NCBI GenBank assembly: GCA_030638575.1
Contig: DAOWEJ010000105.1
Coordinates: forward strand, 1 to 55,072
DNA from: Deltaproteobacteria bacterium
GTDB taxonomy: Bacteria > Desulfobacterota > Desulfobacteria > Desulfobacterales > JAUWMJ01
Direction of reading: 5' to 3'
Length of the DNA stretch: 55,072 nucleotides
Part shown: positions 1 to 55,072 of the stretch, piece by piece
Layout of the letters: the number at the start of each line of letters is the position of its first letter
How positions within the stretch are numbered: the stretch's first letter is position 1
Translations under genes and position numbers: made by a program
The notes under the pieces: model-generated
The model's database searches: none
The model's input: only the letters and a program-made list of their open reading frames with translations
Told to the model about the DNA's origin: nothing

Positions 1-332
1 AATTGTCATCAGGATCAGGCGCAACTGCTGTGCAGTCACCGCCGTGCGGAACCACCTGCGTGGTTGTACCAAGAATACTTCCACCCGCGTTAGCCACAAA
101 TTCCACCGTGTATGTGTCAATGGCAAAGTTCGCATAGATCGTCATAGGCGAGGTAACATTCGTCACAGTCAGTGGATCTTCAGTGCCTGTATGATCGCCT
201 GTCCAGTCGACAAAGTGATAATTGTCATCAGGATCAGGCTCAACTGCTGTGCAGTCACCGCCGTGCGGAACCACCTGCGTGGTTGTACCAAGAATACTTC
301 CACCCGCGTTAGCCACAAATTCCACCGTGTAC
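1..332. repeat. Near-identical 219-bp tandem repeat (InlB-type domain DNA)
   Basis: Bases 1-112 and 220-331 are almost identical, giving a period of 219 bp (73 codons) inside the beta-helix gene. The copies differ at only a few bases, so the domain duplication is recent or kept uniform by recombination. More copies may lie beyond the left edge. Confidence 0.85.
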
Positions 333-1708
333 GCCAAATATTCGTAGGCACCCATATCAACGATCGGGATCCCTAAGACACCGGCGTTGCCAGTATCTCC
401 AGTCGCGGGGTCATCAAAGCGACGCGGGTTGTCGTCCAGATCGTTCGGGATCACCTCGCCTGTGTCGGTATCGTTATCAAGATCTGCTAAATCGTCTGGA
501 AGTGCATCGTTGTCGGCCGCATCAATAGCCGGAGATCCTGCAACTATATGATAGTCAAGAACCCCGGCGAAATCAGGATCCTGGCTAATATTCCCGTTAC
601 CGGCATATCCTGTCTGATCAATATCGGAGTAAGAAACATCAGGCGTACCGCTAAAAGTATAGATCTCATTCCCATCAGTAGTTGCTGTATCTCCCCACAG
701 GATGCAGTTTGTGATGACGGGGCTGGATGCATAGTTAAAGATCGCGCCACCGTAGTTTGCGTCGTTTTCCGAAAAAGTGCAGTTTGTGATAATGGGGTTG
801 GATGTGTCGTTCCTGATTGCCCCCCCCTGGTAATCTGTGTTATTTCCCGAAAAAACGCAGTTTGTGATGATGGGGTCAGAGCCGCTGTTGCAAATCCCGC
901 CGCCTTCCCCGCCGGTATTTAGGGAGTTATCCCAGAAGGTACAGTTGGTTATGATGGTAGAAGGTGAAGTCCTGTTGTAGATCGCGCCGCCGTTGTCTGC
1001 GCCGTTATCTGAAAAGCTACACCTGGTAATCATGGTATCTACTGAGTAAATGTAGATCCCACCGCCGTCCCCTGCGGTGTTTCCCGAAATAATACAGTTG
1101 GTGATGGTAACAGTGGATGGCGAGTTGATCATGAAAATCCCGCCGCCCAGGGTTGTAGCCTCGTTTGATTGAACGGTGCAGTTGGTAATAGTGGGGGAGC
1201 AAGCTTCGATGAAGATTCCCGCACCGCGATCATTTATGCTACCACCATTAGCAAGACCTCCGGTGATAGTAAATCCATCTATGGCTGCATCTGCGGTCAT
1301 ATAAAAACAGTGATAAACCGCATTATTCCCATTCACCGTGGTCACAAATGTTTCCCAGTCCCTGTCCCCCCAGCCGGGATCTCCACCCGTGGGGAAACCA
1401 CCATAGATATAAACCGCCTTGTCCACATCAATTTGAGAGGTAAGGGTATATGTACCTTCCCTAACCCAGATTTCGTCGTCCGCCACGGTCGCCACATCGT
1501 CTATAGCCGCTTGAATTGTCTGAAAGGCCAGAGCCCAAGTTGTTCCATCTCCCCCGCCGGCCGCACCCACATCCACGTAAACCGTATCAGCTTGAGCGCT
1601 GGATAATGGGCTTAGCGTAAAAGCAAGTACGCAAAAAACCGCCAACCACAAAACCTTAATAATACGATTATTTTTTACCTTAAAAAGACCTCTCATGTTT
1701 ACCTTCAT
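1..1708 (-). CDS. Secreted beta-helix protein with InlB-type repeats (partial, C-terminus off window)
   Basis: Reading the minus strand from the ATG at 1708 gives an open frame to the left edge (about 569 codons, no stop). A Shine-Dalgarno AGGAGG lies just upstream and favours this ATG over the one at 1696. Residues about 1-40 form a signal peptide with basic start, hydrophobic core and an A-Q-A end. Residues about 90-330 carry many short repeats of the type TNCTFS-N-GGAI, typical of right-handed parallel beta-helix surface proteins. After a stretch rich in Asp and Asn, tandem 73-residue repeats follow (YTVEFVANAGGSILGTT...), like divergent InlB B-repeats. The product is probably exported and structural or adhesive; no enzymatic residues were recognised. 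A sigma54 promoter at about 1958-1976 suggests co-regulation with the polysaccharide genes. Whether it ends in a PEP-CTERM or another anchor cannot be seen. Confidence 0.85.
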   Translation of the reverse strand, partial: MKVNMRGLFKVKNNRIIKVLWLAVFCVLAFTLSPLSSAQADTVYVDVGAAGGGDGTTWALAFQTIQAAIDDVATVADDEIWVREGTYTLTSQIDVDKAVYIYGGFPTGGDPGWGDRDWETFVTTVNGNNAVYHCFYMTADAAIDGFTITGGLANGGSINDRGAGIFIEACSPTITNCTVQSNEATTLGGGIFMINSPSTVTITNCIISGNTAGDGGGIYIYSVDTMITRCSFSDNGADNGGAIYNRTSPSTIITNCTFWDNSLNTGGEGGGICNSGSDPIITNCVFSGNNTDYQGGAIRNDTSNPIITNCTFSENDANYGGAIFNYASSPVITNCILWGDTATTDGNEIYTFSGTPDVSYSDIDQTGYAGNGNISQDPDFAGVLDYHIVAGSPAIDAADNDALPDDLADLDNDTDTGEVIPNDLDDNPRRFDDPATGDTGNAGVLGIPIVDMGAYEYLAYTVEFVANAGGSILGTTTQVVPHGGDCTAVEPDPDDNYHFVDWTGDHTGTEDPLTVTNVTSPMTIYANFAIDTYTVEFVANAGGSILGTTTQVVPHGGDCTAVAPDPDDN

Positions 1709-1726
1709 TTTTTCCTCCTTTTGTAG

Positions 1727-1910
1727 TGGAATGGATTCGATTTTATTATTTTTTATTAGACAGGATTTATAGGATTCTTTGTTTATGACTTTCCAGAAGA
1801 AAGTCATAAAATTCCCCAGTTAAATGGTCCTTCGGAATTTAACGCGGCAGGCGGGCCCCGGTTAAATTCGCTTCGCTCCTCATTGGCATGAATTTAACAA
1901 GGCAGGCCTG
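1727..1910. repeat. Composite spacer repeat, left half (copy R1)
   Basis: Begins with the arm GGAATGGATTCGATTTT followed by TTAGACAGGATTTATAGGAT, shared with the other composite repeats. It contains a perfect 12-bp-stem hairpin at 1782-1810 with loop CAGAA. The matching right arm is not present. Confidence 0.7.
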
Positions 1911-1947
1911 CAGCAAACAGTATGACATAAGAAATTTTGAACTCTGA

Positions 1948-1976
1948 GGGTGGTTATAAGCAATTGATGTGCCAAA
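1948..1976 (-). promoter_or_regulatory. Sigma54 promoter P1 (beta-helix gene)
   Basis: Minus-strand TTTGGCAC-ATCAA-TTGCTT, with GG at 1973-1972 and GC at 1961-1960, exactly the 12-bp -24/-12 spacing of RpoN promoters. The start point is predicted near 1948, leaving a leader of about 240 nt before the ATG at 1708. The core is identical to P2. Confidence 0.8.
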
Positions 1977-2100
1977 CGGGCTGATTTTCCTTTTAAAATA
2001 TAATATTTATATTTAGATGAATTATCAGCAGGTTAGTCAACAGGTTGTAAACTGTGATCATATAAACTACAAGTGTTTTTCAGGGGTTTGGTTAGAGTAG

Positions 2101-2112
2101 GTAAATTATTAC
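2101..2112. promoter_or_regulatory. Candidate enhancer palindrome GTAAATTATTAC (P1)
   Basis: GTAA/TTAC inverted repeat about 130 bp upstream of P1. Related palindromes occur upstream of P2, P3 and P4. It is a candidate EBP binding site; AT-rich chance matches are possible. Confidence 0.4.
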
Positions 2113-2117
2113 ATAAT

Positions 2118-2311
2118 GAGACCTTTGAAAAACGGCACTTTTCGAAGTCTTGCGCTTATCTGCCCGATTTCTGCGTCAGGCTCAAATTTCGGCACTTTTG
2201 TGAAGCTTTAGCGCTATCCTCGATCCGCCTTAGGTGGACCTGTGGTTGATCCGCCTTGGGCGGATCGCCTTCCTTGAACTCGAACAAAAATTACCATTTT
2301 TCAAAGGTCTC
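2118..2311. mobile_element. GAGACC-ended MITE-like element, copy 1 (194 bp)
   Basis: Inverted ends GAGACCTTTGAAAAACG and ATTTTTCAAAGGTCTC; no coding capacity. Copies 2 and 3 are at 24676 and 25255. This copy sits inside the region upstream of P1, between two candidate enhancer palindromes. The related region upstream of P2 lacks it, which supports insertion. Confidence 0.75.
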
Positions 2312-2331
2312 ATTATAATAAGTAAATATAG

Positions 2332-2343
2332 GTAATTCATTAC
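2332..2343. promoter_or_regulatory. Candidate enhancer palindrome GTAATTCATTAC (P1, distal)
   Basis: Perfect GTAAT-TC-ATTAC palindrome. It is about 360 bp from P1 now, but would be about 165 bp away without the 194-bp insertion, close to the distances at P2 and P4 (about 160 bp). Confidence 0.45.
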
Positions 2344-2450
2344 ACATTTTATGAAATAAATTGCACTTTGAAATTTTAAATCCGAACGAAAACTGCATCG
2401 CTTCGCGAAGTTTTTACTGCCCAAAGGGCATGCAACCTTTTCCTGGCTTC

Positions 2451-4148
2451 CTACCCTCCCAGCTTTTTCCCATTTACTTCGTCTTTAATACGCTTTACAT
2501 GACCCCGGCCTAAGCCTTTTACTTCACAACCGAGTTCAAAGTATCGTCGAATCTTGTTATCATCAAGCAGGCCAAAGCAATCGATAACAGCTGCAGGGCG
2601 GCCTATAAATTCTACCACGGTCTCCGGACTTAACTCCATGTATTCCTGGTGTCTGACGGCAAGCACAACTGCATCAGCGCCATGGAGTGTATCTTGTAAG
2701 TCTTTTTGAACACGAATTTCATTAAGATTTTCCTGGTTGCGGAAGAACCTTGCCATGGAGTGGCCGGGTGCAGGATATGTATCCTGTTTTTCAAGTTCCC
2801 ACCAGTGTTTGACATATGGATCGTGAACAACGACATCTCCTCCCATTTCCGTTATTTTCCTGACGATAATCTCAGATCCGCTGTAACGCGTATCTCCCAC
2901 ATCCTCCCTGTATGAGACTCCAAGAACGGCAACCCTTGAAGCAGCAACGATTTTTCCCATGTTCCGAAGTGCATCCCGAACCAGTTGGGCCACATGAAGT
3001 GATCTGGTATCGTTTATGTTAATAGAGGACGGTGTGATCTGAAAAATATCATCTTCAAAGCCCATGAGTGTGTGATAGGCCCATACACCCAACCCGCCGT
3101 CTTTTGGCAGGCAGTATCCACCGATTCCGGGCCCTGGAAAAATAATATTTGAATGGGTTGGCCGAACCTTAATGGCTTTAATCACTTTTGTCAGGTCCAC
3201 ACCATTTCTTTCGGAAAACAGACTCCACTCATTTAAAAAAGCAAGTATTGAAGCGCGATAAGAATTCTCTACTATTTTGCACGTTTCGCTTTCAATGGGA
3301 CGATCCAACACCGTAAGAGGATATTTATCCACATTGATAATATTTGACAGGAAATCGGTAACACGTTTGCGCGCTGCTTCGTTGATACCACTGCAAACCC
3401 GCCAAAAATCGCGGATGGAAGCCACATAATTTCGACCAGGCATGACGCGTTCAAAAGAATGGGCAAGAAGCGGTTCTGTATTTTGAAGGCCTCGATTTTC
3501 GAAGGACTTTTTGATAATGGGGTAGGCCACGTATTCAGTTGTACCTGGAGGAACAGTCGTTTCTATTAAAACCAGGCATTCGGGGTTAATTCTCTCCCCT
3601 ATAGTTTTCAGGCTGCTTTCCAGGGCTTCAATATCGGCACGACCCTGCATGACATTGCCGAAAGTTTCCTTGTAATAGTCACACTGAACATCCACGACAA
3701 CAATATCGGCAAGGGCAAGGACATCGTATGTATATGTCGCCGTCAATGTCTTTTTGTCATTAACACATCGGTAAATCAAAGGCGCCACTTCCGGATCTTC
3801 TGCTTCTACCGGAGCAATTCCGCGGTTGAGATAAGGAATTTTCCAAAAGGATCTAACTGAAGGTCTCTGCATACCGATGACAAAATATTTTGGATCTCCG
3901 GAATCAGAGGAAATTGAGTCTGCAACGACTCCTGCCATAACAGCACCTACAAAGCCAACACCCATTACAACAACAATTTCCCGCCCCATAAGTCGTTGCT
4001 CGTTGATAACTTTTTGCAGTCGCTTGAATTCTTCTTTGTAATCTTCTTCACATGGAAGCTGGAAGGTTTCACCGGAAGGGCAAATGGAAACCGCTTGTTC
4101 AGCTTGATCAGTTTCAGTTTTAACAGTCAGTTCTCTTGGTTGTTGCAT
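2451..4148 (-). CDS. Nucleotide-sugar (UDP-HexNAc) dehydrogenase family protein
   Basis: A protein of 565 residues of the UDP-glucose/UDP-GlcNAc/UDP-ManNAc 6-dehydrogenase family, which oxidises C6 of a UDP-sugar to a uronic acid in two NAD-dependent steps. Seen: Rossmann motif GVGFVG at 63-68, TVPPGTT near 198-204, central helix with SYRAS near 296-300, and catalytic GGYCLPKD with Cys346. It is longer than the usual 420-450 residues because of an N-terminal extension of about 55 residues. SD AGGAG precedes the ATG. It lies downstream of wbpD/B/E-like genes, where the first pathway enzyme (WbpA-type UDP-GlcNAc dehydrogenase) would fit; the exact substrate is not certain. The last codons run into an AAGCTGGGA-type dispersed repeat. 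Confidence 0.85.
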   Translation of the reverse strand: MQQPRELTVKTETDQAEQAVSICPSGETFQLPCEEDYKEEFKRLQKVINEQRLMGREIVVVMGVGFVGAVMAGVVADSISSDSGDPKYFVIGMQRPSVRSFWKIPYLNRGIAPVEAEDPEVAPLIYRCVNDKKTLTATYTYDVLALADIVVVDVQCDYYKETFGNVMQGRADIEALESSLKTIGERINPECLVLIETTVPPGTTEYVAYPIIKKSFENRGLQNTEPLLAHSFERVMPGRNYVASIRDFWRVCSGINEAARKRVTDFLSNIINVDKYPLTVLDRPIESETCKIVENSYRASILAFLNEWSLFSERNGVDLTKVIKAIKVRPTHSNIIFPGPGIGGYCLPKDGGLGVWAYHTLMGFEDDIFQITPSSININDTRSLHVAQLVRDALRNMGKIVAASRVAVLGVSYREDVGDTRYSGSEIIVRKITEMGGDVVVHDPYVKHWWELEKQDTYPAPGHSMARFFRNQENLNEIRVQKDLQDTLHGADAVVLAVRHQEYMELSPETVVEFIGRPAAVIDCFGLLDDNKIRRYFELGCEVKGLGRGHVKRIKDEVNGKKLGG

Positions 4149-4165
4149 TTTATCTCCTGTGTTGA

Positions 4166-4386
4166 GTGGAATGGATTCGATTTTATTCTTAATAATTTAG
4201 ACAGGATCTACAAGATTAACTGGATTTGTTTTTCCAGGTTGTATTGGTATGTCATAGAAAGTAACGAATTGTCTGCGCTATATGAACTTACACGGGTGTT
4301 TTTTCCGCTGAAAGCGGATTATGTTTTTCCGGTTTCTTCCGGAAACCGGAAAACAAACATCCTGAAAATCCTGTAGATCCTGTCTA
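4166..4386. repeat. Composite spacer repeat (copy R2)
   Basis: Starts GGAATGGATTCGATTTTATT...TTAGACAGGAT and ends ATCCTGTAGATCCTGTCTAA, which overlaps the stop codon of the acetyltransferase gene. A hairpin at 4325-4353 has stem TTTTCCGGTTTC and loop TTCCG. Confidence 0.75.
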
Positions 4387-4857
4387 ACTTATTTCTCGTA
4401 TAACCCTGGCGGGATTGCCGGCAACGATTACTTCATCCGGAACGTCCTCGATCACCACACTGCCTGCACCAACAATTGAACCGGCTCCTATTGTTATTCC
4501 GCACATTATGGTTGCATTGGAACCGATGGATGCTGCCTGCTTTACAATAGTTGGAACAACCTCCCAGTCTTCTTCTGTTTGAAGGCCACCTGAATCACTG
4601 GCAGCCCTCGGAAATTTATCGTTAATGAACATCACACCGTGACCGACAAAAACGTCGTCTTCAATGGTTACGCCTTCGCAAATGAAGGTGTGGCTGGAAA
4701 TCTTACAGCGGTTTCCGACTGAAGCGTTTTTCTGCACCTCTACAAATGCTCCTATCTTTGTGTCATCTCCTATCCGGCAACCATAGAGGTTAATAAAACT
4801 ACCTAAAAATACATTTTTGCCAAGGATGACATCAGGTGCTATTTTTTTTGTTTCCAT
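4384..4857 (-). CDS. wbpD: Left-handed beta-helix N-acetyltransferase, WbpD/WlbB-like
   Basis: A 157-residue hexapeptide-repeat acyltransferase built of I/V-G-x-x rungs (VILGKNVFLGSF, IGDDTKIGAF, IGSNATIMCGITIGAGSIVGAGSVV) and ending NPARVIREIS, as in the WbpD/WlbB family. That family acetylates the 3-amino group of UDP-2-acetamido-3-amino-2,3-dideoxy-glucuronate from acetyl-CoA. Its neighbours are the matching oxidase and aminotransferase, which supports the assignment. It is shorter than typical WbpD (about 190 residues). No clear Shine-Dalgarno is visible before the ATG. The stop codon lies in a composite repeat. Confidence 0.75.
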   Translation of the reverse strand: METKKIAPDVILGKNVFLGSFINLYGCRIGDDTKIGAFVEVQKNASVGNRCKISSHTFICEGVTIEDDVFVGHGVMFINDKFPRAASDSGGLQTEEDWEVVPTIVKQAASIGSNATIMCGITIGAGSIVGAGSVVIEDVPDEVIVAGNPARVIREIS

Positions 4858-4875
4858 ATTATTTATTGAATTTTT

Positions 4876-5320
4876 TTAGACAGGATTAACCCCGGTGAAA
4901 TGGTTTTTAATTTCACTGGGCAGGCAGGATAGACTGGATTTTCTGTTCACGGCTTTCCAGAATAAAGCCATGAAATACAATCGCCTTCGGCGAAGAAAAG
5001 ATAATGACATGCATTATTTATAGCACATTACATTGGTCGTATTCATATCAAATGAAAGTTTAAAAAATAAGCTATATTAACAGTCTATTTCCGCTGAAAG
5101 CGGATTAAGTTTTCCCACTTCCATCCAGCCGTCGCAGCTTGGCAGATGCTATGGCGAGGCAAGCAGCGAAGTGGGAAAGAATAAAAATTATCCTGAAAAT
5201 CCCTGGCCCAGACCTGGTTTTAAGAATAACACCTAACTGAAGCTATTATCTAACACTTAATAACAACATATAAACGAAACTGCTCTCGTCGCGCCAGGGC
5301 AGGCTTGTAAATCCTGTCAG
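4876..5320. repeat. Composite spacer repeat (copy R3), fills a 475-bp gap
   Basis: Bounded by TTAGACAGGATTAAC and AATCCTGTCAGCTAA. It contains a module at about 5105-5180 (GCCGTCGCAGCTTGGCAGATG...GCGAGGCAAGC) inside a hairpin with stem TTCCCACTTC; the same module recurs near 11574 and 20877. A block after 5210 (CCTGGCCCAGACCTGGTTT...) recurs at about 9324. No gene seen. Confidence 0.75.
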
Positions 5321-5332
5321 CTAATAATTTGT

Positions 5333-6343
5333 TCAAGAAATATCAACAGGAGCACCCTGGTTTTTCAGGGATTCTTCTGAGGCCACCAGAATTTTAACCA
5401 CTTCAAGGCCTGCAACTCCGTCTGTCTCCGGCTGTTTTCCATTTAAAATACAATCTGCAAAATGTTCTGCCTCCATTGCCAAAGCTTCGCAGTCGTCCAG
5501 TTTTGGGGCAAGCATATCACCTACTCTATACTGGACTTTCAGGTGATACAAATCCTCTTTTGTCTCATAAAGATCGACGCCCTTGTCATAGATCTTTATT
5601 TTTTCGCTCGGCTCATTATCATCATAAAGAACCATTTTAGCAGTACCCCCGATCAATGTCTGGCGTAGCTTAACAGGTGATACCCAGCTGACGTTGATAT
5701 GAGCCACGATATTTTTTTCCATGTAAATCGTAAGAAGGGACTTGGGGACTATGCCGTTTCCATAAAAATGCGATCCGGTTGCGGATACGGCAACCTTTTT
5801 AAAGGGCATTAAATAATCCATTATCGAAATGTCGTGTGGTGCCAGATCCCAGACAACATTTACATCCTGCTGAAAAAGACCCAGGTTCATCCGTGTGGAA
5901 TCATAGTATATCAAGTCGCCCAGCTCGCCCTTTTCAATGATTTCTTTTATCTTACGAACCGCTCCGGTATATACAAAAGTATGGTCAACTAATAAAACCT
6001 TGTTTTTCTTCTGTGCAAGATCAATTAACTCTTCACCCTGCTCAACCTTCTCAGTCATGGGCTTTTCCAACCATACATGTTTACCTGATAAAATAGCATT
6101 TTTAGCCAATTCAAAATGTGTTGAAACCGGGGTAGCGACAGCGATTGCATCAAGTTGGGTATCGTTAAAAAGCTCTTCGACATTGCTGACCAGTTTCACA
6201 TTAGGATACAATTTACCGGCAGCCTCCAACCGGTCTGGAGAAAAGTCACATATTGAAGAAAGTTCTATTTCAGAGTTGTTGTTAAAGTTTCTGGCCAGGT
6301 TCGGCCCCCAATAGCCATAGCCTATTAGTCCTATTTTTATCAT
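5333..6343 (-). CDS. wbpB: Gfo/Idh/MocA oxidoreductase, WbpB/WlbA-like
   Basis: A 336-residue NAD-dependent sugar oxidoreductase with Rossmann motif GYGYWG at 8-13, the family EKP motif at 93-95, and the active-site pattern D166-LAPH170-D171. WbpB/WlbA oxidises C3 of UDP-GlcNAcA to the 3-keto sugar, the step before transamination by the adjacent aminotransferase. SD AAGGAG stands 7 nt before the ATG. Length and gene context fit the UDP-2,3-diacetamido-glucuronate pathway. Other Gfo/Idh/MocA sugar oxidases remain possible, as the family is broad. Confidence 0.8.
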   Translation of the reverse strand: MIKIGLIGYGYWGPNLARNFNNNSEIELSSICDFSPDRLEAAGKLYPNVKLVSNVEELFNDTQLDAIAVATPVSTHFELAKNAILSGKHVWLEKPMTEKVEQGEELIDLAQKKNKVLLVDHTFVYTGAVRKIKEIIEKGELGDLIYYDSTRMNLGLFQQDVNVVWDLAPHDISIMDYLMPFKKVAVSATGSHFYGNGIVPKSLLTIYMEKNIVAHINVSWVSPVKLRQTLIGGTAKMVLYDDNEPSEKIKIYDKGVDLYETKEDLYHLKVQYRVGDMLAPKLDDCEALAMEAEHFADCILNGKQPETDGVAGLEVVKILVASEESLKNQGAPVDIS

Positions 6344-6368
6344 GATATATCTCCTTATTATTTAAAAG

Positions 6369-6778
6369 AGGAATGGATTCGATTATATATCGTTTGGTGG
6401 ACAGGATTTACAGGATTTTTTGGATTGTTTTTGTTGTTTTCAGTTTCCTGAAGAAACTGAAAACACACAATCGCCTTCGGAGAAACTTATTTATTTTCCA
6501 AATAAAAAACTCCGAATAGTTACGACTAAATTAAGTTTGCTTTATCTAATGACCAAAAGACTTTTTTACCGTAGCAAGCGGAACTTTTTTTGGGTTTTTA
6601 GCGGCTCAGCAATAAATAGGTCGTCAAAAAGCGTAGCTTTGTATTGTAGCAATAAATGTTTAATTCTTCGCCGGAGGCGAATGGAACTTTCAGGCTTTCT
6701 TCCGGAAAGCCTGAAAAAACATCTTGTCCATCCTGTTAATCCTGTCAAAAAATTACACTAAAGATCAAATCCATTCCT
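6369..6778. repeat. Composite spacer repeat with inverted ends (copy R4), fills a 433-bp gap
   Basis: The ends AGGAATGGATTCGAT and ATCAAATCCATTCCT are inverted copies (14 of 15). Inside are GACAGGATTTACAGGAT and ATCCTGTTAATCCTGTC, also inverted. Two hairpins (6436-6464, stem GTTTTCAGTTTC, loop CTGAA; 6688-6716, stem TTTCAGGCTTTC, loop TTCCG) lie near the ends. The right end overlaps the stop codon of the aminotransferase gene. Confidence 0.8.
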
Positions 6779-7886
6779 ATTTATTATTCATGAATTCTTT
6801 TATAGATTCTGCAACGTATTCAATCTGTTCTTTTGACAATTGAGGGTACATTGGAAGAGAAATCAAGCGGCCGGCCACATTTTCGGTGACCGGAAATGCT
6901 CCTTCTTTAAACCCAAAATGCGCATACGCCTTTTGAAGATGCAACGGTGCGGGATAGTGTAAGCCTGTTGCAATTCCCTTATCGCCTAGGAACTGTTGCA
7001 GGCGGTCACGATCATCTATTAAAATAACGTAAAGGTGGTAAACCGATACGGCAAAATCAGCTTCTACCGGTATGGTGACTCCTGGAATTTCAGACAGGAG
7101 TTCGTTGTAATAAGCGGCATTTTCCCTGCGAGAACGGTTCCAAGCACCGAGTCTTTTAAGCTTTATGCGTAATACACCGGCCTGGATGGCATCGAGGCGG
7201 CCATTGTATCCTTCGATTTGGTGAAAATATTTCTTTTCTTGGCCATGGTCTCTGATCATGCGAATCTTATCAGCGATTTCATCGTCCTGTGTCACAACCG
7301 CACCTGCTTCTCCAAATGCGCCCAGATTCTTTCCCGGATAAAAACTGAAACATCCCGCAATACCCATAGCTCCGGCCTTCTTTCCCTTATATAAAGCACC
7401 ATGTGCCTGGCATGAGTCTTCAATAACGACCAGGTCATGCCTTTTAGCGATATCGAGGATTGGGTCCATATCCGCCGGCTGACCATATAAGTGAACAGGG
7501 ATAATTGCTTTTGTCTTTTCAGTAATTTTGTCTTCAATCTGAAAAAAATCGATATTGGAAGTATCAGGGTAAATATCAACAAAGACAGGAACAGCACCGA
7601 CCTGGGAAATTGCTTCTGTTGTTGCAATAAAAGTATTCGGCACCGTTATTACTTCATCACCCGGACCGACCCCGACTGCCATGAGAGCAAAACGAAGCGC
7701 GTCGGTTCCAGAACCGACCCCCACACAAAATTTACTGTCACATAAACTTGCGAACTCTTCTTCAAAACCGGACACCTGTGGGCCTCCGATGAATGAGGCG
7801 TTCTCCATAGCATCAGTCACCATGGGTAAAACTTCCTGTTCAATCTCTCTATACTGAATTTTCAGGTCAAGAAAAGGTACTTTCAT
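6777..7886 (-). CDS. wbpE: DegT/DnrJ/EryC1 sugar aminotransferase, WbpE/WlbC-like
   Basis: A 369-residue PLP-dependent aminotransferase. Seen: GVGSGTDAL (56-64) for phosphate binding, EDSCQAHGA (156-164) with the aspartate contacting the PLP ring, and SFYPGKNLGA with Schiff-base Lys186. In WbpE/WlbC, the 3-keto group of UDP-2-acetamido-3-keto-glucuronate is aminated with glutamate as donor. SD AAGGAG precedes the ATG. It is followed downstream by the oxidase, N-acetyltransferase and dehydrogenase, completing a likely route to UDP-GlcNAc(3NAc)A. Confidence 0.85.
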   Translation of the reverse strand: MKVPFLDLKIQYREIEQEVLPMVTDAMENASFIGGPQVSGFEEEFASLCDSKFCVGVGSGTDALRFALMAVGVGPGDEVITVPNTFIATTEAISQVGAVPVFVDIYPDTSNIDFFQIEDKITEKTKAIIPVHLYGQPADMDPILDIAKRHDLVVIEDSCQAHGALYKGKKAGAMGIAGCFSFYPGKNLGAFGEAGAVVTQDDEIADKIRMIRDHGQEKKYFHQIEGYNGRLDAIQAGVLRIKLKRLGAWNRSRRENAAYYNELLSEIPGVTIPVEADFAVSVYHLYVILIDDRDRLQQFLGDKGIATGLHYPAPLHLQKAYAHFGFKEGAFPVTENVAGRLISLPMYPQLSKEQIEYVAESIKEFMNNK

Positions 7887-7913
7887 AATGATTCTTCTCC
7901 TTGAATTTTATTT

Positions 7914-8173
7914 TTATCGACAGGATTAACCCCGGTGAAATGGTTTTTAATTTCACTGGGCAGGCAGGGCAAGCAATCGCCTTCGGCGAACAAGAGATAA
8001 TGACATGCATTTTATAGCACATTGCATTGGTCGTATTCAGATCAAATGAAAGTTTAAAAAATGAGTTGTATAAACAGTCTATTTCCGCTGAAAGCGGATT
8101 AGATTTAATCACTTCCATCCGGGAAGTGATTAAAATAGAAACTATCCTGTATAATCCTGTCAATCCTGTCTAA
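7914..8173. repeat. Composite spacer repeat (copy R5)
   Basis: Bounded by GACAGGATTAACCCCGG and AATCCTGTCTAAT. The left part repeats R3 almost word for word (GTGAAATGGTTTTTAATTTC; ATAATGACATGCAT). Hairpin at 8104-8134, stem TTTAATCACTTCC, loop ATCCG. Confidence 0.75.
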
Positions 8174-8176
8174 TAT

Positions 8177-9031
8177 TTAATTTAGTTTTGTTAGGAGGAT
8201 CAGGAGTTGCTCTGCAACCTTTTTCCGGCCTGTTTCATTAAGGTGACCACCGTCGTAAGTGTATTCCGGGACAAGGGTATAATAAGTTTTTCCGCTTTTT
8301 GTAAATGACGAACGCGTCCCATCGGGAAAAGTTGATTCTATCTTTGCGAGGTCGAAGATGGGAGCTTTCCCATCGTATTCTTGAACAAGCATCTCATTGA
8401 AGAGACTCCTTTTTATATTGTCATGATAGTCAAAAACAGGTCTGCCGATAATCTTCTTTATTGCATTCTTGGCGCTCCTGATCAAACCCTGAAGGCCGAC
8501 TGGTTTGGAAGTGAGGGGTACGGTAACATGAACAAATGTTGTATTCGGATAAGCGTCTATTAATTTTGAAAGAGTATTTTTATAGTCATTGAAAATATTC
8601 CGAATTTCGGTTCCAGCCCTTACATCCACATAACAGAATTTAAAAAAGGCGATGTCCGCTTCCTTACCGATACCTCTATCCATAAAATTTGCAAAGGCGT
8701 CTATTTTTGATCCTGGATCAGTATTCTTACCAACCTTTGAATGTGCAAAAAGGCCAGATTTAAAATCAGATTGGTCGGTAGTTTCAATAATATTTAGCTT
8801 AATCTGAGGATTTTCTTTCATAAGGTCTTTGATGCCGTCTATGATATTGAAACCTACTGACTGGTGGCCAAAATATATCTTTTTTTGAGAAAGTTTTTCC
8901 CATTTAGCAGTCGGAATATCTTTTACGCTGGGAAATCGAGCTGCTTTTTCTGGCATTTCTCCTCCACTGCAACTGATTAATAAAAATGAAAACAAAGTTA
9001 TTATTAATAGAGATTTGTTGTTTAGTGTCAT
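8177..9031 (-). CDS. Lipoprotein, SGNH/GDSL-hydrolase-like
   Basis: A 284-residue protein with a lipoprotein signal (hydrophobic 8-20, lipobox LLISC, lipidated Cys21). The mature part has a YFGHQSVGFN motif near residue 52 and DGGHLNETG near the C-terminus; the D-x-x-H pattern resembles the Asp-His end of SGNH esterases, and Ser in GHQSVG could be the nucleophile. The canonical GDS block is absent, so this is a resemblance only. It is the first gene after sigma54 promoter P2 and precedes the sugar-nucleotide genes. A role such as acylation or deacylation of the polysaccharide at the envelope is inferred. Only a weak SD (GAGAGG) is seen. Confidence 0.6.
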   Translation of the reverse strand: MTLNNKSLLIITLFSFLLISCSGGEMPEKAARFPSVKDIPTAKWEKLSQKKIYFGHQSVGFNIIDGIKDLMKENPQIKLNIIETTDQSDFKSGLFAHSKVGKNTDPGSKIDAFANFMDRGIGKEADIAFFKFCYVDVRAGTEIRNIFNDYKNTLSKLIDAYPNTTFVHVTVPLTSKPVGLQGLIRSAKNAIKKIIGRPVFDYHDNIKRSLFNEMLVQEYDGKAPIFDLAKIESTFPDGTRSSFTKSGKTYYTLVPEYTYDGGHLNETGRKKVAEQLLILLTKLN

Positions 9032-9047
9032 TTTAGCCTCTCTGTGT

Positions 9048-9476
9048 TTGACAGGAATTACAGGATTTTCAGGATTGATTTGGTTTTTGGGTTTCTCAGT
9101 TTCCCCCTGCCCGCCATTGCTCTCGCGCAGGCGAGGCGGGCGGGGATGAAACTGAGAAAATACCCCAGGTTAAATACGCTACGCTGTCTTTTTTAAAGAA
9201 TTTAACAAGGCAAGCAATCGCCTTCGGTGAAGAAAATAGGTATTATTACTTTCGGCTGAAAGCGGATTAAGTTTCAGCACTTTCTTCCAGAAAGTGAGGG
9301 GAATAATAACTATCCTGAATATCCCTGGCCCAGACCTGGTTTCAAGAACAACAGTTAACTGAAGCCAGTATCTAACACTTAATAACAACATATAAACGAA
9401 ACTACTCTCGTCGCGCCAGGGCAGGCCCCGGTACCATCTGCCGGAGCTACAGGGCAGGCATGTTCATCCTGTCAAA
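9048..9476. repeat. Composite spacer repeat (copy R6)
   Basis: Bounded by TTGACAGGAATTACAGGAT and ATCCTGTCAA. It shares with R3 the block after CCTGGCCCAGACCTGG and with R1 the segment AATTTAACAAGGCA. The end holds a GGGCAGGCA repeat also found near 9960 and 19800. No gene is seen in the 974-bp spacer 9032-10005 apart from promoter P2. Confidence 0.7.
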
Positions 9477-9611
9477 GATAAAAATACTTTAGACGCTTAT
9501 ACAGCTCCGCCTTCTGGATTACATACCTTGATGTAATCAAACTATATGTTATTACTACATTATTTAAACACAAACTTAAATTTTCATGAGAAGAGGTAAT
9601 TATGCTCTGAA

Positions 9612-9640
9612 GCGTTGTTATAAGCAATTGATGTGCCAAA
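9612..9640 (-). promoter_or_regulatory. Sigma54 promoter P2 (lipoprotein and sugar-nucleotide genes)
   Basis: Minus-strand TTTTGGCAC-ATCAA-TTGCTT, with GG at 9637-9636 and GC at 9625-9624 (12-bp spacing). The core is identical to P1, and both flanks resemble P1, so the two promoter regions are related copies. Predicted start near 9612; the leader of about 580 nt includes repeat R6. Confidence 0.8.
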
Positions 9641-9794
9641 ACGGATGATTTAGAATTTAAATTGCTGTATTATTATATATTAATATTTCAGACTGTTATG
9701 TGACAGTTTGTGTAATTAATAATATAAATGAAATAGGCCTTTTAAAGATGTGGTTAGAATGGGAAGGTTATTACACAATAACAGGGAAAGATAG

Positions 9795-9806
9795 GTAATT
9801 TATTGC
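9795..9806. promoter_or_regulatory. Candidate enhancer palindrome GTAATTTATTGC (P2)
   Basis: One mismatch from GTAAT-N2-ATTAC, about 160 bp upstream of P2, and aligned by flanking sequence with the distal P1 site at 2332. Confidence 0.4.
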
Positions 9807-10005
9807 ACATTTTATGAAACTTATTACACAAACAAGGCTGGAAAGCTTGGAAACCAGGAAGCTTGGAAGCTGAATAGACCGAAATTTAGTATACTAGTGA
9901 TAAAAAAGAATGATCCTGAATATTATTGCCTGCCCCGTAGGGAGGAACTATCGTACTGGGGTGTGTCTGCCTGCCCCGTGGCTCCGGCAGATGGTCCCGG
10001 GGTGG

Positions 10006-11346
10006 CTAATTGTTAACGGGCGGTCTGCCTATACTGAAATACGCAAAGCCTTGGTCTGCAACAAATGATGGGGAATAGAGATTTCGGCCATCAAAGATTA
10101 CCGGTGCTGTTAATCCCTTTTTAATGCGTTTAAAATCCGGATTTCGAAACTGGTTCCAGTCTGTTACCACGGCCAAGGCATCAGCACTTTCCAGGACTTC
10201 ATATTGATTTTTGAGGATCTTTACAAGAGAGTTATCTGCAAGAGCTTTTTTTGCATTTTCTCCGGCAACAGGATCGAAAGCACGTATCTGCATACCCTTG
10301 GAAGTCAACTCCGTAATAATTTCTAAAGAAGCTGATTCGCGAATATCATCAGTGTTTGCTTTAAAGGAAAGCCCCCAAAGCGCCAGGGTTTTGTTTTTTA
10401 CACCGTTTTTACCGGAAAAATAATCCTTTATCTTATCAGCCAGAACCTTTTTCTGCCTCGTATTGACCTCGTCCACAGCTGTAATGAGTTTTGGTTCGTA
10501 GCCGTTTTCCTGTGTTGTATTAATAAGCGCTTTAACATCTTTCGGAAAGCATGAACCCCCGTAACCTACACCCGGGTATATAAAATGGTAGCCGATACGG
10601 TGGTCGGAACCGATACCGATTCTTACATCACTTACATCTGCACCTACGTGTTCACAAATGTTGGCGATTTCGTTCATGAAGGAAATTTTGGTTGCCAGCA
10701 TGCAGTTGGCGGCATACTTGGTCAGTTCTGCACTTTTTATACTCATTACAATCATCTTTTCGCGACTGCGTGCAAACGGCGCATACAAGGTCTCCATCAG
10801 TTTAGAGGTGCGGATATTGTCCGTCCCTAAAATTACTCTGTCAGGTTTCATAAAATCGTTGATTGCATCGCCTTCTTTTAGAAATTCAGGATTTGAAACA
10901 ACATCAAATTCAATATTAATCCCCCTTTTTTCAATCTCTTCCTGAATAATTTTTTGCACCTGATCTGCCGTTCCTACCGGAACAGTCGATTTATTTATTA
11001 TGATCTTGTATTCATTCAAAGTTCGACCGATTTGAGATGCCACCTGATAAACATAGGAAAGGTCGCAGGAGCCATCAGGTTTTGAGGGTGTACCAACACA
11101 ATTTAATATAAACAAAGCGTCTTCAATACCATCTGTCAGGTTAGTTGAAAAAGTTAGTCGTCCTTGTTCAATATTTCTCTTTACGAGCTGTTCAAGGCCT
11201 GGCTCATATATATGTATTTTTCCTGATTTTAGCTTATCGATTATTACTGAATCAATATCAATGCAGCAGACATCATTGCCCATTTCTGCGAAACAGGCTG
11301 CCGTAACAAGTCCTACATATCCGGTTCCTACTATGCAAATATTCAT
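10006..11346 (-). CDS. ugd: UDP-glucose 6-dehydrogenase
   Basis: A 446-residue enzyme oxidising UDP-glucose to UDP-glucuronate with two NAD. Seen: GTGYVG (7-12), STVPVGT (120-126), EFLKEGDA (154-161), and catalytic YGGSCFPKD with Cys266; all are canonical for bacterial Ugd, as is the length. A GGAAG sequence lies upstream of the ATG. It supplies glucuronate for the polysaccharide and is distinct from the second, longer dehydrogenase at 2451-4148. It ends just before a GC-rich dispersed repeat (GGGGTGGCTAATTG). Confidence 0.92.
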   Translation of the reverse strand: MNICIVGTGYVGLVTAACFAEMGNDVCCIDIDSVIIDKLKSGKIHIYEPGLEQLVKRNIEQGRLTFSTNLTDGIEDALFILNCVGTPSKPDGSCDLSYVYQVASQIGRTLNEYKIIINKSTVPVGTADQVQKIIQEEIEKRGINIEFDVVSNPEFLKEGDAINDFMKPDRVILGTDNIRTSKLMETLYAPFARSREKMIVMSIKSAELTKYAANCMLATKISFMNEIANICEHVGADVSDVRIGIGSDHRIGYHFIYPGVGYGGSCFPKDVKALINTTQENGYEPKLITAVDEVNTRQKKVLADKIKDYFSGKNGVKNKTLALWGLSFKANTDDIRESASLEIITELTSKGMQIRAFDPVAGENAKKALADNSLVKILKNQYEVLESADALAVVTDWNQFRNPDFKRIKKGLTAPVIFDGRNLYSPSFVADQGFAYFSIGRPPVNN

Positions 11347-11370
11347 GATCTATAGTCTTCCTTTCAAAAA

Positions 11371-11687
11371 TTGAATTGATTCTATTTTATGTTCTTTTAT
11401 TAGACAGGATTATACAGGATAGTTTTTATTTTAATCACTTCCCGGATGGAAGTGATTAAATCTAATCCGCTTTCAGCGGAGGTAAAAATTACATGGTGCG
11501 TAGCTTGCAATTCATCAATATAGCATAATAATACTTTCGCCAAAGGCGAATTGCACTTCATAATTTTCATCCAGCCGTCGCATCTTGGCAGATGCTATGG
11601 CGAGGCAAGCAGGAAAATTATGAATTAATCAATGTAATCCTGTAGATCCTGTCTATTAAGCAGTTAATAAGATCGAATCCATTCCTC
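11371..11687. repeat. Composite spacer repeat (copy R7), fills a 372-bp gap
   Basis: Left arm TTGAATTGATTCTATTTTAT...TTAGACAGGATTATACAGGAT; right arm ATCCTGTAGATCCTGTCTATTAA...ATCGAATCCATTCC. Hairpin at 11430-11460 (stem TTTAATCACTTCC, loop CGGAT). It also has the GCCGTCGCATCTTGGCAGATG module near 11574, held in a stem TTCATAATTTT. Confidence 0.8.
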
Positions 11688-11718
11688 TGTAGTATTTAAT
11701 AAGTTTTTATGGCAATTG

Positions 11719-13293
11719 TTATCTGGCTATTATCTTCTTGCACCCGTTTCGATCAATTTTGCCATTGGTATTTTTTGGAAGAGAACGAACTAATTTAATA
11801 GAGCTGGGCAATTTATATTTTGGCAAACTATCAGCACAAAGACTCATGATTTTTTTTTCGCTGCTGGTTCCATTTTTTGGTACTGCCAGGGCAATTAGTC
11901 TGTTGCCCAACAGTTCATCCGGTATTCCTATAACTGCAGTTTCAATAACGAGCTCTGTGGCCATTAACACATCTTCGATTTCTTGCGGGTTGATCCGGTG
12001 TCCACCAACTTTCAGCAAATTGTCACTGCGCCCGCTAACATAAAAATACCCTTCTTCGTCATAGTAGCCCAAATCTCCTGTGTGGTATCCGTTTTTATCC
12101 AAAACAGCGGATGTTGCCTTGTTATCCTTCCAATAGCCCTGCATAATATTATAACCTGAAGCTACAAGTTCCCCTTTCTGCCCGGTTTGAAGTTTCTTTC
12201 CTTGTTTATCTAAAACCCGCATCGCGACTCCAGGAATCGGTTTGCCGATAGAAGCCATTTTATCCGTAAATCGATCAGGCTCAAGGTAAGTAAGTCTGGC
12301 AGACGCTTCTGTTGCACCATACATAATATAGATCTGCGTGTGTTCAGGTAATACCTGCCGAAGTTCTTCTTTAATCTTACTGGACATATGCCCGCCGGCT
12401 TGAGAGCAATAACGCAATGAACCAAGCCTGTCACGATAGTTTTTCAAAGGGGAACGATGAAGAAGATAGGCATAGGTGGAAGGTACACCCGAAAAACCGG
12501 TAACCTTCTCATCTACTATCTGCTTTATAACTGCCGCAGGAAAAGCGAACTTATTATTGATAACTACGGTTCCTCCAACTGCAAAGTGCGTATTCAAAAG
12601 AGACTTTCCCATCACGTAGAAAAAAGGAAGTACTACCATCTGGATGTCTTTATGCGTCAGGTTCAGATACCTGCAGATCGATTTAGTATTTGACACAATA
12701 TTTCCATGTGACAGCATTACTCCTTTTGGTTTTCCGGTAGAACCTGAAGTATAAATAATGCTTGCAAGATCTGAATCTCCAATCGAAATGTCAGGATTAA
12801 AAAATTCATCATTTGTAATGATATCTTCCCATGAAATAAGAGCAAAAGGATAAGATGACCAGTTCTGCTTTGGATATTTTAATAATAGCGCTTTTATATT
12901 ATAAGGTTCAAGATCCGTTGCTTTAAGGAGTCTTTCGAATCTTGAAGAAGAGATAATTACTTTAGGCTCCAGTTCTTTCAAGAGAGGCTTCAGACCGTCA
13001 GGCTTCAGCTCACTGCTAAGGGGTACTGCCACTGCGCCTGCCTTAAGTATACCGTAATAGCCGGCCACATATTCCAGGCTGTTTTCTAAAACCAGTACAA
13101 CACGATCACCCTTGATGATTCCAAGGTTTATGAGCCAATGGGCCAATTGATTGGCTTTTACATTTATCTGCGCATAAGTAGCCCTGATTTCTTCATGTAT
13201 GAGTGCTGGTTTATCCGGAAAGATTTTTGCACTTTCTTCCAGGAAATGATGGATGAGTCTTGCTTGTTGTCCGTTGTTGTTTGTCATTTGCAT
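11719..13293 (-). CDS. AMP-forming acyl-CoA/acyl-ACP ligase, exosortase-locus type
   Basis: A 524-residue adenylate-forming enzyme with P-loop YTSGSTGKPKGVM (181-193), YIMYGATEAS-type A5 motif, GYHTGDLGYYDEEGYFY with the hinge aspartate, and catalytic lysine in NTNGKIDR near the C-terminus. It activates a carboxylic acid as acyl-AMP and transfers it to CoA or a phosphopantetheine arm. An acyl carrier protein gene lies about 550 bp upstream in the same direction, so transfer to that ACP is a reasonable inference. AMP-forming ligases of this kind are regular members of exosortase-A polysaccharide loci. The natural acyl group is unknown. The first codons overlap a TTGTCCGTTGTTGT-type dispersed repeat. 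Confidence 0.82.
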   Translation of the reverse strand: MQMTNNNGQQARLIHHFLEESAKIFPDKPALIHEEIRATYAQINVKANQLAHWLINLGIIKGDRVVLVLENSLEYVAGYYGILKAGAVAVPLSSELKPDGLKPLLKELEPKVIISSSRFERLLKATDLEPYNIKALLLKYPKQNWSSYPFALISWEDIITNDEFFNPDISIGDSDLASIIYTSGSTGKPKGVMLSHGNIVSNTKSICRYLNLTHKDIQMVVLPFFYVMGKSLLNTHFAVGGTVVINNKFAFPAAVIKQIVDEKVTGFSGVPSTYAYLLHRSPLKNYRDRLGSLRYCSQAGGHMSSKIKEELRQVLPEHTQIYIMYGATEASARLTYLEPDRFTDKMASIGKPIPGVAMRVLDKQGKKLQTGQKGELVASGYNIMQGYWKDNKATSAVLDKNGYHTGDLGYYDEEGYFYVSGRSDNLLKVGGHRINPQEIEDVLMATELVIETAVIGIPDELLGNRLIALAVPKNGTSSEKKIMSLCADSLPKYKLPSSIKLVRSLPKNTNGKIDRNGCKKIIAR

Positions 13294-13371
13294 AAATTTT
13301 TTCAGAAGATATTATATTACCGCCCATTCGCTCCGCTCATTCGATGCACAGAGCACGCAAAGAGTTACATC

Positions 13372-13407
13372 TTATTCCTTTTCGCTGAGAGGCGCGAAAA
13401 GGAATAA
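13372..13407. repeat. Hairpin with GAGAGG loop (class 2, copy 1)
   Basis: Perfect 14-bp stem TTATTCCTTTTCGC around loop TGAGAGGC. Two more hairpins with unrelated stems but the same loop lie at 14148 and 14630. Confidence 0.7.
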
Positions 13408-13583
13408 ACCCAAGCCCTTCGGGCAGATAATGTTAAATTCGATCAACTAAAGGTTCATGATAAAATAACTTTACATTTTTATGAGTCGAGTCGCCTGCAT
13501 GGCAAGGCGCGAGGAAGGCGAATTGCGAGCTATTTAACTGATGAGCAACGCAGCCAGGCGGTGCAGGCACAGACTTAATTTCT

Positions 13584-13826
13584 CTAATCTTCAGGTTCTA
13601 CCCATACTATGTGCTCTTTATTAACAATCAGGGTTTTATCCTCCCCTTCCTTTGAGCGTGCATCAATAATAACTATAAACGGGCTGGCACTTTTCGTAAA
13701 TAAGTCTGAAACTCTTTTATTTGGAGTAAGATTTACCATTCCCTGCAGGGTTCTGCCGTCTGAAGTTCTTATTGTAATTGTTTTGTATTCAGGCTTGTTG
13801 CTGCTTGGTTGCTCATTTTTTTTCAT
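13584..13826 (-). CDS. Small protein of unknown function (80 aa)
   Basis: Not recognised. An 80-residue soluble protein: a polar N-terminus (1-13) is followed by alternating beta-like segments (KTITIRTSDGRTLQGMV, PFIVIIDARS, KTLIVNKEHIVWVEPED), suggesting a small beta-barrel. No Cys, signal peptide or membrane segment. It starts 16 nt after the ACP gene stop and is followed by the acyl ligase, so it may act with the ACP-ligase pair; this is context only. A GGAGGG sequence stands upstream of the ATG. Confidence 0.7.
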   Translation of the reverse strand: MKKNEQPSSNKPEYKTITIRTSDGRTLQGMVNLTPNKRVSDLFTKSASPFIVIIDARSKEGEDKTLIVNKEHIVWVEPED

Positions 13827-13842
13827 TCCGACTATACCCTCC

Positions 13843-14091
13843 TTATACTGTTATTTTCCTTTCCAGAAAGGCTGTTACATTGTTGATGGAATCTAAGTTT
13901 TCCGGCACAAGTTCTTCATCTTCAACACTGATTGAAAACTCTTCTTCCAGAAAAGTAACCAGTTCAAGGATTCCTGTTGAATCAATGATTCCATCTTCAA
14001 GAAATGAAGTGTCATCTCCCAAACCGTCTTCGCTTCCAAAAAGGAAGTTTTCTACAATAAATGTTTTAATTTTTTCTTTTGTTTCGTTCAT
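13843..14091 (-). CDS. Acyl carrier protein
   Basis: An 82-residue acidic protein of the ACP fold. The phosphopantetheine site is Ser38 in IIDSTGILEL, where most ACPs have DSL-x-x-x-EL; helix II (ELVTFLEEEF) follows. It is distinct from a housekeeping ACP by its place in the polysaccharide locus. It likely carries an acyl or aminoacyl group loaded by the ligase at 11719-13293. SD AAAGGA precedes the ATG. Confidence 0.88.
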   Translation of the reverse strand: MNETKEKIKTFIVENFLFGSEDGLGDDTSFLEDGIIDSTGILELVTFLEEEFSISVEDEELVPENLDSINNVTAFLERKITV

Positions 14092-14147
14092 TTCTATCCT
14101 TTCTTATTTATTCCACCGCAAAGGCGCTCAATTCGCTGAGATAATTA

Positions 14148-14187
14148 GTTTTTTGTTTTCCGTTGAGAGGACGGAAAACAAAAAAAC
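14148..14187. repeat. Hairpin with GAGAGG loop (class 2, copy 2)
   Basis: 15-bp stem GTTTTTTGTTTTCCG (one extra A in the right arm) around loop TTGAGAGGA, between the ACP and GxxExxY genes. Confidence 0.7.
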
Positions 14188-14199
14188 AGTCTTTTACGG

Positions 14200-14583
14200 C
14201 TATTCTTCCAATTGATTAACGAGTCTAACAATACCATCTTTCATAACCGAAACATTAAAATTGAGTAGCAACCCTAATTTTTGGCCTGATAATTTCAGGT
14301 AGGATAATAGCTGAGCCTTGTGGATTGGCTCTATCTTTTCAATGGATTTCAATTCGGTAATTATTTTATTATCAATAACAATATCGAGACGGTATCCACA
14401 ATCCAGTCTTTTTCTTTTATAGATAATCTGTAAAGCTTTCTGTCTTTCGAATTTTATCCTTCGAAGCTCTAACTCATAACAAATACATTCTTCGTATGCA
14501 GATTCTAACAGACCTGGGCCAAGAGTCCTATGGACTTCAATAGCCGCTCCGATTATCTTACTGCTTAGTTGATTAATGTCCAT
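14200..14583 (-). CDS. GxxExxY protein (PD-(D/E)XK-like fold)
   Basis: A protein of 127 residues from the ATG at 14583; an upstream in-frame TTG at 14607 is less likely. Signature GPGLLESAYEECICYEL gives the GxxExxY name, followed by YRLDIVIDNKIITELKS and a helix with QLLSYLKLSGQKLGLLLNFN. The conserved D-x-V-x-N-K...E-L-K arrangement resembles the PD-(D/E)XK nuclease core, but no activity is established for the family. These genes are common in Desulfobacterota and in polysaccharide loci, often as single insertions. It is flanked by two class-2 hairpins (14148 and 14630), so it may have moved as a cassette. Confidence 0.82.
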   Translation of the reverse strand: MDINQLSSKIIGAAIEVHRTLGPGLLESAYEECICYELELRRIKFERQKALQIIYKRKRLDCGYRLDIVIDNKIITELKSIEKIEPIHKAQLLSYLKLSGQKLGLLLNFNVSVMKDGIVRLVNQLEE

Positions 14584-14629
14584 TTTTGATCTTACCTTAA
14601 ATGGCAAAAAGCATCAGTAACAATGCTGT

Positions 14630-14664
14630 TTTTCTATTGTCGGCCTCTCAACGACAATAGAAAA
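14630..14664. repeat. Hairpin with GAGAGG loop (class 2, copy 3)
   Basis: Perfect 13-bp stem TTTTCTATTGTCG around loop GCCTCTCAA, the reverse complement of the TTGAGAGG loop of the other two. Confidence 0.7.
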
Positions 14665-14709
14665 TTGTTCATCTCTGCGACCTTTGCGACTTTGCGGTGA
14701 ATATACCTT

Positions 14710-15702
14710 TTATTTTTTTATTTCAGGGACGTCATCTACCAGAAGAGGTTGCAGGTGTAAATAGCGCGTAGTTAACCTTTTGGTGTCGATATCATCGTAC
14801 ACCCTTTGTATCTGTTCCGGCTCTAAATCGAGGTATTCAGCAACAGTCTCAACCGAAATGCCATTGTTCTTTCCATATAAGCAGAGATCCATTCTATCAT
14901 AGGGAAGGGAGAAATAGAATTCATCCTGGCCCTGGGAAAGCGAATAGGTATCTGTTGTAGGCGGCCGTTCTCTGATTTCTTCGGGAACACCGAGATATTC
15001 TGCTAATTGGTATACCTGCGTCTTATAAAGATGGGCTATCGGCTTTACATCCGCAGCACCGTCACCCAGTTTTACAAAAAAGCCCTGGTCATATTCCAGG
15101 CGGTTCGGGGTCCCGGCCACAGCAAAGTTAAGTCTGTCAGCATGATAGTATTCAAGCATTTTGCGTATGCGTTGCTTGAAATTAGTCGCCGCAACAATTT
15201 CAAGATATGCCCTCAACGTAAGCCGCTTTTTTACAATAGTATTGTCAGGGCTTTGAGCAACAATTGAAAATAAATTAAAACCTTTTGTTTCAATAACGTT
15301 CGGGGTGACAATCTTAGACTTCCATCCGTCTCCGTATCCAGGGACAACCATTCGTACAGCATCATCATATCTCTTGTAGAAACCCACCGACTCGAGTATT
15401 CCGGAAATATCTTCATGAACTTTATCAACACCAAAATGATCTGCCACCATTTGGCTTAGTTCAAGGGTATCAGCGGCAGAATGACGCTCAGGCATCAACA
15501 ACGCCAAAACCCGATCCCGGCCTAAAGCTTTTGCTGAAAGTGCAGTGGTGACACTGCTGTCAATGCCACCGGAAAGCGCGACGATCAAGCCTCGTCGTTT
15601 AAACTGGTTTGCCGTAAAACTGATAAGTTGTTTGGTGATTTTTTCTACTTCTTCTTCCGGATCGATTATTAAAACATCTTTTGAGAATTTTTGGTTTTTC
15701 AT
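14710..15702 (-). CDS. nadE: NadE-like NAD synthase / ATP pyrophosphatase
   Basis: A 330-residue N-type ATP pyrophosphatase with PP-loop SGGIDSS (44-50), NFAVAGTPNRLE, KLGDGAADVKPIAHLYKTQV and RPPTTD, all as in NH3-dependent NAD synthase. The glutaminase domain is absent, so ammonia or a partner must supply nitrogen. The spacing and the sequence around GQDEFYFSLPY depart from housekeeping NadE. It lies 33 nt after the amidotransferase gene. It may be a true NadE, or a locus-specific amide ligase acting on an acyl or uronate group; sequence alone does not decide. Confidence 0.8.
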   Translation of the reverse strand: MKNQKFSKDVLIIDPEEEVEKITKQLISFTANQFKRRGLIVALSGGIDSSVTTALSAKALGRDRVLALLMPERHSAADTLELSQMVADHFGVDKVHEDISGILESVGFYKRYDDAVRMVVPGYGDGWKSKIVTPNVIETKGFNLFSIVAQSPDNTIVKKRLTLRAYLEIVAATNFKQRIRKMLEYYHADRLNFAVAGTPNRLEYDQGFFVKLGDGAADVKPIAHLYKTQVYQLAEYLGVPEEIRERPPTTDTYSLSQGQDEFYFSLPYDRMDLCLYGKNNGISVETVAEYLDLEPEQIQRVYDDIDTKRLTTRYLHLQPLLVDDVPEIKK

Positions 15703-15735
15703 AAATATCCTTTTTGTTTTTTATTAGCCGGCTTC

Positions 15736-17748
15736 CTATCTTCCCAGCTTCCCGGCCTCCTGGCCTTTTCCAAATATTTTGACATCATCCGGCTCTTGAA
15801 TCGGATGAGTAGGGAAATTTTGTATAAACTGGTGATCTAAAAGCTGAGTGGAAAGAATTCCGACCATGGCCATATTCTCCCGTTCACTTAAAATTTGCCC
15901 TTCCTTCTTCCTGCATTTCATAACAAGCCTTGAAACCTTTTTATTATCAAAATAGCCGCTTCTCTTGATTGCACTTTCTGACAGCAAATCTTCCACATAA
16001 TCGACAGGTTGATTACCAAAAAAACATTTACTTATGGGTGCACGATACGGTTGTTTGGGTCTGTCAATTACTTCAGCAGGAATAAGGCCGCGAGCTGCCT
16101 GCTTTAAAATGAATTTTTCCTTAAGCCCGTTCATTCGATAGCATGGCGGAACCCGGGTGGCAAACTCAACCACGCGATGGTCCAGAAATGGATAGCGTCC
16201 TTCGACGGCATTTGCCATGGCCATCCGATCTCCTTGGGAAGACAAAAGATAATTTGAAAGAAAAAGATTGATTTCAGTAAATTGGGCTCTTGACAGCGGA
16301 TGCCATGACATGAAATCCGCCGGCAGCGTAGAAACAAATCTATCGAAAAATTCTTCCTGGGTTCCGGTTTCCTTCTGCAAATCATCCGAAAAGAAACCTC
16401 TCAGGTGGGCAGTATTTTGCCATCTGAGCAAGTGAGAATAAACAGGTGAGTTAGTTTCGGAAAGACTTTTTCTGAAAAATCCCTCCAGAAATGCTTTTGC
16501 CTTACCGTTTTGCTGGGCAAAAACATAGGGGTAAAGTCTTTCAAGGAGCATGGGCCGCATCCTGGAATCAGGGTTCCGTGCCCAGAACCTTCGCACCCTG
16601 TCTTCTTTGAAGATATTATAGCCGGCAAATATCTCATCAGCCCCTTCACCTGTCAGCACTACCTTGAAGTTGTTTTCTCGGACCAGCTTTGAAAGATGAT
16701 AAAGGGGAGCGGGAGCTGTCCTTAGTACTGGCACTTCCGTGTGCCAGATGACTTGAGGGAAAGCCTCTCCGATATCTTTTTCAGCACACCTAATATCTCG
16801 ATGTTCAGTTTCAAGGGCATTAACTGCTATTTCTTGAAAAGGAGTTTCGTCGAAACGGCTATCTGTGAAACTGACTGAAAAAGTACGAAGTAAATTGTTG
16901 AAATTGCGTTTTACGAGTGCACTGGTATAGGTGCTGTCAAGTCCGCCGCTTAGATACGCTCCAACAGGAACATCCGCACGGAGCCGAATTCTTGCAGCAT
17001 CACGAAGCAAATGGTTTAATTCTTCTGTCCATTCTAATAAAGGTCGTTCACTTGGGTATTCATCACTTTGACTGTTAAAAGATAATTTCCAGTAGCGATG
17101 TGTTCTGAAACCCTTCTTAGAGAACCTGGCATAATGCCCCGGCGGAACCTGATATATATCCCCGAACGGCGTAGAAGAACCAACAGGTGTCCAGCATGTA
17201 AATATATCTGAAAGTGTCTGTGAATCGAGTTTGCGTGGAATCGTTGGGTCAGCAAACAGAGCTTTTACTTCAGAACCGAATACCAGCCGCCCGTTATTTT
17301 GGTAGTAGAAAAGAGGCCTGATACCCACCCTATCACGCCCAAGCAGCAAGGCTTCCTTTTTTTGGTCCCACAGGGCAAATGCAAACTGTCCGTTCAGGTC
17401 ATTAAACATTTCCGAACCGTGTTCCTCATATAAATGCACCAGGACTTCCGTGTCGGTTTGAGTGTAAAACCGGTGGCCCCGTGCAACTAAATCTTCCCGG
17501 AGTTCCGGGTAGTTGAATATTTCACCGTTGAACACTATCCACACAGATCGATCTTCATTGTGAATCGGTTGATCTCCGCCACTTAAGTCAATGATACTCA
17601 ACCTTGCATGCGCCAATCCCGCATTAGGGCTTATGAAAATACCTGAGGCATCCGGCCCCCTGTGACGAATAAGTCCGATCATCCGGCAAAGGGTGCCTTG
17701 CATGTCTTCAGCGTGATTATAATTAATTATTCCTGCTATTCCGCACAT
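15736..17748 (-). CDS. asnB: Asparagine-synthase-like amidotransferase (exosortase-locus type)
   Basis: A 670-residue class II glutamine amidotransferase fused to an asparagine-synthase domain. Cys2 (MCGIAG) is the glutaminase nucleophile; RHRGPD (29-34), FNGEIFN (73-79) and SGGLDS PP-loop (267-272) are intact, as is LTGEGADEIFAGY. Family members ATP-activate a carboxylate and amidate it. A member of this family is a regular component of exosortase-A EPS loci, where it is thought to amidate a sugar acid or modify the polymer rather than make asparagine. With two UDP-uronate dehydrogenases nearby, uronamide formation is a reasonable inference. The last residues (EAGKLGR) come from an AAGCTGGGAAG dispersed repeat. 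Confidence 0.85.
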   Translation of the reverse strand: MCGIAGIINYNHAEDMQGTLCRMIGLIRHRGPDASGIFISPNAGLAHARLSIIDLSGGDQPIHNEDRSVWIVFNGEIFNYPELREDLVARGHRFYTQTDTEVLVHLYEEHGSEMFNDLNGQFAFALWDQKKEALLLGRDRVGIRPLFYYQNNGRLVFGSEVKALFADPTIPRKLDSQTLSDIFTCWTPVGSSTPFGDIYQVPPGHYARFSKKGFRTHRYWKLSFNSQSDEYPSERPLLEWTEELNHLLRDAARIRLRADVPVGAYLSGGLDSTYTSALVKRNFNNLLRTFSVSFTDSRFDETPFQEIAVNALETEHRDIRCAEKDIGEAFPQVIWHTEVPVLRTAPAPLYHLSKLVRENNFKVVLTGEGADEIFAGYNIFKEDRVRRFWARNPDSRMRPMLLERLYPYVFAQQNGKAKAFLEGFFRKSLSETNSPVYSHLLRWQNTAHLRGFFSDDLQKETGTQEEFFDRFVSTLPADFMSWHPLSRAQFTEINLFLSNYLLSSQGDRMAMANAVEGRYPFLDHRVVEFATRVPPCYRMNGLKEKFILKQAARGLIPAEVIDRPKQPYRAPISKCFFGNQPVDYVEDLLSESAIKRSGYFDNKKVSRLVMKCRKKEGQILSERENMAMVGILSTQLLDHQFIQNFPTHPIQEPDDVKIFGKGQEAGKLGR

Positions 17749-17753
17749 GGATT

Positions 17754-17885
17754 ATATAGCTCATAGCTGATAGCTCAGAGTTGACAGCTCAAAGCTGATA
17801 GTTCAGAGCTCATAGGGGTTAGGTACTGACAGCTCAGAGATCAAAGCTGATAGGAGTTAGGTGATAATCATGGGTCATAACAACT
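17754..17885. repeat. Low-complexity AGCTCATAGCTGATAGCTC repeat
   Basis: Degenerate short-period repeat of AGCT-containing heptamers. The same repeat is found in the opposite sense at 18267-18354, on the other side of the four-helix-bundle gene, and at about 28495, 32420, 38565, and inside the kinase gene at 49149-49273. Confidence 0.75.
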
Positions 17886-17891
17886 AAGCCT

Positions 17892-18266
17892 TTAAGCTTT
17901 AATTGAATTGATGAGGCCGGAAAGCATTCTATTTATTTCTTCGGCTTCTGAATACAATTCATTATACTTTTCTCGTTTCAGCCATTTCTTCTTTAGAAAT
18001 ATTTGTAGCATTGTTACAGTCTCGTAAAGAGACCCCCTGGAAATGTACAAAAAGTGTTTAAACTCCTTTTTCGAATATCTCCCTTTCCCTTCCGATATAT
18101 TCAAAGCCACTGAAGTACTAGAAGCTTCTAACTGTTCGATGAGCCTATAATGTTTCCGTGACGTATCGAGTTCGTCAACGAGATTAATCACTGAAACTGC
18201 AAAATCCAATGCCCTTTGATAAACTTGTAATTCCTCAAAAGCAAATCCCATTATCAATTCCTTCAT
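17892..18266 (-). CDS. Four-helix-bundle (S23/IVP family) protein
   Basis: A 124-residue helical protein with the family start FEELQVYQRALDFAVSV, then SSTSVALNISEGKGRYSKKEF (about 50-70) and long C-terminal helices. The family was first seen in intervening sequences of 23S rRNA genes, but is now known in many genomic sites; the function is unknown. An internal Met (MGFAFEEL) may be the true start. It is flanked on both sides by low-complexity AGCT repeats in opposite sense and breaks the EPS gene order, which suggests insertion. It has no evident link to polysaccharide synthesis. Confidence 0.85.
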   Translation of the reverse strand: MKELIMGFAFEELQVYQRALDFAVSVINLVDELDTSRKHYRLIEQLEASSTSVALNISEGKGRYSKKEFKHFLYISRGSLYETVTMLQIFLKKKWLKREKYNELYSEAEEINRMLSGLINSIKA

Positions 18267-18354
18267 TTATGAGCTGTGAGCTACCATCTGTCAGCTATTC
18301 CCTTACCTATCAGCTATTCCCTATGAGCTGTGAGCTATTACCTGTGAGCTATCC
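18267..18354. repeat. Low-complexity ATGAGCTGTGAGCTA repeat
   Basis: Same repeat family as 17754-17885 in the reverse sense, filling the spacer between the beta-barrel gene stop and the four-helix-bundle gene start. Confidence 0.7.
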
Positions 18355-19710
18355 TCATCTTCCCGTCCTGTATGGCTGACTGCGAGTTAACGTTATGCTC
18401 AAAAGGCCTCGATTTTCAACGTAATCAATTGGATCAGTTGAGTCAAAGTTGCGATAGGAATATTCAACCCTTATGCTAAAGTTGATGTTTGAAGACAGCC
18501 ATCTTTCATATTCATATGTAAGCCCGACGCCGCCTCTTGTGGTCTTGTCTCTACGCACAGGGTCCTCGTCCTCATATTTGTCCTGCCGGTATGAACCGAA
18601 AATATCTCCGGTAACGCGCCTTGTAAGATTGTATTCCGCTTCCAGGCCGGCCTCATAAAATATTGACAACCCCAGGCTCTCGGCACCAAAATATGCTCCA
18701 TCGTACCCACCTGATCCTGCTAAGCTTACCGAGCCTCTTTGAAATGTTTTTTCAAAAACGACATCTGCTGTCGGGCCAGATTTGTCATCACGTCCTTCAA
18801 TTTGCTCGTCATAATCCTGGACAAAATAACCGACATCAACGTCAATTCTTTTATCCTGAGCAACCTCGTAATTAAAACCGATATATGGATTATAAATTTG
18901 ATAATCTTCTTCGGTTTTTTCAAAATCAACGTAAATATGGGTATAAGCTAAATGCCCTTCAAGTTGCCGGGAAAACCGTTTTATCAATCGTATATTGCCG
19001 TCCCATGCATTAAAATCATCTGATGGTATACCAATAAATCCATCTTCCCTGTCGTACTCAGCCTTTATATATGATACTATTATTTCACTACCCCATCGTG
19101 GAGTAAACCAATAAGTAAGACCTGCTGACGGAATATGCCGTGAATTGTCTTCAAGGGTTTCATCTTCGTTTTCAAGGATGCCGTACGCATATTCAAGATA
19201 GAAAGAATCGTTTTCACCAAACTGATTGGTAAACCTTAAACTGGCAATGTTTCTAATGTATGGCTCTCTTGATGTTCTTAAAGTAGGATCTGCTCCTATG
19301 GCAGGATCATCGGAACGCAAATAATAAATATCTTCCTCTCCAAACGGATCTTCAGTTCGCACGAAAGCATTACGTATTTCCAGCCTGCTGTTTCGCGTCA
19401 GGTCTGACCAGCCGTAAAGCAGAGCAGTATGGCGCCATGTGTCGTTCTCAGAGAACTCGTTGTAAATGGCATATGCAGGATCGTACGATATTTCTATTCC
19501 GCTGTGTTGCCACAAGAGTTCAGTAGTAAATCCTAGAGAGATAACGGTAATAAACTCATCTTCTTCAGCATCTTCCAACAGGAAATAATTATCTGTATAT
19601 TCACCGCTAACAGACATCCTTGGTAAAAACGTGGCCTGGAAACCGGCAGCGTTAGATGCAATAAATAAAATAGTGGATATTGCCACGCAAAGATAAATTT
19701 TAAATTTCAT
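18355..19710 (-). CDS. Outer-membrane beta-barrel protein of the PEP-CTERM/EPS system
   Basis: A 451-residue protein with signal peptide (1-22, cut after SNAAG) and a mature region of alternating amphipathic strands with many acidic turns (DNYFLLEDAEEDEF, YRDEDP-like loops) ending in an aromatic-rich strand (RGLLSITLTRSQ). This pattern matches the large outer-membrane barrels regularly encoded in exosortase-A EPS loci. It probably forms the outer-membrane conduit or scaffold for polymer secretion, next to the Wza-like lipoprotein/export gene upstream. No enzymatic motif is seen. The start ATG follows a TTGTTGTCCGTTGT repeat, with no strong SD. Confidence 0.8.
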   Translation of the reverse strand: MKFKIYLCVAISTILFIASNAAGFQATFLPRMSVSGEYTDNYFLLEDAEEDEFITVISLGFTTELLWQHSGIEISYDPAYAIYNEFSENDTWRHTALLYGWSDLTRNSRLEIRNAFVRTEDPFGEEDIYYLRSDDPAIGADPTLRTSREPYIRNIASLRFTNQFGENDSFYLEYAYGILENEDETLEDNSRHIPSAGLTYWFTPRWGSEIIVSYIKAEYDREDGFIGIPSDDFNAWDGNIRLIKRFSRQLEGHLAYTHIYVDFEKTEEDYQIYNPYIGFNYEVAQDKRIDVDVGYFVQDYDEQIEGRDDKSGPTADVVFEKTFQRGSVSLAGSGGYDGAYFGAESLGLSIFYEAGLEAEYNLTRRVTGDIFGSYRQDKYEDEDPVRRDKTTRGGVGLTYEYERWLSSNINFSIRVEYSYRNFDSTDPIDYVENRGLLSITLTRSQPYRTGR

Positions 19711-20113
19711 AATTGCTCCACATTGTTGTCCGTTGTATGTTGTAAGTTGTCCATTGAGAAAAGCAAGCCTAATAGCTTTTTAATTATTTAGCCACCCCAG
19801 TACCATCTACCGGAGCTACAGGGAAGGCAGACACACACAGACTCACACGGACATCTGTCCGAGCGGGTCGCTCGGATAAATACAGTCATCCGCCAAAGGC
19901 GGATAAAACTGATCATTTTATCGTTGCCAAAGCTGATAATCAGCAAATTCGCAGCTATTGCAAGCAGGCTAAAATATAATGTTTTTTACTGCCCAAAGGG
20001 CATACAACCTTTTCCCGGTCGGACTCGGCCATGAAAAAAATTTGTCTGTGTATGTCTGTGTGGAGCTTGCCGAGTCGAAGCGTGCGAAGCCTGGTCGGTG
20101 GCTAATATTCAAA
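19711..20113. repeat. 403-bp repeat-filled spacer
   Basis: Holds a TTGTCCGTTGT repeat (about 19726-19760), a GGGAAGGCAGACACACAC block related to 9960 and 9430, hairpins TCCGAGCGGGTCGCTCGGA and CATCCGCCAAAGGCGGAT, and a block at 19980-20025 (TTTTTTACTGCCCAAAGGGCA...) also found at 2410-2440. No gene is seen. Confidence 0.65.
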
Positions 20114-20716
20114 TTAAGGCACAATAATGGTGTCATCAGCCTGAAGCTGAACATTTTGACTGAAATCTTTCCCTTTTAAAATATCTTTATAGTTGATTCT
20201 TATCGTTTTCTCCTTTCCATTTTCTTTCCTGAAAAGGATAATCTCTTTTTTAGATGCCCATTCCGTGAATCCCCCTGCAAGGGCAAATGCCTGGAGAACC
20301 GTAAGGTTTTTTACAAGAGGGTACTCTCCGGTATTGACGACTTCTCCTAAAATATAGATCCTCTTGCTCGCCGGACTTCTGATAGTTACAGTGACAACAG
20401 GATTGGATATATATCCCTTTAATTTATTCTGGATATCTTTTTTAAGCTCCAAAGGCGTTCGGCCACCTGCCTGGACATCGTCAAGAAGAGGAAAAGAAAT
20501 TTTTCCGTCGATCCTTACTAAAATTTCCTCCCTTGAAAAATCAAGCTCTTTCCACGTAGTAATATCTATAATATCACCGCTGCCGATCCTGTAAGGATTT
20601 ACACTGAACTTTGTATCTGCTGCTGAAGGCTTTTGTTCACCTGCATAGACATTGGATGCAGTATATGTGAGAATAAATGCCAAACAAATGCTTATGAAGA
20701 TAAAATGCTTTTTCAT
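20114..20716 (-). CDS. Polysaccharide export protein, Wza-like (exosortase-locus type)
   Basis: A 200-residue protein with signal peptide (1-25, cut after VYA), a poly_export domain (YRIGSGDIIDITTW..., about 42-115: RIDGKISFPLLDDVQAGG) and a SLBB-like region (VVNTGEYPLVKNLTVLQAFALAGG, 130-155). The family forms the periplasmic/outer-membrane channel through which polymer leaves the cell. It is shorter than Wza (about 380) but of normal size for PEP-CTERM-locus export proteins. No lipobox Cys is seen after the signal. It lies between the tyrosine autokinase and the outer-membrane barrel genes. Confidence 0.88.
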   Translation of the reverse strand: MKKHFIFISICLAFILTYTASNVYAGEQKPSAADTKFSVNPYRIGSGDIIDITTWKELDFSREEILVRIDGKISFPLLDDVQAGGRTPLELKKDIQNKLKGYISNPVVTVTIRSPASKRIYILGEVVNTGEYPLVKNLTVLQAFALAGGFTEWASKKEIILFRKENGKEKTIRINYKDILKGKDFSQNVQLQADDTIIVP

Positions 20717-20739
20717 GATGATTTCTCCATTTCAATATT

Positions 20740-20972
20740 TTTAGACAGGATTAACAGGATGGTCAGGATTATATTTATTTTTTCACTTCCCGGATGGAAG
20801 TGAAAAAGCCTAATCCGCTTTCAGCGGAAAGAAGTTTTCTTTTCGCCGAAGGCGAATTGAATTTTCTCAGTTTCCTGCAGCCGTCGCAGCTTGGCAGATG
20901 CTATGGCGAGGCAAGCCGGGAAGTGATGAAAATTTAAAATATCATGTATAATCCTGTTTATCCTGTCTGATT
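20740..20972. repeat. Composite spacer repeat (copy R8), in a 395-bp gap
   Basis: Bounded by TTAGACAGGATTAACAGGAT and ATCCTGTTTATCCTGTCTGATTAA. Hairpin at 20779-20807 (stem TTTTTCACTTCC, loop CGGAT), a TTTCGCCGAAGGCGAA hairpin, and the GCCGTCGCAGCTTGGCAGATG module. No gene is seen between 20717 and 21111. Confidence 0.8.
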
Positions 20973-21111
20973 AAAAATTTTTTATATAGCTCCGCCTGGT
21001 CAATTACAACTGGTTTGTGCAATCAACGCAGACAAGCAAAGCATAACAATCGTACCTTTAAGACGAGATTTAAAAATAAACAAATAAGACTAAAAAGAAC
21101 CTTAACAGCCT

Positions 21112-21960
21112 TTAGTCTTTACCGTAGTATTTACCATATTGGGAATATTTGCCGTATCCGTAATATGCAGATGAACGTACATCGAACCAATTAACAACAA
21201 TTCCGAGCACCTTTTCTTTCCCCATCATTTCAAGCAAATCCCCAACAAGCTCACGCCGTGTACTGCCTGCTTTCACGACCAGAAGAATCCCGTCAACCTG
21301 CCTGGCGATGACACTTGTCTCTGATGTCAGGTGCGGTGGCGGTGAATCTATAATAATATAACGGTCATTATATCTTGACGTTACTTCTTTAAGAAGCTCT
21401 GCCATTTTTTTTGAAGACATAAGTTCAGCCGGATTTTGAGGCGGTCTACCGCCCGGTAAAATGGTCAACTTGTTTATCTCGGTCTTTAAAAGCAGCGAGG
21501 ATAAAGATGTACCTTTTGACAGATGTTCGCTAAGTCCTTTAACATCATGAAATCCGAAATTGCCATGAATAGTGGCTTTGCGCATATCACAGTCCATCAA
21601 AAGAACATGCTGATCAATATTCTGGGCAATGCTTACCGCCAAATTGGATGACACGAAAGACTTTCCCTCGCCAGGAACAGCACTGGTTACCATTATTGAA
21701 CGGGGGGGCTTACCGGAAACAGGAAACAAAATATTTGTTCTTAGATGTTTGAATTGTTCAGACTCAAAAGATTGGGGCTCAAGAAGCGACACAATATTCT
21801 CATCGACGTCCCTGCTTTTAAAAACTGTCTTGATTGCCCCGGAGGACGCCTTTTCTCTTGCATTTCTGTCATATACTTTAAACATAGAGGCTTTATCTGT
21901 TGAGACTGAAGCCTTGTTTTCCTTGTCTGATTTTATCAGTGCATCGTTTATTTTGCCCAA
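21112..21960 (-). CDS. Tyrosine autokinase, CpsD/CapB type (exosortase-locus)
   Basis: A 282-residue bacterial tyrosine kinase. Walker A SAVPGEGKS (93-101), Walker A' VLLMDCDMRK (119-128) and Walker B IIIDSPPP (about 205) are intact. The C-terminal 20 residues hold seven tyrosines, the expected autophosphorylation cluster. In this family the cytoplasmic kinase works with a Wzz-type membrane partner to set chain length and drive export. That partner is encoded 37 nt upstream (21998-23548), as in exosortase-A loci where the two are split. Confidence 0.9.
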   Translation of the reverse strand: MGKINDALIKSDKENKASVSTDKASMFKVYDRNAREKASSGAIKTVFKSRDVDENIVSLLEPQSFESEQFKHLRTNILFPVSGKPPRSIMVTSAVPGEGKSFVSSNLAVSIAQNIDQHVLLMDCDMRKATIHGNFGFHDVKGLSEHLSKGTSLSSLLLKTEINKLTILPGGRPPQNPAELMSSKKMAELLKEVTSRYNDRYIIIDSPPPHLTSETSVIARQVDGILLVVKAGSTRRELVGDLLEMMGKEKVLGIVVNWFDVRSSAYYGYGKYSQYGKYYGKD

Positions 21961-21997
21961 TTTTCTTCCCTCACCAAATTAATATATTTATAGTTGA

Positions 21998-23548
21998 TTA
22001 TGTAATGCCTTTAAGGCCCGCAAGGTCAAAACCGGTCAGTGAAATAAAAGTAAAACTTGCCAGCAATGCAAATGATACTATGACGAAAAAAATACTCAAA
22101 ACCTGATTAAATCTTTGCTTTCTTATATCTTTAGGGTGGAGGACTAAAGGAATAGTGGCAAGAACAGGGAGTTCAAGAAACGACTCAATCTCTTCAGGCC
22201 GCCTGAAAGAAGTGTCAAGATATTCCAGTAAAAAGACAAACCCGCACCCTATCCCCAGGCCTGCAGCTACAAAAAGTAAAAACAATTTGTTCATATCGGG
22301 CTCGCTCGGCCGTTCTGCCATCCTTGCAGGATCAATAATTCGGAATTGCTCACCCTTTTTCTTTATCTCCATATTTACCGATATTTCTGCTTCGAGCTTA
22401 CGGCCCAATAGAGAATTATATGTTTCATTTATATTATCATAATCCCTTCTTAAAGATAAAAGCTCCTGTTCTCTTTTCGGAGTATCTTCAACCCGCTTTT
22501 CAAGATTTTTTATCTGGTTAACTATTTGTAAAATATCCGCCTCCAGAGTCTTTTTTTCACTTTTTATCTCTTCATACTGTCTCCTATCCGAAGCATTCAA
22601 GCCCGACACACCTACAGGCGACTCTACTCCATCTTTATTGGCTGCCTCAAGATCTGCCAGGATCCTTGTAAGCCTGATAATGTCAGGATGCTTATTTGTA
22701 TATCTTGTTTTAAGGTTTGCGAGTTGTTCTTTTATTTGCACGGGATCCGTAGAATCTTCGATTCCCGGTTGAACCGGTTGGGTGGGTGTTTGAGTTCCTG
22801 TTATTCTTGGTATCTGGTTTTCCAACATTGCAAGTCTGTTCCTGGCATCCCGGAGGCTTTCCTGTTTTTCACCCATCTGCACCTGCAATCTGTCAAGTAT
22901 TCTTAAGTTGGTTTCAAGCTGTTCCGGAAGGCTTCCCATGTATCTTTCACGGTAATTCTTAATTCCCTGTTCAACTTCCACAAGCCTTTTTCTCATGGTG
23001 CTGAGTTCATCTTCAAGAAAGACATTCGTTCCTATAGCCCGTTCTTGTCTGTATTTGAGATTTTCAATTATAAAATAATTTGCAAGAGCATTTGTTACAT
23101 CTTTAACAGTTTTAGGATCTTTCCCTTTAAATGAAATCGAAAAGGCATCGGCAGGAGCCCGGCGTCGTCCTCTTATAAGGTTAATGGAAATCCTCTTACA
23201 AATCGCATCAACTTTATCCTCCATAAAAATCTTGTCATGCTCCGGCTTCGGAAATAGATTGAATTCACCTATTATCTTTTCAATGTTTGTACGACTTGTT
23301 ATCTGCTGCGATATGGTGTTTATCATGGAGTCAAGATCAACAGAAATGACCGGGCGGACGAACTCTTCAGGGACTCTTTGGGGTTGAATCAGAATCAAAG
23401 TATCTGAAGTGTAAATCTTAGGGGCAGTCAGAACAAAGCAAATCCCCACGATCATGGAAAGACAAAAAGGGATAATAATGTACCAGCGACGTCTTAAGAT
23501 TATCTCTATAATGTCTCCAGGTTTTATTGTTTCTACGGGGTTGCGCAT
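21998..23548 (-). CDS. Wzz-type polysaccharide chain-length determinant (exosortase-locus)
   Basis: A 516-residue inner-membrane protein. One N-terminal membrane segment (RRWYIIIPFCLSMIVGICFV, about 19-38) and a second near 430-455 (FLLFVAAGLGIGCGFVFLL), followed by the PEEIESFLELPVLATIP signature, enclose a periplasmic coiled-coil domain. A third hydrophobic stretch lies at the C-terminus (IFFVIVSFALLASFTFISL). It regulates polymer length and activates the adjacent tyrosine autokinase. The gene follows the regulator at 23566 by 17 nt, so they should be co-transcribed. Confidence 0.88.
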   Translation of the reverse strand: MRNPVETIKPGDIIEIILRRRWYIIIPFCLSMIVGICFVLTAPKIYTSDTLILIQPQRVPEEFVRPVISVDLDSMINTISQQITSRTNIEKIIGEFNLFPKPEHDKIFMEDKVDAICKRISINLIRGRRRAPADAFSISFKGKDPKTVKDVTNALANYFIIENLKYRQERAIGTNVFLEDELSTMRKRLVEVEQGIKNYRERYMGSLPEQLETNLRILDRLQVQMGEKQESLRDARNRLAMLENQIPRITGTQTPTQPVQPGIEDSTDPVQIKEQLANLKTRYTNKHPDIIRLTRILADLEAANKDGVESPVGVSGLNASDRRQYEEIKSEKKTLEADILQIVNQIKNLEKRVEDTPKREQELLSLRRDYDNINETYNSLLGRKLEAEISVNMEIKKKGEQFRIIDPARMAERPSEPDMNKLFLLFVAAGLGIGCGFVFLLEYLDTSFRRPEEIESFLELPVLATIPLVLHPKDIRKQRFNQVLSIFFVIVSFALLASFTFISLTGFDLAGLKGIT

Positions 23549-23565
23549 TGTTTTGTAGTCCTCAT

Positions 23566-24522
23566 TTATGTAATATTGTATGCCTTTATTTTATTCAGAA
23601 GGGATTTATAACTTATATTTAGCATCGTTGCAGCCTTTTTTCTGTTCCAGTTTGTCCTTTCAAGAGCCTGTTTCATAAGCTTTTGTTCAGCCTGTGCATT
23701 AATTTCCCTGCAAATATCCTTTAAGGGCAAATTTCCTGAGTCATGTATATAGTTATTAACATCGGCAACCTGTCCAAGATTATGGGTGTATTCATTTATT
23801 TTGCTTTGACTGTTAAGTAGGCTGATTATGCTGTCTTCATTGCCGAGAGCCACTGCACCTTTTACCATATTTTCCAGTTCCGATATATTCCCTGGCCAGT
23901 GATAGTTGAAAAGTGTGTTTTTGATTTTCCGTGACAACCTGTAACGGCTTTTGCCCAGTTCAATACAGTACTTATCTGTAAAAAAATCGGCCAGAAAAGG
24001 TATATCCTCTAGCCTGTGCCTAAGCGGCGGCATCTTCATGCTGATTGCATTTAAGCGATAATAAAGATTTTTCAGGAAAACTCTTTTATGAACAAGTACT
24101 TCAACATCATTGCTGGTCGAGGATATAATTCGAACATCGATATTTCCTTTTAGAATTAAAAGAAGCTCGGCCTGGTAGGCAGCCGGCAGTTGTCCAATTT
24201 CATCTAAAAAGAGGGTCCCTGTGTTTGCGACAGCAAATATTCCCTCTTCATGCTGATTTAAATCCTTAAAAGCAGGGACATTTCTCCCCAGCAGGTCTCT
24301 TTCCGACATTTCATTCATCAGGGCAGAGCAGTTTACCTTGATAAATGGATTATCTCGCCTGTCTGACCGGTATTGTATAATCTTTGCCACAAGTTCTCTG
24401 CCCGTTCCTTTTTCTCCTTTTAGTAAAACCGGCTCCTTCGAACGGCTCAAATCAGGAATCATCTCTTTGATTTTAACAATCTCCGAGCTGTTTCCTATGA
24501 TTGTCGGGCATTCATTTAGCAT
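23566..24522 (-). CDS. Degenerate enhancer-binding protein (AAA+ / Fis), lacks GAFTGA
   Basis: A 318-residue protein aligning along its length with sigma54 activators: AAA+ domain (about 8-235) and a Fis-type helix-turn-helix (about 285-317, NWNRKKAATMLNISYKSLL). Key residues are changed. Walker A reads GEKGTGRE, with Arg42 in place of the lysine, and the sigma54-contact loop GAFTGA reads PAFKDL (83-88). Walker B (TLFLDEIG) and the arginine region (LYYRLN, PPLRHR) remain. There is no receiver domain. It probably binds DNA but is unlikely to open sigma54 promoters itself; an antagonist, co-regulator or feedback role is inferred. It is the first gene of the EPS operon from promoter P3. Confidence 0.85.
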   Translation of the reverse strand: MLNECPTIIGNSSEIVKIKEMIPDLSRSKEPVLLKGEKGTGRELVAKIIQYRSDRRDNPFIKVNCSALMNEMSERDLLGRNVPAFKDLNQHEEGIFAVANTGTLFLDEIGQLPAAYQAELLLILKGNIDVRIISSTSNDVEVLVHKRVFLKNLYYRLNAISMKMPPLRHRLEDIPFLADFFTDKYCIELGKSRYRLSRKIKNTLFNYHWPGNISELENMVKGAVALGNEDSIISLLNSQSKINEYTHNLGQVADVNNYIHDSGNLPLKDICREINAQAEQKLMKQALERTNWNRKKAATMLNISYKSLLNKIKAYNIT

Positions 24523-24675
24523 TTTTTTCTTTGTCCTAAAAAAATTGTCAGTTGTCAGTTGTTTATGTTTGCCTCAGTGAAATACGCTTCGCTGTCAATA
24601 ATGTGAATTTCACGGGGTAAATTGTCTATTGATTGTTGTCCTTATATATGATCTTGTTCCGCCACAACTTAAGGT

Positions 24676-24842
24676 GAGACCTTTGCAAAACGCCCCCTTT
24701 CGAAGTCTGCGCTTATCTGCCCAATCTCTGCGTCAGGCTCAAATTTTGGCACTTTAGTGAAGCTTCAGCGCTATCCTAGATCCGCCTCAGGCGGATCGCC
24801 TTCCTTGACCTTGAACAAAATTGAACATTTTGCAAAGGTCTC
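24676..24842. mobile_element. GAGACC-ended MITE-like element, copy 2 (167 bp)
   Basis: Ends GAGACCTTTGCAAAACG and ATTTTGCAAAGGTCTC are inverted. The flanks AAGGT/AAGGT form a 5-bp direct repeat, as after a transposition. It has no ORF of note. It lies in the leader of the EPS operon with its right end at the predicted P3 start point. Confidence 0.8.
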
Positions 24843-24870
24843 AAGGTGTGAATAGCAAATCGCATGCCAA
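24843..24870 (-). promoter_or_regulatory. Sigma54 promoter P3 (EPS operon)
   Basis: Minus-strand TTGGCAT-GCGAT-TTGCT, GG at 24868-24867 and GC at 24856-24855, 12-bp spacing. One mismatch from TTGGCAC. The predicted start near 24843 is at the edge of MITE copy 2. Confidence 0.72.
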
Positions 24871-24949
24871 GTAATGGAATGGCCTTTTAAAAACCACGGA
24901 AGAAACAGACAATTTAACCAATATCAGGGAAAACTATTACTATTTATTG

Positions 24950-24961
24950 GTAAAATATTAC
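24950..24961. promoter_or_regulatory. Candidate enhancer palindrome GTAAAATATTAC (P3)
   Basis: GTAA-N4-TTAC inverted repeat about 85 bp upstream of P3; compare the P1, P2 and P4 sites. The surrounding sequence (24940-25170) is very AT-rich and has no gene. Confidence 0.35.
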
Positions 24962-25254
24962 TTTTAATATTTGTAAGATTTTGTTAAAATTAATTTTTAT
25001 ATAACATTTATTAAACTTGATTTATAAAAAATGAGAAATAATTTTCCTATAATGTGAATATAATTTCATGATTATTGTGAAAATTTATGCCATTCTACAC
25101 AATACTTTTCAAAATAATATGCTTGTTAAATTCTCATGAATGCTTTATATAAATTTTAAATAATTTACCACAAAAAGACACGGAATATCACTGACAAAGA
25201 CAAAAGACTCGCATCCTGTTGTAATCACCATAAAAGTATATAACTTAAACAGGT

Positions 25255-25396
25255 GAGACCTTTGAAAAACGCCCTCTTTTGTCCGATTTTTGCGTCAGGC
25301 TCAAATTTTAATCCTCGATCCGCCTCAGGCGGACCTGTGGTTAAAATTTTCGCCTTCCTTGAACTCGAACAAAATTGAACATTTTTCAAAGGTCTC
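25255..25396. mobile_element. GAGACC-ended MITE-like element, copy 3 (142 bp)
   Basis: Ends GAGACCTTTGAAAAACG and ATTTTTCAAAGGTCTC are inverted; AGGT flanks both sides. It is a shorter internal form of copies 1 and 2. It stands 28 bp before the start of the receiver gene, so transcription of that gene must start inside it, read through it, or start just after it. Confidence 0.8.
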
Positions 25397-25424
25397 AGGT
25401 TCAGTGAAAATGGAAGGGGTTGAA

Positions 25425-25802
25425 ATGAACAAATCATACAAACTATTGATAATTGATGATAATAAGGAAACCCTGTCAATGCTTCATGCATTTTTTAGCA
25501 AAAAGAATTATGAAGTTGTCTCTTCCCTAAGCGGCCTCGATGGACTTAAATTGTTTGAATCTGAAAAAAAGGGGTTCGATCTGGTTATAACGGACCTTGT
25601 GATGCCCAACATCAGCGGGGTTGCAGTCATTTCTATTATAAAGAAAAAAAATCCCGATACGCCTGTTATAGCAATAACGGGATGGGGTGAACATCCGGAA
25701 GCTTTGGCTTCAGAGGCAAAAGCCGACCTCATATTGTCAAAACCATTGCAGCTTGATGAACTGGAAGTTTCAATTCTCGATTTGCTTTCAATAAAAAAGT
25801 AG
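25425..25802 (+). CDS. Stand-alone response regulator receiver
   Basis: A 125-residue CheY-like receiver domain with no output domain. Acidic pair D11-D12, phosphoacceptor D57 (VITDLVMP), T84-region AITGWG and K in LSKPL are all present. The start ATG at 25425 has SD GGAAGGGG just upstream; a longer frame to 25290 would begin inside the MITE and is rejected. It is followed 10 nt later by a sigma54 activator that lacks a receiver. Together the two resemble a PrsR-type regulator split into two polypeptides. No cognate kinase lies beside it. Confidence 0.88.
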   Translation: MNKSYKLLIIDDNKETLSMLHAFFSKKNYEVVSSLSGLDGLKLFESEKKGFDLVITDLVMPNISGVAVISIIKKKNPDTPVIAITGWGEHPEALASEAKADLILSKPLQLDELEVSILDLLSIKK

Positions 25803-25812
25803 GCCTTGATAT

Positions 25813-26862
25813 ATGGAGAAAGATAAACAAACAGCACCCACCATAATCGGTTTAAGCCCGAATGTAGTAAAAACAAAAGAGCTTATAAATCACGTTGCTG
25901 ATACAGGTTTAAATATAATTATCTGTGGGGAAAGCGGCGTCGGAAAGGAAGTTGTTGCGCAGAACCTTTACCATCGTTCTCCCAGGAAAGGAAAGCCTTT
26001 TGTAAAAATCAACTGTGCAGCATTACCGGAGGGGCTTCTTGAAAGCGAACTGTTTGGCTTTGAACAGGGGGCTTTTACCGGTGCTGAACGCAGAAAACGC
26101 GGAAAATTCGAGCTGGCTCATGGAGGAGTTTTATTATTGGATGAAATCGGCGACATGTCCCTGTCGCTTCAGGCAAAACTTCTTCATGTCCTTCAAAGCG
26201 GCGAGTTCTCTCGATTAGGCTCTGAAAAAGAGTTAAAAACAGACACCTGGATTTTAGCAGCCACCAACCATGAACTCGAGGAGGACATTAAAAATGAAAA
26301 ATTCAGGGAAGACCTGTACTACCGGCTCAATATTATTAAAATCTACCTTTCTCCGCTTCGTGAAAGACCTGAAGATATTCCGGTCCTAATAGACTATTAT
26401 TTAAAAAAATATTCTCCTCGATTTAGGAATAATTCGCTAAATCCCGATTACAGTTTAATTGAAAAGCTGCAAGAATACCACTGGCCCGGAAATGTCAGGG
26501 AACTTCAGAATGTTCTAAAACGGATTCTCGTTCTGGGTAACTGGGAAGAGATTGTTGATGAGCTTACACGCAGTACTTATGCCAAAAACGATTCAACTTC
26601 GGACAAGGCGTCTTCAAAAGAGCCTTCAGTTGTCTCTGATATATTGAATTCTGCCGATGGGCCATTGCAGAATCTTGAATCATTTTCCCTTAAGGACATT
26701 AAGAGAAGAGCACTCAATAGAGTCGAAAAAGAGGCAATCTCTTATGTCCTTGATAGAACAGATTGGAACCGGAGCAAAGCAGCCAAGATTTTAAAAATCA
26801 GCTATAAGACATTATTATACAAAATAAGCGATCTTAAGATAGTGCCCCCAAAAAAATTCTAA
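25813..26862 (+). CDS. Sigma54-dependent transcriptional activator (EBP), Fis family
   Basis: A 349-residue EBP: AAA+ domain (about 12-245) with Walker A GESGVGKE (39-46), the sigma54-contact motif GAFTGA (86-91), Walker B VLLLDE (106-111) and intact arginine region (LYYRLN, SPLRERPEDIP), then a Fis-type helix-turn-helix at the C-terminus (WNRSKAAKILKISYKTLL). It should open sigma54 promoters using ATP. There is no N-terminal sensory domain; the receiver is encoded separately just upstream. The four sigma54 promoters in this window are likely targets. In other PEP-CTERM/EPS bacteria the PrsK-PrsR system with RpoN is reported to control such genes; this is the closest known parallel. Confidence 0.9.
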   Translation: MEKDKQTAPTIIGLSPNVVKTKELINHVADTGLNIIICGESGVGKEVVAQNLYHRSPRKGKPFVKINCAALPEGLLESELFGFEQGAFTGAERRKRGKFELAHGGVLLLDEIGDMSLSLQAKLLHVLQSGEFSRLGSEKELKTDTWILAATNHELEEDIKNEKFREDLYYRLNIIKIYLSPLRERPEDIPVLIDYYLKKYSPRFRNNSLNPDYSLIEKLQEYHWPGNVRELQNVLKRILVLGNWEEIVDELTRSTYAKNDSTSDKASSKEPSVVSDILNSADGPLQNLESFSLKDIKRRALNRVEKEAISYVLDRTDWNRSKAAKILKISYKTLLYKISDLKIVPPKKF

Positions 26863-26868
26863 GGATCA

Positions 26869-26990
26869 ACGGCTTCGTAAAAAATCCAACTTCTGCGTTG
26901 CGCTGCATAAGGACTATCAGGGAGTGCCGAAAGTTCGGATATTCATTTTATATTCCTGAAAGAAGAAGCAAGGAACGACGCAACGGAAAA
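26869..26990. repeat. Partial copy of the GACGGTTTCGTAAAAAGT repeat family
   Basis: ACGGCTTCGTAAAAAATCC at 26870 matches the ends of the element at 52394. An inner inverted pair (GCGTTGCG / CGCAACG) follows. No gene. Confidence 0.5.
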
Positions 26991-27050
26991 AATAGAAGAA
27001 AAATTATCGGCTAATACCCGTTTGTACAATTGTAAAAAAGGGCAATAAGA

Positions 27051-27086
27051 AACCGCCCTGGGATTTTATCCAGGGCGGTTTTTTGT
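27051..27086 (+). terminator. Intrinsic terminator after the EBP gene
   Basis: Perfect stem AACCGCCCTG / CAGGGCGGTT with loop GGATTTTATC, then TTTTTT on the plus strand. It lies between the convergent EBP and PEP-CTERM genes, and may serve the minus strand more weakly. Confidence 0.9.
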
Positions 27087-27110
27087 TAAGCTGTTTTGTA
27101 ACGTTTTTTA

Positions 27111-27332
27111 TTACTTTTTGAATAGTTTTTTACGTCCAAGACCTGCTAAACCAATAAGACCTATGCCAAGCAACATCATTATAGCTGGTTCGGGAATGGT
27201 TGCAGCAGAATTTTTATCCAAAATGTTAATTGTCTTTGAGAGATTGAACGCAAAAACGTGTCCTGTAACTAAAAAATTTATAAAAAATACAGCTAAAATT
27301 GAAAAAATTAAAACAAATGATATCTTTCTCAT
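27111..27332 (-). CDS. Mini PEP-CTERM sorting-signal protein (73 aa)
   Basis: Signal peptide 1-28 (cut after GHVFA), a mature linker of about 18 residues (FNLSKTINILDKNSAA), then the PEP-CTERM signal: TIPEP (45-49), hydrophobic segment IMMLLGIGLIGLAGL (51-65) and basic end GRKKLFKK. Exosortase A cuts at this signal and passes the protein to the surface, where it travels with exopolysaccharide. The part left after both cleavages would be only about 20 residues, very small for this class. It has its own sigma54 promoter (P4) and SD-like GGA. It may be a peptide that coats or joins the polymer, or a processing decoy. Confidence 0.88.
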   Translation of the reverse strand: MRKISFVLIFSILAVFFINFLVTGHVFAFNLSKTINILDKNSAATIPEPAIMMLLGIGLIGLAGLGRKKLFKK

Positions 27333-27403
27333 AATATTTTTCCTTTAATAAAAAACCAAATTTTGCGATTTGTTAAATTTTAAAAAAATTTTGAGTGAAC
27401 TTA

Positions 27404-27431
27404 TAGATGGTATCAGCAAGAGATGTGCCAA
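27404..27431 (-). promoter_or_regulatory. Sigma54 promoter P4 (PEP-CTERM gene)
   Basis: Minus-strand TTGGCAC-ATCTC-TTGCTGA, GG at 27429-27428 and GC at 27417-27416, 12-bp spacing. Predicted start near 27404, 72 nt before the ATG. Confidence 0.82.
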
Positions 27432-27590
27432 TTGGGTAAAACAGTGGAGTTGATTTAATATTAATTTTTTTGCTTAAATATTATATTTAATATTAGATAG
27501 TTATTAAGTTACCACTTAAATTTTCTTGAAATAAAATATTTTGCCACTAATTGAATTATAACAATTAAGCCTCGTTATTATGAAAAAAAA

Positions 27591-27601
27591 GTAATAATTA
27601 C
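27591..27601. promoter_or_regulatory. Candidate enhancer palindrome GTAATAATTAC (P4)
   Basis: Perfect GTAAT-A-ATTAC, about 162 bp upstream of P4. The same distance is seen at P2 and, without the MITE, at P1. Confidence 0.45.
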
Positions 27602-27635
27602 ACAGAAACTATGTAATGTTTTTCACAAATTTTTA

Positions 27636-28334
27636 TTAAATATGGGTTTTAGATATTTTAATACTTTGAAGAGCATGAAGAATCGGTTTTACCTTAACCT
27701 TATGTTCAGGTGGTAAAAGTATGGCTTTGATCGGCTGGTTTTTTATCATGACGGTATCTGCAGTTTTTAAAGTTTCTTTTCGATATGATTTGATTTTTAC
27801 TTGTGATTGAACAAAAAGGAGAACGTCTGTAAGATTACCAAAATAACCGTCCTTGTCGACATGTTCTATATACTGTAGAAGCAGATCATTAACTGTCAAA
27901 ACGAACGGATCGATCTCGGCATAACCTCTTTCCATACAACCTATCCTGGAAACAAAACACCTGCACCCAAATGGCCTTACCGGGTATATCGGACATTCGT
28001 TATCCGTTAAAAGTGGGCACGCACCCCTATTTATACCACTATCTTCGTCTGGAACATCCTTTCCCTGCTCACATAGTTCTGCAAGCCGGTTCGTACTCAC
28101 TTTAGGCTGAAAACGCTTTTGACTTGTGGCTTTCCGAACCTTTGCATATAAATCCGATTGTCCGTTCGACTCTAAATATAAAGCAATTTTATATCCTTCA
28201 ATGGTTGTCATTGTAACATTATAAGTGCAGCAGTGCGCACAATATCTCTTGCACGCGATATCAAGCCCTTTGGCAAAATCATTATAAATTTTGTAAATCC
28301 GGTCTAAAATCGCCAGTTTTGTATTAAGATCCAT
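27636..28334 (-). CDS. YkgJ-family cysteine cluster protein
   Basis: A 232-residue protein with the N-terminal cluster C28-x3-C32-x2-C35-C36 and a second set in GACPLLTDNECPIYPVRPFGCRCF (about 117-140), matching the zinc/iron-chelating YkgJ family. The family is thought to bind a metal; its role is unknown. It starts with ATG and no strong SD is seen. It is divergent from the XRE-cupin gene; the two are separated by 353 bp. It does not look part of the EPS regulon. Confidence 0.85.
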   Translation of the reverse strand: MDLNTKLAILDRIYKIYNDFAKGLDIACKRYCAHCCTYNVTMTTIEGYKIALYLESNGQSDLYAKVRKATSQKRFQPKVSTNRLAELCEQGKDVPDEDSGINRGACPLLTDNECPIYPVRPFGCRCFVSRIGCMERGYAEIDPFVLTVNDLLLQYIEHVDKDGYFGNLTDVLLFVQSQVKIKSYRKETLKTADTVMIKNQPIKAILLPPEHKVKVKPILHALQSIKISKTHI

Positions 28335-28687
28335 TGGCTGAAAAATACTTGAAATTTATCCTTGTTGATTGAAAAAAAATTAATTATAAGAATAGAGGAT
28401 TGGGTTGATAAATGTCAATATTTGACTTTGTAATTTATTGCTGAATAATGATACTAAACATTTAAATGATAAGGGATTGCATGAACAGCTCATAGCTCAA
28501 AGCTCTCAGGAAAAAAGGATTTTTCATCATTTAATCCCGCTTGCAGCGGGACTATTAACGCATTGCTTTTGTCCAAAAAAAATAGTATATTTCTTAACAA
28601 AATGTTCGAGGTCTGATATTTGACTTTTTAAGCAAAATTAGCCAAATTTTCAAATAGCAAAATTATTCCAGAATAAAAGGAGGTATT
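28335..28687. other. 353-bp spacer, AT-rich, no gene seen
   Basis: Contains a short AGCTCATAGCTCAAAGCTC repeat near 28488 and a CCCGCTTGCAGCGGG hairpin near 28537. Divergent promoters for the YkgJ and XRE-cupin genes must lie here, but no clear -35/-10 pair stands out. Confidence 0.5.
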
Positions 28688-29239
28688 ATGCCAAGAAAAA
28701 AGGCCCAAAAATTTGAACCCGTGGGGAAAAAAATAAAGAAAGTAAGGATGCAAAAAAAAGTCGGTTTTAACGACCTGGCCAATGAAACCGGTTTTTCCGT
28801 CGATTATATCAAGGATATCGAAGCCGGTAAAGAAATTCCGCCGGTTGGTGCCCTTCTGCAAATTTCAAGGGCCCTGGAGATAGATTCAGGTTTTCTTTTA
28901 AGGGAACAAAAAACGACCCTGAAAAACCGCGTCAAGGCATATACTGAGCGCACGGAAAACTATGCCTATACAACCTTAACTCCAGGAGCTGAAAACAAAC
29001 ATCTTAAAGCCTTTAAGGTTGTTATCGACCCTCTGAAGGATCATAAGGGAGTTGGGTATCAGCATGAAGGAGAGGAATTTGCTTATGTACTGTCAGGAAA
29101 TGTGGAAATCATTGTGGGAGAAAACGTAAACAAGTTAAAAGAGGGAGAATCCCTTCACTTTAACTCGGGAATTCGGCACAAATTAAAAAATGCAGGTAAA
29201 GAAAAAGCAGAACTTATTGTTGTGATATATGGACCATAG
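28688..29239 (+). CDS. XRE-family regulator with cupin domain
   Basis: A 183-residue protein. N-terminal helix-turn-helix (about 10-68: VRMQKKVGFNDLANETGFSV...) and C-terminal cupin_2 domain (about 105-182: YQHEGEEFAYVLSGNVEIIV...GIRHKLKN). Such proteins repress or activate nearby genes, with the cupin sensing a small molecule. SD AAAGGAGG precedes the ATG. It lies 100 bp ahead of an acyl-CoA dehydrogenase gene on the same strand and likely regulates it, possibly in response to an acyl-CoA or related acid. The effector is unknown. Confidence 0.87.
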   Translation: MPRKKAQKFEPVGKKIKKVRMQKKVGFNDLANETGFSVDYIKDIEAGKEIPPVGALLQISRALEIDSGFLLREQKTTLKNRVKAYTERTENYAYTTLTPGAENKHLKAFKVVIDPLKDHKGVGYQHEGEEFAYVLSGNVEIIVGENVNKLKEGESLHFNSGIRHKLKNAGKEKAELIVVIYGP

Positions 29240-29258
29240 CACAGGCTTGGAAGCCTGG

Positions 29259-29330
29259 AAGCTATGAAGCTAAAAAGCCTATCAGCCTCCCGGCTTCATA
29301 GCCTCCCAGCTTCATAGCTTTTTTAGGAGG
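29259..29330. repeat. Inverted repeat plus SD module (copy 1)
   Basis: AAGCTATGAAGCT at 29259 pairs with AGCTTCATAGCTT at 29309, then TTTTTTAGGAGG. A 25-nt stretch at 29306-29330 is identical to 31794-31818. It can form a terminator-like hairpin immediately before the ribosome-binding site of the acyl-CoA dehydrogenase gene. Confidence 0.75.
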
Positions 29331-29339
29331 ATTTTATTT

Positions 29340-30479
29340 ATGTCGATTAAACTTACAGATGAACAGTTGATGATTCAAACCATGGTCAGAGATTTTGCAA
29401 GGGAAGTCATTGCCCCCACCGCTGCGGAACGTGACAAGACCAAGGAGTTTCCGGCCGAAAATCTGAAACAGCTTGGGGAACTTGGATTTATGGGTATGAT
29501 GGTTCCGCCGGAATATAACGGTTCAGGAGCAGATACCATCAGTTATGTCCTTGCCCTTTCCGAGGTTGCTTATGCCTGCGCTTCAACTGCCGTAGTGATG
29601 TCCGTACATAATTCCATCGTTTGCGAAAGTATCCTTCGATACGGCACGGAAGATCAGAAACAGCGATTCTTAAAACCTCTCGCAACCGGAGAAATAATCG
29701 GTGCCTTTGCCCTGACCGAACCTAATGCGGGTTCGGATCCGGTGCGGCAGACCACCAAGGCCGTCCGGGACGGAGACAGTTATATTTTAAACGGAACCAA
29801 GCGCTTTATTACAACAGGAAAGAATGCAGGTGTTATCATCGTAACGGTAAAAACGGATGAGGCCAAACGCCACAAGGGAATCAGTGCATTCTTGGTTAAA
29901 AAAGATACACCCGGCCTTTCCGTGGGACCCCTTGAAGATAAAATGGGCCTTCGTGGTTCTGATACCGTGGATCTGCTTTTCGAAGACTGCCGTGTATCTG
30001 CAAAAGACATGCTGGGAGAGGAAGGGGAAGGGTTTAAAATAGCCATGACAGGTCTTGACGGAGGCCGCATCGGCATTGCAGCTCAGTCAGTAGGTGTTGC
30101 GCAGGCGGCTTTTGATGCCGCTGTCCAATATGCCAAGGAAAGAGAGCAGTTCGGTCAATCTATTTCCAGGTTTCAGGGCCTGCGCTGGATAATTGCAGAC
30201 ATGGCTGTAGAAATTGAGGCGGCCCGGCAATTGATGATGTCCGCTTCTGCAATGAAAGACAGGGGAGAAAACTATACCGCCCAGGCCTCAATGGCAAAAC
30301 TTTTTTCTTCTGAAATGGTCAACAGGGTTACCGCAAAGGCTCTTCAAATCCACGGTGGTTACGGCTACATCAAGGAATATCCTGTTGAACGTTACTACAG
30401 AGATGCAAGGGTCTTTACGATCTACGAGGGCACTTCGGAAATCCAGAGAATTGTTATTTCCAATCATGTTTTCAGATAA
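29340..30479 (+). CDS. Acyl-CoA dehydrogenase (short-chain, butyryl-CoA type)
   Basis: A 379-residue FAD enzyme that introduces the alpha-beta double bond in an acyl-CoA, with electrons passed to ETF. Seen: FALTEPNAGSD (substrate/FAD loop, about 126), ITTGKNAG, QIHGGYGYIKEYPVERYYRDAR-like FAD segment near 335-355 and catalytic glutamate in IYEGTSEIQR (E363). The length is normal for short-chain members. A strong SD (AGGAGG) lies upstream. It belongs to beta-oxidation or a fermentation/anaerobic degradation pathway; the exact chain length cannot be read from sequence. Its upstream neighbour is a likely regulator. Confidence 0.92.
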   Translation: MSIKLTDEQLMIQTMVRDFAREVIAPTAAERDKTKEFPAENLKQLGELGFMGMMVPPEYNGSGADTISYVLALSEVAYACASTAVVMSVHNSIVCESILRYGTEDQKQRFLKPLATGEIIGAFALTEPNAGSDPVRQTTKAVRDGDSYILNGTKRFITTGKNAGVIIVTVKTDEAKRHKGISAFLVKKDTPGLSVGPLEDKMGLRGSDTVDLLFEDCRVSAKDMLGEEGEGFKIAMTGLDGGRIGIAAQSVGVAQAAFDAAVQYAKEREQFGQSISRFQGLRWIIADMAVEIEAARQLMMSASAMKDRGENYTAQASMAKLFSSEMVNRVTAKALQIHGGYGYIKEYPVERYYRDARVFTIYEGTSEIQRIVISNHVFR

Positions 30480-30509
30480 ACGGAATCTGTAAAATATCCG
30501 GAACTATCT

Positions 30510-30865
30510 ATTTAAATGAGGGGTCGGGGAGTTTTTCCTCAAAGGCTTTTTTTAGTGAACCGTTTGTGTTTTAATGATTGTCAACGGTTCGTCTGGGGAA
30601 TAGCCTATTAGCCCGTAAAAACCTTAACAAATGTGAACAGTCCCCTGTACACGCCCCCTATCTTCTGCGCTAAGTCCGTACAGGCAGAAAAGATCATCGC
30701 CGTCGTGGGAATCTGTCTTCTGGGGCTGGCTCAAATCTAATTTAAGCGAGATAGCTGCCGTACGACAGTTCCTCGATTTTATTGTTAAGGTTTTTACGGG
30801 CTAATAGGCTATTCCCCAGACGAACAGAGCAGAGATCGAAAAACTCCTCGACTCCTCATTTAAAT
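30510..30865. repeat. 356-bp palindromic element with perfect 44-bp arms
   Basis: Bases 30587-30630 and 30782-30825 are exact reverse complements over 44 bp. Outer arms (ATTTAAATGAGGGGTCGGGG... / ...CTCCTCGACTCCTCATTTAAAT) are also inverted but imperfect. The 150-bp centre has no convincing ORF. It fills the spacer between the acyl-CoA dehydrogenase and HDAC-like genes and resembles a MITE or other non-coding mobile unit. Confidence 0.8.
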
Positions 30866-30961
30866 AAAAGTATAAATTTGGATTATTAAAAACATGCTCA
30901 AATGAGCATTCAGGTGATCCGGTTTTAAAGAGGGGCGCTGTTTGAATGTAAGGAGTATGCC

Positions 30962-31708
30962 ATGAAAGTAATTTTTCACGACGATTTTTACCAGGTTTAT
31001 ACATCCGATCCTGCCGCTGAAAGGGGCAGAATGGAAGCCATTATGGACGTGATTGAATCGGAAGTCGATTTATTAGAAGCCAGGCCCGCATCCGAAGAAG
31101 ACATTACCGCGGTACACACAGAAGACCATATAAACGACGTACAACAAAGCGGCCTGTACTCCATCGCCGTCCTGGCTGCAGGAGGAGCAGTCCAGGCGGC
31201 TGAGATCGGATTAACCGAACCGTGTTTCGGACTTATTCGCCCGCCGGGCCACCATGCTTCCGCAAGTGCATCGTGGGGGTTCTGTTATTTCAATAACATG
31301 GCCATCGCTCTCGAAGCCTTAAAACACAAGGGAAAAATCGAAACCGCCTGTGTGCTGGATATAGACATGCATTATGGTGACGGCACAGTCAATATTTTAG
31401 GGGATAGAAGTGATGTTGAAATTTATAATGGGGCCACTAGAGATCGCGAGGTCTACATGGATGAAGTAACTTTGGAAATGGAAAATTGCCAGGCTGATAT
31501 TATCGGAATATCCGCAGGCTTTGACTATCATATAAATGACTGGGGCGGGGTGCTCAGTACGAAGGATTATTTCGACATCGGCCTTAAAGTTCGCAAAGCA
31601 GCCATCAGAAACAAAGGAGGATGTTTCGGTATTCTCGAAGGCGGATATAACCATAAAGTTTTAGGCAAAAATGTACTTGCCCTGATTCAGGGGATGGAAA
31701 GCCAGTAA
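30962..31708 (+). CDS. Histone-deacetylase-family hydrolase
   Basis: A 248-residue zinc hydrolase of the HDAC/AcuC/acetylpolyamine amidohydrolase group. Seen: RPPGHH with the His97-His98 dyad, the zinc site D-I-D135-M-H137-YGDG and GFD188, and catalytic tyrosine in EGGY229. It removes acyl groups from lysine or polyamine amides. It is shorter than most (300-370), so surface loops are reduced; the substrate is unknown. SD AAGGAG precedes the ATG. Upstream is a 52-bp repeat arm (CATTCAGGTGATCCGGTTTT) shared with 36652. Confidence 0.87.
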   Translation: MKVIFHDDFYQVYTSDPAAERGRMEAIMDVIESEVDLLEARPASEEDITAVHTEDHINDVQQSGLYSIAVLAAGGAVQAAEIGLTEPCFGLIRPPGHHASASASWGFCYFNNMAIALEALKHKGKIETACVLDIDMHYGDGTVNILGDRSDVEIYNGATRDREVYMDEVTLEMENCQADIIGISAGFDYHINDWGGVLSTKDYFDIGLKVRKAAIRNKGGCFGILEGGYNHKVLGKNVLALIQGMESQ

Positions 31709-31793
31709 GCTGGAAAGCTGATAGCGGAGGAAGCTGGGAAGATAGAAGGTTAGGAAGCTAAAAAACTTCTCAGCCTCCTGGCTTCATAGCTTC

Positions 31794-31818
31794 CCAGCTT
31801 CATAGCTTTTTTAGGAGG
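31794..31818. repeat. Inverted repeat plus SD module (copy 2)
   Basis: Identical over 25 nt to 29306-29330, directly before the HD-domain gene start, and again preceded by AGCTGGGAAG-type repeats. Confidence 0.75.
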
Positions 31819-31825
31819 TATTCTA

Positions 31826-32407
31826 ATGAGTTCAAAAGTTCCAACCAGAGAAGAAGCATACAATCTTTTAACTGAATATAATAAAAGTGATAGTCTTATA
31901 AAGCATGCCTTAGCGGTAGAAGGTGTTATGCGTTATATTGCCCGTAAGCTCGGAGAAGACGAAGAAAAATGGGGAGTCATAGGCCTTATCCATGACCTCG
32001 ATTATGAAAAGTTCCCGGAGCAGCACTGCCGCAAGACTGAAGAAATTCTAAAGGAAAACGACTGGCCGGAAGAATACATAAGAGCTGTGATAAGCCACGG
32101 TTGGGGAATTTGCATTGATGTTGAGCCCAAAACAAAGCTGGAAAAGACACTTTATGCGATTGATGAGCTCACCGGGCTTGTGGTTACAAATGCTCTGGTT
32201 CGCCCTTCCAAAAGCGTTTTGGATATGAAAGCAAAATCTGTAAAGAAAAAATTCAAGGACAAAAGATTTGCAGCCGGTGTCGACAGATCCGTTATTGAAA
32301 AAGGCGCCAAGATGTTAGGGGTAGAACTGACCGATCTGATTACCGATACCATTATGGGCATGCGGGAAGTAGCCGATCAAATCGGCCTGAAAGGGACAGT
32401 AGGATAG
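31826..32407 (+). CDS. HD-domain (HDIG-type) phosphohydrolase-like protein
   Basis: A 193-residue all-helical protein. Metal-binding residues of the HD superfamily: H22 (KHALAVE), HDLD in GLIHDLDYEKF (about 52-60), H in ISHGWG (about 92) and D in AIDELTGL. Such single-domain proteins hydrolyse phosphate esters such as nucleotides. The specific substrate cannot be told. SD AGGAGG is close to the ATG. It ends in a low-complexity repeat spacer before the convergent trpA gene. Confidence 0.85.
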   Translation: MSSKVPTREEAYNLLTEYNKSDSLIKHALAVEGVMRYIARKLGEDEEKWGVIGLIHDLDYEKFPEQHCRKTEEILKENDWPEEYIRAVISHGWGICIDVEPKTKLEKTLYAIDELTGLVVTNALVRPSKSVLDMKAKSVKKKFKDKRFAAGVDRSVIEKGAKMLGVELTDLITDTIMGMREVADQIGLKGTVG

Positions 32408-32477
32408 GGGGCGAGAAAGCTCTTAGCTCAAAGCTGATATCTCATAGTTAATAGAGTAAGGGCCGGGAAGGGATCAA

Positions 32478-33311
32478 TTATAATTTTGTGAAATTCTGTG
32501 CTATTCCGTGATAATTTTTTAACGTTGCTGCTTTGTATTTTCGAACCTGGTCGGCTATAATTAAAGCCATATCAGGATTATCCAGATTATCCTCGATGAT
32601 CCGCTCGAAAGCGCTGCCTATCACCACCCCGTCTGCAACAGATGCTATTGCCGCCACATCGTTCACCGTGGAAATACCGAACCCTACACAAACCGGTAGA
32701 TAGGTTACACGGCGAAGAGAATCTATCTGCAAACCTATGCTTTCCGTCTTCAGCCCACTGCTGCCGGTAACGCCGGTCTTGGAAACAAGATAAATAAAAC
32801 CACTTGCATCTTCTGTTATTTTCGACATCCGTTCTTCAGACGTAGTTGGTGCAATCAAACGTATCAGTGCCAAGTCGGAGCCGGACCACCTCCCTGTCAT
32901 TTCCTCTGACTCTTCGGGGGGCAGATCAACTACTAAAACACCATCAGCACCGGCTGCGAGAGCATCCCCATAAAATTTTCCTGTACCGTAAGCATATATA
33001 GGATTGTAGTAACTGAAAAGAATTATCGGGATTTGTGTTTCTTCCCTAAGCTTTCGGGTCATTGAAAGAACTTCCTTTAGACTTACTCCCTTCGAAAGCG
33101 CCCTTGCCGATGACCTCTGAATTACCGGGCCGTCGGCCGTGGGGTCTGAAAACGGAACTCCCAGTTCCAGAACATCCAAACCTGCCCTGCACATTGATGT
33201 AACTATGTTCAAAGATTCCGGTATGTCAGGATCACCCGCCGTTACAAAACCCACCAGCGCTTTTTCACCTCTTTTTTTTAATTCTTCAAATGCTATATCT
33301 ATACGGTTCAT
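32478..33311 (-). CDS. trpA: Tryptophan synthase alpha chain
   Basis: A 277-residue TIM barrel that cleaves indole-3-glycerol phosphate to indole and glyceraldehyde 3-phosphate. Catalytic Glu49 (VLELGVPFSDP) and Asp60 (TADGPV) are intact, at the same numbers as in E. coli TrpA; the GVTGSS phosphate-binding motif is present. Last gene of the trp operon, 351 bp after trpFB, an unusually long gap filled by a palindromic element. No terminator is recognised after it. Confidence 0.96.
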   Translation of the reverse strand: MNRIDIAFEELKKRGEKALVGFVTAGDPDIPESLNIVTSMCRAGLDVLELGVPFSDPTADGPVIQRSSARALSKGVSLKEVLSMTRKLREETQIPIILFSYYNPIYAYGTGKFYGDALAAGADGVLVVDLPPEESEEMTGRWSGSDLALIRLIAPTTSEERMSKITEDASGFIYLVSKTGVTGSSGLKTESIGLQIDSLRRVTYLPVCVGFGISTVNDVAAIASVADGVVIGSAFERIIEDNLDNPDMALIIADQVRKYKAATLKNYHGIAQNFTKL

Positions 33312-33441
33312 GATCTTTTATTCTCCATTTACGGCTTTATAAATCCATCAAAGGAGGACTCAGTTGCCGTATGATGTTAAATTTACTATTGCTTAATCGA
33401 CACCAAATATCATTAACTTAGATAGAAAGTCTCTCTATCAA

Positions 33442-33626
33442 GGCGCGAAAGGGATATTTATTTTCAGCGGTATCTTACACAACTGGCATCATTTTTCGCA
33501 GTATCCGGATATTGGAGGTTGACTGCTCTGAATAATTCACCGGTTAAAATCAAGTCCAACCTTCAATATCTGGATACGCTAGTCAAAATTAAATGATAAC
33601 GTTGAAAAGAAATATTCCTTTTGCGC
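33442..33626. repeat. Palindromic element between trpFB and trpA
   Basis: Outer arms 33442-33474 and 33594-33626 are inverted with some mismatches; inner arms (GTATCCGGATATTGGAGG at about 33500 and CCTTCAATATCTGGATAC at about 33559) are inverted as well. It occupies the 351-bp spacer 33312-33662, with no gene seen. Confidence 0.7.
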
Positions 33627-33662
33627 CATACTCATATCTAAAAAGAATGACATTTAGCGTCA

Positions 33663-35594
33663 CTATAATAAACCATCTTTGTTTTGATGAGAAAAAACAA
33701 TTCCAAGATCCTTATCTCCCCTTCCTGAAAGATTAATGACGATAACCTCGCTGCCTGGCCGTGTGCATGCATAATCAGCGGCCCATGCAACTGCATGGGA
33801 ACTTTCAAGTGCCGGAATAATCCCTTCAAAGGAACAAAGGGTGTAAAACGCTTTAAGGGCCTGGTTATCATCCACCGATACGTATCGGACTCTTTTTGAA
33901 TCCTTAAATAATGCATGTTCCGGTCCGACACCCGGGTAATCGAGACCTGCTGAAATCGAATGAGCTTCTTTGATTTGACCCTTTTCATCCTGGAGCACAT
34001 ATGATTTTGACCCGTGAAGTACTCCAATAGAACCTTCTGAAAGAGTGGCGGCATGTTTTCCACTCTTTATCCCTGTTCCCGCAGCCTCCACTCCAACCAT
34101 TTCCACAGGATCATCCATAAAGGAGTAAAAAAGCCCCATGGCATTACTTCCACCGCCCACGCAGGCAACAAGCATATCCGGCAGTTTTCCCGTGAATTCA
34201 ATAATCTGCTTTCTTGTTTCCTCACCTATCACCTTTTGAAAATCACGAACCATGACTGGATAAGGGTGGGGACCTGCAACCGATCCTATTACATAAAACG
34301 TATCCATCACCGCTCCGACCCAGTAACGCATGGCCTCATTCATTGCATCTTTAAGCGTTCCTGTTCCCGAAACTACTTTTATAACCTCAGCTCCGAGCAG
34401 TTCCATCCGCTGAACATTCGCCGCCTGCCGGCGGATGTCTTCTTCCCCCATGAAAATGCGGCATCCCATCCCGAAAAGTGCAGCTACCGTCGCTGTAGCA
34501 ACGCCGTGCTGCCCCGCGCCGGTCTCGGCTATCAATTTTTTCTTTCCCATCCAGCGGGCGAGAAGCGCCTGCCCAAGTGTGTTGTTAATTTTGTGAGCAC
34601 CGGTATGGGCAAGATCTTCCCTCTTTAAATAGATCGATGCCCCTTTAAGATGATCGCTAAGCCGTTTTGCATGAAAAAGGGGAGTCGGCCGGCCCGCATA
34701 ATTTTGGAGCAAAGCATAAAATTCATTTTGAAAAGCTTTGTCCGGTAAAAACTTTTTATAGGCTTCTTCCAGGTCCAGAAGCGCGGGCATGAGAGTTTCC
34801 CCGACATACCGTCCGCCATAAGCCCCAAAATGGCCTTTTGAATCGGGTACTACACTTTCCATGTATGTTCCGCTTTCCTCGGAATAGCTTTTGTTTTGCA
34901 TTAAAAAAATTCTCCTTGTTTTCCTTTTTCGATTACACCTTGAAACAGCCTTAATAAAAGCCTCAACTTTACTAATATCCTTTCGACCCGGACCAAATTC
35001 AACACCGGAACTTACATCCACAGCATCCGGAGTACTTTTTAAAATAGCCTTGCCAACATTTTCAGGGTTCAGCCCGCCGGCAAGGATTACCTGATGGTTT
35101 TTCACCAAAAACCGTGCATTTTCCCAGTTCCAGGAAAGCGCATTACCGCCCGGAAGCACCCCGCCGCCACACTCCACTAAAAACGCCGAAGGCTCATAAT
35201 ATATTGCGCTGTCAAAGGTCGGTACTGAGTTAACAAATAATGTTTTGATCACCGTAATATTCTCTTTGCGAAGACGGCGAACAAGTTGGGGCGATTCCCT
35301 GCCGTGTAGCTGTACCGCCTTAAGAAAACAGTGCTGTACCTTTTCCATGATAAAAGAAAAAGACTCGTTTACAAAAACGCCCACGGTTACGGCCTTAGAA
35401 GAAATCGCCAGGCATATATCTCTGGCCTCATCATCAGTTACATGCCTGGGGCTTTTCGGATAAAACACGCAACCTATTGCATCTGCTCCCAGTGCAATAC
35501 ATTCCAACGCATTTTCAACTCTCTTAAGCCCGCACACCTTGACCTGAGGGGTGTGGGTATTGTCCGTTGTTTGTTGTTTTTTGTAATTTTGCAT
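33663..35594 (-). CDS. trpFB: TrpF-TrpB fusion (phosphoribosylanthranilate isomerase / tryptophan synthase beta)
   Basis: A single 643-codon frame. Residues about 17-225 are TrpF (KVCGLKR with catalytic Cys21; VDVSSGVE near 200). Residues 232-643 are a complete TrpB (412 aa; [20 protein letters not shown] lysine in [17 protein letters not shown] phosphate loop). The join retains a full ribosome-binding site (AAGGAG) and ATG at 34901 for TrpB, so a stand-alone TrpB may also be made. The two enzymes are normally separate adjacent genes; here the TrpF stop codon has been lost in frame. The first 15 residues come from a TTGTCCGTTGTTTGTTGT repeat; TrpF proper begins near PQVKVCGLK. Confidence 0.92.
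34899..34913 (-). promoter_or_regulatory. Internal ribosome-binding site and ATG of TrpB
   Basis: AAGGAGAATTTTTTTAATG on the minus strand, in frame with trpF. It would give free TrpB (412 aa) beside the fusion. Confidence 0.6.
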
Positions 35595-35683
35595 ATGCCT
35601 AAACCTTATAAAAAAAAAGCCGAGCGCTTCGCTTTAAGAGCACTACGTTCGAAGAGCGCTTCGCTTGAGGATTAAGGCTTTAG

Positions 35684-35777
35684 CCTCAAGGACGTCAGTC
35701 CGCTCTTCAAGGACGCAAGTCCGCTCTTCAAGGACGCAAGTCCGCTCTTCAAGGACGCAAGTCCGCTCTTCAAGGCT
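35684..35777. repeat. 21-bp tandem repeat between trpC and trpFB
   Basis: Three exact copies of CGCTCTTCAAGGACGCAAGTC (35701-35763) with partial copies on both sides. No flanking cas genes or unique spacers, so not a CRISPR array. Confidence 0.85.
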
Positions 35778-35841
35778 TTTAGCCGCTCAGTAATTGCGTA
35801 GGTCGATTTCTTCAAATAATTTTTTGCCACAAAACGCACAA

Positions 35842-36627
35842 CTAAGCGCCTAAAAGAAACTGCAAAAAAGCCCTTGCATCCGGCGCTCTTACAAGGCTTT
35901 CACCAACCAGAAAATTCCAGATCCCGGCTTCCCGTAGTTTTTCAATGTCTTGGCGTCCCTTGATTCCGCTTTCCGCCACAGCTACCTGACCTTGATTAAG
36001 AATAGAAACCAGCTTGGCAGATGTTTCAACGTTCGTCTTAAAAGAACTCAAATTCCTGTTGTTGATCCCGATAAGCCTTGCGCCTGCTAAGGTAGCTGTC
36101 TCAATATCCTTTTCAGAATGTGTTTCCACCAGAACGTCCATGCCGATTTCTATGCAAAGATCCATATAATCTTTAAGCTGCTGTTGGGAAAGAATTCGCA
36201 CAATAAGGAGCAAAGCATCAGCTCCAATTACTGAAGATTCGTAAATCTGGTACGAAGATATCAAAAAATCTTTACGAAGCACCGGAATTGAAACAGATTT
36301 TCTTGCCTTTTTAAGGTCTTCAATACTTCCACTGAAATAGCGCCTGTCCGTTAAAACCGACAGGGCGCTTGCACCGCCCAGCTCGTAGTCAGAAGCATAT
36401 TTTGCCACGTCCAGATCAGGTCGAATAATTCCCCTGGACGGAGAAGCACGCTTGATTTCAGCAATCACGTTCACCCCAAACGGTCCTGGTTCCAAAAGCT
36501 GTTTTACAAATGGGCGCCTTTTCTTCGGGTAGAATACCTGATCGCGCAGTTCATTTTCAGGCAGCCGATTTTTAGCCTTTGCGATTTCCTGTTTTTTATA
36601 CTCAACGATCTGTTGTAAAATATTCAT
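35842..36627 (-). CDS. trpC: Indole-3-glycerol phosphate synthase
   Basis: A 261-residue TIM barrel that closes the indole ring from carboxyphenylamino-deoxyribulose phosphate. Seen: AEIKRASPSRG (56-66) with Lys59, LRKDFL (about 117-122) with the catalytic lysine, GINNRNL and VAESGIKG phosphate motifs. Normal length. It lies 271 bp after trpD, with a palindromic element in between, and 247 bp before trpFB. Confidence 0.96.
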   Translation of the reverse strand: MNILQQIVEYKKQEIAKAKNRLPENELRDQVFYPKKRRPFVKQLLEPGPFGVNVIAEIKRASPSRGIIRPDLDVAKYASDYELGGASALSVLTDRRYFSGSIEDLKKARKSVSIPVLRKDFLISSYQIYESSVIGADALLLIVRILSQQQLKDYMDLCIEIGMDVLVETHSEKDIETATLAGARLIGINNRNLSSFKTNVETSAKLVSILNQGQVAVAESGIKGRQDIEKLREAGIWNFLVGESLVRAPDARAFLQFLLGA

Positions 36628-36651
36628 TCTATATATCGAGCCAATTTCAAA

Positions 36652-36862
36652 AGAGCATTCAGGTGATCCGGTTTTAAGGCGGGTCGCTGTTTGAAGGTAT
36701 TAGTAAGCGTTAAGAAAGAACAACAAACAAGCACATTTTATATGCAAGGCAAATAATATGTTCGTTTAGCAACGCTTTTTATAAAAGGATTGCACCTGTT
36801 CTTTCTTTACGCTTACTTTTGCCTGAGTTCGACACGTCCTAAAACCGGATTATCTGAATGCG
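36652..36862. repeat. Palindromic element between trpD and trpC
   Basis: Outer arms GCATTCAGGTGATCCGGTTTT (left) and the inverse AAAACCGGATTATCTGAATG (right); inner arms AGTAAGCGTTAAGAAAGAAC and GTTCTTTCTTTACGCTTACT. The left arm is also found, alone, at 30904 before the HDAC-like gene. Confidence 0.75.
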
Positions 36863-36898
36863 GCTTTGTTTAAAAGAGCTAAAATATTATCATTCTCT

Positions 36899-37915
36899 CT
36901 ATCCATTTTCCCTTGTGAACCTGACAAGCGATCTAAGCTTTTCCGCTGCAGCCCCGCTGTCGATCGAAGTTTCGGCAAGGCTGATTCCTTGAGTTAAATT
37001 GTCAGCTTTTCCAGCAACGACAAGAGCTGCCGAGGCATTCAAAAGGACAACGTCACGTCTGGAGCCTTTCTCCCCGCCAAGGATTTCGTTCGTAATCTCA
37101 GCATTTTCTTCCGGCCCGCCCCCGGCAAGTTCTTTGGAATTAGTCTGTTTTCCGAAAAACTGTTCAGGATCGATATCGTAAGTGCGAATAAGGCCGTCTT
37201 TAAGTTCTGAAACTCTGGTTAAGTCACAGACGGAAATTTCGTCAAGCCCGTCGTGCCCATGAACAACAAAGGCTCGTTTTGCACCAAGAAGCTTCAATGC
37301 ATTTGCAAACATCTCCGTTAATTCCGATGCATAAACCCCTAGGAGCTGGCAATCGGCGCCGGCAGGGTTGATAAGCGGACCGAGCATGTTGAAAATACTC
37401 CGAAGCCCCACCTCTTTCCTGGCATTGGCTGCATATCGCATAGCACTGTGATACAGGGGCGCAAATAAAAATCCTATACCGATTTCCGAAACAGCTTCCT
37501 CTACTATTTCAGGGTTTGTATCCAGATTCACCCCTAATGCTTCCAGTAGGTCCGCGCTGCCGCATTTGCTTGAAACCGACCTGTTGCCATGTTTTGCAAC
37601 GGTTACATCGCAGCCTGCGACAACAAACGCTGTGGTTGTTGAAATATTAAAGGTATGAGCGCCGTCCCCGCCCGTCCCGCATGTATCCACAAGAGCAGGC
37701 GATGAAACCTGAATCCGCAACGCTTTTCTACGCATGGCCGTTGCTGCTCCGGCAAGCTCTTCAATTGTTTCGCCCTTAGTGGCAAGTGCCGCCATAAATG
37801 CCCCAATCTGTGCATCAGAAATGTTACCTGATAAAATTTCGTTTATCATAAAAGACATTTCTTCTTCTTTTAAATCGTTTCCTTTTACGATCTTATTTAA
37901 GTTTTCGCGAAACAT
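36899..37915 (-). CDS. trpD: Anthranilate phosphoribosyltransferase
   Basis: A 338-residue enzyme that joins anthranilate to PRPP. Signature DTCGTGGDG (77-85), NISTTTA (90-96) and AKHGNRSVSS (107-116) bind PRPP/Mg and anthranilate. It follows trpG by only 2 nt, with its SD (GGAGG) inside the trpG end, which indicates translational coupling. Separate from trpG, unlike the trpGD fusion in enterics. Confidence 0.96.
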   Translation of the reverse strand: MFRENLNKIVKGNDLKEEEMSFMINEILSGNISDAQIGAFMAALATKGETIEELAGAATAMRRKALRIQVSSPALVDTCGTGGDGAHTFNISTTTAFVVAGCDVTVAKHGNRSVSSKCGSADLLEALGVNLDTNPEIVEEAVSEIGIGFLFAPLYHSAMRYAANARKEVGLRSIFNMLGPLINPAGADCQLLGVYASELTEMFANALKLLGAKRAFVVHGHDGLDEISVCDLTRVSELKDGLIRTYDIDPEQFFGKQTNSKELAGGGPEENAEITNEILGGEKGSRRDVVLLNASAALVVAGKADNLTQGISLAETSIDSGAAAEKLRSLVRFTRENG

Positions 37916-37917
37916 AT

Positions 37918-38499
37918 CTATATGTCCTCCTTTGAAACCATGTTTAAAAAATTCTTTAGAAGTCTTTTTCCCACCGGGGTCATAATCGATTCGGGATGAA
38001 ATTGAATCCCTTCTGTTGGATGTTTCTCATGCCGAAGCCCCATAATTTCTCCGTCTTCCGATTGAGCGCTGACTTTAAGGCATGCGGGAAGATTTTCTCT
38101 TGAAACCGCAAGTGAATGGTACCTCATGGCCTTAAAAGGCTTGCTTATACCCTGGTACAATGTCTTCTTGTCGGACGTTATGGTTGACGTTTTTCCGTGC
38201 ATGAGCTTTTTTGCTGAAACAACTTTACCTCCAAATGCAACGGCAATTGCCTGATGCCCCAGGCATACGCCGAGAATTGGAATTTGTCCGGAATACTGTT
38301 TCACCACGGAAAGTGTTACGCCCGCTGACTCCGGCCGGCCAGGCCCGGGCGATATAACGATCCCTGCCGGATTCAAAGAGTCAAGAGTTGATAAAGACAC
38401 CACATCGTTCCTGAACACCAGCACCGGAGCACCAAGGGTCTCAAGGTATTGTACCAGGTTGTAAGTAAAAGAATCATAGTTGTCTATCATGATTATCAT
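37918..38499 (-). CDS. trpG: Anthranilate synthase glutamine amidotransferase component
   Basis: A 193-residue class I glutaminase that gives ammonia to TrpE. Catalytic triad: Cys79 in GVCLGHQ and the HPES pair near 168-170; oxyanion strand PGPGRP (51-56). Normal length. The gap of 146 bp to trpE holds AGCTATGAGCT low-complexity repeats. Could also serve PabA-like reactions, but operon context favours TrpG. Confidence 0.95.
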   Translation of the reverse strand: MIIMIDNYDSFTYNLVQYLETLGAPVLVFRNDVVSLSTLDSLNPAGIVISPGPGRPESAGVTLSVVKQYSGQIPILGVCLGHQAIAVAFGGKVVSAKKLMHGKTSTITSDKKTLYQGISKPFKAMRYHSLAVSRENLPACLKVSAQSEDGEIMGLRHEKHPTEGIQFHPESIMTPVGKRLLKNFLNMVSKEDI

Positions 38500-38645
38500 T
38501 TCGATTTCTCCTTAAGGCCGCTAATTTTTGATTTTTTATTTCGCTCCAACAAACTTCCTATCAACTTTGAGCTATGAGCTTACAGGCTTCCCAGCCTCCC
38601 AACCTGCTTCTTGCCAGCCATGAGCTATCAGCTGTCACCTATGAG

Positions 38646-40136
38646 CTATGAGCTGTCAGCCATCAGCTCCAACGCTTTCTGCATAGCCATTGCCTTGTTG
38701 AGTGTTTCTACCCGTTCTTTCTCCGGATCGGAATCGGCCACAATCCCGGCCCCGGCCCGAACCGTCATCCGCCCGTTCTCTATGCAGGCGGTCCTGATTG
38801 TAATGGCCATATCCATATTCCCGTCAAAAGAAACATAACCTACCGCACCGCCGTAAGGTCCCCTGGGCTCTTGTTCAAGTTCGTCAATAATCTCCATTGC
38901 CCTTACTTTGGGCGCCCCGGATAAAGTCCCGGCGGGAAATGTGGAAGAAAGAAGATCCCATGCATCACAACCCGATTTAAGATCGCAGCAGATGTTCGAA
39001 ACCAGATGCATGACATGTGAATACCGCTCTATAACCATCAGATCGGTAACCTGGACTGTTCCGGTCGCTGCCACCCGTCCAAGGTCATTTCTCCCCAGAT
39101 CGACAAGCATAAGGTGCTCGGCCCTCTCTTTCTCATCTTTAAGAAGTTCATCTGCGTTGACTCTGTCCTCCTGTTCGTTTTTTCCCCTGGTCCGCGTACC
39201 GGCAATAGGACGCAGTGTTGCAATCCCTTTTTCCAGCCTGACCATGGTCTCCGGAGAAGACCCGACGAGCGCAAGGCCATCCAGATGGAGAAAATAAAGA
39301 TATGGGGACGGGTTGATAAATCGCTGCGCTCGGTAGAGAGACCAAAGATCTAACAGAGGTTCACAAACAAAGGGTTGAGAAATGACGGTCTGTATAACAT
39401 CTCCCTTCTGTATATATTTTTTAACCTTCTCAACCTGAGATAGAAAGATCTCATCTTTCAATTGAGCTTTCAGCTCATAATTCCTCCGAACAGGCAAATC
39501 ATCAATTTTCAAATTTTCCTTTAAATCCTGTTTTGTTTTTGCAAGCATTGACTCGATACGGCTATGTGCGGTTTCGTATATTTGACCTGTATTTTCTTTC
39601 CCATCCGTAAAGGAAATTACAACGCAAAGCAGAGTGTTACGAACATTGTCAAAAATAAGCATCTCATCCGGTACCATGAAATGAGCAAGAGGCTGTTTTT
39701 CCGGCAGCCTGTTGGGGATCGATTCAATAAAAGAGACCATCTCATACGTTAAATAACCTACCAGCCCTCCCCAGAATCTCGGAAGACCGGGCACAAAGGC
39801 GGGTTTGAACTTTTTCATAAAATCTTTCAGGGCATTGAACGGGCTGTCATGATGAGAGATCTTTTCAGAACACCCGTTTTTTTCTATCTCAATAAAATCC
39901 GGATAAACCTTAATATAACAGCGGGCAGATGCACTCATAAAACTGTATCTTCCCCATCGTTCACCACCTTCCACGCTCTCGAAAAGAAAGACAGGCCCTT
40001 TGTTTTTATAGATTTTTCTTAAAAGAGAAACAGGTGTTTCAGTATCTGCCAGCACTTCAGAACAAACCGGGATTACATTATAATCTCTGGCCAGGCTCTT
40101 AAACCGCTCTTTGTCCGGAAATTTATTTAGCTGCAT
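38646..40136 (-). CDS. trpE: Anthranilate synthase component I
   Basis: A 496-residue chorismate-using enzyme that makes anthranilate with TrpG. N-terminal FLFESVEGGERWGRYSF (about 50-65) resembles the tryptophan feedback site; C-terminal catalytic motifs include PFNALKDF, LAEHLMLVDLGRNDLGR (about 335), TLSGAPKVRAMEIIDELE and GAVGYVSFDGNMDMAI. The last residues (ALELMADSS) come from an AGCTGATGGCTGACAGCTC repeat. It is preceded by a leader peptide and two terminator-like hairpins, so expression should follow tryptophan supply. Confidence 0.96.
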   Translation of the reverse strand: MQLNKFPDKERFKSLARDYNVIPVCSEVLADTETPVSLLRKIYKNKGPVFLFESVEGGERWGRYSFMSASARCYIKVYPDFIEIEKNGCSEKISHHDSPFNALKDFMKKFKPAFVPGLPRFWGGLVGYLTYEMVSFIESIPNRLPEKQPLAHFMVPDEMLIFDNVRNTLLCVVISFTDGKENTGQIYETAHSRIESMLAKTKQDLKENLKIDDLPVRRNYELKAQLKDEIFLSQVEKVKKYIQKGDVIQTVISQPFVCEPLLDLWSLYRAQRFINPSPYLYFLHLDGLALVGSSPETMVRLEKGIATLRPIAGTRTRGKNEQEDRVNADELLKDEKERAEHLMLVDLGRNDLGRVAATGTVQVTDLMVIERYSHVMHLVSNICCDLKSGCDAWDLLSSTFPAGTLSGAPKVRAMEIIDELEQEPRGPYGGAVGYVSFDGNMDMAITIRTACIENGRMTVRAGAGIVADSDPEKERVETLNKAMAMQKALELMADSS

Positions 40137-40154
40137 ATTTTATTCCTTATTAAA

Positions 40155-40190
40155 TAAAAAAAGGACCGTGAAAATTTCCACGGCCCTTTT
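40155..40190 (-). terminator. trp attenuator, second hairpin
   Basis: Minus-strand RNA stem GGGCCGUG / CACGGUCC (one G-U) with loop GAAAUUUU, flanked by A4/U7, so able to terminate in the trp leader. It lies only 15-20 nt before trpE. Confidence 0.75.
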
Positions 40191-40193
40191 AAA

Positions 40194-40227
40194 TAAAAAA
40201 ACCGTGGGCTAAGGTTTACCCACGGTC
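40194..40227 (-). terminator. trp attenuator, first hairpin
   Basis: Minus-strand RNA stem ACCGUGGG / CCCACGGU with loop UAAACCUUAG, then U7. It is the expected 3:4-type terminator after the Trp-rich leader peptide. Confidence 0.85.
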
Positions 40228-40267
40228 AAGAATTTTAAGTTATTTATTAGTCAAGACGATCTCATGA

Positions 40268-40293
40268 GGCAAACCACTACCATAGCGTTTGCC
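40268..40293 (-). promoter_or_regulatory. trp leader 1:2 hairpin overlapping Trp codons
   Basis: GGCAAAC and GTTTGCC are perfect inverted arms around the end of the trpL frame. Ribosome stalling on the Trp codons would open this hairpin, the classic start of antitermination. Confidence 0.6.
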
Positions 40294-40354
40294 ACCACCA
40301 CTCATTTAAGTCTATGTTGTTAATAGTGATATTTTGAATATTATATGCTTCCAT
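40277..40354 (-). CDS. trpL: trp operon leader peptide
   Basis: A 25-residue peptide, too short for usual gene finders. It starts at ATG 40354 with SD GGAG 8 nt upstream and ends with TAG at 40277. The C-terminal residues are NEWWWQTLW: four tryptophans within six residues of the end, as in attenuation leaders. Downstream are an overlapping GGCAAAC hairpin and two intrinsic terminators before trpE. High charged tRNA-Trp should allow translation to the end and termination; low charging stalls the ribosome on the WWW run and lets transcription continue. Confidence 0.9.
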   Translation of the reverse strand: MEAYNIQNITINNIDLNEWWWQTLW

Positions 40355-40375
40355 TTTTTCTCCAAAGATACATAA

Positions 40376-40405
40376 ATGTTAACTAAATTATATAGCTCCT
40401 GTCAA
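40376..40405 (-). promoter_or_regulatory. Probable sigma70 promoter of the trp operon
   Basis: Minus-strand TTGACA (40405-40400), 18-bp spacer, TAACAT (40381-40376). It is 22 nt before the trpL ATG; a start near 40369 is expected. A TATAAT-like TATAAT within the spacer is badly spaced. Confidence 0.5.
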
Positions 40406-40427
40406 GCTTTTTTTCCTGCGCCTTCAG

Positions 40428-40711
40428 GGTAAACGCATTTTTAAAATAATATTACCTTTAGAACTGGGCCGGAGCTTAAAAATTTTTTCTCCAGCCAATA
40501 TCAACCTATACTGTACGGGGTGACCCGATATTCCATGATTTTGCGTAAATATTTTAAAGAATGAGATAATCTGTACATCAAATCATAAATATCGGGTCAC
40601 TACGATATATCCTGCAAACTGAAAAAGATATTGTCTGGAGAAAAAACCTTTAAGCCCCTCCTTTTAAACTGATTTTGTTTTTCCAAATGCGTTTACCCTC
40701 CTTGCGCCTTG
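40428..40711. repeat. Nested palindromic element between trpL and hslO
   Basis: Outer arms GCGCCTTCAGGGTAAACGCATTT and AAATGCGTTTACCCTCCTTGCGC; middle TTCTCCAGCCAATATC / GATATTGTCTGGAGAA; inner GTGACCCGATATTCCATGATTT / AAATCATAAATATCGGGTCAC. It occupies the 430-bp spacer between the divergent trp operon and hslO. No ORF. Confidence 0.75.
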
Positions 40712-40795
40712 TTCATTACAAAAATCTGATGTATAGTTTGAATAAAAGTATTCCGGAGCCGGAGTTCCAGCTCCCGATTCCTGGTAGTGACCACT

Positions 40796-41737
40796 ATGAT
40801 TAAGAAAAAGATTTATGGAAACACCTTAAAAGAACAGCTTCTTGCCAGTTCTAAAGATCGCTTATATAATTTCTTTTTAGCCGGCGGGACTGTCCGGGGT
40901 GTTATAATGAACGGCACACGGATGATTAACGAAATGAGAGCAAACCACGAACTGGGAATTTTAGAAACACTGGTGCTCGGACGCGCCTACCTTGGTATTG
41001 GATTAATATCGACGAACCTGAAAGACAATGATCGAATAAGCCTTCAAATCGATTGCTCCGGCCCGATAAAAGGTCTTTTTGTTGAGGCAAACGCCTTTGC
41101 TGAAGTGCGTGGATTTTTGAAAAGAGTCCCTATTCCCATTGACAAACCAATGGAGAACTTTGATCTTTCACCATTCTTTGGCGCGGGTTTCCTGGAAGTC
41201 ACCCGACACCTTCAGGATGCCAAACAGCCGTTTATCGGTAATGTCATTCTTCAGTATGGAAATATTGCCAAGGATCTGGCAAATTACTATCTGACATCAG
41301 AACAGATCCCCACCGCCTTTAACCTAAGTATTCACTTTGATAGAGAAGGTAATGTTACAGGCGCGGGCGGACTCTTTTTACAGGCCATGCCGGATGCCGG
41401 TGATGAAATAACCGCCGAGCTTGAAAACTTGATTTCAGAATTCCCCTCACTGGGAGCTGTTTTTTCTAAAGGGGGTAACCCGAAAGAATTAATCCATGAA
41501 GTTTTTCATAAATATATTCCAAAATTCCTGGCAAGCAAGAGAGCTGAATTTATGTGCCATTGTAACAAAGACCGTGTACGCAGCCTTTTAACACTCCTTC
41601 CGATAAAAGAAATCAAGGATATTCTCGAAAAAGGTCCTTTTCCTGTTGAATTGCAATGTCATCACTGCAATACTCCATATCTTTTCAGCAAAGCAGATAT
41701 TCAGCAAATTTATGGTAAGCGTTTTCCGGATAACTAA
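40796..41737 (+). CDS. hslO: Hsp33 redox-regulated chaperone
   Basis: A 313-residue (from ATG 40796; an in-frame GTG at 40787 is possible) Hsp33 protein. The core fold matches (VRGVIMNGTRM..., GLFLQAMPDA), and the C-terminal zinc switch is complete: CHC in MCHCNKDRV and CHHC in ELQCHHCNTPY. Oxidation of these cysteines releases zinc and turns on holdase activity under oxidative and heat stress. It is transcribed divergently from trp. Only a weak SD is seen. Confidence 0.94.
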   Translation: MIKKKIYGNTLKEQLLASSKDRLYNFFLAGGTVRGVIMNGTRMINEMRANHELGILETLVLGRAYLGIGLISTNLKDNDRISLQIDCSGPIKGLFVEANAFAEVRGFLKRVPIPIDKPMENFDLSPFFGAGFLEVTRHLQDAKQPFIGNVILQYGNIAKDLANYYLTSEQIPTAFNLSIHFDREGNVTGAGGLFLQAMPDAGDEITAELENLISEFPSLGAVFSKGGNPKELIHEVFHKYIPKFLASKRAEFMCHCNKDRVRSLLTLLPIKEIKDILEKGPFPVELQCHHCNTPYLFSKADIQQIYGKRFPDN

Positions 41738-41761
41738 TGGCATAGATGTTAAAGTTTGAAT

Positions 41762-44062
41762 ATGCTTAAAAAACTCTTTAAATTAACCGCCCTTATCTTT
41801 ATTTTGATATGCGCCGCACTTATCCTTTATAGCTGGTATCTCTCTGTCAGGGTAGAAAAGCGTTTTTCAAGCCGACGGTGGAGTATCCCTTCTTCTGTTT
41901 TTTCTGATATCACCCTTTTGTATCCCGGCCAGCAAATCAACCTTCGCTTTTTTAATCAAAAGCTGCTCAGTCTTGGATACCGGGAAGTTTCTCATAACCC
42001 TAAAAAGAAAGGAGAGAAAAAGACTTCAAATTCTGAAATTTTCATCTACCTTCATGACCTTAAAATACCCTCACAAACAAGGGAAGGATTTCCTGTAAAA
42101 ATCGGATTTTCCCAAAACAGGATTGAAACTATTGTGCATGCGGGTACTGGTAAGCCTGCCCCTATTTTAGAACTCGAACCTGAGGAAATTATGCAGTTTT
42201 TCGGGCCTGAGCGCGAAATGCGGCATCTTGTTTCCATCCATCAGGTCCCTGAATATCTCATTTACGCTGTGCTATCTGCAGAAGACGGCCGATTTTACCA
42301 GCATCACGGCATCGACCCTCGTGGCATACTCCGGGCTCTTTACACTAACTTGCGTCACGGCGCAATCCGGCAAGGTGGATCTACTTTAACCCAGCAGTTG
42401 GCTAAAAACTACTTTCTGACCCCGGAAAGAACAATATCCCGCAAAATAAATGAGGCTCTTCTTTCCGTCATCATCGAAGCCATATATGAAAAAGACGAAA
42501 TATTAGAGATTTACTTGAACGAAATCTACCTTGGACAGAAAGGTTCAATCTCCATCAACGGTGTTGGTGAAGCTGCTTTTTTCTATTTCGACAAACCGGT
42601 CAGCGATCTCTCCCTGATAGAATCTGCCACTATCGCCGGACTGATAAAGGGACCAAATCATTATTCACCGTATATTAATAAAACCCGCTGCCTTTCCAGG
42701 AGAAATGCAGTGTTGCGTGCCATGCACAAGAAGGGGTGGATCACCGATTCACAGCTTCAGGCAGCTTTGCCACTGAAGATTCAAACCGCCGGCTATAATT
42801 TGCAGGGAAAAAAAGCGCCTTATTTTATAGATTATCTTTCACGGCAGCTTGAAAAATTATACCCTACGAAAGTTTTAAACAGCCTGGGGCTTTCAATATA
42901 CACAACTCTCGACACTCAGGTTCAGGCAGCGGCAGAAAAAGCCCTGGAAAAGGGTCTGGCCAGACTGGAAAAATCGAATCCTGCTTTAAGGCGAAAAAAA
43001 GGTGAAAAAAAACTTCAAGGTGCTGTCATAGTAATGCAGCCCAAAACAGGCTATATTCTTGCAATGGTGGGAGGACGCAATTACACGGATAGCCAGTTTA
43101 ACAGGATTACCCAGGGGCGGCGTCAACCGGGGAGTGCATTCAAGCCTTTTGTCTACTTAACCGGCCTGGATGATTTTACGCCGGCTTCCAGACTGTCTAA
43201 TGAACCCATAACCTACATGATCGATGGAAAACCATGGGAACCTCAGAACTTTGCGCCGTCAGACGAACTTGATGTGAGTATGAGATCGGCCATTACAAAA
43301 TCTTTTAATCTTGCAACACTTGACCTGGCCAGGAAGGTTGGTCTTGATAAGATAATCAAGACAACCGAAAGATTTCTATTCTCAACTCCTGTAAAACCAT
43401 ATCCCTCCCTTGCCCTGGGTGCGTTTGAGGTTATACCCCTTGAACTGGCACGAGCATACTGTGTATTTGCGGCAAACGGCATGCAGCCCTATCCTTTGTC
43501 ACTGAAAGATGTAACCGATGAAAACAAAAACATTATAAAACAAAAACACATGAATATTGAACGTTTGACTAGTCCTGCAAAAGCTTTTATTATGAGTTCA
43601 ATGTTGCAAAGCGTGGCAACCGAAGGAACCGCACGATCTCTGATAAGTAGAGGCATATGGTGGCCGGTTGCGGGTAAAACCGGAACAACAAACGACTTCA
43701 GGGATGCATGGTTTGTTGGATATACACCGGACATACTGGCGCTGGTGTGGGTTGGGTTTGATAACCAGGATTCCATTGTTGTCACCGGATCTGCCGCAGC
43801 TCTGCCTATCTGGGCCGACCTGATGAATTCGATTCCCCAGTATATATCCGAAGAATGGTATAAAATGCCGACCGGTGTCGTAAAAGAAACCGTATGCTCT
43901 GAAAGCGGTCTGCTTGCTCATAAAGGCTGTCCGGAAAGTATGGAAGAACTTTTCCTTAAAGAAAATATACCGACCGTCTTTTGCCCGGTTCATAAAAAAC
44001 CGGGGTTGCTTAGAAAAATATTTGATTTTATGAGAAAAGATGAAAATGATAACAAAAAATAA
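41762..44062 (+). CDS. mrcB: Bifunctional class A penicillin-binding protein (PBP1B-like)
   Basis: A 766-residue (ATG 41762) peptidoglycan synthase. One N-terminal membrane anchor (LFKLTALIFILICAALILYS), a UB2H-like domain (about 60-140), a GT51 glycosyltransferase with catalytic Glu in AEDGRFYQHHG and the GGSTLTQQLAKN motif, then a transpeptidase: SAFK with active-site Ser, SFN and KTGTT. It polymerises glycan strands and cross-links peptides. It is followed, with a 23-bp overlap, by a small lipoprotein gene, as for PBP1B activators in other bacteria. Confidence 0.94.
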   Translation: MLKKLFKLTALIFILICAALILYSWYLSVRVEKRFSSRRWSIPSSVFSDITLLYPGQQINLRFFNQKLLSLGYREVSHNPKKKGEKKTSNSEIFIYLHDLKIPSQTREGFPVKIGFSQNRIETIVHAGTGKPAPILELEPEEIMQFFGPEREMRHLVSIHQVPEYLIYAVLSAEDGRFYQHHGIDPRGILRALYTNLRHGAIRQGGSTLTQQLAKNYFLTPERTISRKINEALLSVIIEAIYEKDEILEIYLNEIYLGQKGSISINGVGEAAFFYFDKPVSDLSLIESATIAGLIKGPNHYSPYINKTRCLSRRNAVLRAMHKKGWITDSQLQAALPLKIQTAGYNLQGKKAPYFIDYLSRQLEKLYPTKVLNSLGLSIYTTLDTQVQAAAEKALEKGLARLEKSNPALRRKKGEKKLQGAVIVMQPKTGYILAMVGGRNYTDSQFNRITQGRRQPGSAFKPFVYLTGLDDFTPASRLSNEPITYMIDGKPWEPQNFAPSDELDVSMRSAITKSFNLATLDLARKVGLDKIIKTTERFLFSTPVKPYPSLALGAFEVIPLELARAYCVFAANGMQPYPLSLKDVTDENKNIIKQKHMNIERLTSPAKAFIMSSMLQSVATEGTARSLISRGIWWPVAGKTGTTNDFRDAWFVGYTPDILALVWVGFDNQDSIVVTGSAAALPIWADLMNSIPQYISEEWYKMPTGVVKETVCSESGLLAHKGCPESMEELFLKENIPTVFCPVHKKPGLLRKIFDFMRKDENDNKK

Positions 44063-44444
44063 ATGGCTAAAAATCCTTTTAGCAGCAGCGCTGTTTTTGC
44101 CGGCTGCCGGTTGTATGAAACCTGTCTTAACCCCGCAGCCATCACAACCTGTTGAACAACCTAGCGCCCGCGTACTTGCTTCCCTGCAGTTAACTGAGCA
44201 GGGCCATACCTTGCTGGAAAGGAATAAACCTGATGCCGCCATTCGTGTACTTGAACGTGCAATCAACCTGAATCCGGGCAACGGTGAAAATTATTATTAT
44301 CTTTCCCAGGCCTGGCTGATGAAAGGAGAAGCGAAACAGGCAAAAGAGTTTAATAGCCTGGCGGAAGCCTATTTGAAGGAGCAAACCGATTGGGCAATTC
44401 GTGTAGCCCGCCAGAAAGACCGGATCCAGGAGCTGGAAAAGTGA
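44040..44444 (+). CDS. Small TPR lipoprotein
   Basis: A 134-residue lipoprotein: signal with lipobox PAAGC (Cys at about 25), a proline/serine linker, and about one and a half TPR-like repeats (TEQGHTLLERNKPDAAIRVLERAINLNPGNGENYYYLSQAWL...). The start overlaps the end of the PBP gene by 23 bp and is 6 nt upstream of a second ATG. An outer-membrane lipoprotein acting on the PBP (as LpoB or LpoP do) is a plausible role from context and from the TPR architecture of LpoP-type activators; not proven. Confidence 0.85.
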   Translation: MKMITKNKWLKILLAAALFLPAAGCMKPVLTPQPSQPVEQPSARVLASLQLTEQGHTLLERNKPDAAIRVLERAINLNPGNGENYYYLSQAWLMKGEAKQAKEFNSLAEAYLKEQTDWAIRVARQKDRIQELEK

Positions 44445-44453
44445 GGCTGCGGA

Positions 44454-45611
44454 TTGGCTCATAAGATATTCATAGCAACTCTATGCCGTGTTATCCTGAA
44501 TACTGCCAGGAGATTTGCCTATCCCTTCGCTCCTGTCCTGAGCCGGAGCCTGGGAGTTGAGCTTACGGCAATCACTTCCCTTATTGCAGTAAATCAGGCC
44601 ACATCCCTCTTTGGCATATTCTTCGGACCTGTTGCGGATCGCCTGGGATACCGGTTGATGATGTTGACGGCAATGGCAATGCTTGCTCTCGGCATGTTTG
44701 CAGGAGGTTTTTTTCCTTTTTACGGTGTCATTCTGATCGCTTTATTTCTGGCCGGCATGGGAAAAACCATCTTTGATCCTGCTGTGCAGGCCTATGTCAG
44801 TGAAAGGGTCTCTTTTAAACGGCGTGGACTGGCCATAGGCCTGATTGAATATAGCTGGTCGGCAAGCACCCTTGTTGGAATACCTCTGATTGCTCTTTTA
44901 ATTGACCGGTTTGGCTGGCGTGCACCTTTCTTTGTCCTGGGCGGGTTGAGTTTGCTTGGCATGGTGGCTCTTGGCATTCTGATTCCAGGGGAGAATAAAA
45001 AATTTGATGCACACCAGGCCTGGGCGCCTTTTCGGAGTGCCTGGCGCCGGCTATTCAGGAAACGGTCTGCCCTGGGTGCCATAGGATTTGCTTTTTTTTT
45101 AAGTCTTGGAAACGATAATCTTTTTGTTGTGTATGGGGCATGGCTTGAAAAATCTTTCGGTCTGAGCATTATTGCCCTTGGGATGAGTACCGCCCTTATA
45201 GGTCTGGCCGAATTATCCGGAGAGACGTTGACAGCCGCTTTTGCCGACCGTTTCGGAATAAAGCGGACAGTACTTACCGCTCTGACCCTGTGTTTGATAA
45301 GCTATGGGATATTGCCTTTTTTAGACCGTAACCTCCCTCTATCGCTCACCGGATTATTCTTCATCTTTTTAACCTTCGAATTTACAGTTGTCACCGGTAT
45401 ATCTTTGTGCACCGAGCTTTTGCCGGAATACCGTGCAACAATGATGTCGTTCTTTTTTGCTGCAGCAGGTATGGGAAGGATTGCAGGTGCGCTGATCGGG
45501 GGGCATGTATGGCTGGCAGGGGGAATACTTGCAACAGGCCTTGTTTCCGCCGCTTTCAGCAGCCTGGGACTTGCCTCGCTGGCCTGGGGATTGTATGGAT
45601 GGCGGCGGTAA
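44454..45611 (+). CDS. MFS transporter, DHA1-like
   Basis: A 385-residue protein with about 12 hydrophobic segments and the MFS loop pattern GPVADRLGYRLMM (about 59-71) between TM2 and TM3, repeated as AFADRFGIKRT in the second half. The TTG start has SD GAGG 6 nt upstream. The substrate is unknown. It overlaps no other gene, but ends exactly beside the convergent kinase gene stop at 45612. Confidence 0.87.
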   Translation: MAHKIFIATLCRVILNTARRFAYPFAPVLSRSLGVELTAITSLIAVNQATSLFGIFFGPVADRLGYRLMMLTAMAMLALGMFAGGFFPFYGVILIALFLAGMGKTIFDPAVQAYVSERVSFKRRGLAIGLIEYSWSASTLVGIPLIALLIDRFGWRAPFFVLGGLSLLGMVALGILIPGENKKFDAHQAWAPFRSAWRRLFRKRSALGAIGFAFFLSLGNDNLFVVYGAWLEKSFGLSIIALGMSTALIGLAELSGETLTAAFADRFGIKRTVLTALTLCLISYGILPFLDRNLPLSLTGLFFIFLTFEFTVVTGISLCTELLPEYRATMMSFFFAAAGMGRIAGALIGGHVWLAGGILATGLVSAAFSSLGLASLAWGLYGWRR

Positions 45612-48317
45612 CTAATCCTCATCAAGAATCTCGGCGATCTTTTGAGAAAGCTCCTTCATGTAAAAAGGTTTTTGAATAAAACCATTACAGCCCTTGTCCA
45701 TTATTTCGGAAGCCTCGCTATTCATGCTGTAACCGCTTGAAAGGATAACCTTTACACCACTATTGATTTCCTTTAGCCTTCGAAAAGTTTCACCGCCTCC
45801 CATAACAGGCATAATCATATCTAAAATAACAATATCAATAATATCTATATTTTCTCTGTATATATCTATAGCACCCTTTCCGCTGCCGGCCGTAATCACA
45901 TCATAGCCCAGCTTTTTGATTATTTTCTTTCCTACATCAATTATCATTTTTTCATCATCTACAAGGAGAACCGTTCCTTTGCCCCTTATCAGTTTCTCAG
46001 AAAGCTTTTTTTCTTCAGTAACAGTCTTTTCAGATGCAGGCAGATAAACAGTAAAAGTGGTTCCCACGCCCAGCTCGCTGTAAACGTTTATGAATCCCTC
46101 GTGATTTTTGATGATTCCGTAAACAGAAGCCAGCCCCAGCCCCGTTCCCCTCCCCATCTCTCTTGTTGTAAAAAACGGCTCAAATATTCTTTGCCGGGTA
46201 GCCTTATCCATACCCACACCGGTGTCGGTAACCGAGATTCTCACGTATTTGCCCGGTATCACTTGAAAGGGGGCTTTGTAACTTTCATCCAGAGTTATAT
46301 TTTCTGTCTGAATATAAAGATCACCGCCGCCAGGCATGGCCTGCCATGCATTTACATAAAGATTAAGCAGTACCTGCTCGATCTGGCCACGGTCAACCTC
46401 TACGGTCCAGATATCCTGTCCGAAATTTTCGTGAATAGAAAGCTCTTTTCTTGTCCGGGCGAACATCTGAGTCTGATTTATCGTCAGCTCGTTTAGATCG
46501 ATGGGCTTTGTCTCGTATTTTCCGCCCCTGGCAAAACCTAATAGCTGTTTGGTAAGATTTACTGAACTTTTAACATGGTTCCTTATTTCATTGAGGTGCT
46601 CAAAGTGGGGATGTGATGAATCAATATCCATCTGCATTAGCGAGGTATGTCCCTGGATACCCATCAGCAGATTATTAAAATCATGGGCAATCCCTCCTGC
46701 CAGTGTTCCTATGGCCTCCATCTTCTGAACCTGGCGAAGTTGTGTAGCCATCCATGCCTTTTCATCCTCGGCCTTCTTGCGCTCGGTGATGTCGCGCCAG
46801 GCCGAAAGAATGGCCTGACCACCATGGAAGGTGATAGTTTCCCCCTTTACTTCACAATACACAGGCTTTCCGTCGAAACGAATTAACTCAATCTCCGCCA
46901 CTGATATTTTTTTTTCTTTTTGTATCAGCTGAATCCGCTTTTTTAATTTTTCATGATAATCAAGGTGGGCAACCTCCCATAACGATCTCCCGATAAGCTC
47001 CTCTGGATCGACTGCACCAAGTATCCTTGCCGCAGCCGGGTTGGCAAAGGTGATTTTCTCATCGACCCATACCACAACACCATCAGGCATCAGTTCCATC
47101 AGCTTGCGATAACCCCTCTCGCTTTTCCGTAGATTCTTTTCAGCCTGCTTCCGCTCGGTGATGTCCATGCTGATAGTCTGAATCATGATTTGCCTCTGAT
47201 GTCTGAAGGTAGTACCGGTCGATTCCACATAAATTACTTGGCCGTCTAAGGTGATAAAGCGATGTTCTCTTAGAGGAGCACTCCACTCCTCTTTTAAAGC
47301 TTTTTGCATTCGCTCTAAAGACCCGGCCCTGTCGTCCGGGTGTACCAATTCTATATATGGCCGTCCTATAAGCTCTTGGGGGCCTGAAGCTCGAAAAAGT
47401 TTCACTCCGGCTGGATTTACATACTTGATTTTGCCGTCGATGTGGACCAGGACTGTGTTTGGTGAGATCTCCACAAGACGGCGGTATTGTTCCTCTGACT
47501 GGTCAAGGGCCTCCTCTACAAGCTTTCGCTCACTCACATCATCTAAAATGACAATAATACAATCCTGCTCCTCGTCTTTAATCGGAATTATGTTCAGTAA
47601 AACCTGTTTATTGTTTAAGACAACTGCCAGGTCCTCACCAATTTTCTCCATCGATAGAGTGGTTGCCCCCACCACCATGTCGCTTACCTTTTTAAAATGA
47701 TTATCAGCAAAAAGTCTTGTGAAATCAGACCCTAAAAGTTTTTCCTCCTCAATGCCGGATAGCGAAACCGCAACAGGGTTGGCATAAATAATCTTGCCAT
47801 CTATTGTCAGTTCAAAAATACCCTCGGCCATATTCTCTATTATAACCTGAAGATGTCTTCTTGTGGAAAGAAGTTCCTTTGTAATCTCCCTCTTATTAAT
47901 ATCTTCAATTCCTACCACTTTTTCTGCAAATCCGCTTTTATCTCCTTTTTCCCATCTCTTAAGCAGAGCAAGAACATGAGCCGACATTTTATCAAAGGGC
48001 CCCTTGGCGATGCATGCATCAGCTCCAAAACCGACAAAATCGAAGTCATCCTCGGCAGCAATGGCGGAAAGGATAACAAGGAAAGTATCTTTCATATGCG
48101 GCATACTGCGAATAATCCTGCAAAGTTTTTCCCCGCTGATATTAGGCATTATCAGGTCGATAAAAATTACATCCGGAGTGTATGTTTTTAAAACATCAAG
48201 GGAGGAAATACCGTCCTTGGCCGCTTTAACCTGATAACCCTCTTTTTCAAGCAAAGTGGTCATAAATTTCAATATCATCCGGTGATTATCCACAACCAGT
48301 ATCTTTTTTTTCATCAA
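45612..48317 (-). CDS. Hybrid histidine kinase: REC-PAS-PAS-PAS-HisKA-HATPase-REC
   Basis: A 901-residue soluble kinase. N-terminal receiver (about 1-125; VIFIDLIMPN with phosphoacceptor Asp), three PAS domains (about 160-280, 285-400, 410-525, each ending in DITERK or DDVSERK), HisKA with GGIAHDFNNLLMGIQG (about 550), HATPase with GVGMDK and GTGLGLASVYG, and a C-terminal receiver (about 780-895; DIVILDMIMPVMGG). No membrane segment. It senses a cytosolic or redox-type ligand through PAS and passes phosphate through an internal relay. The partner is not evident; the stand-alone receiver at 25425 is one candidate, with no evidence beyond this. Confidence 0.92.
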   Translation of the reverse strand: MMKKKILVVDNHRMILKFMTTLLEKEGYQVKAAKDGISSLDVLKTYTPDVIFIDLIMPNISGEKLCRIIRSMPHMKDTFLVILSAIAAEDDFDFVGFGADACIAKGPFDKMSAHVLALLKRWEKGDKSGFAEKVVGIEDINKREITKELLSTRRHLQVIIENMAEGIFELTIDGKIIYANPVAVSLSGIEEEKLLGSDFTRLFADNHFKKVSDMVVGATTLSMEKIGEDLAVVLNNKQVLLNIIPIKDEEQDCIIVILDDVSERKLVEEALDQSEEQYRRLVEISPNTVLVHIDGKIKYVNPAGVKLFRASGPQELIGRPYIELVHPDDRAGSLERMQKALKEEWSAPLREHRFITLDGQVIYVESTGTTFRHQRQIMIQTISMDITERKQAEKNLRKSERGYRKLMELMPDGVVVWVDEKITFANPAAARILGAVDPEELIGRSLWEVAHLDYHEKLKKRIQLIQKEKKISVAEIELIRFDGKPVYCEVKGETITFHGGQAILSAWRDITERKKAEDEKAWMATQLRQVQKMEAIGTLAGGIAHDFNNLLMGIQGHTSLMQMDIDSSHPHFEHLNEIRNHVKSSVNLTKQLLGFARGGKYETKPIDLNELTINQTQMFARTRKELSIHENFGQDIWTVEVDRGQIEQVLLNLYVNAWQAMPGGGDLYIQTENITLDESYKAPFQVIPGKYVRISVTDTGVGMDKATRQRIFEPFFTTREMGRGTGLGLASVYGIIKNHEGFINVYSELGVGTTFTVYLPASEKTVTEEKKLSEKLIRGKGTVLLVDDEKMIIDVGKKIIKKLGYDVITAGSGKGAIDIYRENIDIIDIVILDMIMPVMGGGETFRRLKEINSGVKVILSSGYSMNSEASEIMDKGCNGFIQKPFYMKELSQKIAEILDED

Positions 48318-48883
48318 ACCAAACCCCTTATTTTTGGCTCTTCTCCAAATTAGTTGGAGAAGAGGATTCTAGGATTCAAGGGTTCAAGGGTTCAAGTGAA
48401 TGCAAACGGCTTGATACAGATGACATAAACACTTGCGTCTTCTCTGCCCTTACTCCTTAATCGTTTCAAAGTATGTCTATATAAAAAGACGGTTCCAAGA
48501 GTCAGGGATTTTTCTGTATGTATTTGTTTTCCGGTCATTTTCACTCGAACCCTTGTTTGCCCGGCGTAGCCGAAGGCGAAGCTTGGACCCCTTGAATCCG
48601 TGAACCCTGATCAATCGACCAACTCTTTGGGAGATGATCTTTATTTTATAACATTTTAGCGCTTAAAATATTATCTTATTCAGGTAATTTTGAAATTTCC
48701 ATATGCCATTTATGCCATACAAATCGTATTTGTAAAGCATATAGTTACGACTTTCGGGTGCGGCTTCCATCGTAACATTAACTGGAAAACCCCATTATTT
48801 CGCGACTGTAAGCCACTACTACGCCTCATGATTATCCCGCTTTAGCGGGACACGCCTTGAATTTGAACTTTTTACGAAACCGT
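48318..48883. repeat. Repeat-containing spacer 48318-48883
   Basis: Contains GGATTCAAGGGTTCAAGGGTTCAAG near 48371 with an inverse ACCCCTTGAATCCGTGAACCC near 48588, and a half copy of the GACGGTTTCGTAAAAAGT element (48860-48907). No gene is seen. Confidence 0.55.
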
Positions 48884-48994
48884 CTAAATCGGACTTTTTA
48901 CGAGTTCATCAAATGTGATGGAGTCTCTCATAACTTTGTTTCTTCCTTGCTTTTTTGCCTCGTACATGAACTTATCGGCCAGATGATTGAGTGG
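48884..48994 (-). pseudogene. GGDEF-domain 3' remnant
   Basis: Minus-strand translation in frame after the kinase TGA gives HLADKFMYEAKKQGRNKV..., the typical last helix and strand of a GGDEF (diguanylate cyclase) domain (ADKALYEAKRQGRNRV-like). It ends at TAG 48886-48884. There is no upstream GGDEF sequence, so it is a residue of a lost gene joined to the kinase end by rearrangement. The reading frame is the same as that of the kinase. Confidence 0.75.
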
Positions 48995-51952
48995 TCAGTT
49001 TTTTAATACCCATTTCTCAATTACCTCAAAGACAAGCTCCTTTTTAATCGGCTTTTTGATATAATCATTCATACCTGCTTCAAAACATATCTCCCTGTCA
49101 CCCTTTATGGCATTGGCGGTCATGGCGACAATCGGAACATGTTCCGATTGAGTTGATAGCTGACAGATGATAGCTGATAGGTTTGGTTCTTCCTTTGCTG
49201 CATGCTTTGAGCTATTGGCTGTGAACTGTGAGCTGTCTGCTTTGAGCTGTGAGTTGTGAGCTATGAGCTCTTCCTCCCACTTTCTGATTTCCTCTGTTGC
49301 CTCAAGACCGTCCATTTCAGGCATCTGGATGTCCATGAAAATCATGTCAAAATCGTCCGGAGACGAGGTGTATTTTTCAACTGCTTCCCTGCCGTTATTG
49401 GCAACTTCCACATGATAACCTGCCTTTTTTAGCATTAATGTTGCCAGCTTCTGGTTGACAGGATTGTCCTCGACAAAAAGTATACACATAGAATGCTTGG
49501 CTTCTTCCTTAATGGAATGTTGGGTAACAATTGCGCTTTGCTCCGGTTTTTCTTTGAGCTGTGGGCCATGAGCTGTAAGCCTTTCAATCATCTTTACAAG
49601 TTTTTCTCTGCGAACAGGCTTACTCAAGAAGCCGTCAAATCCTGCGTTTTCGCATTCTTTTGCGCTCCTCTCCATAAGTGAAGAAAGGGCAAGAAGCACT
49701 ATTTGGGTCGGTTCGATCCCGTCATTTGACATTTGACATTTATCATTTGCGTCTTCTTCAATCAATGACTTCTCCCAATTTCGGACTTCTCTTGCCACAT
49801 CATACCCGCTAACGGACGGCATCTGTATATCTAAAATGCAAAGGTCAAAAGGTTCCCCGGTTTCCAAGGCTTTTTGCAGTGCATGTACAACCTCCTTTCC
49901 GTCCAGCAGAGTAACTGCATTAATTTCTGCCGAATTTAAAGTATGCCTTAATATCTCCAGGTTTGTACGGTTGTCATCAACAATGAGAATCTTTTTACCG
50001 ACAAGCGAAACAGGAGCAACTCTTTTGACTTCTACTTTTTCAACCTTTTTGAGCCATGCGGTAAAGTGAAAAACGCTTCCGGGGTTTTGGTCGGAGCGTA
50101 GCGTAGATCCCGCAGAAGGCGGGATTGGTGGTTGAGTAGTTGAGTGGTTGAATGAAGGGCTTTGAGCCCAGACATCTCCCCCCATAAGCTTGGATATTTT
50201 CTTGCATATGGAAAGACCCAGGCCTGTTCCTCCGTACTTTCTCGTGGTTGAACCGTCCGCCTGCTCAAAGGGCTCAAAAATGGCGGACAGTTTTTCTTCA
50301 GGAATACCTATACCGGTATCGCGTATTTTGGCATGAAGCTTAATCCTTTCTTCATCTTCCTCCTCCACCTCAATGGAAAGTTCAATCTCACCTGTTTCAG
50401 TAAATTTTGGGGCATTACCCATAAGGTTTGTAAGAACCTGCCTGTACCGCGTCGGGTCACCTTGAACCATTGCAGGAACGTTATCCCCGATACGGCACAA
50501 AACCTCGATGGGTTTTGATTCAATCTTCGGGCGAATCAGTTCACAGATGTCGTAGGCAAGAAGCTCGAAATCAAAATCTATCTCTTCAAAATCAAGTTGC
50601 CCTGCCTCGATCTTTGAAAAATCTAGGATATCGTTAATCAATGAGAGCAAAGATTCTCCGCTTCTTTTAACTGTTGCCACATAATCGTTCTGCTCTTCAT
50701 TAAGGTCAGTATCAAGGAGCATGTCTGAAAAACCTATAACTGAATTCATGGGTGTGCGGATTTCGTGGCTCATGTTGGCAAGAAATTCACTTTTTGCCAT
50801 GCTGGCAGCCTCGGCCATTAAAGCCATATCGTTGGCCCTCTCAATGGCCTTCTCAAGCTGGCGGTTGGTTTCAGCAAGCTGTTCTTCGGCCTGCTTGCGC
50901 TCTGTAATATCAGAATCGACCCCCCGATAGCCGATAAGCTCACCTTTTTCATCAAGTATCGGAATTCCGCTGGTTAAAAAACAAACCATTTGTCCGTCTT
51001 TTGTAAAATTCCAGTTTTCCAGGTTACGTATTGGGCGCTTATCTTTGACAATCTCACTAAAGATAGCGCCGATTCTTTCCTTCTCATCAGGATGCATGAA
51101 ATCAATGGGGGTTTTGCCTATCATTTCCTCTGCCTTATAACCCAGGATTTCTTCCACCTTTCCCGAGCAATATGTATACACCCAACTCCTGTCTGTCTCC
51201 CAGATCCAGTCAGACATGCTTTCCACAATGTTTCTAAAACGGCTTTCTGATTGCTCGCGATTGGTGATTTCAGACTCAAGTTTCTCGTTGAGTTTTTCAA
51301 CATGTTTCTTTTCATTTTCTAAATGCTTAATCAGATTGGTATTTTCAAACCGAATTTCCAATGAACGAAAAATACTTGTGTTCAAACGCAGTGCGGTAAC
51401 TATCATTATAACCATGAAGAGAAATATCATTCCTGCTATAGCGATGTAAAGATCACTTCCCTGCAGTAGGAGTCGAATAATAAGGGGAATCGATGCTGTA
51501 AGACTGAAAGCTAAAAAAGCTCTCATCATTATTGAATATGTTCCCAGCGCTCCTGCTATCATCCCCCCCATAACGAGGATAAGAAAAATCTGGTGCAAAT
51601 CAGAGTTCACACTAAACAGAAAGAATCCAGCAAAACCCCAAACAATACCGCTAACGGCTATTCCTGTTATAAGCACTATATTCCAGTAATCGGCTTTAAG
51701 AAGTTTAGATGAACTGCGCTTGTATTTATACAGCGATATATACCTGATGAACGTTATCAGAAAATTGCTGAGAAGCCATATGATCAATACCGTATGCGAA
51801 ACAACATTCCAAAGGATGAAAGTCAGGATAGCCGAATTCACTATAGTTGCGATCATGCTTACAGAAACGTTTCCATAAAGGATATTAACTTGCTCTGCGT
51901 ATAAACCTGTTTTATTTGTGTTTTTTGACATATTTAAAAGCTGTCCTTTCAT
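48995..51952 (-). CDS. Membrane hybrid histidine kinase: 7TM-PAS-HisKA-HATPase-REC-REC
   Basis: A 985-residue kinase. Six or seven membrane segments at the N-terminus (about 30-195), coiled coil (about 200-235), PAS (about 240-355, DSDITERK), HisKA with [16 protein letters not shown] (about 395), HATPase ([25 protein letters not shown]) and two receivers ([21 protein letters not shown]). Short repeat-derived peptides interrupt the linkers (NHSTTQPP near 625; [14 protein letters not shown] near 905; TAHGPQLKE near 800). These come from AGCTCATAGCTCACAG DNA repeats and do not align with the kinase families. The start may instead be the ATG at 51931. Confidence 0.92.
49149..49273. repeat. AGCT low-complexity repeat inside kinase coding sequence
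   Basis: Repeats such as AGCTGACAGATGATAGCTGATA and TGAGCTGTGAGTTGTGAGCTATGAGCTC lie in frame within the second receiver, adding a polar, unstructured insert. The same DNA repeat is intergenic at 17754, 18267 and 38565. Confidence 0.8.
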
Positions 51953-52393
51953 TTTATCCCATGGCTTTCTTATTTGTGTGATTTAACGATTCGATTTCTC
52001 TGGGTTTTCCTTATCAACCTCTGTATCAAGCGTGCGCCCGTCGATTTTAGCCTGATTGTCTGCTTTAAAAATTATGGAGTTCAACAGTATTGCCCCTAAA
52101 CCCCGATTCTTGGCTCCTGATACGATTATCTTGCTAATTCCACAATATTACAGATAAAAGCAACAAACATGCCAATATAATTAACCGTTTTGTGGAAAAA
52201 GGTGAATAAATATGTTTATCTGTTATATCAATAGGATATTAAACAATATTGCCGCATTATTTCTTTTTAGGCATGGAAAGGGGATAAAACATAGCTGGAA
52301 AGCTTAACTTTATGTCAAAGCTTTGACGCTATATCGGTGGAAATACAATGGGTTTGAAGGCAGGCAAAACTGTTACCGGTTAAATCAAAACAT
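51953..52393. other. Spacer upstream of the membrane kinase; possible degraded coding remnant
   Basis: On the minus strand, 52150 to 51980 is a start-less open frame of about 50 codons (IIVSGAKNRGLGAILLNS...IDGRTLDTEVDKENPEK, ending TAA). It may be the end of a lost gene; not recognised. The rest is AT-rich with no further feature. Confidence 0.3.
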
Positions 52394-52556
52394 GACGGTC
52401 TCGTAAAAAGTCTCCCGCTTCAGTTCAGCGGGACGTTGTGCTGCATTTCGTAATCATTCAACGTACGATAAGTACTTCTTGTGATTACAAAATTTGCACG
52501 CCCTTCTTGTCCCGTTGCTTTTTAGCGGGGGAATTTGAACTTTTTACGAAACCGTC
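52394..52556. mobile_element. GACGGTTTCGTAAAAAGT inverted-end element (163 bp)
   Basis: Ends GACGGTCTCGTAAAAAGT and ACTTTTTACGAAACCGTC are inverted with one mismatch in 18. The centre has GCTTCAGTTCAGCGGG and CCCGTTGCTTTTTAGCGGGG hairpins. Partial copies lie at 48860 and 26869. Non-coding; probably a MITE. A second half arm follows at 52557-52580. Confidence 0.75.
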
Positions 52557-52920
52557 TAAATCGGACTTTTTACGAGTTTATCAAAAAATAAATTCCGATT
52601 TACCGGAAATGGTTAAATTCCTTATCAAATGGAAGAAGAAGTGTTAGCGTGATAACTTGCTGGTCATTTCATCTTCAATACCTTTTAAAAGCCATAAATT
52701 TTCTACATGAACATATTGTTTCGAAATTGTAGATGATATTCCTCCCTTGACAAAACAGGGATGATTTTCATAAGATACATTTTTTATTTAAGAAAATTGT
52801 TTATTTTAATGTCTGTGTCAGTCTGCCTATCGAAGCAAATCATAGATACCGTATATCAGAGCCCGATTGAATAAAAACTCATTCAATCGGAGTGGCTAAT
52901 ACACAAATAAAGGAGCTAAA

Positions 52921-54171
52921 ATGAAGGATGTCGTAATCGTTTCAGCCTGTCGGACGGCCATAGGAGCATTCGGCCAAAGCCTGCGGGGCAGTAATGCCGC
53001 GGTTTTAGCCGGCGTTACAATGAAAGAAGCTGTAAAAAGAGCAGGCATAGACCCGGAAGTTATAGATGATATACGATACGGCTGTTGTATGGAACCTGTG
53101 GATGCTCTTAACGTAACACGCGTTGGTGCACTTTTAGCCGGTCTGCCTGATACGATTCCTGCGGTAACGATCAACCGCGTGTGCATATCTTCAATGGAAG
53201 CTGTGATCTCCGGTATGGCAATGATCCAGGCAGGCATGGCCGATGTGATACTTGCAGGTGGTGTCGAGCACATGTCCGGAGTACCATACACCGTTCCCGG
53301 CGCAAGGTGGGGATGCCGCCTCCAGGATGGTGTGTTTGTCGACTCCATGATCCACGCCCTTCATTGCGGATCACACATCATACCCCATCCTGAAGACGGA
53401 CCCGTAAACGCTAATGAGCCACCTTTAAGTTTTTTCAAGGGAAAGCCATATATTATGGGTCATACCGCAGAATTCATAGCCCAACACATGAATATTTCCA
53501 GAGAAGAAATGGATGAAGTTGCATTAAGAAGTCAGAATAATGCGGAAAGAGCGACAAACGACGGTTCGTTTAAAGATGAAATTGTTCCTGTTGAAATTGT
53601 TCAAAAAAAACTGGATCCTATTATTTTTGATAAAGACGAACATTTCCGGCCTGGTTTGACCATGGAACAACTCAGTAAGCTTCCACCTGCCTTTCTTCCA
53701 AAAATCGGCAAGGTTACGGCAGGGAATTCCAGCGGAATTAACGATGGGTCCGCTGGTATTGTAATCATGTCTGCAGAAAAGGCAAAAGCACTCGGCATTG
53801 ATCCCATTGCCAGGATAAAGGCTGTGGGAAAAGGTGCATGCCACCCTTCAGTGATGGGAATGTCACCCGTACCTGCTGTAAATGACCTTTTTAAGAGGAG
53901 CGGTTTTAGGATAGAAGATTTTGAGCTTATAGAGCTAAACGAGGCATTTGCAGCCCAGTACATAGGCTGCGAAAAAGAGCTGGGCCTAAACAGGGAGATC
54001 ACAAATGTTAACGGGTCTGGAATCGGCCTGGGGCATCCTGTGGGTGCGACAGGCGCCAGAATCATGATAACTTTAATACATGCTATGAAAAAAAGAGGTA
54101 AAACTCTCGGCCTTGCCACCCTTTGCGGCGGCGGTGGGGTGTCAATGGCGTGTGCAATAGAGATTGTATAA
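52921..54171 (+). CDS. Acetyl-CoA acetyltransferase (thiolase)
   Basis: A 416-residue thiolase (about 395-410 typical). Active-site Cys88 in RVCISSMEA, His372 in GLGHPVGATG and Cys402 in LCGGGG form the catalytic set; NEAFAAQ holds the conserved Asn. It condenses two acetyl-CoA or cleaves 3-ketoacyl-CoA. SD AAAGGAG precedes the ATG. It is followed 66 nt later by alanine dehydrogenase. Degradative and biosynthetic thiolases cannot be told apart from sequence alone. Confidence 0.93.
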   Translation: MKDVVIVSACRTAIGAFGQSLRGSNAAVLAGVTMKEAVKRAGIDPEVIDDIRYGCCMEPVDALNVTRVGALLAGLPDTIPAVTINRVCISSMEAVISGMAMIQAGMADVILAGGVEHMSGVPYTVPGARWGCRLQDGVFVDSMIHALHCGSHIIPHPEDGPVNANEPPLSFFKGKPYIMGHTAEFIAQHMNISREEMDEVALRSQNNAERATNDGSFKDEIVPVEIVQKKLDPIIFDKDEHFRPGLTMEQLSKLPPAFLPKIGKVTAGNSSGINDGSAGIVIMSAEKAKALGIDPIARIKAVGKGACHPSVMGMSPVPAVNDLFKRSGFRIEDFELIELNEAFAAQYIGCEKELGLNREITNVNGSGIGLGHPVGATGARIMITLIHAMKKRGKTLGLATLCGGGGVSMACAIEIV

Positions 54172-54237
54172 AAATATGGGAATACATTCGCAAAGTCTTA
54201 TTTTTCAAACAATTTAAAAGATAAAAAGAGGTGTGCA

Positions 54238-55072
54238 ATGATCGTAGGAATCTTAAAAGAAATCAAGGCTGAAGAAAACCGTATCTCCATGACACCGGCA
54301 GGGGTGGAAGTTATGAAGCAAAACGGTCACACGGTTTTAGTGGAAAAAACGGCGGGTATGGGCAGCGGTTATGAAGACAGCACATATATCAAAAGTGGAG
54401 CCGAAATAATCGATACACCGTCAGAAATTTTCAACCGTGCCGATATGGTTATGCATGTTAAAGAACCTTTGCCGCCGGAGTATAACCTTATCAGGGAAAA
54501 CCAGATTGTTTTTACCTATCTTCACCTGGCGGCAGCGGAAGAACTGACCAATGTGCTTGTTAAAAGCAAAAGCATCAACATTGCATATGAAACCATCCAG
54601 AAAGAAGACGGCTCCCTGCCCCTTCTTACACCCATGAGTGAAGTGGCCGGTCGCATGGCAATCCAGCAGGGAGCAAAATACCTTGAAATGGCTTACGGAG
54701 GAAGAGGACTTCTGCTGGGCGGCGTTCCCGGAGTAAACCCCGGAACGGTTCTTGTTATCGGCGGCGGAGTAGTCGGAACCAATGCTGCCAAGATGGCTTG
54801 CGGCATAGGAGCCAAAGTTTACATCCTCGATTTCAACCTTGACCGGTTGCGCTATCTTAGCGATATAATGCCAGCCAACTGTTTTCCCTTAATGTCGAGC
54901 CCGGCTACTATTCGCAAACTTGTTAAAGAGTCCGACGTTGTGGTAGGCGCTGTTCTTATTCCCGGAGCAAAAGCGCCGAGACTTATCACAAAAGAAATGC
55001 TGAAAACCATGAAAAAGGGATCTGTAATCGTGGATGTTGCCATAGATCAGGGCGGGTGCTTTGAAACATCGA
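54238..55072 (+). CDS. ald: Alanine dehydrogenase (partial, C-terminus off window)
   Basis: An open frame of 278 codons running off the right edge; the family is about 370 residues. [23 protein letters not shown] at the N-terminus (quoted in part) and the Rossmann segment [17 protein letters not shown] (about 170-186) match L-alanine dehydrogenase, which interconverts alanine and pyruvate with NAD. Lys75-region [10 protein letters not shown] contains the substrate-binding Lys, and HLAAAEELT a catalytic His. SD AGAGG stands 7 nt upstream of the ATG at 54238. Confidence 0.93.

What the first reader, a model, noticed from the sequence alone, without database searches (positions are those of the whole stretch)
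23566..24522. EBP homologue with neither GAFTGA nor the Walker A lysine, first gene of the EPS operon
The sigma54-contact loop reads PAFKDL and Walker A reads GTGRE, while Walker B, arginine region and Fis DNA-binding domain are kept. It is unlikely to activate sigma54 promoters alone. The nearby normal EBP has an almost matching helix-turn-helix (WNRSKAAKILKISYKTLL against WNRKKAATMLNISYKSLL), so both may bind the same site. A built-in brake or heteromer partner for the EPS regulon would be a new arrangement.
Basis: partly seen in the sequence, partly recalled or inferred. Interest (0 to 1): 0.65.

Follow-up and report, generated by a model that had tools for sequence, protein, structure and literature searches.

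The report
Dead activator heading exopolysaccharide operon
The first gene of this slime-sugar (exopolysaccharide) operon encodes a relative of sigma-54 gene activators that has lost the parts needed to switch genes on but keeps its DNA-reading head; at least 34 related bacteria keep such a protein in this place, so it is probably a feedback regulator of the operon that an intact sister activator turns on.

Summary
ORF 23566-24522(-) is an enhancer-binding-protein (EBP) homologue with Walker A GEKGTGRE and PAFKDL in place of GAFTGA. It heads an XrtA-type exopolysaccharide (EPS) export operon.

It belongs to a conserved family ("EBPx", 34 members in about 18 bacterial families of one order). Of 33 full members, none keeps Walker A Lys, Walker B DE and GAFTGA together; 24 of 24 copies of the intact neighbour EBP ("EBPn") keep all three. 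The family trait is loss of GAFTGA (1/33 keep it), Walker B DE (3/33) and sensor-I Asn (2/33). The P-loop Lys stays in 31/33, so the window's K-to-R is a local change. The arginine fingers and HTH stay. AAA+ and HTH are under purifying selection.

A sigma54 promoter faces EBPx in 32 of 33 loci, so EBPx is itself a product of the operon. A shared 20-bp enhancer-like motif lies upstream. Carriers of EBPx nearly always carry EBPn (25/26 against 103/363).

Best reading: a catalytically dead EBP paralogue that feeds back on an EBPn/sigma54-driven EPS operon. Sign and partner contact are untested. Inactive EBPs and mixed EBP pairs are known; a family-wide dead EBP in this feedback position appears new.

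The parts
23566..24522 (-). EBPx: catalytically dead EBP homologue (AAA+ plus lid plus Fis-type HTH, no N-terminal domain), 318 aa; first gene of the EPS export operon
24394..24417 (-). Walker A GEKGTGRE (residues 36-43; K to R at 42)
   Evidence: K in 31 of 33 orthologues
24259..24276 (-). L1 loop PAFKDL in place of GAFTGA (residues 83-88)
   Evidence: GAFTGA in 1 of 33 orthologues
24196..24213 (-). Walker B LFLDEI, kept in the window; DE in only 3 of 33 orthologues
24049..24078 (-). arginine-finger region FLKNLYYRLN: first Arg is Leu here, second Arg (R156) kept; R in 30/33 and 31/33 of the family
23578..23694 (-). Fis-type HTH (WNRKKAATMLNISYKSLLNKI), the most conserved part of the family
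24854..24869 (-). sigma54 -24/-12 promoter TGGCATGCGATTTGCT facing EBPx, 347 bp upstream of its ATG
   Evidence: score 18.4 against a shuffled 95% level of 8.8
25076..25095 (-). enhancer-like site GAATGGCATAAATTTTCACA, best copy of the shared motif in the window (25 bits)
25030..25049 (+). weaker copy of the enhancer-like motif (14 bits)
24926..24964 (.). two weak adjoining copies of the enhancer-like motif (11-12 bits)
25410..25802 (+). stand-alone receiver-domain protein, divergent, upstream of EBPn; conserved partner gene
25813..26862 (+). EBPn: intact EBP (GESGVGKE, GAFTGA, LLLDEI) with a near-identical HTH; the presumed activator
21998..23548 (-). XrtA-type polysaccharide chain-length determinant (Wzc-like), 17 bp downstream of EBPx
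   Evidence: (TIGR03007 above cut-off)
21112..21960 (-). XrtA-associated tyrosine autokinase
   Evidence: TIGR03018, 207.7 bits, slightly under its cut-off
20114..20716 (-). XrtA/PEP-CTERM-type exopolysaccharide export protein (Wza-like)
   Evidence: TIGR03027, under its cut-off
18355..19710 (-). PEP-CTERM-system outer-membrane protein (weak TIGR03016)
15736..17748 (-). asparagine synthase / XrtA-type amidotransferase of the EPS cluster

Best explanation
EBPx is a catalytically dead paralogue of EPS-locus sigma54 activators, kept as a DNA-binding feedback regulator of the operon it heads. Shown by sequence: its catalytic and sigma54-contact motifs are gone across the family, while the HTH, P-loop and arginine fingers are kept. 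It lies behind a sigma54 promoter that faces it. Upstream of that promoter is a shared enhancer-like motif. An intact EBP with a near-identical HTH (EBPn) is almost always in the same genome, usually divergent next door. Inferred: EBPn, set by the stand-alone receiver protein, binds the enhancer and fires the sigma54 promoter, which makes EBPx together with the EPS export proteins. EBPx then occupies the same enhancer and/or enters EBPn rings as a subunit that cannot hydrolyse ATP or touch sigma54, and so damps or caps EPS expression. In the window's genus the protein is further reduced: the N-terminal pseudo-receiver and the first arginine finger are gone, and in the window species the Walker A lysine too. 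There, competition for DNA is likelier than ring poisoning.
For: The family is separated from all intact EBPs at 100/100. No member has all three catalytic motifs (0/33), against 24/24 EBPn. Selection is purifying: dN/dS 0.14 in the AAA+ and 0.06 in the HTH, against 0.69 in the linker. A sigma54 promoter facing EBPx scores above the shuffled 95% level in 24/25 loci and in 8/8 loci found later. rpoN is present in both other species of the genus and in four further relatives tested. The enhancer-like motif scores LLR 171.8 against about 64 in shuffles. It recurs in 7/8 held-out EBPx loci, against 2/14 EPS operons of genomes that have EBPn but no detected EBPx (p = 0.0015). EBPn is present in 25/26 EBPx carriers, against 103/363 other genomes (p = 3e-12). 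Only EBPx and EBPn in this genome share the ISYK[ST]LL helix.
Against: No experiment shows DNA binding, repression or contact with EBPn. In L286 and L248 the motif stands without EBPx, so it may simply be EBPn's enhancer. Conversely, most EBPn-only EPS operons lack it, which could mean it is EBPx's own operator. The family keeps the P-loop and arginine fingers, which pure DNA competition would not need. Three members keep Walker B DE and one keeps GAFTGA, so decay is uneven. The sign (brake) is inference only.
Confidence: 0.5

Rival explanations
1. Obligate co-activator: EBPx is an inactive but needed subunit of a mixed EBPx-EBPn ring that gives promoter choice or enhancer affinity, as FleT does with FleQ.
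For: P-loop Lys (31/33) and arginine fingers (30/33, 31/33) are kept although hydrolysis and the sigma54 loop are lost, as expected of a subunit that binds ATP and serves its neighbour's active site. EBPn co-occurs in 25/26 carriers. FleT is likewise encoded in the sigma54 operon that FleQ turns on (PMC7277832).
Against: EBPn occurs in about 100 genomes without detected EBPx, some with an EPS operon and a sigma54-like promoter, so EBPn can evidently act alone. In the window the first arginine finger and the Walker A lysine are lost.
Confidence: 0.22
2. Independent sigma70-type repressor or activator (VpsR / R. capsulatus NtrC / FleQ-like) that has left the sigma54 world and acts at other promoters.
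For: Known EBPs without GAFTGA act on sigma70 promoters without ATP hydrolysis (PMC10274813), and several control EPS. A kept P-loop with lost catalysis fits ATP binding without hydrolysis. The best PDB fold match is the FleQ AAA+ domain.
Against: The conserved motif sits upstream of a sigma54 promoter in nearly every locus, EBPn co-occurs almost always, and a FleQ match is expected for any EBP. The receiver is a pseudo-receiver or absent.
Confidence: 0.15
3. A decaying relic with no present role in the window lineage: pseudo-receiver lost, P-loop mutated.
For: Stepwise loss of parts in the window's genus; long branches in the AAA+ tree.
Against: Open frame with dN/dS 0.15 against the same-genus relative and 88% HTH identity; first-gene position kept in many families.
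Confidence: 0.08
4. It still works as a sigma54 activator with an unusual loop and an arginine in the P-loop.
For: Walker B DE is kept in the window; some EBPs tolerate loop variants (D. vulgaris DVUA0100 GVATGV, PMC4641369).
Against: The loop is unconstrained and in 6 of 33 members deleted outright; sensor-I Asn is gone in 31 of 33.
Confidence: 0.05

Closest known systems
FleQ-FleT of Rhodobacter sphaeroides (PMC7277832, PMC9542535)
   Different: FleT is a needed co-activator for later flagellar genes; EBPx is a catalytically dead protein with its own HTH in an EPS operon, and EBPn occurs without it in many genomes.
HrpR-HrpS and VnfA1-VnfA3 (PMC4145663, PMC9542535)
   Same: Paralogous EBPs that form mixed oligomers and act at shared promoters.
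   Different: From general knowledge those subunits are catalytically competent or co-dependent. Loss of both Walker B and GAFTGA throughout one partner family was not found in the papers read.
VpsR, Rhodobacter capsulatus NtrC, Caulobacter NtrC (PMC10274813)
   Same: EBP homologues without GAFTGA that still regulate; Caulobacter ntrC loss affects envelope polysaccharide.
   Different: They act at sigma70 promoters. EBPx sits behind a conserved sigma54 promoter and is paired with an intact EBP.
PrsR / PEP-CTERM response regulator (TIGR02915; PMC1569441)
   Same: EBP of exosortase/EPS loci acting at sigma54 promoters with an upstream motif.
   Different: EBPx scores 197 bits against a cut-off of 503, has no true receiver and no sigma54 loop.
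FleQ of Pseudomonas (PMC10723142)
   Same: EBP with an N-terminal REC domain that controls EPS genes; best PDB fold match.
   Different: FleQ keeps ATPase and sigma54 function; c-di-GMP binding in EBPx is unknown.

Membership tests
bacterial enhancer-binding protein fold (PF00158 AAA+ plus Fis HTH) | AAA+ sigma54-interaction domain, lid and Fis HTH | tested here: met
   PF00158 134 bits, AAA_lid_14, HTH_8 above cut-offs; AF2 model pLDDT 88, matches FleQ/NtrC1/PspF
functional sigma54 activator | GAFTGA L1 loop | tested here: not met
   PAFKDL in the window; 1/33 in the family
functional sigma54 activator | Walker A Lys, Walker B DE and sensor-I Asn together | tested here: not met
   window lacks the Walker A Lys; DE in 3/33 and sensor-I Asn in 2/33 of the family
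functional sigma54 activator | ATP hydrolysis and open-complex formation | not testable with these tools
   needs purified protein
PrsR (TIGR02915) | score above the curated equivalog cut-off | tested here: not met
   196.8 bits against 502.6
PrsR (TIGR02915) | N-terminal phospho-acceptor receiver | tested here: not met
   absent in the window; degenerate without the acceptor Asp in orthologues
hetero-oligomeric EBP pair (FleQ-FleT type) | second EBP encoded in a sigma54-driven operon, co-occurring with a first intact EBP | tested here: met
   (promoter by sequence only)
hetero-oligomeric EBP pair (FleQ-FleT type) | physical mixed ring | not testable with these tools
   no complex prediction or binding assay was available
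sigma70-acting EBP without GAFTGA (VpsR type) | action at sigma70 promoters | not testable with these tools
   targets unknown; the promoter facing its own operon is sigma54 type
FleQ-like c-di-GMP receptor | linker and post-Walker-A arginines that hold c-di-GMP | tested here: inconclusive
   window has no Arg in the short leader and Lys after Walker A; compared by eye with residues named in PMC10723142

The most novel reading that the evidence does not exclude
A dominant-negative feedback subunit: an EBP family whose catalysis was lost while DNA reading, ATP pocket and arginine fingers were kept, made by the very sigma54 operon it then restrains by entering EBPn rings at the shared enhancer; a built-in limiter for exopolysaccharide output.
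Probability: 0.3. Interest if true: 0.72.

Novelty: new variant of a known kind. Interest (0 to 1): 0.52.

Why it matters
Inactive relatives of sigma54 activators are known one at a time. Here a whole orthologous family lost catalysis and sigma54 contact but stays under selection at a fixed place: first gene of a sigma54-driven EPS operon, next to an intact EBP with the same DNA-reading helix. It would show how an AAA+ activator becomes a regulator of its own sister, give a feedback element in exosortase-type EPS regulation, and offer natural dead subunits for testing how many active subunits an EBP ring needs.

Tried and rejected
Walker A K-to-R as the defining change: rejected, 31/33 orthologues have Lys.

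Simple dyad counting for the enhancer: weak; the EM motif search succeeded.

The genome-contig scan gave only generic EBPs at 30-38% identity, so no organism names could be attached to the family.

Profile search of the phylum: the best hits outside the order that were read (L275-L285) are intact EBPs with GAFTGA or GAFTDA, none degenerate.

The check for rpoN in this genome was negative. The assembly is 76% complete and both sister species have rpoN, so it was set aside.

The EBPn co-occurrence p-value is inflated, because eight carriers were found by looking next to EBPn. The figure used is that.

Relic reading: rejected as the main one because of dN/dS and position.

Full report
**Observation.** The ORF 23566-24522(-) encodes 318 aa and lies 17 bp upstream of a Wzc-like chain-length protein of the XrtA type. 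It has the EBP AAA+ domain, lid and Fis-type HTH. Walker A is GEKGTGRE, the sigma54 loop is PAFKDL and Walker B LFLDEI is intact. The divergent neighbour at 25813-26862(+), here called EBPn, has all motifs intact. A stand-alone receiver protein (25410-25802) precedes it.

**The family.** Homologues were sought in 58 and then 389 genomes of the same order, and neighbourhoods were fetched. This gave 34 orthologues ("EBPx") in about 18 families. The usual layout is: receiver protein plus EBPn on one strand; EBPx, Wzc-like protein, tyrosine kinase and export proteins on the other. In a few genomes EBPn lies elsewhere. A maximum-likelihood tree separates EBPx from EBPn, from intact EPS-locus EBPs and from generic EBPs at 100/100. 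Position within EBPx is poorly resolved because branches are long.

**What is lost and what is kept.** Of 33 full-length members, exact GAFTGA is in 1 (L141), and the loop is deleted outright in 6. Walker B DE is in 3. Sensor-I Asn is in 2. No member has Walker A Lys, DE and GAFTGA together, against 24 of 24 EBPn. Walker A Lys is in 31, the two arginine-finger positions in 30 and 31, and the HTH residues N, ISY, L and K in all 33. The family therefore lost the residues for hydrolysis and sigma54 contact but kept the ATP pocket, the in-trans arginines and the DNA-reading head. The window's Walker A Arg is a local change: the same-genus orthologue has Lys.

**N-terminal domain.** Most EBPx carry about 130 aa of a degenerate receiver that lacks the acceptor Asp. 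It is homologous (hhalign probability 99%) to the same domain in intact EBPs of other orders (L275-L279). So the receiver probably decayed first and the AAA+ later, in this order. The window's genus has lost this domain altogether. A separate parallel case exists: L175 has ELVTDA while its same-genus relative L170 keeps GAFTGA.

**Selection.** Between the window species and its same-genus relative, dN/dS is 0.15 for EBPx (AAA+ 0.14, HTH 0.06, linker 0.69), 0.105 for EBPn and 0.13 for the Wzc-like protein. dS is near saturation, so the values are rough, but the contrast between linker and domains is clear.

**Promoter and enhancer.** A -24/-12 sigma54 promoter faces EBPx above the shuffled 95% level in 24 of 25 loci and in 8 of 8 found later. 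In the window it is TGGCATGCGATTTGCT at 24854-24869(-). No comparable site faces the receiver/EBPn side. rpoN was not found in this 76% complete assembly, but it is present in both other species of the genus and in four further relatives. An unsupervised motif search upstream of these promoters gave AAaTGGcAtaaatTTTCAcA (log-likelihood ratio 171.8; shuffles about 64). The window copy at 25076-25095 is the best match in the window and one of only three strict matches in the assembly. In eight held-out EBPx loci the motif recurs in seven. In 14 EPS operons of genomes with EBPn but no detected EBPx it occurs in two (Fisher p 0.0015). The held-out loci are partly close relatives of one training locus, so this test is not fully independent. 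The motif may be EBPx's operator, or EBPn's enhancer that EBPx shares; the two exceptions (L286, L248) favour sharing.

**Pairing.** EBPn occurs in 25 of 26 EBPx carriers found without looking next to EBPn, and in 103 of 363 other genomes (p 3e-12). Many genomes have EBPn alone, so dependence runs one way. In the window's genome only EBPx and EBPn share the ISYK[ST]LL helix among 25 Fis-HTH proteins.

**Structure.** An AF2 model of the window protein (pLDDT 88, the L1 region poor) is an ordinary EBP AAA+ fold; best PDB matches are FleQ, NtrC4, NtrX, NtrC1 and PspF. This shows the fold is kept, no more.

**Mechanism.** The best-supported account is feedback. EBPn fires the sigma54 promoter, the operon makes EBPx, and EBPx acts back at the shared enhancer by occupying it and/or entering EBPn rings as a dead subunit. 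Layout, promoter sequence, motif loss and selection are shown by sequence; activation by EBPn, binding by EBPx, mixed rings and the negative sign are inferred. The kept P-loop and arginine fingers favour ring entry for the family. Their partial loss in the window favours plain DNA competition there.

**What is known.** Mixed EBP pairs exist: HrpR-HrpS, FleQ-FleT, VnfA1-VnfA3. FleT, made by the sigma54 operon that FleQ turns on, is the nearest parallel in wiring. EBPs without GAFTGA exist: VpsR, R. capsulatus NtrC, Caulobacter NtrC. PrsR is the known EBP of exosortase loci, and EBPx is not a member. I found no description of a dead EBP family fixed at the head of a sigma54 EPS operon, in a library that lacks most subscription papers. 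Hence a new variant of a known kind.

Noticed in passing
window 9623-9638(-) and 1959-1974(-): Two further sigma54-like promoters with the identical sequence TGGCACATCAATTGCT, each preceded by two or three weaker enhancer-like sites (9758-9832; 2096-2369). The second faces a secreted beta-helix-type repeat protein cut off by the contig end.
   Followed up: partly
window 27415-27430(-) and 52159-52174(-): Two more sigma54-like promoter matches outside the EPS cluster.
   Followed up: no
window 2118-2311, 24676-24842, 25255-25396: Three small elements flanked by inverted GAGACCTTTG[CA]AAAA repeats (MITE-like). One lies in the EBPx leader and one just upstream of the receiver gene, on either side of the enhancer site.
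   Followed up: partly
L175 2538-3953(+) and L170 3189-4526(-): Same-genus EPS-locus EBPs of a separate lineage: L170 keeps GAFTGA, L175 has ELVTDA with Walker A and B intact, which looks like a second, recent and independent loss of the sigma54 loop.
   Followed up: partly
L141 210-1613(+): The only EBPx member with GAFTGA; its Walker B reads LLEKIG, so the catalytic pair seems to have gone before the sigma54 loop in this line.
   Followed up: yes
L234-L237, L241, L242, L257, L265, L267: In these loci EBPn has a different neighbour, an intact-scoring 476-513 aa EBP on the opposite strand downstream, so EBPn seems to sit beside a second EBP in several lineages.
   Followed up: no
window 8177-9031(-): 284-aa lipoprotein-like protein with no NCBIfam match, next gene after the 9623 promoter.
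   Followed up: no

What the first reader, a model, noticed from the sequence alone, without database searches (positions are those of the whole stretch)
27111..27332. 73-aa PEP-CTERM protein with almost no mature part
After signal peptide and PEP-CTERM removal only about 20 residues (FNLSKTINILDKNSAATI...) would remain. It has its own strong sigma54 promoter next to the regulators. It may be a secreted peptide or a matrix-linked tag.
Basis: partly seen in the sequence, partly recalled or inferred. Interest (0 to 1): 0.5.

Follow-up and report, generated by a model that had tools for sequence, protein, structure and literature searches.

The report
Mini PEP-CTERM proteins in sulfate reducers
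A real 73-residue gene makes a protein that is almost only a secretion signal plus a sorting tail; some relatives carry similar miniatures next to the same gene switch, and it is the tail rather than the short remaining peptide that evolution keeps.

Summary
The ORF is real, on the minus strand (27111-27332, 73 aa): a probable signal peptide, an 18-residue linker and a canonical PEP-CTERM tail above the curated Pfam and NCBIfam cut-offs. A perfect sigma54 site starts 98 nt before the ATG; an inverted repeat (TTACATA-N5-TGTGTAA) lies about 170-190 nt upstream of it; a terminator-like hairpin follows the gene. A sister genome keeps the gene in place, with the same length and nearly the same promoter. 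Between them the linker has diverged (4 of 17 residues kept) while the tail is conserved (23 of 27), so the conserved part is the tail, not the "mature peptide". Probing with the adjacent sigma54 activator found miniatures beside it in 8 of 63 loci examined, including cultured Desulfatitalea alkaliphila; all 8 have a sigma54 site. In seven genomes of that family the sigma54-linked mini reads SEP, while 19 of 19 sampled long PEP-CTERM tails of those genomes read PEP. No exosortase was found in this genome (76% complete) or the sister (95%). Best reading: a sigma54-controlled, exopolysaccharide-associated mini xEP-CTERM membrane protein, a new variant of a known kind.

The parts
27111..27332 (-). 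mini PEP-CTERM gene, 73 aa
   Evidence: translation; PF07589 29.0 bits, TIGR02595 20.5 bits; syntenic ortholog in G001
27249..27332 (-). codons 1-28, signal peptide (cleavage after VFA inferred)
   Evidence: sequence; the -3/-1 rule is recalled; helix 2-24 in the low-confidence model
27195..27248 (-). codons 29-46, the 18-residue linker; fast-evolving
   Evidence: residues 30-46, 4 of 17 identical to sister, dN 0.59, dS 0.31
27114..27194 (-). codons 47-73, PEP motif, TM segment and basic end; conserved
   Evidence: 23 of 27 identical, dN 0.11, dS 0.69; PF07589
27415..27430 (-). sigma54 -24/-12 site TGGCACATCTCTTGCT; its first base is 98 nt before the ATG
   Evidence: nearly the same sequence upstream of the sister gene
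27598..27616 (.). inverted repeat TTACATA-N5-TGTGTAA, candidate activator-binding site
   Evidence: the same half-sites occur upstream of 7 of 8 activator-linked minis (this one included)
27044..27087 (.). hairpin downstream of the mini gene (tool lists it on the + strand; a shorter one on the - strand at 27059-27039)
25410..25802 (+). stand-alone response-regulator receiver protein (ORF opens at TTG 25290; internal ATG at 25410)
   Evidence: PF00072 E 1.7e-21; sister 90% identical
25813..26862 (+). sigma54 activator without receiver domain (AAA+ and Fis HTH)
   Evidence: PF00158 and HTH_8; TIGR02915 PrsR model 282.8 bits, below its 502.6 cut-off; sister 82% identical
23566..24522 (-). second sigma54 activator at the head of the exopolysaccharide genes
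   Evidence: PF00158, HTH_8; orthologs about 457-470 aa in six other loci
2451..23548 (-). XrtA-type exopolysaccharide locus (chain length, export, amidotransferase, acyl-CoA ligase); no exosortase found in it
   Evidence: TIGR03007 over cut-off; TIGR03027, TIGR03108, TIGR03098, TIGR03016 matched below cut-off; tblastn with a congeneric exosortase gave nothing better than E 8.3 in the window

Best explanation
The gene encodes a sigma54-switched miniature of the PEP-CTERM kind. The neighbouring response regulator plus sigma54 activator turns it on, probably together with the exopolysaccharide and surface-protein genes. After Sec export and signal-peptide cleavage the product is a short periplasmic stub of about 18 residues on a single C-terminal transmembrane helix with a basic end inside. 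The part that works, and is kept, is this membrane tail (and the export signal), not the stub. The most likely role is a small inner-membrane partner or adaptor for the exopolysaccharide and surface-protein export machinery. Shown: the gene, promoter site, upstream repeat, hairpin, conservation pattern and recurrence next to the same activator. Inferred: activator binding, co-regulation, topology and the partner.
For: Full-length syntenic ortholog in G001: 73 aa, 58% identical, convergent with the same activator (82%) and next to the same regulator (90%), promoter TGGCATATCTCTTGCT, and a hairpin with T-run seen by eye after the stop. Conservation lies in the tail and not the linker (Fisher p 8e-5). 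Minis lie beside the activator in 8 of 63 oriented loci, all 8 with a sigma54 site of 10 or more of 11 starting 52-98 nt before the start codon; chance is about 0.008 per 200 nt. TTACAYA/TRTGTAA half-sites: 14 upstream of these 8 against 0.85 in shuffles (0 of 300 reach it); two groups whose sequences I had not read when I noticed the motif also exceed shuffles: 5 against 1.10 (2 of 300) and 5 against 0.61 (0 of 300). In this window two more perfect sigma54 sites, at 1959-1974 and 9623-9638, precede a secreted beta-helix protein and, at some distance, a GDSL-like protein. The sigma54-linked minis of seven f29 genomes read SEP where 19 of 19 sampled long PEP-CTERM tails of those genomes read PEP. 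No exosortase in G000 or G001. Of nine genomes whose PEP-CTERM matches all lie in frames of at most 103 aa (or that have none), one has a strong exosortase match, against 49 of 68 genomes with a long one.
Against: In this genome and its sister the motif is canonical PEP, as expected if an exosortase still cuts it. G000 is 76% and G001 95% complete, and a third congener (G002, 73%) has an exosortase with an EpsI-like neighbour, in a non-syntenic locus, so the enzyme may simply be missing from the assemblies. The exosortase test is post hoc and not clean: with any match at E<=0.001 it is 3 of 9 against 50 of 68 (p 0.02); with one vote per genus 1 of 5 against 49 of 68 (p 0.03); 19 of the 68 genomes with long PEP-CTERM proteins also lack a strong match, including G151 at 100% completeness; not all the short frames were read. 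55 of 63 activator loci show no mini by the filters used. G020's mini has no half-site. The half-site motif was defined from some of the same sequences. Two minis of f29 genomes read PEP: G125's second one and G321's (sigma54 site 9 of 11). AlphaFold is uninformative (mean pLDDT 65.6).
Confidence: 0.4

Rival explanations
1. Sorted micropeptide: signal peptidase and an exosortase trim both ends, leaving an ~18-residue peptide that is secreted or attached to the exopolysaccharide or cell surface; its sequence matters little, as with a spacer or anchor.
For: Canonical PEP-CTERM tail in this genome and sister; exopolysaccharide locus of the XrtA type; congener G002 has an exosortase. Minis also occur in exosortase-bearing genomes: 15 of 24 mini genomes searched match PF09721 at E<=0.001.
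Against: Linker not conserved; motif SEP or SES in 10 of 26 minis, including the seven sigma54-linked minis of f29; no exosortase in G000 or G001 or in four of four g129 genomes that carry minis.
Confidence: 0.3
2. Exosortase brake or decoy: a mini with a weak motif (SEP) occupies the exosortase without useful cargo, so that sorting is tuned by the sigma54 switch.
For: SEP in the sigma54-linked minis of genomes whose sampled long cargo keeps PEP; 5 of those 7 f29 genomes have an exosortase match.
Against: Does not fit G000, G001, G151 and G311, where no exosortase was found; in this genome no other PEP-CTERM cargo over cut-off was found and the motif is canonical.
Confidence: 0.15
3. Relic: a once longer PEP-CTERM gene shrunk by deletion and no longer functional.
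For: Long PEP-CTERM frames (251-280 aa) lie near the same activator in four other loci (L120, L123, L137, L149); Haft 2006 notes that single PEP-CTERM genes may be remnants (PMC1569441, passages).
Against: Same length and nearly the same promoter kept in a sister at 58% protein identity; overall dN 0.26/dS 0.61 and tail dN/dS about 0.15; separate conserved minis in two other genera.
Confidence: 0.1

Closest known systems
PEP-CTERM/EpsH (XrtA) proteins with PrsK-PrsR-sigma54 control (Haft et al. 2006, PMC1569441; passages and section 7 read)
   Same: N-terminal signal, PEP + TM + basic tail, single-gene unit, sigma54 -24/-12 site (its end is 82 nt before the ATG; the paper's mean from motif 2 to the start is 71), exopolysaccharide locus; the sister's upstream half-sites contain TTTACA, the 3' end of the paper's motif 1
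   Different: No domain between signal and tail; upstream half-sites about 170-190 nt from -24 (paper: 32-92 nt) and no TTTACA in the 260 nt upstream here; regulator split into receiver and activator proteins and below the PrsR model cut-off; no exosortase found
Desulfovibrio vulgaris DVUA0057 targets (Rajeev et al. 2011, PMC3333781; passages read)
   Same: A response regulator encoded in an exopolysaccharide-related operon whose five predicted PEP-CTERM targets were all enriched
   Different: No miniature mentioned in the passages read
RpoN-dependent PepA of Aquincola tertiaricarbonis (PMC9850573; passages read)
   Same: Sigma54-dependent PEP-CTERM gene with a putative terminator, tied to exopolysaccharide retention
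   Different: PepA-type proteins are much larger (floc_PepA model 261 positions); its overexpression rescued floc formation of an rpoN1 mutant
Small single-helix bacterial membrane proteins that tune larger membrane complexes (recalled, no call)
   Same: Size, one helix after signal cleavage, conservation of the helix
   Different: Here the helix is a PEP-CTERM sorting tail

Membership tests
PEP-CTERM sorting-domain protein | C-terminal PEP motif, TM stretch and basic end over the curated model cut-off | tested here: met
   PF07589 29.0 > 20.7; TIGR02595 20.5 > 16
PEP-CTERM sorting-domain protein | N-terminal signal peptide | tested here: inconclusive
   MRK + hydrophobic run + VFA seen in sequence; no predictor run
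PEP-CTERM sorting-domain protein | cognate exosortase in the same genome | tested here: inconclusive
   not found with PF09721 or TIGR04178 in G000 (76% complete); in G001 (95%) only one TIGR04178 match far below cut-off (E 0.5); congener G002 has one
PEP-CTERM sorting-domain protein | exopolysaccharide genes in the genome | tested here: met
   TIGR03007 over cut-off in the same locus; other XrtA-system models match below cut-off
PEP-CTERM sorting-domain protein | tail cleaved and product sorted | not testable with these tools
   needs an experiment
PrsR regulon (Haft 2006) | sigma54 site upstream | tested here: met
   TGGCACATCTCTTGCT, 0 mismatches
PrsR regulon (Haft 2006) | motif 1 ending TTTACA 32-92 nt before the sigma54 motif | tested here: not met
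   no TTTACA on either strand in the 260 nt upstream; nearest half-sites TTACATA/TGTGTAA at -186 and -174. The full motif-1 logo was not available to test
PrsR regulon (Haft 2006) | PrsR equivalog (TIGR02915) as activator | tested here: not met
   the two activators of this locus score 282.8 and 196.8 bits against a 502.6 cut-off and have no receiver domain; the rest of the genome was not searched
PrsR regulon (Haft 2006) | PrsK and PrsT in the genome | not tested

The most novel reading that the evidence does not exclude
Across the Desulfobacterales there is a class of 'mini xEP-CTERM' proteins whose whole mature product is a PEP-CTERM-like membrane tail. They are kept without need of an exosortase, read SEP under sigma54 control in the Desulfatitalea lineage, and have turned a sorting signal into a free-standing small membrane protein that acts on the exopolysaccharide and surface-protein machinery.
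Probability: 0.3. Interest if true: 0.7.

Novelty: new variant of a known kind. Interest (0 to 1): 0.5.

Why it matters
[quoted passage not shown] Miniatures that keep only the tail, in some genomes without a detectable exosortase and with an altered motif, are natural minimal substrates or exceptions. A 65-residue version in a cultured strain could show directly what the tail is for. Five of the six SEP/SES forms tested fall below the TIGR02595 cut-off, so annotation may miss some (two SEP minis, in G119 and G140, do pass PF07589).

Tried and rejected
The search for related loci with the mini found no relative in genome contigs; plasmids and PHROGs gave nothing. AlphaFold on eight minis: pLDDT 65.6, pTM 0.31, two long helices, not used further. 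The sub-threshold PEP-CTERM matches in G000:C68 (13.2 bits), G001 and G002 were not counted. G002's exosortase locus is not syntenic with the window or the G001 contig (one distant amidotransferase match only), so it could not show a clean loss. Short frames that proved not to be signal-plus-tail minis were dropped: 6 of the 20 read, and 12 of the 16 read (one of these, L066, has a signal but a longer mature part). An exact-dyad scan for an activator site was hardly better than shuffles (top count 3 against shuffled maxima 1-3); the half-site count followed from reading ten of those sequences. Literature searches (listings only, apart from passages of the papers named) showed no paper on miniature PEP-CTERM proteins; subscription journals are mostly not held. 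The idea that the mini is a mis-started piece of a longer gene was rejected: its stop-to-stop frame is 77 aa and the promoter sits just upstream.

Full report
Observation. The finding's ORF is on the minus strand, 27332 to 27111, 73 codons. The product MRKISFVLIFSILAVFFINFLVTGHVFA/FNLSKTINILDKNSAATI/PEPAIMMLLGIGLIGLAGLGRKKLFKK matches PF07589 with 29.0 bits (cut-off 20.7) and TIGR02595 with 20.5 bits (cut-off 16). It is the only match over the PF07589 cut-off in the held genome: 2.31 Mb, 124 contigs, 76% complete. The stop-to-stop frame is 77 codons, so it is not the end of a longer gene.

Gene anatomy. A sigma54 site, TGGCACATCTCTTGCT, starts 98 nt before the ATG. Farther upstream is TTACATA-N5-TGTGTAA at 27616-27598. 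AAAGGA precedes the ATG and a G+C-rich hairpin follows the stop. Next door are a stand-alone receiver protein and a sigma54 activator lacking a receiver. On the other side of these is an XrtA-type exopolysaccharide locus headed by a second activator.

Conservation. Sister genome G001 (same genus, 95% complete) has a 73-aa ortholog, 58% identical, likewise convergent with the same activator (82%) and near the same receiver (90%), with promoter TGGCATATCTCTTGCT and, by eye, a hairpin with T-run after the stop. Between the two, dN/dS is 0.257/0.613 overall, 0.590/0.309 in the linker (4 of 17 residues identical) and 0.105/0.687 in the tail (23 of 27) (linker against tail, Fisher p 8e-5). The counts are small, but they say that the tail is under constraint and the supposed peptide is not.

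Recurrence. Of 389 genomes of the order, 151 hold the activator at E<=1e-90. I examined 63 loci: 60 from the stronger listed rows (eight such rows skipped) plus G000, G001 and G020. Eight have a mini next to the activator: G000, G001, G020 (71 aa, motif SES) and five genomes of f29/g97 (64-65 aa, motif SEP). The model was built from these eight, so it recovers them by construction. Four loci instead have long PEP-CTERM genes nearby (five frames, 251-280 aa); in the other 51 nothing was found. All eight minis have a sigma54 site of at least 10 of 11 just upstream, where about 0.008 per 200 nt is expected. Contig lengths and coordinates identify G225 as Desulfatitalea alkaliphila M08but, and G151 and G311 as Desulfatitalea MAGs. 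The order is therefore Desulfobacterales (the window's own placement is inferred from 'same order').

Activator sites. TTACAYA or its complement occurs 14 times in the 260 nt upstream of the eight sigma54 sites, in 7 of 8 (0.85 expected, 0 of 300 shuffles). G020 has none. The pattern was noticed by reading these eight and the two long PEP-CTERM promoters (3 sites against 0.27). Two groups not read at that point, sigma54 sites before the second activator (3 of 5 loci) and before small GGRR/DRR proteins (3 of 7), give 5 sites against 1.10 (2 of 300 shuffles reach it) and 5 against 0.61 (0 of 300). In the window as a whole TTACAYA is not enriched (15 against 12.4). It does lie upstream of two further perfect sigma54 sites, which precede a secreted beta-helix/InlB-repeat protein (starting at 1708) and, about 590 nt away, a GDSL-like protein gene (starting at 9031; PF00657 below its cut-off).

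A wider class. A model of the eight minis matched 113 of 389 genomes at E<=1e-7; most listed matches lie in long frames. Reading 20 short frames gave 14 more minis, and other calls gave four (G145, G119, a second one in G125, G047). That makes 26 minis in 25 genomes: 15 PEP, 9 SEP, 1 SES, 1 PES (recount). Those of genus g129 (four genomes) and g105 (three) sit in conserved but different neighbourhoods without a sigma54 site found, so minis recur in separate settings. Of the 14, four have a sigma54 site of 10 or more.

The motif. The sigma54-linked minis (site 10 or more of 11) of seven f29 genomes (G089, G125, G151, G225, G234, G306, G311) all read SEP; those of G089 and G234 are not beside the activator. 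Of the long PEP-CTERM tails of those genomes, 19 of 19 fetched read PEP. The 19 were taken from the 39 PF07589 matches that one search counts for these genomes, the stronger ones, which favours PEP. Against a simple rule: G125's second mini and the mini of another f29 genome, G321 (site 9 of 11), read PEP.

Exosortase. PF09721 finds none in G000 or G001 and one in G002. TIGR04178 agrees, with one match far below cut-off in G001. Of 24 mini genomes searched, 15 match PF09721 at E<=0.001. In nine of them the PF07589 matches all lie in frames of at most 103 aa, or there are none (not all these frames were read). One of the nine has a strong exosortase match (G169) and two have weak ones (G020, over the cut-off at E 2.4e-8; G119, below it). 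Among the 68 genomes with a long match in the capped listing, 49 have a strong one (p 0.0007). Counting any match at E<=0.001 it is 3 of 9 against 50 of 68 (p 0.02), and with one vote per genus 1 of 5 against 49 of 68 (p 0.03). This is post hoc, and 19 of 68 exceptions (G151 among them, 100% complete) show that the test is not clean. It weakens, but does not exclude, the sorted-peptide reading.

Mechanism. I favour a small membrane protein whose tail is the working part (0.4), over a sorted micropeptide (0.3), an exosortase brake (0.15) and a relic (0.1). The gene, its promoter site, its conservation pattern and its linkage are shown; activator binding, topology, processing and partner are inferred.

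Comparison with print. Haft et al. 2006 (passages and section 7 read) describe sigma54 motifs upstream of PEP-CTERM genes with an upstream motif ending TTTACA, and PrsK/PrsR/PrsT. The present promoter resembles that system but fails two of its markers as tested: TTTACA at the stated spacing (absent in the 260 nt upstream here, present farther up in the sister) and the PrsR model. The same paper notes Chlorobium tepidum with two PEP-CTERM domains and no EpsH. Rajeev et al. [quoted passage not shown] A sigma54-controlled PEP-CTERM gene in a sulfate reducer is therefore ordinary; the miniature form and the SEP variant are what is new here, as far as the searches named above reach.

Noticed in passing
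L110, L113, L116, L132, L140, L145, L158, within about 0.5 kb downstream of the activator: Small basic proteins with the pattern NGGRR..DRR..SYT..IPERRS..DRR follow a sigma54-like site (truncated in L145); perhaps another member of the same switch.
   Followed up: partly
window 23566-24522: The second sigma54 activator is 318 aa here, while its counterparts in L110, L112, L114, L116, L121 and L137 are about 457-470 aa with an N-terminal extension; the copy here may have lost it.
   Followed up: no
window 2-1708, minus strand: A large secreted beta-helix plus InlB-repeat protein runs off the contig; the sigma54 site at 1959-1974 upstream has the same 16 letters as the one at 9623-9638.
   Followed up: partly
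window 17892-18266: A 23S rRNA-intervening-sequence protein gene (PF05635) sits inside the exopolysaccharide locus.
   Followed up: no
L195, L196, L198, L206 (genus g129); L192, L194, L205 (genus g105): Two further sets of conserved minis in other neighbourhoods (UbiD-like and exonuclease-like genes; SprT-like and PlsY-like genes, names by eye), no sigma54 site found; the four g129 genomes have no exosortase match.
   Followed up: partly
L065 (G047:C133): A 65-residue mini with the motif PES lies on a contig that also holds a PEP-CTERM fragment.
   Followed up: no
window 24854-24869 and 52159-52174, minus strand: Two more perfect sigma54-like sites, the first about 330 nt before the second activator at the head of the exopolysaccharide genes.
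   Followed up: no
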